Source: Deltaproteobacteria bacterium
GTDB taxonomy: Bacteria; Desulfobacterota; Desulfuromonadia; Geobacterales; DSM-12255
Direction of reading: 5' to 3'
Length of the DNA: 46,358 bases
Assembly: GCA_021849045.1 (NCBI GenBank)
Contig: JAJZTK010000012.1
Coordinates: forward strand, 1-46,358
Below are positions 1 to 46,358 of this stretch, one piece after another (position 1 is the first letter of the stretch; every line of letters starts with the position of its first letter). The notes beneath the pieces are model-generated. The model did not search any database and was not told where the DNA came from. It saw only the letters and a list, made by a program, of their open reading frames with translations. The translations under genes and the position numbers were made by a program.

Positions 1-1802
1 CCGATCTATCCGTCGGGATCGAAGCGCTGCTGGAGTTGCTGCAGAATAAAGGGGTGATTTCCGGCGAAGAGAGTAAGGCCTTTGCCGATAAGAGCGGTTC
101 GGCGTCGCGCACCGACCTGAAGGCGGTGATCGATCTCCTGCGGACCAAGGGGACCATCAGCAGCGACGAGGCCGCTGCCTTTCTGCAGCGTTTGGCTGCC
201 CAGCCTCAAAAGGAAGCGGAAAAGGCTGCGGACATAGTGCCGTCAGTGCCTGATACCGATGCCAAGGGGGCTGTGCCGATCCCGAACGACGAGCTCAAGC
301 CGACCCTGGAGGTGCTGCGCGAGCAAGGTGTTCTGGGCGTGGACGAGGTTGCCCAGATCGGTGAGCGGATAGGCAAGAAATGGTCGACCGCCGACGAGGA
401 CGAGCCGTTGGCCCTGACGGACCGGGAGATCGAGTACAGCCGCACCACTCTGCCGAAGGAGGGGCTTCTGAGCGATATTGCCCAGCTTCGGCGCCAGGGG
501 CTTATTGACAGGGACGAGGCGGAACGGATCAAAAAACGCTTCATACAGAAGCTTTCGCTTGAGCGGGTGACTGCGGACATCGGTGAGGAAGCGCGGCGGG
601 AGATCAAAAACCAGGTGGAGTCCCGGGTGCCGGAACTTCCCGAATGGACCCGGCGGATCAAGTTCAATGGCGATCTGCGACTGCGCTATGAAGCGGATTT
701 TTTTGACGGGCTGAATGCCCTTTTTATCAAGCCGGACAACACCACGGTGCTGCTCAATACTTCCGAGGACCGTCACCGCATCCGCCTCCGTGCCCGTCTG
801 GGCATGACCGCCAAGGTGAACGACGAGATGGAAGCGGGAATCGGCCTGGCCACCGGTAACACCACCGATCCGGTATCGACCAATCAAACACTTGGTGATT
901 CGCTCAACAAGAAAAACTTTCTCCTGGACCTGGCCTACCTGAAGTGGAGTCCAACCCCGGCTGTGACCCTGTGGGGTGGCCGCTTTCCGAGCCCGTGGTT
1001 CAGCACCGACCTGGTCTGGGACCCGGATATCAACTTCGATGGGGTGGCGGTCACTTACCGGCCACGGTTGACTTCGCGGACCAGCCTGTTCATGACCGCC
1101 GGCGCCTTCCCTATCCAGGAAGTGGAGCTGTCCAGCAGGGACAAGTGGCTCTTCGGCGGACAGGTCGGGGTCCGGTACAGCAATGAGGAAAAACTGTCAG
1201 TCAGGCTGGCAGCGGCGTTCTACGATTTCGAGCATACCACCGGTGTGGTCAACGATCCTGCCCGGCCGGGCGCGAATGACTGGACCGCGCCACTGTTCCA
1301 GCAGAAGGGGAACACCTTGATGGACATCGATCCGGGCACGGCGATCAAGACTGCCTATGCTTCCGATTTTCGCGAGCTGAATATTACCGGTTCTCTGGAT
1401 CTCGGTTTCTGGAACCCGGTGCGGGTGGTGTTGTTGGCCGATTATGTGAACAACCTGGGTTTCAACAAGACCGATGTGGACGCCAGAACCGGCAATAATG
1501 TGAAAAAGGAGACCGAGGGGTACCAGTTCGGCATTACCGTTGGTCATTCGGATACCGGTGCGTTCGGCAAATGGAAGGCCCTGCTCCTGTACAAGTACCT
1601 GGAGGCCGATGCGGTGATGGATGCCTTTACCGACTCGGATTTCCACCTGGGCGGGACCAACGCCAAGGGGTGGATCACCGGTGCAGACTTCGGGGTTGCC
1701 AAGAACACCTGGCTGTCGACGCGCTGGCTGACTGCCAACGAGATTTCCGGCCCGCCGCTGGGGATCGATGTCTTTCAGTTCAACGTAAACGCAAGATTCT
1801 GA
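1..1802 (+). CDS. Putative porin with SHOCT-like N-terminal repeats (5' end missing)
   Basis: The frame is open to the left edge (it reads Asp-Leu-Ser-Val from base 3), so the start lies outside the window. The first ~190 visible codons hold four degenerate helical repeats of the form LxxxGxIxxxEA: LLQNKGVISGEE, LLRTKGTISSDEA, LREQGVLGVDEV and LRRQGLIDRDEA. These resemble SHOCT units. From about codon 215 (IKFNGDLRLRYEADFF) to the terminal aromatic residue (NVNARF), alternating amphipathic strands indicate an outer-membrane beta-barrel of the Porin_5 / putative-porin type. A role in outer-membrane diffusion is inferred from the fold only. The next gene follows after a 185-bp gap that holds no other convincing gene. 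Nothing ties this porin directly to polysaccharide export. Confidence 0.75.
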   Translation, partial: DLSVGIEALLELLQNKGVISGEESKAFADKSGSASRTDLKAVIDLLRTKGTISSDEAAAFLQRLAAQPQKEAEKAADIVPSVPDTDAKGAVPIPNDELKPTLEVLREQGVLGVDEVAQIGERIGKKWSTADEDEPLALTDREIEYSRTTLPKEGLLSDIAQLRRQGLIDRDEAERIKKRFIQKLSLERVTADIGEEARREIKNQVESRVPELPEWTRRIKFNGDLRLRYEADFFDGLNALFIKPDNTTVLLNTSEDRHRIRLRARLGMTAKVNDEMEAGIGLATGNTTDPVSTNQTLGDSLNKKNFLLDLAYLKWSPTPAVTLWGGRFPSPWFSTDLVWDPDINFDGVAVTYRPRLTSRTSLFMTAGAFPIQEVELSSRDKWLFGGQVGVRYSNEEKLSVRLAAAFYDFEHTTGVVNDPARPGANDWTAPLFQQKGNTLMDIDPGTAIKTAYASDFRELNITGSLDLGFWNPVRVVLLADYVNNLGFNKTDVDARTGNNVKKETEGYQFGITVGHSDTGAFGKWKALLLYKYLEADAVMDAFTDSDFHLGGTNAKGWITGADFGVAKNTWLSTRWLTANEISGPPLGIDVFQFNVNARF

Positions 1803-1987
1803 TGGCCTCGTCCTTCAACGACTGGCACTGCGAGGAGAATCGCTGCGGCATGTTCGGATTCTGCGCGGCGAGCGGTATTCAACCGTCGGCGGCGAACGAG
1901 CCTCCTGTGCCGGAACGTTGTCTGTTGCCGGTCAATCAACGACATACCCGTCTGGAAGACGGCTGTCCGGATATCGAGGATATGGAA

Positions 1988-2998
1988 ATGAATGCCAGAT
2001 CGTGGCGCTGGTTATGTTCTTTAGTGCTGCTGTTGGGGCTCATTCCGGGAGCGATAACGCCCGGGGGCAGTGTGGCATGGGCAAAAGATGTCCGGTCGAC
2101 CGGCGGTGTCGCCGCACTGGTGAACGGCGTGGAAATAGGCCGGGATGAGTTCAAGAGTGAACTGGAGAGAGTGCAGCGGCAGCAGGGGACCAAAGGGAAG
2201 CTTGCCGACGAATCCAGGCTGGCGGAACTGCAGCGGGAGGCGCTGGAGAATCTGATCACGCGGGAACTCCTGTATCAGGAGAGCCGCCGGCAGAAGGTCA
2301 CGGTTGATACAGGTGCCGTGGACCGGCAGATGGAGCAACTAGCCGGACAGTTTAGCGACGAGGGCCAGTTTACAAAAACGCTGGAGAAGATCGGGACGAG
2401 CAAGGTCAAGGTGCGCGAGCAGATCGCCCGCGGGTTGGCGATCCGTGCCCTGATCGACGCGACCATCGGCACGAAGATAACGGTCTCGGACGATGAGCTT
2501 CTGACGTACTACGACCAGCACCGGGAGACATTCACCAATCCCCCGCAGGTTCACCTGAGTCATATTCTGACAGCGGTTGAACCCACGTGGCCCAAAGAAA
2601 AGAAGCAGGCGGCCAAAGACCGGATCGCGGGCCTGCGGAAACGGCTGATGACCGGCGAAGCGTTTGCCAGCCTGGCAGCAGAGCATTCCGACTGTCAGAG
2701 CAAGAGCAAGGGGGGAGACCTTGGCTGGTTTACTCCGGGACAGTTGACCCCCCAGTTGGAAAAACAGGTTGCCGCGCTGCCGGTAGGGAAACTGTCGCCG
2801 ATCGTGGAAGACCGTTTCGGTTTCCACGTGTTGAAGGTGCTGGAGCGCAAGTCAGCGGTCGTCCAGCCGCTGGAAGAGGTCAAGGGGAAGGTGAAGGGGC
2901 TCGTGAAGCAGGAGAAGGGGCTGAAGGAGCTGCAGCCGCTGGTGACCAAGCTGCGGGACGGGGCGAAGGTGGAGTTACGGCTGGTGGGGGATGAGTGA
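1988..2998 (+). CDS. Exported parvulin-type peptidyl-prolyl isomerase (EpsD/SurA-like)
   Basis: The 336-residue product has a signal peptide (hydrophobic LCSLVLLLGLIPGAI, likely cleavage after SVAWA, residue 32). A SurA-N-like helical region follows (about 38-180), then one rotamase (PPIC) domain at about 187-286 with the hallmark VHLSHILTAV start, GGDLGWF and FGFHVLKV. It should catalyse proline cis-trans isomerisation or chaperone outer-membrane proteins in the periplasm. PpiC-type proteins of the EpsD family are known companions of exosortase-linked EPS loci, which fits the neighbourhood. The frame is open far upstream, but GAGGA at 1976-1980 seven bases before this ATG and the position of the signal peptide favour 1988 over the ATG at 1982. 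The last ~53 codons recur as a fragment at 3891-4057. Confidence 0.85.
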   Translation: MNARSWRWLCSLVLLLGLIPGAITPGGSVAWAKDVRSTGGVAALVNGVEIGRDEFKSELERVQRQQGTKGKLADESRLAELQREALENLITRELLYQESRRQKVTVDTGAVDRQMEQLAGQFSDEGQFTKTLEKIGTSKVKVREQIARGLAIRALIDATIGTKITVSDDELLTYYDQHRETFTNPPQVHLSHILTAVEPTWPKEKKQAAKDRIAGLRKRLMTGEAFASLAAEHSDCQSKSKGGDLGWFTPGQLTPQLEKQVAALPVGKLSPIVEDRFGFHVLKVLERKSAVVQPLEEVKGKVKGLVKQEKGLKELQPLVTKLRDGAKVELRLVGDE

Positions 2999-3061
2999 GC
3001 TGAAGCAGTGCAATGGGCAGAGTTACTCTAATCGGTGTCACTGTTCTGTCGGCGTTGTGGA

Positions 3062-3490
3062 TCATGATTGCCAGGGATTGTACAGAGTGAGACCGTTGAT
3101 ATGCAAAAAGTCCCTGGTATTGCGGGTGGCAAGAGGATAACCATGCGCCAGGGCAATGGCAGCGATCATAGCATCTTCCGTGGAGATGGCTTGGCCGACT
3201 CTGCGTCTCCCGGAAACAACGGCAGCATAGCTGACCGCACCTGCCGCGTCAAAGGGAAGACATCTCCCGGCAAAATCCTGAGCGAACATTCCATCAGCCG
3301 CCACAGCCAGGGCATCCCGACGTTTTCCGGCAGGCAACAGCGAGATGCCGAGCATAATCTCCGCCTGGGTGATCGCGCTGATGTAGAAAAGGTTGCCGGT
3401 ACGTCCCGCAAACCAGTCCATCACCGGCTGTTCCGGTTGGGAACGCATCAGTTCGGAGAGCACATTGGTGTCAAGGAGGATGGATTCCAT
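3062..3490 (-). CDS. FitB/VapC-type PIN-domain toxin
   Basis: The product is a 142-residue PIN-domain ribonuclease of the VapC superfamily. It is closest in pattern to FitB, with the N-terminal LLDTNVLSELMR, central DFAGRCLPFDAA and C-terminal LATRNTRDF. The four acidic residues expected around the metal site are present (D7, E44, D106, D127), so the toxin appears intact. It lies 3 bp downstream of its antitoxin gene on the minus strand, opposite to the surrounding EPS genes. The normal partner is the ribbon-helix-helix antitoxin, which masks the active site and brings the pair to the operator. The RNA target cannot be read from the sequence. Confidence 0.9.
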   Translation of the reverse strand: MESILLDTNVLSELMRSQPEQPVMDWFAGRTGNLFYISAITQAEIMLGISLLPAGKRRDALAVAADGMFAQDFAGRCLPFDAAGAVSYAAVVSGRRRVGQAISTEDAMIAAIALAHGYPLATRNTRDFLHINGLTLYNPWQS

Positions 3491-3493
3491 TGT

Positions 3494-3739
3494 CTATTCA
3501 CCAAAATCTGGCGGATTACGGACCGGCTGTCGCGGGGGGATCGGCAGGGATTCAATGTCTAGCGACTCAAAACGTTGGTGTATGCTGGCAGCAAGGTTTT
3601 GCTCGATCACCGGGGCATTCAGGGTTTGAGCCAGGATAGTTCTTGCCTCTGCCTCCATGGAACGGCCATGCCGGGCGGCCCGCTGACGGAGTTGTGCTTT
3701 CAGGTTGTTGTCTAGGTTGCGGATGGTCAGAGATGCCAT
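3494..3739 (-). CDS. FitA-type ribbon-helix-helix antitoxin
   Basis: The 81-residue protein starts MASLTIRNLDNNLK and continues RAARHGRSMEAEAR, the ribbon-helix-helix signature of FitA-like antitoxins. The acidic, proline-rich tail (ESLPIPPRQP) is the likely toxin-wrapping segment. A longer reading frame exists upstream, but the AGGAG just before this ATG (on the minus strand) and the conserved FitA N-terminus fix the start here. The perfect inverted repeat at 3755-3789 begins 15 bp upstream of the start and is the expected autorepression operator. The gene precedes fitB by 3 bp, the usual antitoxin-first order. Confidence 0.88.
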   Translation of the reverse strand: MASLTIRNLDNNLKAQLRQRAARHGRSMEAEARTILAQTLNAPVIEQNLAASIHQRFESLDIESLPIPPRQPVRNPPDFGE

Positions 3740-3754
3740 GTGTGTCTCCTCTAC

Positions 3755-3789
3755 TGCAATCATTGATTGCAATGTAATCAATGATTGCA
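3755..3789 (-). promoter_or_regulatory. Palindromic operator of the FitAB-type module
   Basis: TGCAATCATTGATT (3755-3768) and its exact reverse complement AATCAATGATTGCA (3776-3789) are separated by 7 bp. This 14-bp perfect dyad lies just upstream of the antitoxin start. Ribbon-helix-helix antitoxins bind such repeats with their toxin to repress their own promoter. The role is inferred from position and symmetry. Confidence 0.8.
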
Positions 3790-3890
3790 GGCAGTGCAAG
3801 AAAATAGTGAGGATGTACCGCTCATGCTGAAGTTTGCGTTCTGGTAGACCTTAGAGCTGGGCTGATGAATTGGGTGGGCAGTCTATTTTT

Positions 3891-4057
3891 TGCTGGAGCG
3901 CAAGGCGGCCGTTGTTCAGCCGCTGGATGAGGTCAAGGTGAAGGTGAAGGGGCTCGTGAAGCAGGAGAAGGGGCTGAAGGAGCTGCAGCCGCTGGTGAGG
4001 AAGCTGCGGGACGGGGCGCGGGTGGAGTTGCGGCTGGTGGGGGACGGATGTGAGTGA
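3891..4057 (+). pseudogene. Fragment of a second peptidyl-prolyl isomerase 3' end
   Basis: This stretch repeats the 3' end of the isomerase gene (2838-2998) in the same orientation. There are about 12 base differences over roughly 150 aligned bases and an exact core of more than 50 bp. It encodes LLERKAAVVQPLDEVKVKVKG and ends LRLVGDGCE-stop. No start, signal peptide or catalytic domain precedes it, and similarity stops abruptly at 3891. It is therefore either the tail of a tandem paralogue whose body was replaced by the FitAB module, or a partial duplication made when the module arrived. Its stop overlaps the GTG start of the next gene (GTGAGTGA). Confidence 0.85.
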
Positions 4058-5291
4058 CAGCAGGCTCTCGTTTGTGGATAAGCAGGTCAGCCGCAGGCAG
4101 TTTATCGGTGTTGTGGCAGCAACGTTGTTGCCGTGTGCAACTAGGATAGCGTGGGGTGGAAGTCCTAGAAAAAAGAACGGTGCAGCTATGCCGGCCGTTT
4201 GCGAGCGTCGGGTGATGTTCGATGAGGATATTGCCTGGGCTCTTTCCCGTGGTGCCACTGATCGTATCGTATCGCAACTGCAGGCGACCGGTCTGAACGT
4301 CTATGTCCCATGTGTCTGGCACGGCCGTGGGAGCTACTATCCGACCCGGCTAACCCACCAGGATGAGCGCATTGCCAGCCGCCTTGCAACGGGTGATGAT
4401 CCGCTCACCTATCTACTGGAGCGTGCCCACCGTGTCGGTATCGAAGTCCACCCTTGGTTTACGGTAATGCGCAGGGAAGACAACCGCTATCCGGCGTTCT
4501 TTTCTCCTGAGACACCGCCTGAATCCTACGACGTTCATAATGGCGAGTTTAGAAGTTTCGTTGTCCAGCTTATGGTCGATTTGGTCCGCCGCTATCCTGT
4601 GGATGGGGTCAATCTCGATTACATCCGCAGCATGGGGATTTGTGTTTGCAACTCCTGCAGCACGACATATGCATCAAAAACCGGTCGCAATCTGATAGTG
4701 GACAGGAATCTACTCAAGGTCCCCGGTACTCGGTTGCCAAGCATGGAACACTGGAACGGCGAGGCAGTATCCTCTATTGTCCGGGACTTTGCCGTGGCGG
4801 CTCGGCAGGCCCGTCCCGGTCTCGTTATCAGTGTTGACGCCCACCCCGGAACGGACGATTGGCTGGGGCAGGGACAGGACAGCCCATACTGGCACCGAAA
4901 TGGCTGGGTCGACGTGGTTTATGCAATGGACTACCGCAAGAAACTCGATCCTGCCTACATCCGGCGAGCGGTTACGGCCCTGGGCGAGCCACAGGCGTTG
5001 ACCATGTTGGTTGCCATCTACGATCTGGTAGATCAGGCGGCTGTGACGCCGGAAGAGCAAAGTCGAAATACTGGCTCCTTCAACGGTAAAGCGATCGTTG
5101 CCCGGAATCCGTTGGATCTTGTCGAGTTTGTCCGGCAGGGTCGAAAGCTGTGGCCGGGAGGTGGCATAGCCTTCTACCACCTGCCACGCCTTACCAACGA
5201 GCAGAGCCGGGAGCTGCGATCGACGGTCTTTCCTGAATCGTGCCGCCCAGCTTGGCCTAAACGTCACAGCTCCATTGCGGAGGCACTTTGA
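4050..5291 (+). CDS. Tat-exported glycosyl-hydrolase-like protein (GHL10-type)
   Basis: The 413-residue protein begins at a GTG that overlaps the stop of the isomerase fragment. The N-terminus carries a twin-arginine motif (SRRQFIG, Arg15-Arg16) followed by a hydrophobic stretch (VVAATLLPCA), so Tat export is likely. The body looks like the GHL10/YddW-type TIM barrel: GLNVYVPCVWHGRGSYYP early, IEVHPWFTV near 131-138, and VDGVNLDYIRS near 184-194, where catalytic acids are expected in this group. A Cys cluster CVCNSC (198-203) follows. The likely role is trimming or remodelling a polysaccharide or glycan in the envelope; the substrate is unknown. Its stop overlaps the TTG start of the flippase gene, so it heads a tightly coupled operon. 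Confidence 0.75.
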   Translation: MSDSRLSFVDKQVSRRQFIGVVAATLLPCATRIAWGGSPRKKNGAAMPAVCERRVMFDEDIAWALSRGATDRIVSQLQATGLNVYVPCVWHGRGSYYPTRLTHQDERIASRLATGDDPLTYLLERAHRVGIEVHPWFTVMRREDNRYPAFFSPETPPESYDVHNGEFRSFVVQLMVDLVRRYPVDGVNLDYIRSMGICVCNSCSTTYASKTGRNLIVDRNLLKVPGTRLPSMEHWNGEAVSSIVRDFAVAARQARPGLVISVDAHPGTDDWLGQGQDSPYWHRNGWVDVVYAMDYRKKLDPAYIRRAVTALGEPQALTMLVAIYDLVDQAAVTPEEQSRNTGSFNGKAIVARNPLDLVEFVRQGRKLWPGGGIAFYHLPRLTNEQSRELRSTVFPESCRPAWPKRHSSIAEAL

Positions 5292-6538
5292 GCCTCAAAC
5301 GAGGCGTGTTTCTCAGTTTTACCGATCAAGCTCTGCTCAGTGCAACCAACTTTCTGGTTGGCCTTTTTGTCCTGCGGCATGTCCCGAAAAGTGCTTATGG
5401 CGAGTACATCTTCGCCGGTGCCGTGCTTCTTTTTCTCGCCGGGGTGCAAAACGCCGTGGCCATTACCCCGTTGACTGTTCTGGCGCCCGACAAGGGGAAA
5501 AGTGAAGCGGAGTTTCGTTCGGCGTTGGCCACTGGGCAGTTATTATTGCTCCTGCCTTTTTCGTTTATTCTTCTGCTCATTGGCTGGGGTGGGGGGCATT
5601 TTGACCTTTTCAGTAAGGGGATGGCAACAATTCTGCTGGTGGCCGGAATTGTCGCGCCGGGATTCCTGTTGCGGGAGTTGGTGCGGGGGATGCTCTTTCA
5701 ACGTTTGCGGGTTGGTACGGCACTGCTAGGTGACCTGATGGCGACGCTGCTGCTGGCGGGTGGTCTCCAGGTAGTGGGGAAGATCCTGCCGGACCAACTC
5801 CATCTGGGGGCGCTGTTTGTTACCGGTGGGGCAGCGTTGGTGGCCGGTGTCCTGTTTGCTGTTCCAGCCGGAACTCTGATCTGCAGCCGCTGGGGCGAGA
5901 TTACGGCTGCCCTGTCCGAGGCCTGGCAGCACGGCCGCTGGGCCTTGAGTGGAGTGGTGATCACCTGGTTGCAGGATCAAAGCTATATCTATCTGCTGAC
6001 CTTTCTGCTGGGGGCGGCCGGGACGGCTGACGCGAGTGCTGCTCGTCTGTTCCTGGCACCGGCCTCGTTGGTGATCGCCAGTTTTGGTCGAGTTCTCCTG
6101 CCGACTTTGGCCAGGCTGCACCACGAACGGCAGAGTCTTCGGTTTCGTCGGGTTGCCGGTAAAGGCCTTCTGGTTGTTGCCACAACGGTTGGCTGTTATG
6201 TGCTGGTGATTGCCGCAACGGCGGACCATCTGGCGGCCGCCTTTTTGCCGGCCAGTTATGGTGGTCTGCGGTGGATGGTACTGCTCTGGGGAGCATGTAC
6301 GCTCGTCCAGGTATTTCGTGGCCATTTTTCCTGGCTTCTACAGGCCAGCCGCTGCTTTCGGCCGATAACGATGGCTAACGCCCTAAGTAGCGTGGTGACT
6401 TTGCTGAGCGGAGCGCTGTTAATCAGCAGGTACGGTCCGGCCGGTGGGGTTGCTGCTTTGATCGTTGGCGAACTCGTTCTTACCGGGCTTCTTTGGAGGG
6501 TGGAGCGCAGGAGTGGTGATGGCGATGCTATCGATTGA
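5288..6538 (+). CDS. Wzx-type polysaccharide flippase (unit 1)
   Basis: The 416-residue polytopic membrane protein has long hydrophobic helices throughout and few charged loops. The N-terminus (FTDQALLSATNFLVGLFV) is typical of the Wzx / polysaccharide-transporter (MOP) superfamily. It is expected to move undecaprenyl-linked repeat units from the cytoplasmic to the periplasmic face. A TTG start is chosen because GGAGG stands just upstream and the preceding stop overlaps it (TTGA); no better ATG lies near. It is the first of two Wzx-like genes in the window (see 20708). Confidence 0.8.
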   Translation: MSLKRGVFLSFTDQALLSATNFLVGLFVLRHVPKSAYGEYIFAGAVLLFLAGVQNAVAITPLTVLAPDKGKSEAEFRSALATGQLLLLLPFSFILLLIGWGGGHFDLFSKGMATILLVAGIVAPGFLLRELVRGMLFQRLRVGTALLGDLMATLLLAGGLQVVGKILPDQLHLGALFVTGGAALVAGVLFAVPAGTLICSRWGEITAALSEAWQHGRWALSGVVITWLQDQSYIYLLTFLLGAAGTADASAARLFLAPASLVIASFGRVLLPTLARLHHERQSLRFRRVAGKGLLVVATTVGCYVLVIAATADHLAAAFLPASYGGLRWMVLLWGACTLVQVFRGHFSWLLQASRCFRPITMANALSSVVTLLSGALLISRYGPAGGVAALIVGELVLTGLLWRVERRSGDGDAID

Positions 6539-7427
6539 CATTTGCATCGCCACCTTTCGCCGGCCTGAACTGCTGGCGGCATTGCTGGCGAGCTTGGAGG
6601 CACAGGTACTACCGGTGGAGTTGGAGGTCCGGGTGATCGTAGTGGACAACGACGCTGGTGAAACGGCCAGACCGGTGGTAACAAACCATAGCCAAAGCTC
6701 TCGTTTCAAAGTTTTGTATGCCGTGGAGCCGGTGCAGAACATCGCCTTGGCCCGCAACCGTGGGGTGGCTTTTGCAGAAGGCGACTATCTTGCCTTCATC
6801 GATGACGATGAACAGGCGGCCCCCGACTGGCTAATCCAGCTCCTGGCCGCCAGGCAGCGTTTTGAGGCAGATGTGGTATTCGGGGCGGTCGAGTATCGAC
6901 TTCCTCCCCAAGCGGCACCCTGGATCAGGCGTGGGAGGTTTTTCGCCGGGCCTAGGCACAATTCCGGAACCGTTGTGTCAACAGGAGGTTTTGGAAATGT
7001 CCTGATTCGGGGCGCTCTGCTGCGGGCTACCCCTGGTCCCTGCAATCAGTCGTTCGGGCTTTCCGGAGGCGAGGACCATGAACTCTTTACCAGACTTCGT
7101 CTTCATGGTGCACGTTTAGTCTGGTGTGATGAAGCGGTTGTCTGGGAACAGGTGGGAGCAGAGCGCGTTCGGGTTTCCTACCTCGCTCGACGCGCACTAC
7201 GGAGCGGGCAGGCATTTGCCGCTGTCACCCTTAAACGGCTATCTCCGCCAGCCAGGATAAACTGGTTCGTGTGCCGTCTGTTGCTCTTTCTGCTGGCAGT
7301 TACGGCCATGCCGGTTGGCTGGCTGCTGCGTTACCACTGGGGTGTCAGGTCTCTTATGAAGGCCTGTGCCAACCTGGGACAACTCTCGGCGCTCTTTGGC
7401 TGCAGGTATCGACAATATGCAGAGTAA
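6519..7427 (+). CDS. Family 2 glycosyltransferase
   Basis: The 302-residue protein has a GT-A fold N-terminus (SIDICIATFRRPELL), a VIVVDND nucleotide-binding strand, the metal-binding FIDDDEQ motif and a GGEDHEL segment typical of inverting family-2 enzymes. A hydrophobic C-terminal helix (LLLFLLAVTAMPVGWLL) suggests membrane attachment. The ATG at 6519 is preceded by AGGAG (6509-6513) and overlaps the flippase stop by 20 bp. A second ATG at 6525 is possible. It should add one sugar to the lipid-linked unit; donor and acceptor cannot be told from the sequence. Confidence 0.85.
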   Translation: MAMLSIDICIATFRRPELLAALLASLEAQVLPVELEVRVIVVDNDAGETARPVVTNHSQSSRFKVLYAVEPVQNIALARNRGVAFAEGDYLAFIDDDEQAAPDWLIQLLAARQRFEADVVFGAVEYRLPPQAAPWIRRGRFFAGPRHNSGTVVSTGGFGNVLIRGALLRATPGPCNQSFGLSGGEDHELFTRLRLHGARLVWCDEAVVWEQVGAERVRVSYLARRALRSGQAFAAVTLKRLSPPARINWFVCRLLLFLLAVTAMPVGWLLRYHWGVRSLMKACANLGQLSALFGCRYRQYAE

Positions 7428-8742
7428 AATGATAGCTCCCATGCCCACAGAATTGGATAAGTGTCTTGGTTGGCGGGATGCCATATATGTCCTGCCGTTA
7501 TTCCTGGCTCTTTTCGCCACCGTATTTTCGCCGCACAAGCCGCTGCAGAACGTTGTCGCAAACACCATTCTTCAGGCTGAAGGTTATCGAACCTGGATGT
7601 TTGGCGGAATTTATCTGCTGGCGGCACTCCTGGTGCTCACCCGGTTTACCACTGCCATGCGTCAGGTCGCTCGCCATGTGCCATACCTTTTATTTCTCGT
7701 CTTTGTTGTCTGGTCTGTCACTTGGTCCGCCCACCCTGAGAAGGTGCTCATCACCTGGGGACATTACCTGGGGTTTTATCTGATCTGTCTTTCGGCCGTT
7801 GTTGCGCTTGAATGGAGGGAGTGGAGCTTCTACAACCTGTTCTTCGCCTATGGGACGATTGCCGTCGTAGCCACGCTGGTGATCGTGGTTTTTTTCCCGG
7901 ACCGGGGCATTGTGGATGTGGGCGGCAAGTTGCGTTGGCTCGGGTTCACCAATTCGCCAAACTCTCTTGGGGTCATGATGCTGGTGACAGTCTGGGTCTG
8001 TATGATCTGGATCAGCGCTTGCCGGGCTTGGTTAGTGAAATTGCTGGTCGGATTACTTTTGTTGCCAGTGTTTTTTTGTATCTATGGCTCGGACAGCATG
8101 ACCTCCGCAATTCTTGCGGTTCTGGTCGTTCTGTTGGTGCCGGTGCTTATGAGTATTTGCGCGCTTTCCCCTAGTCGGGCGGCCGGACTTTTTGGCGGGT
8201 TCTTGCTCCTGACAACTGTGGCGGTGCTGATACTGTATGTGGCCTTGCCGGAACTGTTTGTAGCAAAAAGTGTGCTTGGAAATCTAACACTTATTGGGCG
8301 TAGCGCAACCTTTACAGGCCGGACTTCTCTCTGGACGGTTGCCCTCCAGGCCATAAGTGAGCGGCCTTTGCTGGGTTGGAGCTTCGATGCCTTATATTCC
8401 GTGGGGGATCGGTTTATTGTCAGGGCTTCACATTTCCATAACGGTTATCTGGAACTGTTGGTCACCGGTGGGTCTGTCGGTTTGTCGCTAATACTCACCT
8501 TGGTCGGGATAGTTGTCTGGCGAATCATTATTCTCCAGCGAGTCCTGCCCCGTTTGGCTGCGGCAATGGCGGTGCTATTGATGCTTATATTGCTGCACAA
8601 CCTGGCGGAGGCATCTTTGGGGCGGACACCGACACTCCTCTGGCTTATCTTCACACTGATGTATCTGGTATTGGCCCAAAAACCGCCGACCGACGTGACA
8701 GAACTGCCGCCAGAGTGCACTGGCGGCAGTTCTGTCAAGTGA
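7417..8742 (+). CDS. O-antigen polymerase/ligase-like membrane protein (unit 1)
   Basis: The product has about 441 residues and roughly a dozen predicted membrane helices. A Wzy_C/WaaL-like segment (SATFTGRTSLWTVALQAI, LLGWSFDALY, HFHNGYLELL) matches the O-antigen ligase superfamily pattern: a conserved Arg in the first part and the HNxYLE-like His in the second. It probably polymerises repeat units or transfers glycan in the periplasm. The start is uncertain: ATG 7417 overlaps the GT2 stop by 11 bp, and ATG 7429 is preceded by AGAG. The last codons fall inside a perfect 18-bp hairpin. Confidence 0.8.
   Translation: MQSKMIAPMPTELDKCLGWRDAIYVLPLFLALFATVFSPHKPLQNVVANTILQAEGYRTWMFGGIYLLAALLVLTRFTTAMRQVARHVPYLLFLVFVVWSVTWSAHPEKVLITWGHYLGFYLICLSAVVALEWREWSFYNLFFAYGTIAVVATLVIVVFFPDRGIVDVGGKLRWLGFTNSPNSLGVMMLVTVWVCMIWISACRAWLVKLLVGLLLLPVFFCIYGSDSMTSAILAVLVVLLVPVLMSICALSPSRAAGLFGGFLLLTTVAVLILYVALPELFVAKSVLGNLTLIGRSATFTGRTSLWTVALQAISERPLLGWSFDALYSVGDRFIVRASHFHNGYLELLVTGGSVGLSLILTLVGIVVWRIIILQRVLPRLAAAMAVLLMLILLHNLAEASLGRTPTLLWLIFTLMYLVLAQKPPTDVTELPPECTGGSSVK
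8696..8737 (+). other. Perfect 18-bp inverted repeat at gene junction
   Basis: TGACAGAACTGCCGCCAG (8696-8713) and its exact reverse complement (8720-8737) flank the 6-base loop AGTGCA. The GC-rich stem ends five bases before the end of the Wzy-like stop codon and 13 bases before the next ATG. It has no trailing T-run, so it is not a classical intrinsic terminator. It could act as an RNA-processing or stability element, or dampen translation of the following methyltransferase gene. Confidence 0.8.
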
Positions 8743-8750
8743 TACGTCCT

Positions 8751-9542
8751 ATGGACGAATTTTTTTCCGGCCGAAAACTCTATGGCGATGACTTTACGCC
8801 GCAAGAAATTGAAGCGTGGTATCGGGACGAGCAGGAAGGGTACGCAAGCCTCTCTCATAACGATGCTCGAACACCGGTCTATGTTTATCACTACCTTAAC
8901 TGGTTGCATGGATTCCGCCATCTTCCCGGTCATGATTTTGCAGATGTGCTGGGGGTCGGAAGTGCTTTTGGCGAGGAATTTACGCCATTGCTTCCGCGTA
9001 TTAAATCGCTTTCAATCCTTGATCCTTCAGACCACTATGTTCGTGAGCGTATCCATGGTGTGCCGGTGCGTTATGTGAAACCGTCGTCCAGCGGGATGAT
9101 GCCGTTTCCTGACCAGACGTTCGATCTCATCACCTGCCTGGGTGTACTTCATCATATCCCTAATGTTTCATTGGTTATGTCTGAGTTGTTCCGCTGCTTG
9201 AAGTCAGGGGGGTATGCTTTGGTGCGCGAGCCGATAGTTTCGTTGGGTGACTGGCGAAAGCCCCGACCCGCACTAACCAAAAGAGAACGGGGAATACCTG
9301 CGCTTTTACTTGACGAACTGATTGTTAAGGCAGGATTTCGTGTGGTTCAACGAACCGAATGCATGTTTCCGGCCCTGGCCCGAGTCTTCCTGAAAAGCGG
9401 CATACTCCCCTATAACAATAAATTATTAACCCGCCTAGACCGATTTTTCTCACTACTCACACGTAGAAATCTTCTCTACCACCGGCAAAGCTTTCTGCAA
9501 AAACTTGGGCCGTCGAGCATTTACTATGTGCTGACACGCTGA
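8751..9542 (+). CDS. Class I SAM-dependent methyltransferase
   Basis: The 263-residue protein has a degenerate motif I (ADVLGVGSAFGEEF, about 64-77), an acidic strand-2 end (SILDPSD) and the FDLITCLGVLHHIPN segment (124-138) typical of Methyltransf_11/25 proteins. In this setting it probably methylates a sugar or a lipid-linked intermediate. No clear ribosome-binding site precedes the ATG at 8751. A GTG at 8715 in the same frame would lie in the loop of the hairpin and is less likely. Expression may depend on coupling with the upstream gene. Confidence 0.78.
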   Translation: MDEFFSGRKLYGDDFTPQEIEAWYRDEQEGYASLSHNDARTPVYVYHYLNWLHGFRHLPGHDFADVLGVGSAFGEEFTPLLPRIKSLSILDPSDHYVRERIHGVPVRYVKPSSSGMMPFPDQTFDLITCLGVLHHIPNVSLVMSELFRCLKSGGYALVREPIVSLGDWRKPRPALTKRERGIPALLLDELIVKAGFRVVQRTECMFPALARVFLKSGILPYNNKLLTRLDRFFSLLTRRNLLYHRQSFLQKLGPSSIYYVLTR

Positions 9543-9548
9543 AAAAAC

Positions 9549-10703
9549 ATGAGAAAGCGCAAAAGATTCATTGCCGTTCTGACAAACAGGATTCCCGACT
9601 ACCGCCGTCCGGTTTTTGAGGCCCTGCACAAAGATCCGTCCATCTCATTGAGAATATTTCTTTCCCAGAAGGGGGAGGGATGCGTTTCGACGGGTAAAGA
9701 TGCTCTGTCGATCCATCATGCACGGGCCATCAATTTGCCATGGACTACCAAACACGCAAGTGTTGCAACTCGCCAGCAGGAATATCTCGCTATCCCACTG
9801 CTGCAACATTTTGAATTAGCCAGCTACAAGCCCGACCTGATCATTTCCGGAGAGTTCGGCCTTCGATCGCTGTCGGCATGGTTTACTGCTCGGCTGCTCC
9901 GGGTTCCGCTTGTCCTCTGGTCTGAGGAAACCTCCGCGGCAGCCCGGGCTAAGGGCGGACTTCGACTCTTGGTCCGTCGCTTCCTGATCCCGCGGGCGAA
10001 GGCTTTTCTGGTACTGGGCCGGCCGGCAGCCGACTACCTTCAATCCTGGGGTGTACCGATATCAAAAATTTACGTGGGTGCTCAAGCAGTTGACAACGGA
10101 TTTTGGCTGGAAGAGTCGGGAAAGTCCGATCGTGCAAGGATTCGCCAGGAGATGGGTCTGACCGGCACGACTTTTGTGGCCGTGGGGCGGCTGGTGGAAC
10201 TAAAGGGTTTCGACCTCCTGCTCAATGCCTGGGCCGGTATCCCGAAGGACTTACAGAAGCGGCATACGCTTCTTATCATCGGTGAGGGCGCTGAGCGTGA
10301 ACGCCTCGAGGCACAGGCTAACCGGTTGCATATCGCCCGAGTGATATTTGCCGGCCATAAATCACTGGCAGAATTGGCCGGCATGTACGCGGCAGCGGAT
10401 GTCCTGGTCTTCCCTTCATTGGTCGATGTCTGGGGGATGGTGGTAAACGAGGCCATGGCCTGCGGCGTTCCCGTTCTGGCTTCGCGGTATGCCGGGGCAA
10501 GTCAGGAGCTGATCGACGGCACCGGCGCCGGCGAGGTGATCGATCCTCTTGACGGAGAAGCCTTCAGCAAGGCTTTGGAGCGATGGTGTTCCGCCGACCT
10601 GAGTACGATGCGAACCCGCGCCCGTGAGGTGATCGAAAACTGCAATTTCAACGTTACGGTCAACGCGATCAGGCGACTTATTCAGGATCTGACGGATAAG
10701 TAA
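9549..10703 (+). CDS. Family 4 glycosyltransferase
   Basis: The 384-residue GT-B enzyme has an N-terminal acceptor domain (NRIPDYRRPVFEAL) and a C-terminal Glycos_transf_1 domain with VGRLVELKGFDLLL, IIGEGAERERLE and the E-x7-E-type segment (VDVWGMVVNEAMACGVPVLAS). It is a retaining, nucleotide-sugar-dependent transferase by family. It starts 6 bp after the methyltransferase stop and ends unit 1. The weak Shine-Dalgarno suggests translation by read-through of the operon. Confidence 0.87.
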   Translation: MRKRKRFIAVLTNRIPDYRRPVFEALHKDPSISLRIFLSQKGEGCVSTGKDALSIHHARAINLPWTTKHASVATRQQEYLAIPLLQHFELASYKPDLIISGEFGLRSLSAWFTARLLRVPLVLWSEETSAAARAKGGLRLLVRRFLIPRAKAFLVLGRPAADYLQSWGVPISKIYVGAQAVDNGFWLEESGKSDRARIRQEMGLTGTTFVAVGRLVELKGFDLLLNAWAGIPKDLQKRHTLLIIGEGAERERLEAQANRLHIARVIFAGHKSLAELAGMYAAADVLVFPSLVDVWGMVVNEAMACGVPVLASRYAGASQELIDGTGAGEVIDPLDGEAFSKALERWCSADLSTMRTRAREVIENCNFNVTVNAIRRLIQDLTDK

Positions 10704-10740
10704 GCAAGGGAATATTTCTGCTGCGGGCAGATATTCTTGC
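10704..10740 (+). terminator. Imperfect hairpin after unit 1 (weak terminator candidate)
   Basis: GCAAG, AATAT and CTG on the left pair with CAG, ATATT and CTTGC on the right, with two 2-base bulges on the left side only. The hairpin starts directly after the GT4 stop. There is no T-run on the + strand. It may end the operon, or slow reading from the convergent minus-strand pair. The role is tentative. Confidence 0.35.
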
Positions 10741-10785
10741 GTTGCCGGCTCCGTGAACATGCTCATTCCCTACGCAACAAAAGCA

Positions 10786-11160
10786 TCAGGCTACCACAGC
10801 CTGTAACTGAATCATGTCCGCTGTTGCCCTGACAAATTTCTGCCGGCCATGACCGGGAAGGGGTACTTCCTCGATATCGAGCAGACCGGCGGCAACCAGA
10901 ACATCTACGTCCTTCTTGACCGTGCTTCTGTCGCGATGCAGACGATGCGCAATAGTGGTGATGGAGGCTGGATCAGCCTTTGCTGCTCGGAACAGTTCGA
11001 GTCTTGCCGGAGTCATGACGGCGAACATATCCGCAGGGTCTTCGAAGGTTAGAGTAAACTCCGGCTTTGGAACCTCGCCGCGATCAATCTGTTTGGCAAT
11101 CTCGCGTACACGTGCGAAGTATTCTTCGGTTGTTCCTGTTTTAACGATTACGTTGCGCAT
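10786..11160 (-). CDS. Winged-HTH regulator of a toxin-antitoxin-like pair (HVO_A0114-type)
   Basis: The product has 124 residues. The C-terminal half reads as a winged helix: MTPARLELFRAAK, ITTIAHRLHRDRSTVKKDVDVLVAAGLL and a GHGRQKFV wing. The N-terminal half (TTEEYFARVREIAKQIDRGE) is the helical part seen in HVO_A0114-type putative DNA-binding proteins, which usually sit beside DUF6516 proteins. GGAGG with short spacing precedes this ATG on the minus strand and fixes the start, although the frame is open further upstream. It overlaps the DUF6516-like gene by 20 bp. The likely role is antitoxin/autoregulator; this is inferred from the pairing. Confidence 0.75.
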   Translation of the reverse strand: MRNVIVKTGTTEEYFARVREIAKQIDRGEVPKPEFTLTFEDPADMFAVMTPARLELFRAAKADPASITTIAHRLHRDRSTVKKDVDVLVAAGLLDIEEVPLPGHGRQKFVRATADMIQLQAVVA

Positions 11161-11449
11161 TGTATTCCTCCAGAACCACTGTCCATTCCTGCCTGAAACG
11201 CTCTTCGATTTCTTCGAAGCTCGTCGTAGCCACCGGCTCGATTGCCCCTTTGAAATGCCGATGGTGTCCGTGTTTGTTGTCATATCCGATAACCCGGCCA
11301 TTATCACCACTGAAAATCAGGTGGTTGATGTACGCCAGGTTGTAGCGGGTGACAACGCCGTTATCCTCCCAGACTTCGTATCTGACAGTGCCATTCCCCC
11401 GCTTGCGCGAAACCATGATTGATTGATCGACAATCTTTGTCTCAGCCAT
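11141..11449 (-). CDS. DUF6516-like protein, putative toxin partner
   Basis: The 102-residue protein is recognisable by VRYEVWEDNGVVTRYNLAYIN, DNKHGHHRHFKG and a C-terminal helix (FEEIEERFRQEWTVVLEEYN). This pattern matches small DUF6516-type proteins found upstream of and overlapping winged-HTH partners. No established biochemical activity can be assigned here. The His-rich GHHRHFKG segment is conserved-looking and could be a nucleic-acid or metal site, but that is a guess. The pair is inverted relative to the EPS genes, like the FitAB-type module. Confidence 0.72.
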   Translation of the reverse strand: MAETKIVDQSIMVSRKRGNGTVRYEVWEDNGVVTRYNLAYINHLIFSGDNGRVIGYDNKHGHHRHFKGAIEPVATTSFEEIEERFRQEWTVVLEEYNAQRNR

Positions 11450-11699
11450 GGTCTTTTATACCATGCCTGGTGGGTTGCGGCAACCATGTTTTCGAACCAC
11501 GTAGTTGCTTGCTTTGGACAGCATCGAAACCGGCCTCGGCAACCGGATTCCACTATGGCTGTTCGGTTTTGTTTACTGAAGCAATGGATGGGAAGATCAT
11601 CGCGCTGTCGGCGGCATACTTTCTCTCTTGGCCTTGCGAAGGGGAAATCGCCACAATCGTCCTGATAGTCAATCAATCGAAATGTAACCGAATCTTAAC
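11450..11699. other. Intergenic stretch without recognisable gene
   Basis: About 250 bases separate the DUF6516-like start from the promoter at 11700. Frames are open on both strands (for example 11419-11703 on the + strand), but none has a convincing start, family resemblance or Shine-Dalgarno. The promoter of the minus-strand pair must lie near 11450-11500. Nothing else is identified. Confidence 0.5.
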
Positions 11700-11728
11700 T
11701 TGAGACATTGACCCGATGCAGCCATAAT
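11700..11728 (+). promoter_or_regulatory. Sigma-70-type promoter candidate
   Basis: TTGAGA (11700-11705) and CATAAT (11723-11728) are separated by exactly 17 bp, a good match to housekeeping promoters. The expected start of transcription is near 11735, about 30 bases upstream of the ATG at 11766, which has a strong GGAGG. A TGTAAC hexamer at 11683-11688 lies upstream but lacks the rest of the recurrent element described elsewhere. Confidence 0.6.
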
Positions 11729-11765
11729 CTTTCCGCAGTCACTCGTTGACCTTGTGGAGGAACGC

Positions 11766-11963
11766 ATGAACGGACCTGCCGTCAATCCCCGCGCCCCCGG
11801 ACGGGTTGCAGATGTCATCGGGAATATTGTTGTCCTAACCCGCGTAGCCCTCTATAGGCTGGGCAAGGCCCCGTTGCGCAGGTTTCAGAGCTTTGCTGAT
11901 GCCGGCTATAAGGAACACCCATCTTCGGGAAGCAGGACCACCTGGCCACACCTCCCGCGATGA
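11766..11963 (+). CDS. Small ORF of unknown function, 65 codons
   Basis: The ORF is preceded by a strong GGAGG with 5-7 bp spacing and lies just downstream of a plausible promoter, so translation is credible. The product is basic and has one moderately hydrophobic stretch (VADVIGNIVVLTRVALYRLG) followed by KAPLRRF. No family is recognised. It could be a leader peptide, a membrane-associated small protein, or the eroded start of a lost gene. It ends 22 bp before the GT4 start. Confidence 0.4.
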   Translation: MNGPAVNPRAPGRVADVIGNIVVLTRVALYRLGKAPLRRFQSFADAGYKEHPSSGSRTTWPHLPR

Positions 11964-11985
11964 CGGACGCAGACCGTCAGGTCCG

Positions 11986-13185
11986 ATGAAGATCCTTCTC
12001 GCCCACAACTTCTACCGTTCCTCGGCTCCCAGCGGCGAGGACATGGTCTATCGCAACGAACGGGAGCTTCTGGAGCGAAACGGCGTCGAGGTTATCCCCT
12101 ACGAGCGCTTCAACGACGATATCGACGAGTCTACCCTGGCGAAGCGGGTCCGCCTGGCCCTTGACGGTGCCTGGTCGCGGGAAACCTACCGGGACCTTAA
12201 TGCTGTCATTCGGCGCGAAAAGCCGGACGTGGCCCATTTCCACAATACCTTCCCCCTGATCACACCCAGTGCCTACGCCGCCTGCCGGGAGAACGGCGTG
12301 CCGGTGGTGCAGACCCTGCACAACTTCCGTTTCGTCTGCCCCCAGGCGATGCTGATGCGTAACGGCCACCCCTGCGGCGAGTGCCTCGGCACATCACTAC
12401 TGCCTGCACTCCGCCACAGATGCTACCGCGGCTCATTCCCTGCCACGCTGGCCCAGGTTTGGACCATCTTCCTGAACCGGAGGCTGGGGTCCTACCGCTC
12501 TCAGGTGAACCGATACCTGGCCCTGACCCGGTTCGCTGCCGACAGGCTCGCCGATGGCGGGCTTCCGGCAGGAAGACTGACCGTCAAACCCAATTTTCTT
12601 CCCGATCCGCCAATGCCAGGTGAAGGTGACGGCGGTTATGCCCTGTTTGCCGGCCGGTTGAGCCCCGAAAAGGGGCTGGTGACCCTCCTCGCCGCCTGGC
12701 GTCGTAACCTCGGACTTCCCCTGAAGGTTTTCGGCGCCGGTCCCCTGGAGGTGGAACTGAAACGGCTGGTGGCCGTGGAAAGGCTGCCGGTGGAGTTTCA
12801 CGGTTTTTGCGACCGGCAGCGACTCTGCGAAGCAATGAGGAGGGCCGAGTTTGTCGTGGTCCCCTCCGAGTGCTACGAAGGCTTTCCCATGGTCGTGCTG
12901 GAGGCGATGGCCTGCGGGACGCCGGTGGTGGCCTCGCGACTCGGCAGTCTGGCCGAAGTGGTGATGAACGGAATTAACGGCGTCACCTTTTCTCCGAGAG
13001 ACCCGGCGGACCTGGCGTCGGTGATCGTCGAGCTCGGGAAAGACCGCCAGCGACTGGCCGCGATGCGCTACCGGTGCCGACTCCATTTTGATCAGCACTA
13101 CTCGGAAGAACATGCCCTGACAGCCCTGCTGGACATCTACGTCTCGGTCTGCCGGGACGTCAGGCTGGGTAATCCCCCGCGCTGA
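11986..13185 (+). CDS. Family 4 glycosyltransferase
   Basis: The 399-residue GT-B protein begins MKILLAHNFYRSSAPSGED, the nucleotide/acceptor-domain start common in family 4. It carries HFHNTFPLITPSAY, LFAGRLSPEKGLVTLL and the C-terminal ECYEGFPMVVLEAMACGTP donor-binding segment. A CPQAMLMRNGHPCGECLG region holds three cysteines that may bind a metal, as in several related GT4s. The frame extends upstream, but the start is placed at this ATG because conserved sequence begins here and AGG stands 7 bp upstream. It should add a sugar to a lipid-linked oligosaccharide. Confidence 0.87.
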   Translation: MKILLAHNFYRSSAPSGEDMVYRNERELLERNGVEVIPYERFNDDIDESTLAKRVRLALDGAWSRETYRDLNAVIRREKPDVAHFHNTFPLITPSAYAACRENGVPVVQTLHNFRFVCPQAMLMRNGHPCGECLGTSLLPALRHRCYRGSFPATLAQVWTIFLNRRLGSYRSQVNRYLALTRFAADRLADGGLPAGRLTVKPNFLPDPPMPGEGDGGYALFAGRLSPEKGLVTLLAAWRRNLGLPLKVFGAGPLEVELKRLVAVERLPVEFHGFCDRQRLCEAMRRAEFVVVPSECYEGFPMVVLEAMACGTPVVASRLGSLAEVVMNGINGVTFSPRDPADLASVIVELGKDRQRLAAMRYRCRLHFDQHYSEEHALTALLDIYVSVCRDVRLGNPPR

Positions 13186-13236
13186 GCAACTCCGGCACAT
13201 CCCTTGATAAATGCAAAGTTCTGACAATCGTCAGCC

Positions 13237-13272
13237 AATTGCCAACCAACCGTAACAATAGTCCGTTATTAT
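13237..13272 (+). promoter_or_regulatory. Recurrent EPS-locus element, copy A
   Basis: AATT (13237), AC at the CC position, and CGTAAC (13251-13256) are followed after 10 bp by TATTAT (13267-13272). Compared with the consensus AACT-N4-CC-N4-TGTAAC-N10-TAnnnT there are three mismatches in the upstream part, but spacing is exact. It stands 55 bp upstream of the WecG-type gene and probably forms its promoter. Confidence 0.5.
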
Positions 13273-13327
13273 TCACCCCATTTGTCCGCGTCTACGCCGA
13301 CAGTTATGCTGCGGAATGGGTACAATA

Positions 13328-14143
13328 ATGGAAACGATAAGCCTTTTGGGCTACAAGGTCAGCCGGAGCGGTCTTACGGCAGATGTGCTGACCGCCCTTG
13401 GCTGGCTCGGCTCCAGGGACACAGCGCGCTATGTTGCCTGCGCCAATCCGCATTCCCTGGTGGTGGCATCACGTGATTCCCATTTTCGGACAGCTTTGCA
13501 GTCTGCCGATCTCCTGCTTCCGGACGGTATAGGTATTGTTCATTCCACCAAATTGCTGGGAGTTCCTCCCATGACAAGAGTGGCGGGGTACGACTTTTTC
13601 CTTCGGTTCACCGCCGAGGCTGCCCGTCTCAAGGGGGTACGCTACTATTTTCTCGGTGCTACTCCCGCTGCGCTGAGGCTGATTCGACAGCGCCTCGCCC
13701 GCGAGTTCCCATCGATTATCGTCTGCGGCTCGTATGCACCACCGTTCACGGACACCTTTTCCGCCGAGGAGAACGAGAAGATCGTGGCGGCCATCAACCG
13801 GGCCGAGCCTGACGTGCTCTGGGTCGGGATGACGGCACCGAAGCAGGAGAAGTGGATCATCGATCATCGCGGCAGTCTGCAGGTGTCGTGCATCGGGGCG
13901 ATAGGAGCGGTGTTCGATTTTTACTCCGGCATAGCCCGACGTTCCCCGGTCTTCTGGCAGCGGCTGGGGCTCGAATGGCTTCACCGTCTCTGCCGCGAGC
14001 CGACACGCCTCTGGCAAAGGAGCTTCATCTCGGCCCCCCTGTTCGTCCTGATGGTGGTACGGGAGTTTGTCCGGAGCCGACTGCACCCGGAAGGAATCGG
14101 CCATAAACGCAAGCCCCTGCGTATCTCCAAGACGCGGTTGTAG
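13328..14143 (+). CDS. WecG/TagA/CpsF-family glycosyltransferase
   Basis: The 271-residue protein shows the family signatures in order: ANPHSLVVASRD, ADLLLPDGIGIV, RVAGYDFFLRF, YYFLGATPAALRLI and WVGMTAPKQEKWI. It ends with a basic amphipathic tail that may contact the membrane. The family (GT26) transfers N-acetylmannosamine-type sugars, or glucuronic acid in the GumK-independent GumM-like cases, to polyprenyl-diphosphate-linked acceptors, often as the second sugar. The start is ambiguous: ATG 13316 has a poorly spaced GCGG, while ATG 13328 matches the usual N-terminus (ETISLLGYKVS). Its neighbour is a UDP-sugar dehydrogenase, which would fit a uronic-acid donor. Confidence 0.88.
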   Translation: METISLLGYKVSRSGLTADVLTALGWLGSRDTARYVACANPHSLVVASRDSHFRTALQSADLLLPDGIGIVHSTKLLGVPPMTRVAGYDFFLRFTAEAARLKGVRYYFLGATPAALRLIRQRLAREFPSIIVCGSYAPPFTDTFSAEENEKIVAAINRAEPDVLWVGMTAPKQEKWIIDHRGSLQVSCIGAIGAVFDFYSGIARRSPVFWQRLGLEWLHRLCREPTRLWQRSFISAPLFVLMVVREFVRSRLHPEGIGHKRKPLRISKTRL

Positions 14144-14200
14144 CCGGCGCACAACATCTCATACACCTTCTCTCCCCAAAAGTTTTGCCAACTTTCATAC

Positions 14201-14236
14201 ACCTGCCGAACAGCTGTAACATTCGTCTGCTACTGT
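14201..14236 (+). promoter_or_regulatory. Recurrent EPS-locus element, copy B (partial)
   Basis: TGTAAC (14215-14220) is followed after 10 bp by TACTGT (14231-14236), matching the right half of the consensus. The left half is weak (ACCT at 14201). A second CGTAAC occurs at 14246. The element lies 42 bp upstream of the dehydrogenase start and is its likely promoter region. Confidence 0.4.
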
Positions 14237-14277
14237 GCCCTCTGTCGTAACATTCCACTGAATGACAAGGTTTCGTC

Positions 14278-15733
<1,456 letters not shown>

Positions 15734-15742
15734 AGTGCGTTC

Positions 15743-17572
15743 ATGTGCGGCATCGTAGGCTATATAGGCGGCAAAGAGGCCCAGCCGTTCATTCTCGATG
15801 GGTTGCAGAAGCTGGAATACCGGGGGTACGACTCGGCCGGCATCTGCACCATTGAGGGTGATCGGGCCGTGATCCGGCGGAGCGAGGGTAAGCTGGCCAA
15901 TCTGATCAGGCTGGTGGAGGAACTGCCGCTCCCCGGACGGGTCGGTATCGGCCACACCCGTTGGGCGACCCATGGGAGACCTTCGGAAACCAACGCCCAT
16001 CCCCACCAGGCCGGACCGGTGGTGCTGGTGCACAACGGGATCATCGAGAACCATGTCGCCCTCAAGGGGATGCTGCGGGAGATCGGCCACACCTTCAGGA
16101 GCGAAACCGATACCGAGGTGATCGCCCACCTCATCGAACAGCGGATGAAGGATGGGGCATCCTTCGAGACGGCGGTGCGGCGGACGCTCCAACAGCTGAA
16201 GGGGGCGTATGCGCTCTGCGTTGTCTGTACCGACGAGCCGGGCCTGCTGATCGCGGCAAAGAAGGGCTCGCCGCTGGTGGTCGGCATCGGGGTTGATGAG
16301 TTCTTCGTCGCCTCCGACATCCCGGCCATCCTTTGCCACACCCGGGAAATGATCTTTCTCGATGACGGAGAAATGGCCAAGTTCAGTCACGGTGAGGTGC
16401 AATTTTCCACCCTGGCCGCAGAGGTCGTGGTCAAGCGGCCGCGACGTATCGACTGGTCCCCGGTCATGGCGGAGAAGGGGGGCTTTCGCCACTTCATGCT
16501 CAAGGAGATCTTCGAACAGCCGCGGGCGGTACAGGATACGCTGGCCGGCCGGCTGCTGGAGGAAGAGGGCGATGTCTACCTGGAAGACCTGGGGCTTACC
16601 GATGTCGAGCTGCGCGGGATGTCGCGGATCTGCATCGTTGCCTGCGGCACCTCCTGGCATTCCGGACTGGTCGGGAAGTTCTATCTTGAGGAGTATTGCC
16701 GCATCCCGGTGGAGGTGGACATCGCCTCGGAGTACCGTTACCGGAACCCGGTGGTCGGTTCGGACACCCTGCTCATCGCCATCTCCCAATCCGGCGAGAC
16801 CGCCGACACCCTTGCCGCGCTCAGGGAAGCGCGCAGCCGGGGCGGGCGGGTCATTGCCATCTGTAATGCGCTCGATTCTTCCATCGCCCGCGAGGCGGAC
16901 GGGGTCATCTACACCCACGCCGGACCCGAGATCGGGGTCGCGTCCACCAAGGCCTTTGTCACCCAACTGGTTGCCCTCTATCTCCTCACCATCCGACTGG
17001 GCCGGGCCACCGGCTCCATTTCCCCGGAGGGAGGAAAAGGGATGCTGGCGGCGCTCCTGCACCTGCCGGCCATGATGGAGGAGGCCCTTGGCCAGGCGTC
17101 GCGGGTGGAGGGCATTGCCCGCAGCTACCTGCATGCCGGGGATTTCCTCTACCTGGGACGGGGGATGAGTTACCCCATTGCCCTGGAGGGTGCCCTGAAG
17201 CTGAAGGAGATTTCCTACATCCACGCCGAGGGGTATCCGGCCGGCGAGATGAAGCACGGTCCCATTGCCCTGATCGACGAGGAGATGCCGGTGGTGGTAC
17301 TGGCGCCGCGTGACCGGCATTACGAGAAGGTGGTCTCCAACCTGGAAGAGGTGAAGGCGCGTGGTGGGCGGGTCATCGTGGTCTGTTCGCAAGAGGACGA
17401 GGAGTCGGCCGCCAAGGCCGAGGCGGTCCTGGATATCTCGGCCGGGGCCGGTGATATGACGCCGATCCTGCTCTCCATCCCGCTCCAGCTCTTGGCCTAT
17501 CATGTCTCCGTGCTCAAGGGGAATGACGTTGACCAGCCGCGGAACCTGGCGAAATCGGTTACCGTTGAATAA
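15743..17572 (+). CDS. glmS: Glucosamine-fructose-6-phosphate aminotransferase (isomerizing)
   Basis: The 609-residue protein has the usual GlmS length. The N-terminal glutaminase domain begins with the nucleophile Cys2 ([14 protein letters not shown]) and carries HTRWATHG and HNGIIENH. Two SIS domains follow, with [25 protein letters not shown] and the C-terminal [13 protein letters not shown]. It makes glucosamine-6-phosphate from fructose-6-phosphate and glutamine, the entry point to UDP-GlcNAc. Here it would feed both the UDP-HexNAcA and UDP-L-FucNAc branches. GGAG precedes the ATG. Confidence 0.96.
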
Positions 17573-17593
17573 TGGTATGAGGAGATTGAGTCC

Positions 17594-18463
17594 GTGCAGA
17601 TAAAAAAAGCCGTGTTCCCTGTCGCCGGTCTCGGCACCCGCTTTCTGCCGGCCACCAAGGCATCCCCCAAGGAGATGCTTCCGCTCATCGATAAGCCGCT
17701 GGTTCAGTACGTGGTCGAGGAGGCGGTCGCTTCCGGCATCGAGCAGATTCTTTTTGTCACCGGCCGGAGCAAGCGGGCCATCGAGGACCATTTCGACATC
17801 GCCTTCGAGCTGGAATCGCTGCTCTCCAACAAAGGAAAGGACGCTGAACTCTCCCAGGTGCGGGACATCGCCGAGATGGTGGACATTTTTTACGTACGGC
17901 AGAAACAGGCCATGGGGCTTGGTCATGCAGTCCTCTGTGCCCGCGATTTCGTCGGCAACGAGCCGTTTGCCGTGCTACTCGGCGACGATATCATCGACTC
18001 GCCCGCTCCCTGTCTGGGGCAACTGCTGGATGTATACAGGAAATACCGGGGAACGGTCCTTGCCCTCGAAAGGGTACCAATGGAGAACATCTCTTCCTAT
18101 GGGTGCGTTCAGGCAAACCCGATCTACAAGAAGGTATTCGAAGTGACCGACCTTGTTGAGAAGCCTAAACCTGAAGAGGCTCCGTCCGATATGGCCATCA
18201 TTGGCCGCTATGTGCTCACACCGGATATCTTTCCGATCCTGGAGCGGCAAAAGCCGGGCAAGGGTGGAGAGATCCAGCTCACCGATGCCATTCTCCAGCT
18301 TTCCAGTAATGAGGCCATTTATGGCTGCCTGTTCGACGGCATCCGTCATGATTGTGGTGACAAGATGGGGTTTCTGAAGGCCACAGTTGATCTGGCCCTG
18401 AAACGTGAGGAGTTTAATGGTGAGTTCCGGAAATTTCTGCAGGAGCGGCTGGGTTGTTGCTAG
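17594..18463 (+). CDS. galU: UTP-glucose-1-phosphate uridylyltransferase
   Basis: The 289-residue protein has the GalU signature GLGTRFLPATKASPKEMLP (12-30), KPLVQYVVEEA, the QAMGLGHAV segment and LLGDDIIDSP. It forms UDP-glucose from glucose-1-phosphate and UTP in the cytoplasm. It begins with GTG, 21 bp after glmS, with GAGGAG upstream. Its 3' end overlaps the following YdcF-like gene by 47 bp, so the three genes are probably one transcript. Confidence 0.95.
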   Translation: MQIKKAVFPVAGLGTRFLPATKASPKEMLPLIDKPLVQYVVEEAVASGIEQILFVTGRSKRAIEDHFDIAFELESLLSNKGKDAELSQVRDIAEMVDIFYVRQKQAMGLGHAVLCARDFVGNEPFAVLLGDDIIDSPAPCLGQLLDVYRKYRGTVLALERVPMENISSYGCVQANPIYKKVFEVTDLVEKPKPEEAPSDMAIIGRYVLTPDIFPILERQKPGKGGEIQLTDAILQLSSNEAIYGCLFDGIRHDCGDKMGFLKATVDLALKREEFNGEFRKFLQERLGCC

Positions 18464-19073
18464 CAGACTTGTCTCAGTGGTTTTATTTCTTTTCGTGGTG
18501 CTGCCATTAATGGGGCTCAGTCTTGCCAACACACTGTTGGTGACGCGACAGAAGCCACACAAAGCCGATGCAATCGTCGTGCTTGGCGGCGAGAATACGA
18601 GTCGGGCGGAGCAGTCAGCTGCCCTTTACAAACGGGGATATGCCACGAGGATTTTGGTCACTGGTAAAAACGAAGATAAGTTGATTGTGAAGAGTCTGGT
18701 CGCTGCTGGGGTGCCAAAGGAAGCTGTTTGGGTTGAACCGGCTGCAACTAGCACCTTTGAGAATGCTTTGTTCAGCGTGCCGATTCTTAAGCAATGGAAG
18801 GTGAAGACTGTTCTCCTCGTGACATCATGTTTCCACTCGCGGCGAGCGACTGCGGTCTTCAGATCCAACACCGGCACAATCGAATTTTTTTCTGTTCCAG
18901 CGGATAATGTCCCCGTTGCGGAAGTGATCAAGAACAGATGGCTACGAGAGCGTGTGCTGATGGAATATGTGAAGATTATTGGCTACTGGTTCAAGTATGG
19001 CATTTCTCCCTTTAACGACTTTGCGGTGACCTCCCTGCGCCTACCGGGGAATGAGATCAAGTGCTCATTGTGA
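18417..19073 (+). CDS. YdcF/ElyC-like DUF218 membrane-anchored protein
   Basis: The 218-residue protein has one N-terminal membrane helix (LVSVVLFLFVVLPLMGLSLANTL written in part) and a DUF218 domain with the typical ADAIVVLGGENTSRAEQSAAL start, ILVTG, TSTFENALF and LLVTSCFHSRRA segments. Such proteins (SanA, ElyC, YdcF) act in envelope or lipid-carrier metabolism, but the reaction is unsettled. GAGGAG at 18407-18412 fixes the ATG inside the galU 3' end. It overlaps the next gene by 13 bp. Confidence 0.82.
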   Translation: MVSSGNFCRSGWVVASRLVSVVLFLFVVLPLMGLSLANTLLVTRQKPHKADAIVVLGGENTSRAEQSAALYKRGYATRILVTGKNEDKLIVKSLVAAGVPKEAVWVEPAATSTFENALFSVPILKQWKVKTVLLVTSCFHSRRATAVFRSNTGTIEFFSVPADNVPVAEVIKNRWLRERVLMEYVKIIGYWFKYGISPFNDFAVTSLRLPGNEIKCSL

Positions 19074-20689
19074 CAAGGATCTTATGTCTGATTTGCGGAC
19101 TTTTGACCATCCTGATTTCTGAGGCTGGAATCGGATTTGCCAGTGAAAAAATAGGTACAACTGCAGAAGAAATTCGCCGTGAAGCCATGCTTCCAAATGA
19201 CAGTGAGTCAGGCTTTCCCCTACCGTTGGCCGCCCATTGGAATACTGGCTGGAGAGAGGGAGGATTCAGCCCTGATTATCAGCTCCAGATGATTGAGAGG
19301 GGACATTATTTACTTCCCTGGTTTTACCTGCCATCTCCATGGGATACGGATTGGATCTCACGTAACGGATACTACGAAAAAACCATTAAAAAATTTGCAG
19401 AACTGAAAATTCCCCTATCATTTATAAGCAGCCAGTGGGAGCGGTATCTTACGGATTCACCGAAATACCGGCATCTGCCGAGGCAAGAAAATCCAAATGT
19501 CGTGGATGAACACGGCACTATCCATAAGAAAGTTTCGCCCTTCGGCCCAGAGGCTTTGTGGCGTGAGGTGGGAGAGAAGTGGACATCCTCCACGATTGTT
19601 CGAAGAGTTCAGGAATGGTATCCAGACCCCCCTCTGGTGCTTTTTGTCTCAAACAATGAACACGACAAGCTTGCATGGCACGAAGTTGGGCAATCCGCCA
19701 GATACCTTGAGGCATATGGACCCGGACACGATGACAACTTCAAGCGAAAAGTTGTGGGCGATGGCTGGATCAAGCGTTACCGTGCCTTACAAGGCGGCAT
19801 GCGGTCAGGGTTGATTGCTCCCGGATGGCAAAAACATGCAAATTTTGTCGCCTATGATGCGTTGGGGACAAGAGCGTACGGCAGATGGCCTGACTGGATT
19901 AAGTATTCGCTTATCTCACCAGGTCGAATGGAACCCTGGCCATTGGCATGGGACGGCGTCTCATTGTCTTATTACGTAAACAATTGGAGTCCGGACACTG
20001 ATCACACCGTGATGAGCCCCCAGATCGAGGCCATGAACTGGATATTCATGCGGGATGAGGCCTGGCGTTTGAACCCGGGTTTCTGGGTTGAGATGTCCAC
20101 CTGGGATGGACACGAACCAGGCTCAGCCAATGACAAAAGAGAATACTACAGAAAGTCTGGGACAGAATTCAGCCCGGCACGATACGAAGGCTATGTGCAG
20201 TTCGGCATGTGGCTGTTAAGGCCACGGGTGGTTCGTGAATTCAGGAATCATCTGTCAAAAGTAACCAAGGATGAATCATATTTTATTTCAGTAGTCAACT
20301 CAGTCGACCGGGTGCATGACAACCCGATCTTAAGAAAGTTTTGGAGAAAAGGGAAACTGGTTGCGAATTATAATAATAGGCATCCATATCAAACAAAGAT
20401 ACCAAGCGAGTACAACGCTGTTGATAGATGGTTTTTTCTGGATACCAACCTTGATCCGAAACGCCCATGGGCATTAACTACGTACATTCCCGTATTTTCC
20501 ATTGCCTTGGTCATTGGTACTGCACCGGAGCGTGAATGGCTTGTTTACGCGCATTCTCCACTGAAAAGTTTTGGCAATGTCAGGGTTACCATCCCTGATT
20601 ACGCTCCAGTCGATATTAGTGTTTCACCAAGCGGTTCATTTTATTCTGTAATGGAAAAGAATAAAGTAATAACAAAGATTGTAAATTAG
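19061..20689 (+). CDS. Unrecognised secreted protein, possibly a glycosidase
   Basis: The 542-residue protein starts with a GTG overlapping the YdcF-like gene and has a signal peptide (ILCLICGLLTILISEAGIGFA). I do not recognise a named family. It is rich in Trp/Tyr and has alternating beta and alpha segments such as LPLAAHWNTGWREGG, LLPWFYLPSPW, LVLFVSNNEHDKL (E200) and PGFWVEMSTWDGHEP (E344). The spacing of an Asn-Glu and a later Glu at strand ends resembles clan GH-A TIM-barrel hydrolases. A compact all-beta C-terminus (VRVTIPDYAPVDISVSPSG) follows. A carbohydrate-cleaving role in the periplasm is an inference from this and from the locus. Confidence 0.6.
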   Translation: MLIVTRILCLICGLLTILISEAGIGFASEKIGTTAEEIRREAMLPNDSESGFPLPLAAHWNTGWREGGFSPDYQLQMIERGHYLLPWFYLPSPWDTDWISRNGYYEKTIKKFAELKIPLSFISSQWERYLTDSPKYRHLPRQENPNVVDEHGTIHKKVSPFGPEALWREVGEKWTSSTIVRRVQEWYPDPPLVLFVSNNEHDKLAWHEVGQSARYLEAYGPGHDDNFKRKVVGDGWIKRYRALQGGMRSGLIAPGWQKHANFVAYDALGTRAYGRWPDWIKYSLISPGRMEPWPLAWDGVSLSYYVNNWSPDTDHTVMSPQIEAMNWIFMRDEAWRLNPGFWVEMSTWDGHEPGSANDKREYYRKSGTEFSPARYEGYVQFGMWLLRPRVVREFRNHLSKVTKDESYFISVVNSVDRVHDNPILRKFWRKGKLVANYNNRHPYQTKIPSEYNAVDRWFFLDTNLDPKRPWALTTYIPVFSIALVIGTAPEREWLVYAHSPLKSFGNVRVTIPDYAPVDISVSPSGSFYSVMEKNKVITKIVN

Positions 20690-20707
20690 CCTTATTAGGT
20701 GGCCACG

Positions 20708-22096
20708 ATGTTAATTTCCACCATTATAAATACGATGCCACCTTTTCTGCGATCGAGAATTGCCCGGGTTGAATCATCTCCTTTGGGCAAACGACTGGCG
20801 AAGGGTGCATTCTGGAGCTTATTGGGCGCGCTTGCCTCGCGTGGGCTGAATATGGCTGCCATGATGATTTTGGCCCGCATCCTGGGAAAGAATGAGTTTG
20901 GCGAAATCGGCGTCATCCAAAGCACCATGGGGATGGTGCAGACGCTTGCCGGGTTCGGACTGGGGTGGGCGGCAACCAAGTACGTGGCAGAGTTTCGTAA
21001 TAGCGACCCGGCAAAGGCCGGTAGAATTATTTCTTTTTCAAACCTCGCGGCGATAGGGACGGGCGGCCTGATGGCGCTTATCTTCTTCCTGGCCGCCCCT
21101 TGGTTGGCTGCAAACTCTCTCTCTGCTCCCCAACTGAGCATTCCATTGCAAATTAGCAGCCTCATTCTATTGTTTGGTACCTTAGTCGGAACGCAAAACG
21201 GCATTCTTGCCGGGTTCGAGTCATTCCGGCTGCTGGCGAGAATAGGCGTTGTGAGTGGCATCGTCAGTCTGCCGTTAATAGTTGGCGGTGCTTGGATTGC
21301 TGGGGTGGAAGGTGCTGTTTGGGGCTTGATTGCGGCAAATCTTGTCAACTGGGTACTGAATTACAGGTGCCTAAGAGCAGAGGCCTTTAGGGCAGGCGTT
21401 CTGATGTCGCGAAAGGGGTGCTGGCAGGAACGGGCTCTTCTCTGGGAGTTCGGCTTGCCGACGATATTGGGAGGAACAGCTCTGAACGGAGCTACCTGGA
21501 TTGGTACGGTAATGCTTGTTAATCGCCCTGGTGGTTACGGAGAGATGGGTTTTTACAATGCGGCCAATCAATGGTTCAGCGCGCTACTTTTTTTGCCGGG
21601 AGTGATTGGGCAGGCTGCCATTCCTGTGCTTTCAGAACAAATTGGCAATAGGGATCATGATCGTTCAAAGAAGGTCCTGGTTAACTCGATCAAATTGAAT
21701 ATGGTGATCATCTTTCCTGTTGCAATCATTGGTTCTCTCTGTAGTCCGTGGATAATGACGCTGTACGGAAAAGATTTTGAGGCGGCATGGCCGACCCTGG
21801 TTGTTACTCTGATTGCCGCCGCGATTACTGCCGTGCAATCACCAGCGGCTCAAGTTTTAACTTCGTCAGGGAATATGTGGAAGGCAGCGATCATGAATGT
21901 GAGTTGGGCTTTGTCTTTTATCATTTTGTCGAAACTATTGTTGTCATGGGGGAGTTTAGGTTTGGGCACCGCACGAAGCGTGGCCTATCTGGTTTATTCC
22001 CTGTGGTCCATCAGATTTGCTTTAAAACTGATTGATCGACTTAAGAATCAGGTGATGAACGAAGTCAATAGTGAGGAAACATGCTTAGAACACTGA
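20708..22096 (+). CDS. Wzx-type polysaccharide flippase (unit 2)
   Basis: The 462-residue polytopic protein starts with KRLAKGAFWSLLGALASRG and contains ARILGKNEFGEIGVIQS and GLGWAATKYVAEFR, strong signs of the polysaccharide-synthesis/MATE-like flippase family. It should translocate undecaprenyl-PP-linked oligosaccharide. AGGTGG (20697-20702) favours ATG 20708 over an in-frame GTG at 20699. It is a second Wzx in the locus and does not resemble the first closely. It overlaps the acyltransferase gene by 16 bp. Confidence 0.88.
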   Translation: MLISTIINTMPPFLRSRIARVESSPLGKRLAKGAFWSLLGALASRGLNMAAMMILARILGKNEFGEIGVIQSTMGMVQTLAGFGLGWAATKYVAEFRNSDPAKAGRIISFSNLAAIGTGGLMALIFFLAAPWLAANSLSAPQLSIPLQISSLILLFGTLVGTQNGILAGFESFRLLARIGVVSGIVSLPLIVGGAWIAGVEGAVWGLIAANLVNWVLNYRCLRAEAFRAGVLMSRKGCWQERALLWEFGLPTILGGTALNGATWIGTVMLVNRPGGYGEMGFYNAANQWFSALLFLPGVIGQAAIPVLSEQIGNRDHDRSKKVLVNSIKLNMVIIFPVAIIGSLCSPWIMTLYGKDFEAAWPTLVVTLIAAAITAVQSPAAQVLTSSGNMWKAAIMNVSWALSFIILSKLLLSWGSLGLGTARSVAYLVYSLWSIRFALKLIDRLKNQVMNEVNSEETCLEH

Positions 22097-22614
22097 TTGC
22101 GTACGTTGTCAATCACCTTACAAGAGTATTGCCGCCTACAAGCTTTTATCGATTTAAGGCGTTACTATACAGGTTTGCTGGCATGCAGGTGGACCGCACA
22201 TGCAGAATTGTTTCTTCTGCACAGTTTTGGGGCAATCTTACTTTAGAAATCGGTAAGGAGACATTTGTCGGACATGAGGTTTTTATCGTTGGCGGTAAGA
22301 GTAGGGTTTTAATAGGTTCCCATGTTGATATAGCTCCTAGGGTATTGATTGTCACGGGAACCCATGAAGTTGATATGACAGGTTCAAGATCAGCTGGAAC
22401 AGGTTATTCTAAGGATGTAACGATTGAGGATGGCGTATGGATTGGAGCTAATACCACGATCATTGGAGGAGTTACAATCGGCAGAAAGTCTATTATTGGT
22501 TCAGGGAGCGTAGTCACCCGATCAATACCGCCTTATGTCATTGCTGTAGGCAATCCCTGTCGTCCAGTAAAACATTGGGATGTTGATAAAGGTTGGCAAG
22601 CCATCGATAGATGA
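22081..22614 (+). CDS. Left-handed beta-helix (hexapeptide) acyltransferase
   Basis: The 177-residue protein is of the WcaF/WbbJ/NodL kind. After an N-terminal helical region, hexapeptide repeats form the LbH core, with TGTHEVDM (catalytic His), VTIEDGVWIGANTTIIGG, VTIGRKSIIGSGSVV and the end GNPCRPVK. It probably O- or N-acetylates a sugar using acetyl-CoA. Its start overlaps the flippase gene with GAGG upstream. Confidence 0.88.
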   Translation: MLRTLIAYVVNHLTRVLPPTSFYRFKALLYRFAGMQVDRTCRIVSSAQFWGNLTLEIGKETFVGHEVFIVGGKSRVLIGSHVDIAPRVLIVTGTHEVDMTGSRSAGTGYSKDVTIEDGVWIGANTTIIGGVTIGRKSIIGSGSVVTRSIPPYVIAVGNPCRPVKHWDVDKGWQAIDR

Positions 22615-22672
22615 GCCATTCAGTAACCAAGTGCGTAGTGTTTGATTCCACTAAATTGTAAGGACTTATGAG

Positions 22673-24469
22673 ATGTGCGGAATAGTAGCTTTGTATGCAT
22701 ACAACGATTCAAGTGCCAATATCGATAGAACCGAATTGCTTCAGATACGCGACCACATGACAACACGTGGGCCGGATGGTTCTGGTGACTGGATTTCAGC
22801 GGACGGGCGGGTTGGCTTTGGCCACCGGCGCCTTTCCATTATCGATCTTACTGAATCGGGCGCCCAACCCATGCAGAGTGAAGATGGAAGGTATGTCATA
22901 ACGTTTAACGGCGAAATTTATAATTACAAACAATTACGGGCTGATCTGGAAAAAAGGAATTACCGCTTTCGTTCTAACAGCGACACTGAAGTACTTCTGC
23001 ATCTTTATGATCTTAAAGGACCGGACATGGTGACTGCCCTGCGTGGTATGTATGCCTTTGCCATATGGGATCAGAAAAAACAGGGTGTGTTTATTGCGCG
23101 TGATCCTTTTGGCATCAAACCACTCTATATTGCCGATGACGGCAGTACTCTGCGCGTTGCCTCCCAGGTCAAGGCTCTACTGGCCGGCGGGCATATAGAC
23201 ACCTCACCGGAACCAGCCGGTCACGTCGGTTTTTTCTTGTGGGGGCACGTTCCAGAGCCTTATACGCTTTATAAGGGGATTCGTGCGCTGCCTGCAGGTT
23301 CTTGGCTGTGGATTGATAGGAACGGCAGAAGACAGAACCTATACTTTTCCCTATCCAATGAATTCAGGAATGCCGAACAATGTTCAGCCAGCGTGACGGC
23401 TGCTGATGTTCAGCAGGCTTTTCGCGAGGCGCTCCTGGACAGCGTGCGCCATCATCTTATTGCGGATGTTCCCGTTGGGCTGTTTCTTTCCGCTGGTCTT
23501 GATTCTACAGCGCTTACCGCCCTGGCGAGTGAGTTGACGAGTAGTCGACTCAATACGGTCACTCTAGGATTTAAGGAGTTCATCGGGACCGAAAATGATG
23601 AAGTCCCTCTCGCAGAGCTGGTAGCACAGAATTATAACACCATTCACCGGACAATCCGGGTCGAACAGAACGATTTTCAAGCAGATTTTACATCTTTGAT
23701 TGACGCTATGGACCAGCCCACCGTCGATGGTGTGAACAGTTTCTTTGTCTGCAAGGCAGCGGCACTGGCAGGTTTGAAAGTAGCCATATCAGGGCTTGGC
23801 GCAGATGAACTTTTTGGCGGCTACTCAAATTTTACGGAGATTCCCAAGGTGGTGTCGTGGTGCTCACCGTTAAATTATTTACCCGGCATTGGCAAAGGCT
23901 TTCGTATTGTTTCAGCTCCCATCCTCAGACAGTTTGTTTCGCCCAAATACGCCGGTATCTTCGAGTATGGAAGCAACTTTGAAGGGGCATATCTCCTTCG
24001 GCGGGGAATGTATATGCCTTGGGAGTTACCAGAAATGATCGATGCTGAAATGGTAAAACAAGGCTGGAAAGAACTACAGACAATTGCTGCCATAAAAGTG
24101 TCAATTGATGGCATAAAGAATGACCGCTTTAAAGTTTCGGCCATGGAGATGAATTGGTATATGCGGAACCAACTGCTCCGTGATGTAGATTGGGCGAGTA
24201 TGGCGCATTCTCTGGAAGTCAGAGTGCCGTTTGTTGATGTCCAGTTATTAAAATCGTTAGCACCTATTATGAAATCCGACAATAAAAGCTACAAATTGGC
24301 TATGGCCAAATCACCAGTACAGGCCCTACCTGACGCAGTACTTTACAGGAGAAAAACAGGATTTTCTATTCCAGTAAAAGAATGGATAATGAATGAAGAC
24401 AAACTAAAGGCTGAGAATGGATCACGAAGCTGGGCCAAACACATATATTCAAATTTAGTACCTAAATAA
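22673..24469 (+). CDS. asnB: AsnB-type glutamine amidotransferase
   Basis: The 598-residue protein resembles glutamine-hydrolysing asparagine synthetase. The class II glutaminase domain has Cys2 (MCGIVALYAY), TRGPDGSGDW and FNGEIYNY. The synthetase domain has the PPi loop SAGLDS (273-278) and ISGLGADELFGGY. In exosortase-linked and O-antigen loci such genes (eps_aminotran / WbpS-like) are thought to amidate sugar carboxyl groups rather than aspartate. The UDP-HexNAc dehydrogenase at 14278 could provide the uronic acid. It is separated from the previous gene by 58 bp, with no clear promoter visible. Confidence 0.88.
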   Translation: MCGIVALYAYNDSSANIDRTELLQIRDHMTTRGPDGSGDWISADGRVGFGHRRLSIIDLTESGAQPMQSEDGRYVITFNGEIYNYKQLRADLEKRNYRFRSNSDTEVLLHLYDLKGPDMVTALRGMYAFAIWDQKKQGVFIARDPFGIKPLYIADDGSTLRVASQVKALLAGGHIDTSPEPAGHVGFFLWGHVPEPYTLYKGIRALPAGSWLWIDRNGRRQNLYFSLSNEFRNAEQCSASVTAADVQQAFREALLDSVRHHLIADVPVGLFLSAGLDSTALTALASELTSSRLNTVTLGFKEFIGTENDEVPLAELVAQNYNTIHRTIRVEQNDFQADFTSLIDAMDQPTVDGVNSFFVCKAAALAGLKVAISGLGADELFGGYSNFTEIPKVVSWCSPLNYLPGIGKGFRIVSAPILRQFVSPKYAGIFEYGSNFEGAYLLRRGMYMPWELPEMIDAEMVKQGWKELQTIAAIKVSIDGIKNDRFKVSAMEMNWYMRNQLLRDVDWASMAHSLEVRVPFVDVQLLKSLAPIMKSDNKSYKLAMAKSPVQALPDAVLYRRKTGFSIPVKEWIMNEDKLKAENGSRSWAKHIYSNLVPK

Positions 24470-24504
24470 TATATTTATTAATTATAACAATCAGGTCGAG
24501 GTAC

Positions 24505-25854
24505 ATGTATAGTTATAGTAATTATAAATCTAGTGCAAAACTGATCTTTTCATTTTTACTGTTACTATGCATTCTTGCACTTGAAAAACATGTTGTCAGT
24601 TTCGTGTATATACTTATATGTATCTGGGCTTTGTTCGGTGCAAAGCAGGCTATTAAAGGGCTCACAATCAATTATGTAATACTTCTCCTTAACCCAGTTG
24701 TATTCAAACTGCCTGGAGAAGTCAGCGGACTACGCTGGCTTGTTCTTTTTATCGCCGGACTTCGGGTCATGCCCTTAGTTTCCAGGAGGGTGCTTTACTC
24801 GTTAATCTCCCTTTTATTATTCTATCTGGTCGTGGTTGTGCTTGCGTGGATGGAAAGCCCCAGTTTTTTAATATCAATTCTTAAAATTACGATGTTTACT
24901 TTCGGTGCCGGTGTTTTCTTGATTGCATTTTCCTGTCTCGATAAATCTGAACTGGATGATTTCAGAAGATGGTTTTTTTGTTTAGTAGCGGCATTAATGA
25001 TCTTATCCCTGCCAACACTACTCATTCCCAGAATTGGTTTTGCTGTCAACGGATCAGGTTTTCAAGGCATTTTAAACCATCCCCAAGCCTTTGCATTGTT
25101 CGTAGTGCCGATTGCAACATATCTGATAGCCGACCTGCTACTTAAGAAGGAACGTAGCAGCAGCTGGCTGTGGGCAATTGGAGCTCTCTTCTCTTTCCTG
25201 CTTTATATGTCGCGGGCGCGAACTGCAATGGTGACGCTTTTCCTGAGTCTCGGTTCGGCATTTGTTTTTGCTTCCATAAGTTCGCGAAAAGAAAAACTGG
25301 ATTTGGCACCAGTCGGTTCCATCATGAAAATAGGGATGTTTGCTCTTCTGCTGGCGACTTTGACGCTATTGTCGCCGGCATTTTCCGAATCGATGTCCAA
25401 ATTCTGGTTAAAAGGGTCGAATAAGTCTGCCACAGTTGGAAAGGCTTTTAGCGAGTCGCGCGGCAAGGGAATAGATTATTTCTGGAACCGCTTTCTTGAC
25501 AAGCCGTTGACAGGCCAGGGGTTTGGTGTCGAAGAGGGTATTTTGACTGAGAAAAATGTCACGACATTTCTAGGAATTCCAATTTCTGCCACTGTTGAAA
25601 AAGGTTTTTTGCCCGCAGCTTTCTTGGAGGAAGTGGGAATCATTGGGATGCTCCTTTTTCTGCCTTTTTTTTTGGCTTTGCTCTATGGAGCGACCCATAC
25701 ATGTGATGTCAGGCTAATGGCGATGTTTTTTTCCTGCCTTTTCGTCAACATCGGTGAAGCGGTGTTTTTTTCTCCCGGGCAGATTGGCGGCTATCTATGG
25801 CTTATTCTTGGGTTTACCACTTGTAAAGGCTGGAGTGAAGCAAATGAAAAATGA
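24505..25854 (+). CDS. O-antigen polymerase-like membrane protein (unit 2)
   Basis: The 449-residue protein has about ten hydrophobic segments and a large extracytoplasmic loop in its C-terminal half, typical of Wzy/O-antigen ligase-like proteins. Segments such as LNHPQAFALFVVPIA, YMSRARTAMVTLFLSLG and GKGIDYFWNRFLDKPLTGQGFG are consistent with this class. It is a second Wzy candidate besides 7417. The gene and its flanks are clearly AT-rich (24470-24620), unlike fnlA-fnlC, which suggests separate ancestry. Polymerase activity is inferred from topology and position. Confidence 0.72.
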   Translation: MYSYSNYKSSAKLIFSFLLLLCILALEKHVVSFVYILICIWALFGAKQAIKGLTINYVILLLNPVVFKLPGEVSGLRWLVLFIAGLRVMPLVSRRVLYSLISLLLFYLVVVVLAWMESPSFLISILKITMFTFGAGVFLIAFSCLDKSELDDFRRWFFCLVAALMILSLPTLLIPRIGFAVNGSGFQGILNHPQAFALFVVPIATYLIADLLLKKERSSSWLWAIGALFSFLLYMSRARTAMVTLFLSLGSAFVFASISSRKEKLDLAPVGSIMKIGMFALLLATLTLLSPAFSESMSKFWLKGSNKSATVGKAFSESRGKGIDYFWNRFLDKPLTGQGFGVEEGILTEKNVTTFLGIPISATVEKGFLPAAFLEEVGIIGMLLFLPFFLALLYGATHTCDVRLMAMFFSCLFVNIGEAVFFSPGQIGGYLWLILGFTTCKGWSEANEK

Positions 25855-26971
25855 GCGAATAGTGTTCTGGCAGGATATTCCCAGCCCTCACCAGGCCCCA
25901 TGGATACGGGCTTTGGCCGGACTGGTTCCTGATGCGGATATCGTTAGTGTATTCCAGCAGAGCGGTCTTCCTCAAGACAGAATTGCTCTCGGATGGCAGC
26001 CGCCACACTATGGGAACACGCGCATTCTGATTTCACCGGACAAATCAGAGGTTGATCAACTTATTCAAAGAAATGACTTTAATACGACACACATTTTTTC
26101 CAGCATGCTTGAAGATTCGGAAATATACGAACGGTTTCAGCTTGCCCTTTCATCAAAAGCTCGAGTAGGGGTGCTTTCCGAGGGCCGGGATTGGCGCGGT
26201 TGGAAAGGATTTTTACGACAGGCATACAAGGCCCGGCGAGAACACAGATTTCGTGAATCGGTTGATTTCGTATTGGCGATGGGACAGGTGGGCATTCAGT
26301 GGTTCGAGCGCTGTGGGTTTGACAAGGACAAATTATTTCCGTTCTGTTATGTCGTGGAGGCACCCGACAGTCAGGTTATGGGTTGTGACGATTCCAAATC
26401 GACCATACAGATGATCTCTGTTGGTCAGCTTATCAAGCGAAAACGGTTTGACCTGTTGCTTAAGGCGCTCACTAAGGTGCCTGCACAGGGTTGGGAGCTG
26501 AAAATCGTCGGTGACGGTGAGCTCAGGTATCAACTTGAAAAAATGGCGGCCGACTTAGGCCTAAGCGATAGAGTCGTGTTTACCGGCGTTTTGAATAATG
26601 TGCAGGTCAGAACCGTACTGGCACAAACTGACGTCTTTTTTCTTAACAGCCATTGGGATGGGTGGGGAGCGGTTGTCAATGAGGCTCTTATGGGCGGAGT
26701 TCCGGTTGTGTGCAGCGATTTCTGCGGAGCTGCGGACCTGGTCAGAGCTGATTTCAATGGAGAGATTTTTGAAAGTGGCAATGTCGATTCCCTTGCAACG
26801 ATTATAAATAAGTTTATTGAGCGTGGTCCGCTGCCATTGGCTAAGCGGGACCAGATAAGAACATGGTCCAAGGGTATTGAAGGCCCAACTGTTGCCCGGT
26901 ATTTTCTCGACATTCTGAAATTTATCGATGGGACTGACAACAAACGCCCCGTTCCACCTTGGAATGTCTGA
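25844..26971 (+). CDS. Family 4 glycosyltransferase
   Basis: The 375-residue GT-B protein has SVGQLIKRKRFDLLLKAL, LKIVGDGELRYQLE and the donor-site segment HWDGWGAVVNEALMGGVPVV. The N-terminal domain is less typical (ERIVFWQDIPSPHQAPWIRAL). The start is the ATG after GGAG with 8-bp spacing, overlapping the polymerase-like gene by 11 bp. It would add one sugar of the repeat unit. Confidence 0.86.
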   Translation: MKNERIVFWQDIPSPHQAPWIRALAGLVPDADIVSVFQQSGLPQDRIALGWQPPHYGNTRILISPDKSEVDQLIQRNDFNTTHIFSSMLEDSEIYERFQLALSSKARVGVLSEGRDWRGWKGFLRQAYKARREHRFRESVDFVLAMGQVGIQWFERCGFDKDKLFPFCYVVEAPDSQVMGCDDSKSTIQMISVGQLIKRKRFDLLLKALTKVPAQGWELKIVGDGELRYQLEKMAADLGLSDRVVFTGVLNNVQVRTVLAQTDVFFLNSHWDGWGAVVNEALMGGVPVVCSDFCGAADLVRADFNGEIFESGNVDSLATIINKFIERGPLPLAKRDQIRTWSKGIEGPTVARYFLDILKFIDGTDNKRPVPPWNV

Positions 26972-26996
26972 AGTCAACGTAGGACGTGAAGAGAGC

Positions 26997-28148
26997 ATGC
27001 ACATATTTATTACCATAGCTAGTATCGATCCGGCTGCGGGTGGGCCGTCCCGTTCTGTCCCCAACCTTGCACGCCAGCTCGCACGGTTGGGTATTTCCGT
27101 CCGATTGCAGTCGATCGGGAACTCGGCCGTAAGTGCTGGCAATGACGGCTATGCTCTCGAACTGTATTCGCATACAGGGACTGCGTTCAGCAAGCTGAAA
27201 GCGATTGTCAGCATGCGCCGTGACCTGTTGATCCAGGTGCGGGAACATGCCAACGGGGCGATCATTCACGATCAAGGCATCTGGCTGATGAATAACCATG
27301 TTGCGGTCGGGGTTGCCAGGAAGACCAAGACCCCGCTGATCGTGAGCACCAGAGGGATGCTCGAACCCTGGGCGTTTAATCACAAGGCTTTCAAGAAGAA
27401 AGTCGCCTGGCATCTGTATCAGAAAAGTGATCTCGATGCCGTGGACCTTTTCCATGCCACATCACCGCAGGAGGCGCAGCACATACTCGAAAGCGGATTT
27501 CAGAAACCGGTGGCGATGATTCCCAACGGAGTTGACGTCCCGGCTTGGCGGCAACGGACAGTGTCGCCGGCCGACCGGAAGACTATACTGTTTCTGTCAC
27601 GAATCCACCCGGTGAAGGGACTACTTAATCTTGTCGAAGCCTGGCAAAGTATCAAAGAACCCAATTGGCGGATTGTTGTCGCCGGACCCGACGAGGCAGG
27701 CCACAAAAAGGAAGTAATGACTGCAATAACAGCCGCTGGACTGCAGGACTGTTTCGAATTCGTCGGTCCTGTGGACGACACCGTAAAGTGGCAGTGGTTC
27801 TTTAATGCCGATCTGTTTGTATTGCCTTCATTTACCGAAAATTTCGGCATTGCCGTCGCTGAAGCGCTTGCCTGTGGCGTGCCGGTAATAACCACCACGG
27901 GAACTCCTTGGCAAGAGCTGGTTACCCATAAATGCGGTTGGTGGATCGACATCGGTGTAACGCCATTGGTCGAGGCACTGCGGGAGGCTATCGCCTTGTC
28001 GGATAAGGAGCGATCAGTTATGGGACAGCGCGGCCGAACGTTGGTCGAAAATGGATATTCGTGGGCAAAAGTAGGACAAGACATGGCCGAAGTCTATTCG
28101 TGGGTTCTTGGCAAGGGGCCAAAGCCTGAGAGTGTGCTTTCTCCATAG
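26997..28148 (+). CDS. Family 4 glycosyltransferase
   Basis: The 383-residue GT-B protein starts MHIFITIASIDPAAGGPSRS, typical of GT4 acceptor domains, with STRGMLEPWAFNHK, FLSRIHPVKGLLNL and FTENFGIAVAEALACGVPV. Several ATGs lie upstream in frame; this one is chosen for the match to the family start and its GAAGAGAG. Its donor sugar is unknown. It is followed after 21 bp by a GT2. Confidence 0.87.
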   Translation: MHIFITIASIDPAAGGPSRSVPNLARQLARLGISVRLQSIGNSAVSAGNDGYALELYSHTGTAFSKLKAIVSMRRDLLIQVREHANGAIIHDQGIWLMNNHVAVGVARKTKTPLIVSTRGMLEPWAFNHKAFKKKVAWHLYQKSDLDAVDLFHATSPQEAQHILESGFQKPVAMIPNGVDVPAWRQRTVSPADRKTILFLSRIHPVKGLLNLVEAWQSIKEPNWRIVVAGPDEAGHKKEVMTAITAAGLQDCFEFVGPVDDTVKWQWFFNADLFVLPSFTENFGIAVAEALACGVPVITTTGTPWQELVTHKCGWWIDIGVTPLVEALREAIALSDKERSVMGQRGRTLVENGYSWAKVGQDMAEVYSWVLGKGPKPESVLSP

Positions 28149-28169
28149 CATAATATTTAAAGGATAATT

Positions 28170-29075
28170 ATGAGCATTCAGGACTTATCCGTAATAATAC
28201 TGACATTCAATGAAGATATGCATATTGAAAGATGCATTGATAGTGTCAAATCTATTGCGAAACATATCTATGTTGTCGACTCATATTCATCGGACAGAAC
28301 TGTTGAGCTAGCGAAAGGCCTGGGTGCTCTAGTTTACCAGAATAAGTGGACGAACCATGCAATTCAGGTGAATTGGGCGCTCGACAATCTGCCCATCACT
28401 ACAAAATGGATTTTCAGACTCGATGCGGACGAATTTGTAACAGATGATTTAAGCAAGGAGATAAGCGAACGGATTTCCATACTTCATGAATCGGTGACAG
28501 GTATTTATCTGACCCGCAAAGTGTTTTTCATGGATCGATGGATCCGGCATGGAAGTTATTACCCGATCTCTTTCTTGAGAATCTGGAAGCACAGGCACGG
28601 CAGGTGTGAAGAGCGCTGGATGGATGAGCATATCAAGTTGACTGACGGGGATACAGTAAAATTTGAGTACGATTTTGTTGATGATAACAAGCGGAGTCTG
28701 GGGTGGTGGACGGAAAAACACAATGGCTATGCAACGCGCGAGGCGATCGAGACTCTTAATCTGAAATACAACTTGTTTGTATCGAATACGGTTGCCCCTG
28801 ACTTCTTCGGTACACAGGAACAGAGGAAGAGATGGCTCAAAATGGTATATATCAACATGCCTCTGTTCCTGCGGCCGATTCTGTATTTCAGTTACCGGTA
28901 CTTTTTGAAACTGGGATTTCTGGATGGAAAGGAAGGTCTGGTCTGTCATTTTCTCCAGGGCTTCTGGTACCGGTTCCTGGTGGATGCAAAAATTTACGAG
29001 ATCCGCCGCGCTGGTGGCAATGAACCAGAAGGTATACGACAAGCCTTGGGCGATATGTACTCAATAAAAATATAA
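28170..29075 (+). CDS. Family 2 glycosyltransferase (WaaE-like)
   Basis: The 301-residue protein has DLSVIILTFNEDMHIERCI, VVDSYSSDRTVELAK and the metal-binding LDADEF, and a C-terminal half with long amphipathic helices (LRPILYFSYRYFLKLGFLDG). The pattern resembles the WaaE/KdtX and related lipid-linked transferases. AAGGA precedes the ATG. It ends unit 2; a 172-bp gap with a putative promoter follows. Confidence 0.87.
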   Translation: MSIQDLSVIILTFNEDMHIERCIDSVKSIAKHIYVVDSYSSDRTVELAKGLGALVYQNKWTNHAIQVNWALDNLPITTKWIFRLDADEFVTDDLSKEISERISILHESVTGIYLTRKVFFMDRWIRHGSYYPISFLRIWKHRHGRCEERWMDEHIKLTDGDTVKFEYDFVDDNKRSLGWWTEKHNGYATREAIETLNLKYNLFVSNTVAPDFFGTQEQRKRWLKMVYINMPLFLRPILYFSYRYFLKLGFLDGKEGLVCHFLQGFWYRFLVDAKIYEIRRAGGNEPEGIRQALGDMYSIKI

Positions 29076-29077
29076 TT

Positions 29078-29147
29078 CCTTATCGTTTTTAACGCAACTA
29101 TTGCCCTTCTGTAACATCAGAGACATGTAGGTCAAGTATGTTTCCCA
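29078..29147 (+). repeat. 70-bp direct repeat, copy 1 (contains recurrent element C)
   Basis: This segment, from CCTTATCGTTTTTAAC to TATGTT plus five bases, recurs 1331 bp downstream at 30409-30478 with 9 mismatches and no gaps. It contains AACT at 29096, CC at 29104-29105 and TGTAAC at 29110-29115. A possible -10 box TATGTT (29137-29142) follows 21 bp after TGTAAC. It lies upstream of the acyltransferase-3 gene (start 29248) and probably acts as its promoter. Confidence 0.8.
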
Positions 29148-29247
29148 TATCAAAGTAATCCACTTTATTCTCTTGCCCGACAGGTAAGTTTGACTAACTC
29201 AATAATGGCGAAATAGTTCAGCTTCGTCCTTATTTTGAGGAGGGGAA

Positions 29248-30333
29248 GTGCTTGCTAATGCTTCGTTTATCGTGAAACAGCCTGATTCCATGCGAGGTGA
29301 TTCGCCCAATCTTGATCTGCTTCGTTCCTTAGCGGTGATCTTCGTAGTACTAAGCCACTTGCCGCCATTGGGTTTGATTATGGAGATGTATCACTATCAC
29401 CTCCAATCGCTAGGGCTTTTGGGTGTCATCATCTTCTTTGTTCATACTTGTCTTGTGCTCATGCTGTCACTCGAGCGCCAGACCGATACTCTTGGCGAGC
29501 AGCGGAGGGCCTCCCTGTTTTTCGTACGCCGGGCATTCAGGATCTATCCTCTGAGCGTTGTCGTAGTTCTCGTGGTCTCTGTGTTTGCAAAGGGTTCCGG
29601 TGCGGAACCGACTTATTCAACAATACTCAGCAATCTGCTGCTGATTCAAAACCTCAACGGGGAACCCTCGATCCCTGGAGCTCTATGGAGCCTACCTTTC
29701 GAGGTTCAAATGTATCTCGTCCTGCCCATGCTCTATTTGCTGGTCGTTCGTGCCGGCAAGACTGCTCTGTGGCGTGTATGCTTGCTTTGGCTTGGTTCAA
29801 TAGGGGTAATATTCACGCTCTATCGTCTTGGTTTGAATTACCATCTCTTAAAATACCTTCCATGCTTCTTGCCGGGGGTCATGGCATTTACGCTACGAAA
29901 GACCCCGCGTAAAGTTGCACCTTGGGCACTGTTCCTCTATGTCGGTTCGGTCGCGGTCATATACCCTTGGGCGGTCGCTTACGGGGTAAAGGAGAATATG
30001 TTAGCATGGCCTGTTTGCTTGGCACTGGGTCTCATCATTCCCTGGTGCCGGGAGATCGATGTGAGTTGGCTGCGAAGTACGGGGAAAGTCGTCGCCCGCT
30101 ACTCGTACGGCATCTATCTTGTTCATGGACCGTGTATCGACTTCGCGTTCAATTACCTCGGAGGTATGCCACCCTTACTGCAGTGGGGAAGCTTTATAGC
30201 CGCAACCGCAACGCTTTCGTATCTTGCCTACCATTGGATCGAAAAACCGGGTATTGATCTTGGCGGGAGGTTGGCTAAACGTTGGAGTCGCGGTATTGTG
30301 ACAGGCCTCGTGACCAATCAGGCGATTGACTGA
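29248..30333 (+). CDS. Acyltransferase-3 family membrane protein
   Basis: The 361-residue protein has the family start NLDLLRSLAVIFVVLSHL and then about ten membrane helices, with FFVRRAFRIYPL and LWSLPFEVQMYL as expected. Such proteins (OafA/NodX type) O-acetylate or otherwise acylate sugars of lipid-linked or surface glycans. A GTG start is chosen because GAGGAGG stands a few bases upstream. It stands alone between two copies of a promoter-like repeat, which suggests a gene plus promoter cassette. Confidence 0.87.
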   Translation: MLANASFIVKQPDSMRGDSPNLDLLRSLAVIFVVLSHLPPLGLIMEMYHYHLQSLGLLGVIIFFVHTCLVLMLSLERQTDTLGEQRRASLFFVRRAFRIYPLSVVVVLVVSVFAKGSGAEPTYSTILSNLLLIQNLNGEPSIPGALWSLPFEVQMYLVLPMLYLLVVRAGKTALWRVCLLWLGSIGVIFTLYRLGLNYHLLKYLPCFLPGVMAFTLRKTPRKVAPWALFLYVGSVAVIYPWAVAYGVKENMLAWPVCLALGLIIPWCREIDVSWLRSTGKVVARYSYGIYLVHGPCIDFAFNYLGGMPPLLQWGSFIAATATLSYLAYHWIEKPGIDLGGRLAKRWSRGIVTGLVTNQAID

Positions 30334-30408
30334 CCGTGCAGTCGCAGCAGAACCGGCCTTGCTTTCCTCGATTTCAAATCATTAAATTCATTCAAAAGTC
30401 CATCATCT

Positions 30409-30478
30409 CCTTATCGTTTTTAACCTAACTATTGCCCCCCTGTAACATCATATACATGTAGGTCAGGTATGTTCGCCA
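30409..30478 (+). repeat. 70-bp direct repeat, copy 2 (contains recurrent element D)
   Basis: This is the partner of 29078-29147, without gaps. AACT at 30427, CC at 30435-30436 and TGTAAC at 30441-30446 are kept, as is the possible -10 TATGTT at 30468-30473. It stands about 40 bp upstream of fnlA and is the likely promoter of the fnlABC-GT operon. Confidence 0.8.
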
Positions 30479-30516
30479 ATGTTCTCCTGAACAGTTGGAG
30501 ATTTGGAGGGTATGTT

Positions 30517-31551
30517 ATGTTCGCAGGAAAGACGTTACTGATCACTGGCGGCACTGGCACCTTCGGCAATGCTGTATTGCGCCGGTTTCTCGATACGGAG
30601 ATCAAAGAGATCCGCATTTTCAGCCGTGACGAAAAGAAGCAGGAAGATCTGCGGATCGAACTGGCCAATCCGAAGGTGAAGTTCTACATCGGGGACATCC
30701 GCAATTACGACAGTATCCTGCCGGCCATGCAGGGGGTGGACTATGTGTTCCATGCCGCGGCGCTGAAGCAGGTGCCGTCGTGCGAGTTCTTCCCCATGGA
30801 GGCGGTGCGGACCAATGACCTGGGGGCCGAGAACGTGATGAACGCGGCGCTGGCCTGTCAGGTGCGCAATCTTATTGTTCTCAGCACCGACAAGGCAGTC
30901 TATCCGATCAACGCCATGGGAATCAGCAAGGCAATGATGGAGAAGCTGATGGTGGCCAAGGCCCGCATGTACGGGAATACGTCCACTGTCTTTTGCGGCA
31001 CCCGCTACGGCAATGTGATGGCCTCTCGCGGGTCGGTAATCCCGTTGTTTCTCAAACAGATTCAGGAGGGGACGCCCCTGACGATAACCGATCCGAACAT
31101 GACCCGCTTCATGATGACCATCGATGATGCGGTGGACTTGGTGCTCTACGCCTTCGAGAACGGCAACCCAGGCGATATCTTTGTACAGAAAGCCCCGGCG
31201 GCCACCATCCATACCCTGGCCGAGGCGATGCTGCGGCTTTTCCACGTCAGTAACGAAGTCAGGGTTATCGGTACCAGACACGGCGAGAAGCTTTATGAGA
31301 CGCTCCTCAACCGGGAAGAGATGGCCAAGGCCGAGGATATGGGAGGCTACTACCGAGTGCCGGCCGACGTCCGGGATCTGAATTACAATTGTTATTTCGT
31401 GGAAGGTCAGGAGGATGTGTCGCACATCGAGGATTACAATTCGCACAATACCCAGCGCCTCGATGTCGATGGGATGATGGCTCTGCTGCTGAAGCTGGAT
31501 ATCATCAGGGATGCCATGAAAGAGGAGAGGGTGTACCGGTATGCCAGCTGA
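30517..31551 (+). CDS. fnlA: UDP-GlcNAc 4,6-dehydratase/5-epimerase (FnlA/WbjB/CapE)
   Basis: The 344-residue SDR enzyme has the cofactor motif TGGTGTFGNAV (10-20), AALKQVPSCEF and STDKAVYPINAMGISKAMMEK. In the last, the usual YxxxK is replaced by MxxxK, as known for the CapE/FlaA1 group. It starts L-FucNAc synthesis by oxidising and dehydrating UDP-GlcNAc with C5 inversion. GGAGGG with 6-bp spacing selects this ATG. The next two genes are the expected FnlB and FnlC, which makes the assignment firm. It overlaps fnlB by 11 bp. Confidence 0.93.
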   Translation: MFAGKTLLITGGTGTFGNAVLRRFLDTEIKEIRIFSRDEKKQEDLRIELANPKVKFYIGDIRNYDSILPAMQGVDYVFHAAALKQVPSCEFFPMEAVRTNDLGAENVMNAALACQVRNLIVLSTDKAVYPINAMGISKAMMEKLMVAKARMYGNTSTVFCGTRYGNVMASRGSVIPLFLKQIQEGTPLTITDPNMTRFMMTIDDAVDLVLYAFENGNPGDIFVQKAPAATIHTLAEAMLRLFHVSNEVRVIGTRHGEKLYETLLNREEMAKAEDMGGYYRVPADVRDLNYNCYFVEGQEDVSHIEDYNSHNTQRLDVDGMMALLLKLDIIRDAMKEERVYRYAS

Positions 31552-32677
31552 GACCACGGTGCTCGTGACAGGCAGCAACGGTTTTGTCGGTCGCAATCTG
31601 CGAGTGGCGTTATCCCGCCTTGCCGATGTCAGAATCCTCTGTTTTGACCTGGAGGATGATCAGCAGGTACTAGCCAGTCACCTGCAGGATGCGGACGTCG
31701 TGTTCCATCTCGCCGGCGTGAACCGGCCGCAGCACGTGGAGGAATTCACCACCGGGAATGCAGGACTTACGCAGACGATGGTCTCCCTGTTGGAGCAGCA
31801 GGGACGGACTCCTGCCATTGTCATGACGTCATCCACCCAGGCTGCGCTGGACAATCCGTACGGAGCGAGCAAGAAAGCGGCCGAAGAGAGCCTGTTCGAA
31901 TATGGCGCCAGGACCGGGGCTCCGGTGTACGTCTATCGGCTGACCAACGTGTTCGGCAAATGGTCGCGGCCCAACTACAACTCGGTGGTTTCCACGTTCT
32001 GCTACAATATTTCCCATGGGCTTGACATTACCATGTCCAATCCGGCCAACGAGGTGGAACTGATCTATATTGACGATGTGGTCGCGGAGTTCGTCGCCGT
32101 CCTTGATGGAAGAAGAGATGCTTCTGCCACGCGCCTCGGTGTGGGACCCACCTACCGGGTCACTCTGGCGGAACTGGCGGAGAGGATCCACCGGTTCCGG
32201 GAGATCCGCACCACCCTTGAAATACCGGACCTTGCCGATGACCTGACGAGAAAGCTGCACGCCACGTATCTCTCATATCTGGAACCGACCGATTTTTCCT
32301 ATCCGCTGGACATAAAGACCGACAATCGCGGTGACCTGGCCGAATTGATCAAGTCGGCACATTTTGGTCAGATGTTTGTCTCCCGGACACACGGGGGGAT
32401 TACCCGCGGCAATCACTATCACGACACCAAGATCGAAAAATTCTGCGTCCTGCAGGGGGAGGCGGCCATTCGGTTTCGCCACGTTTTCACGGAAGATATC
32501 ATCGAATATCGGGTTTCCGGGACCACGTGGGAGGTGGTGGATATCCCCCCGGGCTACACACACCACATTGAGAACCTCTCGGACCAGGAGATGATTGTTC
32601 TCTTCTGGGCCAATCGGATTTTCGACCCGCTGCAGCCGGATACCACTTATTGCGAGGTGAAAGGTGGACAGAATTAA
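31541..32677 (+). CDS. fnlB: UDP-FucNAc pathway epimerase/reductase (FnlB/WbjC/CapF)
   Basis: The 378-residue two-domain protein begins with an SDR domain ([10 protein letters not shown], 10-19; NPYGASKK with Y107/K111). It ends with a cupin domain (about 250-378) with metal-ligand candidates in [11 protein letters not shown] (H292, H294). This architecture is characteristic of CapF/WbjC, which epimerises at C3 (cupin) and reduces at C4 (SDR) the product of FnlA to give UDP-L-TalNAc. It overlaps fnlA by 11 bp and fnlC by 14 bp. Confidence 0.93.
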
Positions 32678-33797
32678 GGTTATGACCGTGGTCGGCACTC
32701 GACCGGAGATCATTCGCCTGTCGAGAGTGCTGGCCAAACTGGACAAGCACGCTGATCATCTGCTGGTGCATACCGGCCAGAATTATGACTATGAACTGAA
32801 CGAAATTTTCTTTGCTGACCTGGAGATCAGGAAACCCGACTATTTTCTGGAAGCGGCCGGGACGAATGCCGCCGAAACCATCGGCCAGACCATCATCAAA
32901 CTGGACCCGGTGCTGGAGAAGGAGTGCCCCGATGCCCTGCTGATCCTAGGGGATACCAACAGCTGCCTGGCGGCCATCCCGGCCAAGCGGCGAAAAATCC
33001 CCATCTTCCACATGGAGGCGGGTAACCGTTGTTTCGATCAGCGTGTGCCGGAGGAGATCAACCGGAAGATCGTTGACCATATCAGCGACATCAACCTACC
33101 CTACAGCGTCATTTCGCGGGAGTATCTGCTGCGCGAGGGACTTTCCCCGGACAGGGTGATCAAGACCGGCAGCCCGATGTACGAGGTGTTGCACTACTAC
33201 CTTCCCAAGATCGAGCACTCTGCTGTTCTTGAGCAACACGGATTGCAGCCCCGGAACTACTTTGTCGTCAGTTGCCATCGGGAGGAAAACGTTGATTCCG
33301 AACGGAATCTTGATCGTTTTCTCGCAGTTCTGGAGAACCTTGTTGCCGAGTATGGCAAACGCGTAATCGTCACGACCCATCCGCGCATGAGGAAACGGCT
33401 GGAAACACGCGGCGCGCAGCTTGACCGGCGGATCGAACTGCACAAACCGTTCGGCCTGACGGACTATGTAAAACTGCAGATGCATGCGTACGCGGTGTTG
33501 TCGGACAGCGGCACCATCAACGAAGAATCGTCGATTCTCAATTTTCCGGCAGTGAACATCCGTGAGGCTCACGAGCGGCCGGAAGGGATGGAAGAAGGGG
33601 CAGTAATGATGACCGGCCTCGATTGGCAAACAGTCCATCAGGCACTGGAGATTCTGAAGACTCAGGGGCGGGGTAACGAGCGGACTCTGCAACTGGTGGA
33701 GGATTACAGCGTGCCGAACGTGTCTGACAAAATCATCCGTATCATCCTGAGCTATACGGAATATGTAAATCGCACCATCTGGCGTAAACACTGTTGA
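32664..33797 (+). CDS. fnlC: UDP-N-acetyl-hexosamine 2-epimerase (FnlC/WbjD/CapG)
   Basis: The 377-residue WecB-like protein has [46 protein letters not shown] and [11 protein letters not shown], all hallmarks of the 2-epimerase fold. In the order fnlA-fnlB-fnlC it performs the last step, UDP-L-TalNAc to UDP-L-FucNAc. GTG 32664 with GAGG upstream is preferred; ATG 32682 is a possible alternative. The product is the donor for the next GT4. Confidence 0.93.
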
Positions 33798-33923
33798 AAA
33801 TTCACATGATTGGCACCTGCCCGTGTTCCAGACTTAAAATTGAGCGCGTAGTATGCGGTACCAGCAGTCAGGCAGCACTAGGGCATGACTGGTTACACAA
33901 CCGCCAGGATGCGCGAGTATGTC

Positions 33924-35201
33924 ATGAAATCCACTGAAACCATCTGGTTTGTCTCCGAAGTTTACTTTCCCGACGAACAGGGTACTGCATTTTACACAAC
34001 CGGACTTGCCGAAGGACTTGCCCGCCATTACCGCGTGGTAGTTCTCTGCAGTGATCCGACGGTGACGGCACGTGGCACCAGGGTGCCGCGTGCCGAGGTG
34101 CGGAACGGGGTCCGGATCAAGCGCTGCAAGGGGACCACGTTCAACAAGGACAATCTGCTGTTGCGGGCGGTCAATATCCTTACCTACAGTCTGGCTCTGA
34201 TTATCAGAGGGCTGGTTCTGGTCAGGAAAAATGACATCGTCATAGCGGTCACCAGCCCACCATCAGTGCCGTTTATTGCGAAATGTATCTGCTGGTTGCG
34301 CGGGGCAAAATGTGTGCTGCGTCTTGAGGACGTTTATCCAGAGACCCTCGTTGCCACTGGTCTGCTCAGAAAGAGCAGCATGGTGACCCGCCTGCTCGCT
34401 TTGCTGACGAGAATGCTGTATCGAAACGTCGAGCTGATAACCGTGCTGGGCCGGGATATGAAGGCGCTGGCAGAGAAAAAAATACGCTCGCACAGTGATC
34501 ATATCCACATTATCCGGAGTTGGGCGGATACGGACATCGTGTCGCCGCAACCAAAAGCCGCGAACCCGCTGCTGCGGGAACTCGGCTTGACCGACAAGTT
34601 CGTGGTTTCCTGTGTGGGCAACATGGGCCGCGCCCAGGCTGTCGAGCTGATGCTTGAGGCGGTCACCATGCTGCGGGAACACCCTCAGATTCATTTTCTG
34701 TTCATCGGCTCCGGTGCCAAAAAGGGGTGGTTGGAAAAGGAAGTGGCGACACGCAAGCTGGAAAACATAACCGTCCTGAACCATCGTCCCCGAACCGAAC
34801 AAGCCATTTTCCTGAATGCCTGCGACATTTCGATCATCTCGCTGCTACCGGGCATGACCGGTGCCGGCGTTCCCAGCAGAACCTATAACATCATGGCGGC
34901 TGGAAAACCGATTATTGCACTTACCGGGCGAGACTCCGAAGTGTCCCTGCTGGTCCAGGACGAAAGTATCGGCTGGGTTGTCCCGCCGGATAATGCCGGT
35001 GAACTGGCCACGACTGTGCTCAACGCCTGCTCAGACCCAGACCGTCTGGCAACGATGGGGGCCAGGGCCGCACAGGTGGCGACGAAGCGGTTCTCCCGTG
35101 AAATCATTATTGATGAATACAAGTCGTTGCTTGAAAGCAGGCTGCTTGCCACATCTGCTGCCAAGATTCAAAGGGATGCTGCCTGTTATGCTCAGCCATA
35201 G
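33924..35201 (+). CDS. WbuB-like family 4 glycosyltransferase
   Basis: The product has about 425 residues, with an N-terminal WFVSEVYFPDEQGTAFYT, central VTSPPSVPFIAKCI and LEDVYPE, and the C-terminal donor domain VVSCVGNMGRAQAVELMLEA and GAGVPSRTYNIMAAGKP. This pattern and the position directly after fnlC match WbuB, the transferase proposed to use UDP-L-FucNAc. The start is not certain: ATGs at 33885, 33909 and 33924 share the frame, and none has a good Shine-Dalgarno. The last begins just before the conserved region. Confidence 0.85.
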   Translation: MKSTETIWFVSEVYFPDEQGTAFYTTGLAEGLARHYRVVVLCSDPTVTARGTRVPRAEVRNGVRIKRCKGTTFNKDNLLLRAVNILTYSLALIIRGLVLVRKNDIVIAVTSPPSVPFIAKCICWLRGAKCVLRLEDVYPETLVATGLLRKSSMVTRLLALLTRMLYRNVELITVLGRDMKALAEKKIRSHSDHIHIIRSWADTDIVSPQPKAANPLLRELGLTDKFVVSCVGNMGRAQAVELMLEAVTMLREHPQIHFLFIGSGAKKGWLEKEVATRKLENITVLNHRPRTEQAIFLNACDISIISLLPGMTGAGVPSRTYNIMAAGKPIIALTGRDSEVSLLVQDESIGWVVPPDNAGELATTVLNACSDPDRLATMGARAAQVATKRFSREIIIDEYKSLLESRLLATSAAKIQRDAACYAQP

Positions 35202-35271
35202 AAGAAGGCTCTTCAGAGTCTTTCACTGATTGAGCGAGAAGAGTTCTGTGCCTTAAGGAGATAAACCAGTA

Positions 35272-36873
35272 ATGGATACCAGTCGAACAGCAGTAATGTG
35301 CAGCAGCAGGTTACGACAAGGGGGACTGTCTCCCCAAGCCATTGTCTACGTTACACTCTGTGCCGTACTGTTCGCCATTCTCTACCAACCCGTGTATCAG
35401 GTGATGGTGACTTGGTGGGGAGGGGAAGATTATAACCACTGCTATTTCGTGCCGTTGATCGTTCTCTATCTCATCTGGGAGAAAAGGTCTGAACTTGGCC
35501 GGACCGCGTCGTATCGTTCATGGTTGGGGCTGGTGCCACTACTGGTCGGGATTGCCTGTTACTGGCTCGGAGAGTTGGGCGGAGAGTTCTACATCATCGA
35601 CCTCTCTTCCTGGCTGGTCATGTTCGGTGCGGTCTGGATCTATCTGGGGTGGCGCAAACTGAAGATTATCACGTTTCCGCTCGCGTTCCTGATCGCCATG
35701 TTCCCGTTTCCGAATTTCATCAACAATAACCTGACGTTAAAGCTCAAGCTCATCTCTTCGCAACTCGGTGTACTCATGTTGCACGCGTACGGTTTGAGCG
35801 CCTATCGCGAAGGGAATGTCATTGATCTCGGTTTTACCCAATTGCAGGTGGTGGATGCTTGCAGTGGGCTTCGGTATTTCCTTCCGCTGATCATTCTCGG
35901 TATTTTGCTGGCCTATTTTTTCAAGGCCCCTTGGTGGAAAAGGATGCTCCTGGTGCTGGCGGCGGTTCCCGTGTCGATCATTACCAACAGTCTGCGGATC
36001 GCCTCGGTGGGGGTGTTTTATCAATTCATGGGCGCCAGTGCTGCTGAAGGATTTTTCCATGACTTCTCCGGGTGGCTTATCTTCATGGCCAGTCTGGCGA
36101 TGTTGTTGCTGTTAATGATCATCCTCAAGCGGATTCCCGGCGGGCGAGTGAATAGTGTCCCCTCTTCAAGTCAGGCGGCAGACAGAGCGGTGGTAGAAGG
36201 CATACCGGACAGACCGCCCGTCAGAGGCTTTTCGTTTGTACTCATGGTGCCGGTACTGATTCTGGGGAGCACCATCGCCGTTTCGGCAAATGTTGATTTT
36301 CGAGAGAAAATCCCACTCAAGACATCGTTTGCCTCTTTCCCTGAACAGGTTGGCGAATGGCGCGGGTCCCGACAGGTCATGGAGAAGATCTACCTCGATG
36401 AACTCGGTCTCTCCGACTATGTGATTATGGATTACCGTAACGGTTCCGGACGCCAGATCAATCTGTACACGGCCTATAACGCAAGCCAAATTAAAGGGAA
36501 ATCGTCCCACTCGCCGTCAAGCTGCCTCCCGGGAAATGGCTGGGAATTCAAGAATTCGGGCGATGCCTCGATTCCCCTGCAAAACGGATCGTCACTGATT
36601 GTCAATCGGGCGCTGATCGAAAAGAATGCGCAACGACTGCTAACCTACTACTGGTTCCCGCAGCGAGGCCGTGTATTGCATAACCTCGTAGAACTGAAAT
36701 TTTACAATTTTTGGGATGCGTTGACTAAGCGGAGGACTGACGGCGCACTCGTCAGGATCATGACCCCGGTTGAACAGAATGAAACCATTCAGGACGTTGA
36801 TCGCCGTTTGCAGCGGTTCGTCCAGGAATTCATGCCGGTTCTCGATCGGTTCCTACCTGGAAAAGATGTCTGA
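35272..36873 (+). CDS. Exosortase fused to EpsI domain
   Basis: The 533-residue protein has an N-terminal exosortase with about eight membrane helices and the catalytic set Cys197 (VVDACSGLRYF), Arg242 (NSLRIASVG) and His263 (GFFHDFSGW). After about residue 290 comes a periplasmic EpsI domain (FPEQVGEWRG, ASQIKGKSSHSPSSCLPG, LTYYWFPQRGR). Fusions of this kind are known for XrtD-type (VPLPA-CTERM) and related exosortases; the exact subtype is not certain here. The enzyme cleaves C-terminal sorting tags of exported proteins and is usually found with EPS genes. AAGGAG precedes the ATG by 11 bp. Its stop overlaps the next tiny ORF (ATGA-type). Confidence 0.92.
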   Translation: MDTSRTAVMCSSRLRQGGLSPQAIVYVTLCAVLFAILYQPVYQVMVTWWGGEDYNHCYFVPLIVLYLIWEKRSELGRTASYRSWLGLVPLLVGIACYWLGELGGEFYIIDLSSWLVMFGAVWIYLGWRKLKIITFPLAFLIAMFPFPNFINNNLTLKLKLISSQLGVLMLHAYGLSAYREGNVIDLGFTQLQVVDACSGLRYFLPLIILGILLAYFFKAPWWKRMLLVLAAVPVSIITNSLRIASVGVFYQFMGASAAEGFFHDFSGWLIFMASLAMLLLLMIILKRIPGGRVNSVPSSSQAADRAVVEGIPDRPPVRGFSFVLMVPVLILGSTIAVSANVDFREKIPLKTSFASFPEQVGEWRGSRQVMEKIYLDELGLSDYVIMDYRNGSGRQINLYTAYNASQIKGKSSHSPSSCLPGNGWEFKNSGDASIPLQNGSSLIVNRALIEKNAQRLLTYYWFPQRGRVLHNLVELKFYNFWDALTKRRTDGALVRIMTPVEQNETIQDVDRRLQRFVQEFMPVLDRFLPGKDV

Positions 36874-36959
36874 TGCTTCTGCTGTCGACGTTGCTGCTGC
36901 CGGTGACCGTCGTTCTAACGCTATACTTTTGCTGCTATAACACAATGAGAGGATATTAA
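36873..36959 (+). CDS. 28-residue single-helix membrane peptide ORF
   Basis: The start codon overlaps the exosortase stop (TGATG), which favours translational coupling. The product begins MLLLSTLLLPVTVVLTLYFC and ends CYNTMRGY. It is hydrophobic over about 20 residues and has two adjacent cysteines, like a small membrane subunit. No family is recognised. It may help the exosortase or may be just a coupling ORF; its end lies 4 bp before the next ATG. Confidence 0.4.
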   Translation: MLLLSTLLLPVTVVLTLYFCCYNTMRGY

Positions 36960-36963
36960 TGCC

Positions 36964-37335
36964 ATGAGCAATACTCCCACTTCAGTAGCATTCAAGTACG
37001 TCTTCCGGTACGACTACAACCCCGTCTATGTGAACGGTGCCCATGGCGGTGTTTCGCCCCGTGGCGACTTGGTGGTCAATTTCTATCTGGAGCGGCAGCC
37101 ACTTCCCAACGAACTCACCCACGGCATCAACCCGGACGGCGGCATCGGCAATGTGGTGGCCGTCGATCCTGAAGACCTCAACACCAGCATTGTCCGCTTC
37201 GTTTCCAACGGAGTGGTTCTCAATTACCAGAATGCGAGAGACATCCACCAGTGGCTCGGCGACAAGATCGCAGAAATGGAACGGTTGGCCCAGGCCAGGT
37301 TGGAAGCTGCAGGGCAGAGCAGCCCGGCACACTGA
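36964..37335 (+). CDS. Hypothetical protein, 123 residues
   Basis: The soluble, slightly acidic product starts MSNTPTSVAFKYVFRYDYNP. It contains an HGGVSPRGDLVVNFYLERQPLP segment and an LGDKIAEMERLAQARLEA helix near the end. No signal peptide or membrane helix is seen. I cannot name a family. The gene lies between the exosortase and the initiating transferase, is preceded by GAGAGGA and follows the tiny ORF by 4 bp, so it is probably in the same operon. Confidence 0.7.
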   Translation: MSNTPTSVAFKYVFRYDYNPVYVNGAHGGVSPRGDLVVNFYLERQPLPNELTHGINPDGGIGNVVAVDPEDLNTSIVRFVSNGVVLNYQNARDIHQWLGDKIAEMERLAQARLEAAGQSSPAH

Positions 37336-37354
37336 TGAAAAACAAGAGTAGCCA

Positions 37355-37401
37355 AACCTTCACCTCCCTGTAACACGGAATAAATACTCTGCCGGTATAC
37401 T
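37355..37401 (+). promoter_or_regulatory. Recurrent EPS-locus element, copy E
   Basis: AACC (37355), CC (37363-37364) and TGTAAC (37369-37374) match the consensus. Two possible -10 boxes follow: TACTCT (37385-37390) after 10 bp and the better TATACT (37396-37401) after 21 bp. It is placed 20 bp after the hypothetical gene and should start the WecA-type/PrsT transcript. Confidence 0.55.
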
Positions 37402-37548
37402 CCGCCTTATTAATGCATGTCAGCCACAATGTTCATCTGCCAATGTCTTCGCAGAGGCTACGTTTTCGACGCTTTCGAAACGTATGTCTCTGCAGACACC
37501 CTCTGGAACCGGATTTTATTCATGAAAGCAGATAAGGAGGCCGCTGTC

Positions 37549-37725
37549 ATGACCTCGGCACCGCAGATCAGTTCGGAAAGCTGGCTCAATCACCTTGTCT
37601 ATGGTGCCAGCCAGGCCAAGGTGGCGACGGTCAGCACCTTTCAATCACTGACTGGAATTTCGAGTAATCGGGAGACGTTCCCGACTTTGCTTGACACATT
37701 TCTCCACGGGAAGGTCTCCCGATGA
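37549..37725 (+). CDS. Small protein of 58 residues coupled to the initiating transferase
   Basis: AAGGAGG (37534-37540) stands 8 bp before this ATG. The stop overlaps the start of the following transferase gene as ATGA, so translational coupling is likely. The product (MTSAPQISSESWLNHLVYGASQ... in part) is hydrophilic, without signal or membrane helix, and no family is recognised. An upstream start at 37417 would give 102 residues but lacks a ribosome-binding site. A leader of about 150 bases would precede the chosen start. Confidence 0.55.
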   Translation: MTSAPQISSESWLNHLVYGASQAKVATVSTFQSLTGISSNRETFPTLLDTFLHGKVSR

Positions 37726-39350
37726 TCTTTCTGTCGACCCTGCTCCTCGCCGTCCTGATTACCATCGCCACGACCCCGCTCCTTTCGGCGCTGGCGATTC
37801 GGTTCAATGTGGTCGATCTCCCCGGCGAGCGCAAGGTGCATACCCTGCCCATTCCCCGCATCGGCGGTATTGCCATGGCCTGCGGTGCGTTCGTGCCCCT
37901 TCTGTTCTGGAACTATGCTGATCGCTTCGTCATATCCTACCTGTGCGGTGCGGCGGTGCTGGTTTTTTTCGGCCTGCTGGACGACCTGCGGGACCTGTCT
38001 CCCAAGATCAAGTTTCTCGGACAGATCGTGGCTGCACTGATCGTTATCCTGGCCGGGGGGGTAGAGATCCGTTCTCTCGGCACCCTGCTGCCCGACGCCT
38101 GGCAACTTCCCTCTCTCATCTCCATACCCTTGACGCTCGTGGCCATTGTCGGCGCCACCAATGCCATCAATCTGGCCGACGGCCTGGATGGTCTCGCCGG
38201 TGGTATCAGTCTGCTTGTCTTTACCGGCATCGGCTATCTTTCCTATGTGGAAGGGAACCAGATGGTCGGTCTCATCTCCCTGGCCCTGGCCGGAGTCATC
38301 TTCGGATTCCTCCGTTTCAATACCCATCCTGCCTCCATATTCATGGGGGATGCAGGAAGCCAGTTCCTGGGGTACTCGGCTGCTACTCTGGCCATTGCCC
38401 TGACCCAGCAACAGACCACGCTGAGTCCGGTACTCCCGCTGCTGCTCCTGGGCGTGCCTGTTCTGGACACCCTGACCGTGATGGTTACCCGCATAGCACA
38501 AGGGCGGTCTCCGTTCTCGGCCGATAAGAATCATTTTCACCACCACCTGCTACGACTCGGCCTCCATCAGTCGGAGTCCGTGGTGGTCATCTACGTCCTG
38601 CAGACCCTGCTGGTCGTCACTGCGGTCCTCTGCCGCTATCATTACGACTGGCTGCTCCTTATCGGCTACCTCTGCTTTTCCGCCGTCGTGCTAATGGTGT
38701 TTCATCGTGCCCGCCAGGCCGATTGGCGGCCACGGCGCATCGATTTCTTCGATATCAGGATTGCCGGCCGGCTGAGGATGCTGAAGCGGGAAGGGCACCT
38801 CATCAAGGCCTCGTTCCCGATCTTCGAGTTCGGTATCCCTCTGCTCCTGCTTTTTACCTGCTGGACCGCCATCAAGATTCCGCTGTATGTCTCGCTGGTC
38901 GCATGGGGCATGGCCCTTCTGATCGTGCTGTCCTGGCTGTTCTGGAAAATGCGGCTTGAGGCGGCGCTCCGCATCTCCCTGTACCTGCTGATCCCTTTTG
39001 CCATCTACCTGAGCGATCTTCAACACGTCAAGTGGCTGGAAGGTGCGGGGCGTGCATTCTACAACATGTCTTTCGGCATCTTTGCCGTGCTCATCATCCT
39101 CATTTCCAAGTTCTCCCGGCGGAAAAACGGATTCAGAAGTTCCCCCATGGATTTCCTCATCCTGATTCTCGCCGTGGCTGTTCCCAATATGCCGGATCAG
39201 ATGATTCAGGAATACCGGATTGGCCTGATCGCGGCAAAGATCATCATGCTTTATTTCAGCTATGAAGTCCTGCTGGCTGAGTTGCGCGGCAGATTCAGCC
39301 TGATTGCGGCAACAACGGTGGCTTCGCTCGTGGTTCTGGCGTGCCGCTGA
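37722..39350 (+). CDS. WecA/MraY-type undecaprenyl-phosphate sugar-1-phosphate transferase with C-terminal extension
   Basis: The 542-residue membrane protein has the family motifs in order: LLDDLRDL (Asp87-Asp88), NAINLADGLDG (147-157), FMGDAGS (207-213) and HFHHHL (271-276). It transfers a HexNAc-1-phosphate from a UDP-sugar to undecaprenyl phosphate, the first step of repeat-unit assembly. Typical WecA proteins have about 350-370 residues; here about 170-200 extra residues with several membrane helices follow (IPLLLLFTCWTAIKIPLYVSL in part). It is the only initiating transferase in the window. Confidence 0.92.
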   Translation: MIFLSTLLLAVLITIATTPLLSALAIRFNVVDLPGERKVHTLPIPRIGGIAMACGAFVPLLFWNYADRFVISYLCGAAVLVFFGLLDDLRDLSPKIKFLGQIVAALIVILAGGVEIRSLGTLLPDAWQLPSLISIPLTLVAIVGATNAINLADGLDGLAGGISLLVFTGIGYLSYVEGNQMVGLISLALAGVIFGFLRFNTHPASIFMGDAGSQFLGYSAATLAIALTQQQTTLSPVLPLLLLGVPVLDTLTVMVTRIAQGRSPFSADKNHFHHHLLRLGLHQSESVVVIYVLQTLLVVTAVLCRYHYDWLLLIGYLCFSAVVLMVFHRARQADWRPRRIDFFDIRIAGRLRMLKREGHLIKASFPIFEFGIPLLLLFTCWTAIKIPLYVSLVAWGMALLIVLSWLFWKMRLEAALRISLYLLIPFAIYLSDLQHVKWLEGAGRAFYNMSFGIFAVLIILISKFSRRKNGFRSSPMDFLILILAVAVPNMPDQMIQEYRIGLIAAKIIMLYFSYEVLLAELRGRFSLIAATTVASLVVLACR

Positions 39351-39382
39351 CAATAGCAATAGAAACGATAAGGAGAGATTGC

Positions 39383-41368
39383 ATGCGGAAACGAATTGCC
39401 CGGTTGGGCCTTGTGCTGTTGGTAAGCGTGTCGCTGGTGGCATGTAGCGGGCCGGAAGCGAAGAAGGCCAAGTTCCTCGCCAAGGGGAAGAGTCTGTATG
39501 AAAAGGGGGAGTACACCAAGGCCAGACTTGAGTTCAAGAATGCCGTGCAGATCGACCCCAAATATGCTGACGCCTATCGGATGCTCGGCTACGTCGCGCT
39601 CAAGGAAGGAGATCTCAAGGGGGCGTACGCCAGTTTCAGCAAGGCGGCGGAACTGAACCCGGCCGATCTCGATGCCCATTATCAGGTCGGGAAGATCTTT
39701 CTCGGCGCGGGAGATCCTGACAAGGCGCTTGAAAAGGCGGAGTTGATCCTGAAGAAGGACCAGGGTCACGTTGATGGGCAGTTGCTGAAAGGGGCGGTCT
39801 ATGTGGCACGAAAGGAACATACCAAGGCTATCCCCTTTCTGGAGGGGCTGATCGCCAAAGGTATACAGAAGCCCGATGCCTTTCAGTTGCTGGCTTCCAG
39901 CTATCTGTTGAATAAAGACCTGAAGAGCGCCGAAGCAACCCTTGCAAAGGGAGTGGCTGCCAACCCGAAATCGGCCGGTTGCCTCCTCTTGCTGGCGGAA
40001 TTAAAGGCGAACACCGGCAAGGTTGACGAGGCGGTTACCCTGGTAAAACAGCTTATCGCCCTGGAACCGGCCGAGGCGCGGCACACCATCACCCTGGCGA
40101 ACCTCTACTGGGGGTCGAAACAGGAGGCGAAAGCCGTTGAAACGGTCAAGGCCTATGTTGCCGCCGCACCGCAGGACGAGGAGCGGCGTCTGCAGGTTGC
40201 CGGTTTCTACCTCGCCAGGAACAAGCCGGAGGACGTGGAGCAGGTGCTCAAAGAAGGGGCCGGCCAGATTCCGAAGGGTTTCCAGGTCCGTTTCGCCTTG
40301 AGCGAGCTGTATGCCAACCAGAACAAGCCCGACCAGGCGATTGAGGTGCTGAAGCAGGTCCTTGCCCGGGAAAAGGATTTTACCAAGCCGGACCTCATCA
40401 CGACCAGGAGCACCCTGGCGAAGATCTATCTCGTACGGCGCGATCTGACCACTGCCACGAAGTACGTGGATGAGGTGATCAAAGAAAGTCCCAAGAATGT
40501 AGAGGCACACTTCACCAAGGGCGAGATTCACATGCTCAAAGGGGAAGGGGCCAATGCGGTCACCGAATTCAGGAGCGTTGTCACCGAAAACGAAAAATTC
40601 ACCCAGGCCCATGTCCGGCTGGCCGAGGCCCACCTGCTCAACAAGGAGCCGGCACTGGCCCTGGACGGACTGAAGACGGCCCTCAAGGCGACGCCGGATG
40701 CACGCGACCTGCAGCGGGCCATAGCCAGGGCATATCTGTCGCAGAAGGACCCGAAATCGGCAGAGGAGACGTTGACCAGGATACTTGCAAGGAATCCGGC
40801 GGACCTGGAAGTCCTGTCCGACCTGGGTGATTTTTACCTGCGGACCGGTGACCTGAAAAAAGCCGAGACCCGTTTTGGCGAACTGAAGCGAAAGGCGCCC
40901 CAGCTGCCGATCGGTTACGTTAAATTCAGCGAGCTGTACATCGTGCAGGGAAAGATGGACAGAGCCCAAGCGGAACTGGAACAGGCCTACAGGCGTAATC
41001 CCGAGTCCTGGCGCGTGGCCAACGACCTGGCATACCTGTTGTGCGAAACGTCGCGGTCGGCCAAGGAACTGGACCGGGCAGAGTCGCTTGCAAAGAAGGC
41101 CCAGCTGCTGAAACCCGAGGGTTTGACCGTCTCCGACACACTTGGATGGATCTACTACAAGAAAGGGGACTTCAAGCAGGCAATGGAACTGATCGGCAAG
41201 GTGCAGGCGAGCGCACCGAAGAATCCGGTCATCAACTTCCATCTCGGCATGGTGCGGTACAAGGCCGGTGATCGCGCCAAGGCAAAGGAAAGTCTGACCC
41301 TGGCTCTGGCCGGGAAAGAACCATTCCCCGGCAGGGATGAAGCCGAACGTACCCTGAAGAGTTTGTAA
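39383..41368 (+). CDS. prsT: PrsT-like TPR lipoprotein of PEP-CTERM/EPS systems
   Basis: The 661-residue protein has a lipoprotein signal (LGLVLLVSVSLVACSG, lipobox Cys about residue 21) followed by tandem TPR repeats along its full length (for example SLYEKGEYTKARLEFKNAVQ, and later LGWIYYKKGDFKQAMELIGK). This matches the PEP_TPR_lipo (PrsT) type, usually close to 900 residues, so this copy is shorter. It is likely a periplasmic scaffold at the outer membrane for polysaccharide export. AAGGAGAG precedes the ATG. It follows the transferase gene by 32 bp. Confidence 0.87.
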   Translation: MRKRIARLGLVLLVSVSLVACSGPEAKKAKFLAKGKSLYEKGEYTKARLEFKNAVQIDPKYADAYRMLGYVALKEGDLKGAYASFSKAAELNPADLDAHYQVGKIFLGAGDPDKALEKAELILKKDQGHVDGQLLKGAVYVARKEHTKAIPFLEGLIAKGIQKPDAFQLLASSYLLNKDLKSAEATLAKGVAANPKSAGCLLLLAELKANTGKVDEAVTLVKQLIALEPAEARHTITLANLYWGSKQEAKAVETVKAYVAAAPQDEERRLQVAGFYLARNKPEDVEQVLKEGAGQIPKGFQVRFALSELYANQNKPDQAIEVLKQVLAREKDFTKPDLITTRSTLAKIYLVRRDLTTATKYVDEVIKESPKNVEAHFTKGEIHMLKGEGANAVTEFRSVVTENEKFTQAHVRLAEAHLLNKEPALALDGLKTALKATPDARDLQRAIARAYLSQKDPKSAEETLTRILARNPADLEVLSDLGDFYLRTGDLKKAETRFGELKRKAPQLPIGYVKFSELYIVQGKMDRAQAELEQAYRRNPESWRVANDLAYLLCETSRSAKELDRAESLAKKAQLLKPEGLTVSDTLGWIYYKKGDFKQAMELIGKVQASAPKNPVINFHLGMVRYKAGDRAKAKESLTLALAGKEPFPGRDEAERTLKSL

Positions 41369-41463
41369 CACGTGTGAAGGTTACGACACGCCTTTTTGCT
41401 TCTGTGCCAGTCAGGAAACGGCCGACTAACGACGCTATTTCCCCGGTAATGAAATATTAAGCC

Positions 41464-41499
41464 AACTGCCACCGGAATGTAACATTTCGCTGGTATGAT
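41464..41499 (+). promoter_or_regulatory. Recurrent EPS-locus element, copy F
   Basis: AACT (41464), CC (41472-41473) and TGTAAC (41478-41483) fit the consensus exactly, and TATGAT (41494-41499) follows after 10 bp. The predicted transcript starts near 41505, 50 bases before the export gene ATG. It is the cleanest copy. Confidence 0.6.
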
Positions 41500-41553
41500 G
41501 CATAGTTGTCCGGCCCGTAACAGGGCCTTAACCTAAATCAGCAGGTGAAAGTT

Positions 41554-42372
41554 ATGTTCAGCAAAGGTTTTCAGACCGTTCTTATCCTGGCACTGGCACT
41601 GCTTACGGCAGCCGGGTCCTACCGCGATGTAGCGTTGGCCAATGACAAGCCGGCTGTAGAGGCGGAAGAAAACGGGCAAGCTGCCGAGCAGAACGTCGAT
41701 CAGGCCGCTGCCGATAACGTTTCGCCGGAGGCTGAGGCAGCCGCTCCCGCAGCAAAAGAGGAGATCGAAACTGCTCCCGCAGCGCGGAAGGGAGCGTTGT
41801 TCTGGGACAAGGTCCTGTCCGTCGTGGGCCTTCACGAAGAAAAACCGTTCAAACCAGACCAGGTGGGAGGCGCACCATCAGGACCCGACCAGGACTACGT
41901 CATCGGTCCTGGTGACCAGCTCGGCATTACGGTCTGGCGGGACGATACGCTGACCAAGACCGTTCTGGTCCTGCCCGACGGCAAGATTCAGTTTCCGCTG
42001 ATCGGGGAGATGGTTGCTGCGGGCAAGACCGTTGCCAAGCTGAAGAAGGAACTGGAAGAAAAACTGACCGGTTACGTGGTGGATGCCGGTTTGACGGTGG
42101 AGGTCCGGCAGTCGAACAGCCTGTTCGTGTACCTGATCGGGAAGATCAATGCCCCCGGGCGGCAGATGCTCCTGGCGAACACCAACGTGCTGCAGGCACT
42201 GGCCATGGCCGGCGGGCTCAATCCATTCGCGGACAAGGACGATATCCGGATCTTTCGTCAGGAAGATGGCAAAACCTTGATCTTTCCGTTCAGATATACC
42301 CTGGTCTCGGCGGGAAACAATCTCGAGGAGAATATCTGGCTCAAGCGGGGCGACGTGATCGTTGTTCCGTAA
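41554..42372 (+). CDS. Wza/EpsE-type polysaccharide export protein
   Basis: The 272-residue protein has a signal peptide (GFQTVLILALALLTAAGSYRD in part), then a variable Ala/Glu-rich linker (about 30-85). A Poly_export domain follows (DYVIGPGDQLGITVWRDD), then a SLBB-like segment (VYLIGKINAPGRQMLL, LQALAMAGGLNPFADKDD). No lipobox cysteine is seen, unlike classical Wza. It should form the periplasmic/outer-membrane export conduit for EPS. AGGTGA at 41543-41548 favours ATG 41554 over the in-frame GTG at 41545. Confidence 0.9.
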   Translation: MFSKGFQTVLILALALLTAAGSYRDVALANDKPAVEAEENGQAAEQNVDQAAADNVSPEAEAAAPAAKEEIETAPAARKGALFWDKVLSVVGLHEEKPFKPDQVGGAPSGPDQDYVIGPGDQLGITVWRDDTLTKTVLVLPDGKIQFPLIGEMVAAGKTVAKLKKELEEKLTGYVVDAGLTVEVRQSNSLFVYLIGKINAPGRQMLLANTNVLQALAMAGGLNPFADKDDIRIFRQEDGKTLIFPFRYTLVSAGNNLEENIWLKRGDVIVVP

Positions 42373-42382
42373 CGGAAAGCCA

Positions 42383-43633
42383 ATGATATTCTTCAGAAAA
42401 GGAAGCAGGACAAGGGATGGTGCCGTCCCGGGTGGTGGAGCGGTACGGCTGTTGTTGATTGCCGGCATCGTGCACCTGGCAGCGGGTATGTCCGTTGCCA
42501 GGGCCGACGAGATCAAGGTGACGCCTGCGGTTGCTGTCAGCGAAGAGTTCAACGACAATATCCTCTTCTCGACCATCACCCAAAAGAGCGATGTTGTCAC
42601 AACGCTTTCACCGTCACTGGAGCTGGCCGATAACTCGGCACGGCACAACCTGAGCATTCTTGGCGGCATCAACTGGCTGACGTATGCGAAGACGGCCAAT
42701 CTCGACTCCCTTGATTACCAGTACCGCGGCCAGGCAGGATACCGGCTTTCATCGCTGACAGAACTCAGCGCCTCGGGGGCCTATGTCAGGAATTCGCGGC
42801 CTGATTCGATCAACCAAGTGACCATGCTTTCGTCCAGTTCCGGGAGCGATCGTTACAATTACGCGTTCAGCGCCAGCCGGAAATTGGACGAGCTGACTAG
42901 CGGGACACTTTCCTACTCCTATTCCAGTGCAACATACGATAACCCGACACTTTTGGGGAACAAGGTGCACACCGCCGGCATGGCGGTCAACAGGAACTTC
43001 GGAAATCTGCTTACCGGTGCGGCCAGTGCCGGTTACAGCCGAAATATCTATCGCGATTCGCAGAGCGATGACTATTCGCTCGGCATCGGCTCCAGCTGGC
43101 AGCAGAGCGAGCATTTCTCCTGGAATGCCTCGGTCGGGGGGAGATTCACCCATTCGTCTTTTCTGGTGCAGCAACAGGCGACGGCTACGACAGCCCAGGC
43201 GACCAACGACAACTGGGGGATTACGGGCCTCCTCTCCCTTGCCTATACGGGCGAAAAAAACCGCGCAACGCTCTCCTTCGTCCGGGACTTTACGGCTGCC
43301 TCCGGCCAGATCGGGGCCACGGAGCGAACCCAGGTGGGACTCACGTTGGGGAGACAGTTTCTGGAGAAGTTTGCGGGCCAGGCTGCCATTACTTACACCA
43401 TCAACAGTTCGCCGGGCGGCCAGTTTTCGGCCCAGGGGGCTGAGGACAAGGCAATTCGTTGCAGCGCCGATCTGGATTACGAGATTTCCCGGCATTTAAG
43501 TGTGGGACTGCGCTACTCCTTCTATCGCATCGACTACAGTCCGAGCAACCAGAGCGCGGTGCAGAACATGGTGCTTATGCAGGCCAATTGGAAATACCCG
43601 GTTGACAGGTTCGTATTCATAGAAAACAAGTGA
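42383..43633 (+). CDS. PEP-CTERM-associated outer-membrane beta-barrel protein
   Basis: The 416-residue protein has a signal sequence (RLLLIAGIVHLAAGMSVARA) and then repeated amphipathic beta strands starting AVSEEFNDNILFSTI. This opening and the Ser/Tyr-rich strands (LSYSYSSATYDNP, LGIGSSWQQSEHFSW) match a beta-barrel family found beside PEP-CTERM chain-length and kinase genes. It could serve as the outer-membrane pore for EPS. It follows the exporter by 10 bp. Confidence 0.82.
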   Translation: MIFFRKGSRTRDGAVPGGGAVRLLLIAGIVHLAAGMSVARADEIKVTPAVAVSEEFNDNILFSTITQKSDVVTTLSPSLELADNSARHNLSILGGINWLTYAKTANLDSLDYQYRGQAGYRLSSLTELSASGAYVRNSRPDSINQVTMLSSSSGSDRYNYAFSASRKLDELTSGTLSYSYSSATYDNPTLLGNKVHTAGMAVNRNFGNLLTGAASAGYSRNIYRDSQSDDYSLGIGSSWQQSEHFSWNASVGGRFTHSSFLVQQQATATTAQATNDNWGITGLLSLAYTGEKNRATLSFVRDFTAASGQIGATERTQVGLTLGRQFLEKFAGQAAITYTINSSPGGQFSAQGAEDKAIRCSADLDYEISRHLSVGLRYSFYRIDYSPSNQSAVQNMVLMQANWKYPVDRFVFIENK

Positions 43634-43642
43634 GGCCGATTC

Positions 43643-45205
43643 ATGGAGCAGGAAATCAAGAATTTTCAGGACATCGTCACCATCGTCAAGCGACGGAAGT
43701 TGAGTCTCGCGGTCCCTCTGCTGGCCGTCTTTCTGCTGGCCGTTTTGATCGTGGTTCTCTTGCCGCCGAAGTACCGCTCATCCTCCACAATCCTGATCGA
43801 GGAGCAGGAGGTGCCGCGTGAGTATGTTTCGGCCAACATCACCACCTTTGCGGACCAGCGGCTGCAGTCCATCAATCAGCAGATCATGGGGTCGACCAGG
43901 CTGCTGGAGATCATCAACCGTTTCAACCTCTATGCCGACCTGAAGGCGACCAAGACAACGGAAGAGATTATTGCCAAGTTGCGCAAGGACATCAAGTTCA
44001 ACACCATCAGCGCCGATGTCATCGATCCGCGCACCGGTCGGCCCGCCCAGGCCACCATCGCCTTCACCGTTTCCTACGAAGGGAAAAATCCAACTGTGGT
44101 CCAGCAGGTGGCAAACGAGTTGGCCTCGCTCTATCTGGGCGAGAATATCAAGGTCCGGGAAAAGCAATCCCTTGGCACCACGCGCTTCATGGAAGAGGAG
44201 ATGAAGAGCGTTCAGGCGGAACTGGCCAAGGTTGACGCCAGGATTGCCGAATACAAGCAACGGAACCTGAATGCCCTCCCGGAGCTCTCGCAACTGAACC
44301 TGCAGATGTTTGACAACGTCGACCGGGACCTCAGGCAACAGAATGAACAGCTTCGCTCACTGCGTGAGAAGGAGAGCTACCTGCAGTCGCAGATCAGTGT
44401 CATTCCCACCGATGCCGCCAATCAGGACAAGACCAGGCTGAACGAACTGCGGATACGGCTGGTGGACTTGAAGAGCCGCTTTTCCGATAAGCATCCCGAT
44501 GTTATCAAGACCAGGGCAGAGTTGGCCGAACTCTCCAAGCAGTTGCGCTCTGCCGGTCGGGATGTCCCGGAAGCCAAGCCGGATAATCCTTCGTATATCA
44601 ATCTCGATTCCCAACTGGCCGGTACCCGTTCGGATATTGAGTCGGTTCGGCGCCAGATTGCCGATCTGACCCAGAAACGGGACAGCTACCGACGACGGAT
44701 CGAGTCGAGTCCGCGGGTCGAGGAAGGGTACAAGACCCTGGTGATCGAGCGCAACAATCTGCAGGCAAAGTATGAAGATCTGACCAAGAAGTTCATGGAA
44801 TCACGGGTTGCCCATGGCCTGGAAAAGGAACAGATGGGCGAGCGCTTCACCCTGATCGATGCTGCCCGGCTGCCGGAAAAACCGATCAGCCCGAATGTCC
44901 CGGCAATCCTCCTGATCGGCCTGGTACTCGGTATTGGCTCGGGTATCGGGGTGGCCGCACTGAAGGAAAACGGCGATCATGCCGTCTATTCGATCGACTC
45001 TTTGGCCAAGGCTACCAGGTTGCCGGTACTCGGCGCCATTCCCGAGATCGTTACCCCCGACGACCTTGCCAAATGCAAGGCGCGACGACGCCTTGCATTA
45101 GTAGGAGCCACCGTCTCCAGCGTGCTTATGATCGGGCTCTTTCACTTTCTGGTCATGGACTTGAACGTTTTCTTGGCCAGGGTGTTGCGCCGTCTGGCCA
45201 TCTGA
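43643..45205 (+). CDS. Wzz-type chain-length determinant protein
   Basis: The 520-residue protein has a first membrane helix at about 19-40 and a PPKYRSSSTI Wzz-domain start. Long coiled-coil helices follow (about 170-400; for example KSVQAELAKVDARIAEYKQR), then a second membrane helix near 425-445 (PAILLIGLVLGIGSGIGVAAL in part) and a third near 490-510. This is the PEP-CTERM/GumC-type polysaccharide co-polymerase and sets EPS chain length. GAGG precedes the ATG. The kinase-like gene follows after 48 bp. Confidence 0.92.
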   Translation: MEQEIKNFQDIVTIVKRRKLSLAVPLLAVFLLAVLIVVLLPPKYRSSSTILIEEQEVPREYVSANITTFADQRLQSINQQIMGSTRLLEIINRFNLYADLKATKTTEEIIAKLRKDIKFNTISADVIDPRTGRPAQATIAFTVSYEGKNPTVVQQVANELASLYLGENIKVREKQSLGTTRFMEEEMKSVQAELAKVDARIAEYKQRNLNALPELSQLNLQMFDNVDRDLRQQNEQLRSLREKESYLQSQISVIPTDAANQDKTRLNELRIRLVDLKSRFSDKHPDVIKTRAELAELSKQLRSAGRDVPEAKPDNPSYINLDSQLAGTRSDIESVRRQIADLTQKRDSYRRRIESSPRVEEGYKTLVIERNNLQAKYEDLTKKFMESRVAHGLEKEQMGERFTLIDAARLPEKPISPNVPAILLIGLVLGIGSGIGVAALKENGDHAVYSIDSLAKATRLPVLGAIPEIVTPDDLAKCKARRRLALVGATVSSVLMIGLFHFLVMDLNVFLARVLRRLAI

Positions 45206-45253
45206 CGCTATCAAAAACTTGACCTGCCAGTCTTACGCGGAGGATTTTTGCAT

Positions 45254-46120
45254 ATGGCAAACATTGAGCGATTGTCGCAATTGAGGAAGAAGATTCAGAA
45301 AAATCCAGTTGCGGTACCCGACGAGCAGTCCCTTGATGAGACGCTGGTCGCAACCGAAAGTACATGCGTACCGTCGGTCGAGCAGGAGGAGCAGCCTGCT
45401 GTCGATCGGGAGAAGCTGGGATGGTTTTCGCCCAAATATTCCGTTTCACGGTCCGTCACCCTTTCTCCTGAGGTGGTTACGGCCAACCGGGGGGTGGTCT
45501 TTGCCGGTGAAGGGATGACCCTCGATGCCTATAAGATCCTGCGTACCCAGATTCTCCAGAGGATTCAGCAGGACGGCGGCAATTCACTCATGGTGACCAG
45601 TGCCGTCCAGGGCGAGGGGAAGACGACGACGGCAATCAACCTGGCGTTTGTGCTGGCCAAGGAGTTCCAGCAGACGGTTCTCCTCGTCGACTGCGATCTG
45701 CAACAGCAGCAGATCCACAAGCGTCTGGGCTACGGCAGCGATCAGGGGCTGATCGATTACCTCCTGGACGACCGGCCGGTCACGGAGTTGATCACCTGGC
45801 CGGGGATCGAAAAGATCACGATCATTTCGGGGGGGAGAACCATCAAGGAGAGCAGCGAACTGCTCGGTTCTCCCCGCATGAAAGAGCTGATCGAGGATAT
45901 GAAGACCAGGTATCCCGGGCGGTTCGTCATCTTCGACGTGCAGCCGATCACCACCGGTGCCGATGCCCTGGTGTTCGCCCCGCTGGTTGACCATGTGCTC
46001 ATGGTGGTGGCCGAGGGAAAGACATCGATTCAGGATGTCAAGCGGGCAGCGGGGATGCTTCCCGATGACAAGCTGCTCGGGCTCCTGTTGAACAGGCACG
46101 GAGTGGGAAAGGTGGTATAA
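45254..46120 (+). CDS. BY-kinase/CpsD-like ATPase of the PEP-CTERM EPS system
   Basis: The 288-residue protein has a hydrophilic N-terminal leader (about 1-80), then the Walker A SAVQGEGKTT (116-125), Walker A' TVLLVDCDL (141-149) and Walker B RFVIFDVQ (223-230). It matches the tyrosine autokinase partner of the chain-length protein in PEP-CTERM EPS loci. The usual C-terminal tyrosine cluster is absent: the protein ends NRHGVGKVV. Cys147 stands where most BY-kinases have Ala in the DxD Walker A' motif. GGAGGA precedes ATG 45254; an in-frame TTG at 45248 is less likely. Confidence 0.88.
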   Translation: MANIERLSQLRKKIQKNPVAVPDEQSLDETLVATESTCVPSVEQEEQPAVDREKLGWFSPKYSVSRSVTLSPEVVTANRGVVFAGEGMTLDAYKILRTQILQRIQQDGGNSLMVTSAVQGEGKTTTAINLAFVLAKEFQQTVLLVDCDLQQQQIHKRLGYGSDQGLIDYLLDDRPVTELITWPGIEKITIISGGRTIKESSELLGSPRMKELIEDMKTRYPGRFVIFDVQPITTGADALVFAPLVDHVLMVVAEGKTSIQDVKRAAGMLPDDKLLGLLLNRHGVGKVV

Positions 46121-46146
46121 CCTTCCCATTGTCTGACGTTGCAGTC

Positions 46147-46180
46147 AAAGCCCACATCGGTCAACTGATGTGGGCTTTTT
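46147..46180 (+). terminator. Rho-independent terminator of the EPS export operon
   Basis: AAAGCCCACATC (46147-46158) pairs exactly with GATGTGGGCTTT (46167-46178) over 12 bp with an 8-base loop, and T-residues run to 46180. It lies 27 bp after the kinase-like stop codon. The A-run on the left could also make it work in the reverse direction. Confidence 0.92.
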
Positions 46181-46197
46181 GGCATGTAAATTTATGG

Positions 46198-46233
46198 AAC
46201 TTTTACCTCTCTGTAGCTTGATCTTCATAATCT
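46198..46233 (+). promoter_or_regulatory. Recurrent EPS-locus element, copy G
   Basis: AACT (46198), CC (46206-46207) and TGTAGC (46212-46217, one mismatch) fit the consensus; TAATCT follows after 10 bp (or CATAAT after 8 bp). It stands directly after the terminator, so it likely drives the next gene. The window ends soon after a GGAGG at 46346-46350, and that coding region starts outside. Bases 46234-46358 hold no other recognisable feature. Confidence 0.5.
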
Positions 46234-46358
46234 GGAGTTACAATGTCCCCAAAATGAGACCTGAGTAGTACTAATCTCCGGCTTTCCAGCTGGTATGACA
46301 TATTGTGACGTATGCCTGTAGTATCTTTACGGTATCCCAATTATTGGAGGTACACCGT

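What the first reader, a model, noticed from the sequence alone, without database searches (positions are those of the whole stretch)
19061..20689. Unrecognised secreted protein that may be a new glycosidase family
It has a signal peptide, is rich in aromatic residues and is embedded in EPS genes. Glu200 in a VSNNEHDK context and Glu344 in FWVEMSTWDG resemble the acid/base and nucleophile pair at strands 4 and 7 of clan GH-A barrels. No family is recognised by eye. Many EPS loci carry a hydrolase that trims their own polymer.
Basis: inference. Interest (0 to 1): 0.55.

Follow-up and report, generated by a model that had tools for sequence, protein, structure and literature searches.

The report
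Unnamed sugar-cutting enzyme in slime locus
A bacterial gene set that builds a sugary outer coat carries a secreted protein that looks, from its predicted shape and two unchanging residues, like an unnamed family of sugar-chain-cutting enzymes, probably used to trim that coat.

Summary
The ORF (542 aa, GTG start) is a real gene: 17 relatives from its own phylum and from Planctomycetota-side genomes were aligned with it (28-53% identity). No Pfam, NCBIfam, PHROGs or PDB-sequence match was found. An AlphaFold2 model from 18 sequences (mean pLDDT 92.6, pTM 0.90) shows eight strands alternating with helices, then a C-terminal beta-sandwich. E200 lies just after strand 4 and E344 in strand 7. Of the protein's 61 Asp/Glu, only these two are invariant in all 18 rows. 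The best structural matches are clan GH-A glycosidases (GH164, GH42, GH35). In 3 of 3 own-phylum genomes with the gene, neighbours are polysaccharide-assembly genes; one glycosyltransferase is shared full-length by all three. Planctomycetota-side copies lack such neighbours; some sit near hydrolases or a sulfatase. Best reading: an undescribed clan-GH-A-type glycosidase family, recruited in this phylum to trim or clear the cell's own exopolysaccharide. Not shown: activity, substrate, Glu-Glu distance, absence from CAZy. One partial relative has Gln at 344, and a conservation test on strand ends went against expectation.

The parts
19061..20689 (+). Predicted secreted glycosidase of an unnamed family, 542 aa, GTG start
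19061..19147 (+). Hydrophobic N-terminus, probable signal peptide (residues 1-29)
   Evidence: hydropathy; pLDDT about 60 for residues 1-30 against mostly 90+ afterwards
19220..20350 (+). Barrel domain, residues about 54-430 (strands 56-59, 87-89, 119-123, 193-197, 260-265, 299-305, 342-348, 390-393)
   Evidence: DSSP on the model; structural matches
19658..19660 (+). Codon of Glu200, proposed acid/base, three residues after strand 4 (S-N-N-E)
   Evidence: invariant 18 of 18; same register as E141 of GH42 1kwg in a non-significant hhalign alignment
20090..20092 (+). Codon of Glu344, proposed nucleophile, in strand 7 (FWVEMSTWDG)
   Evidence: invariant 18 of 18; Gln in one partial relative, L025
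20486..20686 (+). C-terminal beta-sandwich, residues about 476-542
   Evidence: six strands 479-540 in the model
18405..19073 (+). DUF218 protein, overlaps the start of the glycosidase gene by 13 bases
20699..22096 (+). Polysaccharide flippase (Polysacc_synt), directly downstream
22673..24469 (+). Asparagine-synthase-like amidotransferase; a relative lies in the L019 locus
24505..25854 (+). Wzy_C / O-antigen-ligase-like polymerase (below Pfam's gathering score); a relative lies next to the homologue in L018
25754..26971 (+). GT4 glycosyltransferase 'GT4c', shared full length with both other own-phylum loci
30469..33797 (+). FnlA-like, WbcJ-like and UDP-GlcNAc 2-epimerase genes: probable N-acetyl-L-fucosamine supply (FnlA and WbcJ scores below NCBIfam cut-offs)
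   Evidence: the FucNAc reading is inference

Best explanation
It is a secreted (periplasmic or extracellular) glycoside hydrolase of an undescribed family with the clan GH-A plan: an eight-stranded barrel with Glu200 after strand 4 as acid/base and Glu344 in strand 7 as nucleophile, working by double displacement with retention. In this organism it most likely cuts the exopolysaccharide that the surrounding locus makes, either to set chain length and release polymer or to clear polymer stranded in the periplasm, as PslG and PelA are reported to do. Shown here: real gene family, model fold, invariance of the two Glu, EPS-locus context in 3 of 3 own-phylum members. Inferred: catalysis, retention, the roles of the two Glu, the substrate and the physiological role.
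For: Model from 18 sequences: pLDDT 92.6, pTM 0.90, with Glu at strands 4 and 7. Structural matches are GH-A enzymes: the four best Foldseek rows are beta-galactosidases, the first titled GH35 (E 3.5e-08); VIA top rows are GH164 beta-mannosidase (Z 15.1, rmsd 4.2, 367 aligned) and GH42-type beta-galactosidases (Z 15.0, rmsd 4.6, 373 aligned), tied within 1. E200 and E344 are the only invariant acidic residues in 18 of 18, and the Asn before the acid/base is kept in 17 of 18. Own-phylum loci: homologue beside Wzy_C, flippase and GT genes in G187 and G480 as in the window, with one GT4 full-length in all three (36% and 47%). Elsewhere some copies have carbohydrate-active neighbours: GH95 and sulfatase, GH16, GH42-like.
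Against: No activity or substrate data. Glu-Glu distance not measured. hhalign to a GH42 alignment is not significant (P 0.11) and covers only strands 2-4, and a looser setting did not bring E344 onto the GH42 nucleophile. Conservation was higher at strand N-ends than at C-ends, where an active site should lie (0.70 against 0.56). Partial homologue L025 has Gln for E344. No conserved Arg appears at strand 2, which GH-A enzymes often have. EPS-context members are not shown to be one clade (30% of bootstrap trees). Foldseek TM-scores are only about 0.4 over the whole model.
Confidence: 0.68

Rival explanations
1. A retaining transglycosylase: same barrel and two Glu, but it moves glycan pieces between chains or caps and branches the EPS rather than hydrolysing it.
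For: A beta-1,2-glucosyltransferase of Ignavibacterium album is among the top structural rows (Z 14.7, rmsd 4.4, 393 aligned). The gene sits with polymerase and flippase genes in its own phylum.
Against: Fold alone does not separate the two. Relatives with catabolic-looking neighbours (GH95, GH16, sulfatase) fit hydrolysis better.
Confidence: 0.12
2. A substrate-assisted hexosaminidase: N198-x-E200 on strand 4 acts like the Asn/Asp-x-Glu pair of GH85/GH18-type enzymes on N-acetylated sugars, and E344 is only structural or substrate-binding.
For: Position 198 is Asn in 16 and Asp in 2 of 18 members. The locus probably makes N-acetyl-fucosamine. PgaB, GH20 and hyaluronidase barrels score Z 12-13. 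The GH85/GH18 motif is recalled, not tested.
Against: E344 is invariant in 18 of 18, and the Asn directly before E200 (17 of 18) is the GH-A pattern. GH164 and GH42 stand about 2 Z above these barrels.
Confidence: 0.08
3. A catabolic glycosidase that merely landed in the EPS locus and degrades foreign glycans.
For: Planctomycetota-side copies are found with no relatives of seven window EPS-locus proteins nearby, some next to hydrolases. The family is patchy, e.g. 2 of 395 own-phylum genomes.
Against: 3 of 3 own-phylum copies, from different GTDB families (51-54% identical), all sit with Wzy_C, flippase and GT genes.
Confidence: 0.08
4. A catalytically dead glycan-binding barrel that guides or caps the polymer.
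For: L025 has Gln in place of E344; the E. coli PgaB C-terminal barrel is a structural match (Z 13.0).
Against: Both Glu are kept in 18 of 18 aligned members while the 59 other acidic positions vary or have gaps.
Confidence: 0.04

Closest known systems
GH164 (Bs164 beta-mannosidase) and GH42 beta-galactosidases, clan GH-A
   Same: (beta/alpha)8 barrel with Glu on strands 4 and 7 and a C-terminal beta domain; best VIA Z 15.1 and 15.0. Bs164 has E160 and E297 on strands 4 and 7 (PMC7105311, passages), spacing 137 against 144 here.
   Different: No detectable sequence similarity, 7-12% identity in structural alignment. The protein is 542 aa against 644-693 residues for the matched GH164/GH42 chains, too short to hold the roughly 220-residue domain B that Bs164 shares with GH42.
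GH35 beta-galactosidases (7kmn; 8fa4 and 6tbk by recall)
   Same: Top Foldseek rows over nearly full length (E 3.5e-08 to 4.2e-07); clan GH-A (recalled).
   Different: 11-13% identity, TM about 0.4; no Pfam match.
EPS-locus hydrolases PslG and PelA and the lyase AlgL of Pseudomonas aeruginosa
   Same: Hydrolase gene inside a polysaccharide-synthesis cluster, thought to process or clear the polymer (PMC9075953 abstract and passages; PMC9894940 abstract).
   Different: Different families (PslG is GH39, recalled); here no activity is known, and the locus is exosortase-associated with two Wzy_C proteins.
GHL10 protein in the same locus (window 4050-5291)
   Same: Another predicted glycosidase-type protein next to a flippase-like gene with a Wzy_C gene nearby.
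   Different: PF02638 member; no relation found to this protein by hhalign (0.1%).

Membership tests
Clan GH-A | (beta/alpha)8 barrel | tested here: met
   eight strands alternating with helices, pLDDT 92.6; matches to GH-A structures
Clan GH-A | Catalytic Glu on strand 4 (acid/base) and strand 7 (nucleophile) | tested here: met
   positions by DSSP and invariance 18 of 18; catalytic roles not shown; Q344 in partial L025
Clan GH-A | Asn directly before the acid/base Glu | tested here: met
   17 of 18, His in L047; the motif is recalled
Clan GH-A | Carboxylates about 5 A apart (retaining geometry) | not testable with these tools
   model coordinates are not released
Clan GH-A | Retention of anomeric configuration | not testable with these tools
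   needs NMR
Clan GH-A | Arg on strand 2 touching the nucleophile (common, not universal; recalled, and Arg-73 touches the nucleophile in Bs164) | tested here: inconclusive
   no conserved Arg in the strand 2 stretch, but no superposition was possible
GH42 | Match to PF02449 | tested here: not met
   no match at E up to 1 for any of 9 members
GH164, GH35 and other families with solved structures | Sequence similarity to a member in the PDB | tested here: not met
   nothing but chance GTPase rows at E above 1
Any CAZy family without Pfam model or structure | Match to a dbCAN/CAZy profile | not testable with these tools
EPS-locus glycosidase (PslG/PelA type, by role) | Gene inside a polysaccharide-synthesis locus | tested here: met
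   also G187 and G480
EPS-locus glycosidase (PslG/PelA type, by role) | Cleaves the locus's own polymer | not testable with these tools
   needs purified EPS

The most novel reading that the evidence does not exclude
A new clan-GH-A family in which one branch has become a fixed partner of a Wzy-type polymerase and one particular GT4 glycosyltransferase, and cuts exactly the linkage that pair makes, so that it sets EPS chain length, while its relatives elsewhere use the same activity to feed on such polymers.
Probability: 0.3. Interest if true: 0.62.

Novelty: new member of a known kind. Interest (0 to 1): 0.47.

Why it matters
It would add a sequence-unrelated family to the GH-A glycosidases with a predicted, residue-level mechanism that can be tested at once. 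It also extends the hydrolase-in-an-EPS-locus theme to an exosortase-type locus, and offers a candidate enzyme for cutting an unusual, probably FucNAc-containing bacterial polymer.

Tried and rejected
First model from 3 sequences was poor (pLDDT 48.7) and was not used. Sequence routes to a known family failed: Pfam (only DUF7587 at E 0.013 and DUF7661 at E 0.078, DUF7587 below its cut-off), NCBIfam, PHROGs, PDB sequences, plasmid and phage records, viral contigs. hhalign against one GH42-like neighbour (0.2%) and the window's GHL10 protein (0.1%) gave nothing. hhalign against five GH42 PDB sequences gave P 0.11 with E200 in the register of E141, but E344 not on E312: a hint only. Foldseek against viral models gave only two rows at E below 0.001, a phage tail protein and a giant-virus protein; not pursued.

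A test that the C-terminal ends of the strands are more conserved than the N-terminal ends failed (0.56 against 0.70). A tree did not resolve whether the three EPS-locus members form one clade.

Rows left out of the 18-row alignment: L025 (partial at a contig end, large insertion, Gln at 344); the G628 second copy (L013/L016/L026, broken across frames); G1011 fragments (L042/L045); the G917 fragment (L043/L064). Kept although imperfect: L052 (N-terminus cut by the contig end) and L051 (about 60 residues missing before the W167 column).

Paper searches listed no paper that I recognised as describing this family from titles and abstract starts; that is weak evidence, since the protein has no name to search for. 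A family under a CAZy number cannot be excluded.

Full report
The observation. The ORF at 19061-20689 is 542 codons from a GTG start and overlaps the upstream DUF218 gene by 13 bases. It has a strongly hydrophobic N-terminus, 14.0% aromatic residues and 4.8% Trp, the largest Trp share of the 33 window proteins I listed. Two neighbours, Wzy2 and GT2b, have slightly more aromatics overall. E200 and E344 are at the stated positions.

Family search. No Pfam family reaches its cut-off for this protein or for 9 members scanned one by one. NCBIfam and PHROGs gave no match. The PDB sequence set gave none for the protein and only chance GTPase rows above E 1 for the profile. Plasmid and phage records and viral contigs gave none.

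Relatives and spread. Hits were 1 locus in genome contigs. In the own phylum they were 2 of 395 genomes (own included), 1 of 58 close relatives (the genome itself), 2 of 55 in the class of G187 and 2 of 336 with the profile. On the G444 side (L001's record is titled Phycisphaerae; labelled Planctomycetota) they were 6 of 392, 2 of 9, 2 of 29, 10 of 298, 3 of 38 and 12 of 368. These sets overlap, and some hits are fragments. Only these two phyla were searched at depth, so nothing is said about others.

Conservation. In the 18-row alignment A4 25 columns are invariant besides the start Met, and of the protein's 61 Asp/Glu only E200 and E344 are among them. D349 is kept in 17 with one gap. N199 is Asn in 17 of 18 (His in L047); N198 is Asn in 16 and Asp in 2. 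A counter-example outside the alignment is L025, a partial copy with a large insertion and Gln at position 344.

Structure. AlphaFold2 with the 18-row alignment gave pLDDT 92.6 and pTM 0.90, after a poor first model from 3 rows. The strands are 56-59, 87-89, 119-123, 193-197, 260-265, 299-305, 342-348 and 390-393, with helices between. E200 follows strand 4 by three residues and E344 is the third residue of strand 7. Six more strands (479-540) make a C-terminal beta-sandwich. The numbering of barrel strands is my reading of the DSSP line. Foldseek's four best PDB rows are beta-galactosidases, the first titled GH35 (E 3.5e-08 to 4.2e-07, TM about 0.4). VIA-align's best rows, tied within 1, are GH164 beta-mannosidase (Z 15.1), GH42-type beta-galactosidases (Z 15.0) and an Ignavibacterium beta-1,2-glucosyltransferase (Z 14.7). 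The GH164 paper places its catalytic E160 and E297 on strands 4 and 7 and assigns the family to clan GH-A on that ground (PMC7105311, passages seen). The same argument applies here. The distance between the two Glu could not be measured.

Tests that did not help or went against. hhalign with GH42 is not significant, although it puts E200 in the register of E141. Strand C-ends are not more conserved than N-ends. No conserved Arg is seen at strand 2.

Context. The window is an exosortase-type EPS locus: UDP-glucose dehydrogenase, GlmS-like and GalU proteins, two Wzy_C proteins, flippase(s), many glycosyltransferases, FnlA/WbcJ/2-epimerase-like genes, exosortase, a Wza-like export protein and Wzz. 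In G187 and G480, from other families of the phylum, the homologue (54% and 52%) again sits with a Wzy_C-type gene, a flippase and GT4s; G480 also has an asparagine synthase and G187 a sulfotransferase. The window's GT4c (25754-26971) has a full-length relative in both (36% and 47%). Whether this exceeds the background of GT4s was not tested. The window's Wzy2 finds a 35% relative beside the homologue in G187; the G480 Wzy_C protein was not matched by Wzy2 at E 1e-4. With seven EPS-locus queries (GT4c, DUF218, Wzy2, AsnB, hexapeptide transferase, acyltransferase, GHL10) no relative was found in the fetched Planctomycetota-side loci (the flippase was not among the queries). There I scanned 27 selected neighbours (7, 10 each); 12 of the 27 had no family at E 0.001. 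Among the others were a sulfatase and GH95 (L050), GH16 (L049), a GH42-like protein (L022), esterase-like proteins (L048, L021) and an N-acylglucosamine 2-epimerase (L001), but also proteins without a link to glycans, such as a 2-hydroxyacid dehydrogenase (L021) and a dehydrogenase E1 component (L053).

Interpretation. A GH-A-type barrel with a probable signal peptide and two invariant Glu, found beside polymerase and flippase genes, fits a glycosidase acting on the cell's own polymer, as described for PslG and PelA (PMC9075953 abstract and passages; PMC9894940 abstract). The fold and the residue pair are well supported (I would put about 0.85 on a GH-A-type active site); the role in EPS trimming is inference from context (about 0.65).

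Novelty. Against the libraries available this is an unnamed family. CAZy itself could not be consulted, so 'new GH family' is not established. It is a new member of a known kind: clan-GH-A-type glycosidases, and hydrolases in EPS loci.

Noticed in passing
window 4050-5291, with 5288-6538 and 7366-8742: A GHL10 (PF02638) glycosidase-type protein sits next to a flippase-like gene with a Wzy_C gene nearby, so the window holds two separate hydrolase-flippase-Wzy sets.
   Followed up: partly
L025:4143-5972 (-): A partial homologue in G693 has Gln where the proposed nucleophile Glu344 should be, and a large insertion before strand 8; it could be an inactive or altered branch.
   Followed up: partly
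window 25754-26971; L018:12230-13444; L019:5797-6954: One GT4 glycosyltransferase is shared full-length by all three EPS loci that carry the glycosidase (36% and 47% identity); a possible maker of the linkage that is cut.
   Followed up: partly
L063:1492-3177 (-): The most distant aligned member (28% identity) has no hydrophobic N-terminus yet keeps both Glu, so it may be cytoplasmic or have a mis-set start.
   Followed up: no
L026 (G628 second copy) and L042/L045 (G1011): Apparent broken copies of the gene, split across frames, suggesting gene decay or assembly errors.
   Followed up: no
window 30469-33797: FnlA/WbcJ/UDP-GlcNAc 2-epimerase-like trio suggests N-acetyl-L-fucosamine in the polymer; the FnlA and WbcJ scores are below the NCBIfam cut-offs.
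   Followed up: no

Follow-up and report, generated by a model that had tools for sequence, protein, structure and literature searches.

We find that a 71-bp direct repeat, which stands once before and once after a single acyltransferase gene in the polysaccharide locus of a deltaproteobacterium of the Geobacterales, is best read (at roughly 80% probability, by our own estimate) as a PhoB-activated promoter. Its right-hand copy would be the conserved promoter of the fnlABC genes, and its left-hand copy a duplicate that places the horizontally acquired acyltransferase gene under the same control. Taken alone, the duplication is of modest interest; what deserves testing is the phosphate control that we predict for the exosortase system encoded nearby. 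The window analysed is the whole stretch of 46,358 nucleotides, and positions are counted from its first letter.

A repeat search of the window returned copy 1 at 29078-29147 and copy 2 at 30409-30478, with nine mismatches in 70 positions, no gap and a spacing of 1331 bp, exactly as the first-pass annotation had reported; one extra matching base at the left brings the repeat to 62/71 identical positions (29077-29147 and 30408-30478, both on the + strand). The borders are sharp: 10/30 bases match just upstream and 7/30 just downstream. One base lies between the stop codon of the preceding GT2 gene and copy 1, and the statement that the copies bracket exactly one gene also held, as the single complete gene between them is an acyltransferase-3 gene by Pfam (29248-30333). 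The repeat finder ranked this repeat second in the window, after an unrelated 154-bp direct repeat of 92% identity (2838-2991 and 3891-4044), of which one copy lies where a peptidylprolyl-isomerase-like gene ends and the other upstream of the ORF at 4050. Searching the organism's own draft genome (271 contigs, estimated 99.7% complete) gave the two copies only, the next matches having E values of 2.2 and 4.2; we accordingly rejected a genome-wide repeat family. A transposon footprint was also considered and rejected: the annotated neighbours of the repeat and the acyltransferase gene include no transposase. Usual target-site duplications are much shorter than 71 bp.

When copy 2 was used as the query against 117 genomes (own genome included), weak matches of about 30 bases of the core each were found in three genomes of another family. 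All three adjoin a PhoR/PnpS-type kinase gene (in L006 and L008 the name comes from NCBIfam, in L007 from inspection of a fragment by eye), and two of the three (L007, L008) lie directly before pstS. We therefore gathered pstS upstream regions from relatives, and built a 55-column Pho matrix from 42 of 44 distinct regions; the organism's own pstS was excluded, while the almost identical pstS promoter of G001, a genome of the same genus, was kept in the training set. Across the 46-kb window copy 2 ranks first (30419-30473, score 23.8) and copy 1 second (29088-29142, 18.4), and the top score in 100 simulated windows with the dinucleotide frequencies of the window was 3.2 (mean maximum -9.9, s.d. 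4.2). The organism's own pstS and phoB promoters score 25.5 and 29.4, both above the two copies.

The repeat has the layout TTAACNNAACT-ATTGCCCNNCT-GTAACATCANA-NACATGTAGGT followed by TATGTT; as in pstS promoters, an 11-bp unit occurs four times ahead of a -10 element. The half-sites occupy 29089-29132 in copy 1 and 30420-30463 in copy 2; both are followed by CAAG/CAGG-TATGTT, with the -10-like hexamer at 29137-29142 and 30468-30473, in a register that matches the pstS sites of relatives. The fourth half-site is weak in both copies (GACATG/TACATG). PHO boxes are defined by 11-nt direct repeat units in the part of PMC4415409 available to us, and both copies have such tandem half-sites upstream of a -10 element, with scores that are like those of known Pho genes and above background. 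The genome also encodes the corresponding regulators: contig C199 carries together pstS (TIGR02136, above cut-off), a PnpS/PhoR-like kinase (above the PnpS cut-off, below the PhoR cut-off) and a PhoB-like regulator whose best model is PhoB, at 246 bits, short of the 296 that NCBIfam sets as the equivalog cut-off. Thus the first-pass annotation's duplicated promoter is borne out and can be specified further by the Pho matrix; in both copies it looks like a PhoB-type promoter, as predicted from these features, and not a generic one.

The gene between the copies (29248-30333, + strand) has a GTG start behind GAGGAGGGG and encodes an acyltransferase-3 protein (Acyl_transf_3, Pfam PF01757, 8.6e-28), with 97.8 bits against a gathering cut-off of 31. 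We found no relative of it at E <= 1e-20 in 116 related genomes, and none at 1e-30 in 394 other genomes of the phylum, a sample which partly overlaps the first. Nine loci were found in a named genome collection, the nearest being in Massilia sp. 9I (51%), then a Betaproteobacteria MAG (48%) and seven Acidobacteria (34-40%). The Massilia relative has no obvious polysaccharide cluster around it, as judged by eye from its neighbouring genes, and none of the nine loci has a site scoring at least -5, a weak result since the matrix comes from another phylum. No donor of a promoter-acyltransferase unit was seen in the sets of 117 and 395 genomes (overlapping, own genome included). The G+C content of the gene is unremarkable (51.3%, with a window mean of 54.6%). 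By these comparisons the acyltransferase is foreign to the phylum sample, and a horizontally acquired gene is what its distribution indicates. We predict that it provides an O-acyl decoration of the polysaccharide of the locus; position inside a polysaccharide locus is no proof that the enzyme acts on that polymer.

Which copy is the older was judged from the fnlA junction in relatives. A close fnlA, defined at E <= 1e-175, is found in five of 141 genomes of the order (this one, G069, G072, G087 and G134; each species is represented by one genome), and in four of the five a Pho site lies directly before it, scoring 23.8 here, 18.3 in G087, 16.7 in G069 and 8.4 in G134; G072 has the close fnlA and no Pho box before it. 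The acyltransferase is absent from the junction in all four other genomes, its absence being genome-wide in G069, G072 and G087 and read from two stretches only (10 and 13.5 kb) in G134. In the stretches read, G087, G069 and G134 each show a single Pho site upstream of fnlA and lack the acyltransferase; a second Pho site of G069 lies before xrtD and is like copies 1/2 at 25/55 positions. The left neighbour of the promoter is a dehydrogenase gene (G069), an endonuclease/phosphatase-family gene (G087) or a large ORF (G134), so that the left-hand gene differs in all four promoter-bearing genomes. The single fnlA-adjacent site in three relatives, with varied genes to its left, marks copy 2 as the conserved fnlA promoter and copy 1 as its derived duplicate, as far as sequence comparison can order them; identity with the fnlA promoters of the other genomes is 38-43/55 for copy 1 and 36-43/55 for copy 2.

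Several other explanations of the repeat need to be weighed against this. It might be no more than a generic sigma-70 promoter, or else an RNA leader or an antitermination element of the JUMPstart/ops type: JUMPstart/ops elements occur upstream of polysaccharide genes in enterobacteria, and the repeat does lie upstream of such genes and does contain a -10-like hexamer. We consider this improbable, as the window contains neither the ops core GGCGGTAGNNT nor a JUMPstart core, the Rfam matches in 28000-31000 are two in number, below threshold and off the repeat, and the resemblance to pstS promoters is strong and specific. Still less credible, and in our view very nearly negligible, is that the copies are independent Pho boxes which are alike through the constraint that PhoB imposes. 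A common consensus within a genome would favour this, and the copies do agree in 29/32 informative columns. However, they agree also in 19/23 weakly constrained columns, where seven other listed pairs of window sites agree in 5-9/23, and in 11/11 bases just upstream of the box; over the whole box they match at 48/55 positions, a level reached by 1/100,000 simulated independent pairs, while either copy matches the four other window sites at 22-32/55. The agreement in weakly constrained and flanking bases, with an overall similarity so rare in simulation, thus argues for duplication and not convergence.

The likeliest of the alternatives, although an unlikely one, is that the direct repeats are recombination sites across which the acyltransferase is lost or gained, making decoration a population-level switch. 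The copies are in direct orientation, 1331 bp apart, with a single gene between them which is missing from the other genomes searched, and deletion would leave one promoter before fnlA. But the copies are only 87% identical, no identical run between them exceeds 17 bases, and their sequence is accounted for as promoter. The junction proposed in the first-pass annotation as a check, GT2 gene-one promoter-fnlA without the acyltransferase, is present in none of the four other close-fnlA genomes; G069 has a GT2 orthologue, then three other genes, then the promoter, and the left-hand genes vary as described above. Nor was the opposite arrangement seen, in which all relatives would keep both repeats and the gene, as the other four genomes have no such gene there. 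The suggested insertion of a gene together with its own promoter comes out as the favoured history, supported by the four relatives without the acyltransferase and by the foreign character of the gene; the order of events is inferred.

On the PhoB-promoter reading, the four head-to-tail 11-bp half-sites would replace a -35 element, with TATGTT as the -10 element. Under phosphate starvation PhoR would phosphorylate PhoB, and PhoB~P would bind copies 1 and 2, so that copy 1 drives the acyltransferase and copy 2 drives fnlABC, the two being induced together. A polymer with an L-FucNAc-type sugar would then be made and O-acylated in the same physiological state. The computation establishes the repeat, its Pho-type architecture, the duplication, the foreign gene and the single-copy promoters of three relatives; we infer that PhoB binds here, that starvation induces the genes, that this polymer is the one O-acylated, and how the structure arose. 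As to origin, either: a promoter-gene unit could have integrated by a single crossover, which at the resident promoter would yield the observed structure; or the gene could have been inserted with duplication of the promoter.

The GT2 gene lies to the left of the repeat-bounded gene, and to its right follow fnlA-, fnlB- and fnlC-like genes, a glycosyltransferase gene and xrtD, all four named genes on the + strand. The fnlA-like gene (30517-31551; UDP-GlcNAc 4,6-dehydratase/5-epimerase) is assigned by Pfam and by TIGR04130 as best NCBIfam model, at 568 bits and so below its cut-off of 730. Its first in-frame ATG (30469) lies inside copy 2, and the likely start is at 30517, behind GGAGG. The fnlB-like reductase gene (31541-32677) has 427 bits for NF047837, below the cut-off of 500, and the fnlC/wecB-like gene for a non-hydrolysing UDP-GlcNAc 2-epimerase (32664-33797) has 231 bits for TIGR00236, above its cut-off of 210. 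FnlA is 87-90% identical to the proteins of four genomes of other families; for FnlB the figures are 49-53% with three of these genomes and 76% with the fourth, G072. The high identity of FnlA and lower identity of FnlB suggests a mosaic operon across 30517-32677.

The exosortase gene xrtD (35272-36873; VPLPA-CTERM type) may itself be a newcomer. The window is collinear with G001 at 36941-37600 and 37689-46259, and the G001 xrtD (about 1.5 kb) is missing from between these blocks; a small ORF at 37417-37725 resembles the joined ends that a deletion within a resident xrtD would leave. The xrtD of the window has 53% identity with that of G001, and seems to have arrived with the variable cassette.

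Further Pho-type sites occur in the window. Six in all score at least 8.7, every one on the + strand, and five of the six lie upstream of genes: those for a nucleotide-sugar dehydrogenase, the acyltransferase, fnlA, the xrtD remnant plus a WecA-like gene, and an export gene. Beyond copies 1 and 2 these are at 14182-14236 (score 14.4, before the dehydrogenase gene at 14278); at 37347-37401 (12.9), where the matching place in G001 also has a site (16.3); at 41445-41499 (16.4), before the polysaccharide export gene at 41545, a position that roughly half of the loci examined share; and at 46190-46244 (8.7), at the right contig end. This last site is identical in G001, in which no + strand gene of at least 120 aa lies near downstream, and perhaps it serves a small gene or an RNA, or is decaying. 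A borderline Pho-like site on the + strand at 13218-13272, before a WecG/TagA-family gene (13316), scores -3.1, within the range of simulated windows.

As background, 20 other stretches of the organism's own genome (233,644 bases) contained no Pho site, with a top score of -6.15. The control from other genomes was unclean, with 12 sites of at least 3.2 in three of ten stretches (L182, L187 and L188). L182 holds an alkaline phosphatase gene; L187 (G087, C58:60000-79900) combines genes for polyphosphate kinase and a PhoB-like regulator with the export half of that genome's own EPS system; and L188 holds a binding-protein-like gene, barely above its Pfam cut-off. We read these as true Pho loci, a reading made afterwards; the Pho-type genes are clear in L182 and L187. 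The export half in L187 (WecA-PrsT-export-Wzc) adjoins the regulator and polyphosphate kinase genes, with five Pho sites of at least 9.9.

In G001 a subtilase-like gene comes after the locus corresponding to 46190-46358, and the organism's own copy stands at the beginning of contig C199 (850-3138). This gene has a Pho site directly upstream in the own genome, G001, G087 and G134, and not in G069. The contig of the window (C8) probably joins C199, on which pstS is at 23863 and phoB at 26721, and the EPS locus would thus lie about 24-27 kb from the phosphate regulators.

We propose, as an even chance and no better, that the XrtD exosortase/exopolysaccharide system is a PhoB-controlled matrix regulon in this order, taking in sugar supply, export, exosortase and sorted cargo, while the other exosortase type stays with PrsK and sigma-54. 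Pho promoters would also form module boundaries, and a single duplication would suffice to bring a foreign decoration gene into the starvation programme. The exosortase of the window belongs to the XrtD type, with 590.7 bits for TIGR04152 (cut-off 400), and VPLPA-CTERM proteins are present in the genome (six matches, two above cut-off). XrtD above the TIGR04152 cut-off is found at 20 loci in 19 of 141 genomes of the order. Scanning stretches around the 19 XrtD loci of the 18 other genomes gave a Pho site of at least 3.2 in 12/18; two of these 12 (G009 and G019) have weak sites, unplaced relative to any gene, and none was found in the stretches around XrtD of G072, G092, G066, G008, G070 and G021.

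Most telling is the gap just upstream of the export gene, where a site of at least 3.2 is present in 10/20 loci read: this genome, G001, G087, G088, G090, G106, G086, G020, G042 and G006. These 20 loci include the window, two beside sub-cut-off exosortases (that of G006 is itself below the XrtD cut-off) and two copies from G070. The automatic scan gave 9/20, G042 (25.5) being added from a separate scan; G069 falls just under the threshold (2.7). In the same set, the upstream stretches of PrsT and Wzc have no site above -6 on the coding strand; the stretches taken were over-long for PrsT of G009 and for xrtD of G069. We predict that the XrtD/exopolysaccharide system is under Pho control; roughly one in two of the loci read has sites in corresponding positions.

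Loci with exosortases below the XrtD cut-off present a different picture. Nine of ten such loci were examined for Pho sites, which were found in one of nine stretches (G006), and PrsK lies within 10 kb of six of the ten. PrsK (E <= 1e-60) is on the XrtD contig in 0/20 loci, where distances are uncertain since the genomes are drafts. In the organism's own genome PrsK is on contig C260 and the XrtD locus on C8, and so PrsK is not found near this exosortase.

The predicted XrtD cargo may share the same control. The best VPLPA-CTERM protein of the genome (L192; contig C65, 1495-2451, minus strand) has two Pho sites about 0.45 and 0.56 kb upstream (8.8 and 37.5), the stronger of which exceeds the organism's own pstS and phoB sites. 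G008 has a distant homologue of the gene (38% over 76 residues), and some 140 bases upstream of this homologue lies a site scoring 13.9. The other five VPLPA-CTERM matches, one of them above cut-off, have no flanking site of at least -5.

If XrtD loci do answer to phosphate, one signal that triggers systems of the PEP-CTERM kind would be directly testable in culturable members of the order, and surface polymer and protein sorting would be linked to phosphorus limitation. The duplication also illustrates well how a decoration gene gained by horizontal transfer can be wired into an existing programme via a copy of its neighbour's promoter.

Among known systems, the closest in architecture are PHO box promoters, which, in the part of PMC4415409 available to us, have tandem 11-nt direct units, head to tail, as here; the organism's own pstS and phoB promoters are of the same type. 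The half-site of the repeat differs, being (C/T)TGTAACA/TTAACC-like and not CTGTCAT; in our locus two copies of the promoter flank a single gene, and sites of this type recur among polysaccharide genes. In the available text of a study of Desulfovibrio vulgaris (PMC3333781) the PhoB repeat is (c/t)GT(n)AC, near the GTAAC units of our repeat; the PEP-CTERM/EPS regulator mapped there is DVUA0057, and the PhoB targets which that text names omit the PEP-CTERM/EPS locus. The acyltransferase resembles OafA-type enzymes in being an Acyl_transf_3 (Pfam) membrane protein of a family which, in the source text available, O-acylates carbohydrates, but it is a stand-alone AT3 domain and has no close relative in the genomes searched.

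Surface polymers made under phosphate shortage have precedents. Pho control of the teichuronic acid genes is known from Bacillus subtilis, where it is exerted by PhoP. That polymer, too, is made when phosphate is short, according to the available part of PMC4415409, as we propose here; it is, however, a phosphate-free Gram-positive wall polymer. The PEP-CTERM/EpsH exosortase systems of Haft 2006 (PMC1569441) combine, in the portion of that paper to hand, exosortase, EPS genes and PrsT in one locus, as here; the stimulus of PrsK, the kinase of these systems, "remains obscure" there, and further regulators are still to be found. Those systems are under PrsK/PrsR and sigma-54, whereas the XrtD loci carry Pho sites and have no PrsK on the contig (0/20). 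Exosortase and phosphate starvation are treated apart in the part of PMC2907700 available to us, and among the matches listed from the open-access literature no title or abstract opening tied an exosortase locus to the Pho regulon.

To our knowledge, the galactoglucan (EPS II) system of Sinorhizobium meliloti includes no exosortase. In that organism phosphate limitation turns on the exopolysaccharide cluster via PHO boxes, as described in the accessible part of PMC3131613, in which WggR acts with PhoB; both polymer and phylum differ from ours. Since low-phosphate control of exopolysaccharide is thus known in S. meliloti, the logic of the regulation that we predict is a familiar one, and it is the link of an exosortase to phosphate control, as suggested by the sites at XrtD loci, that looks new.
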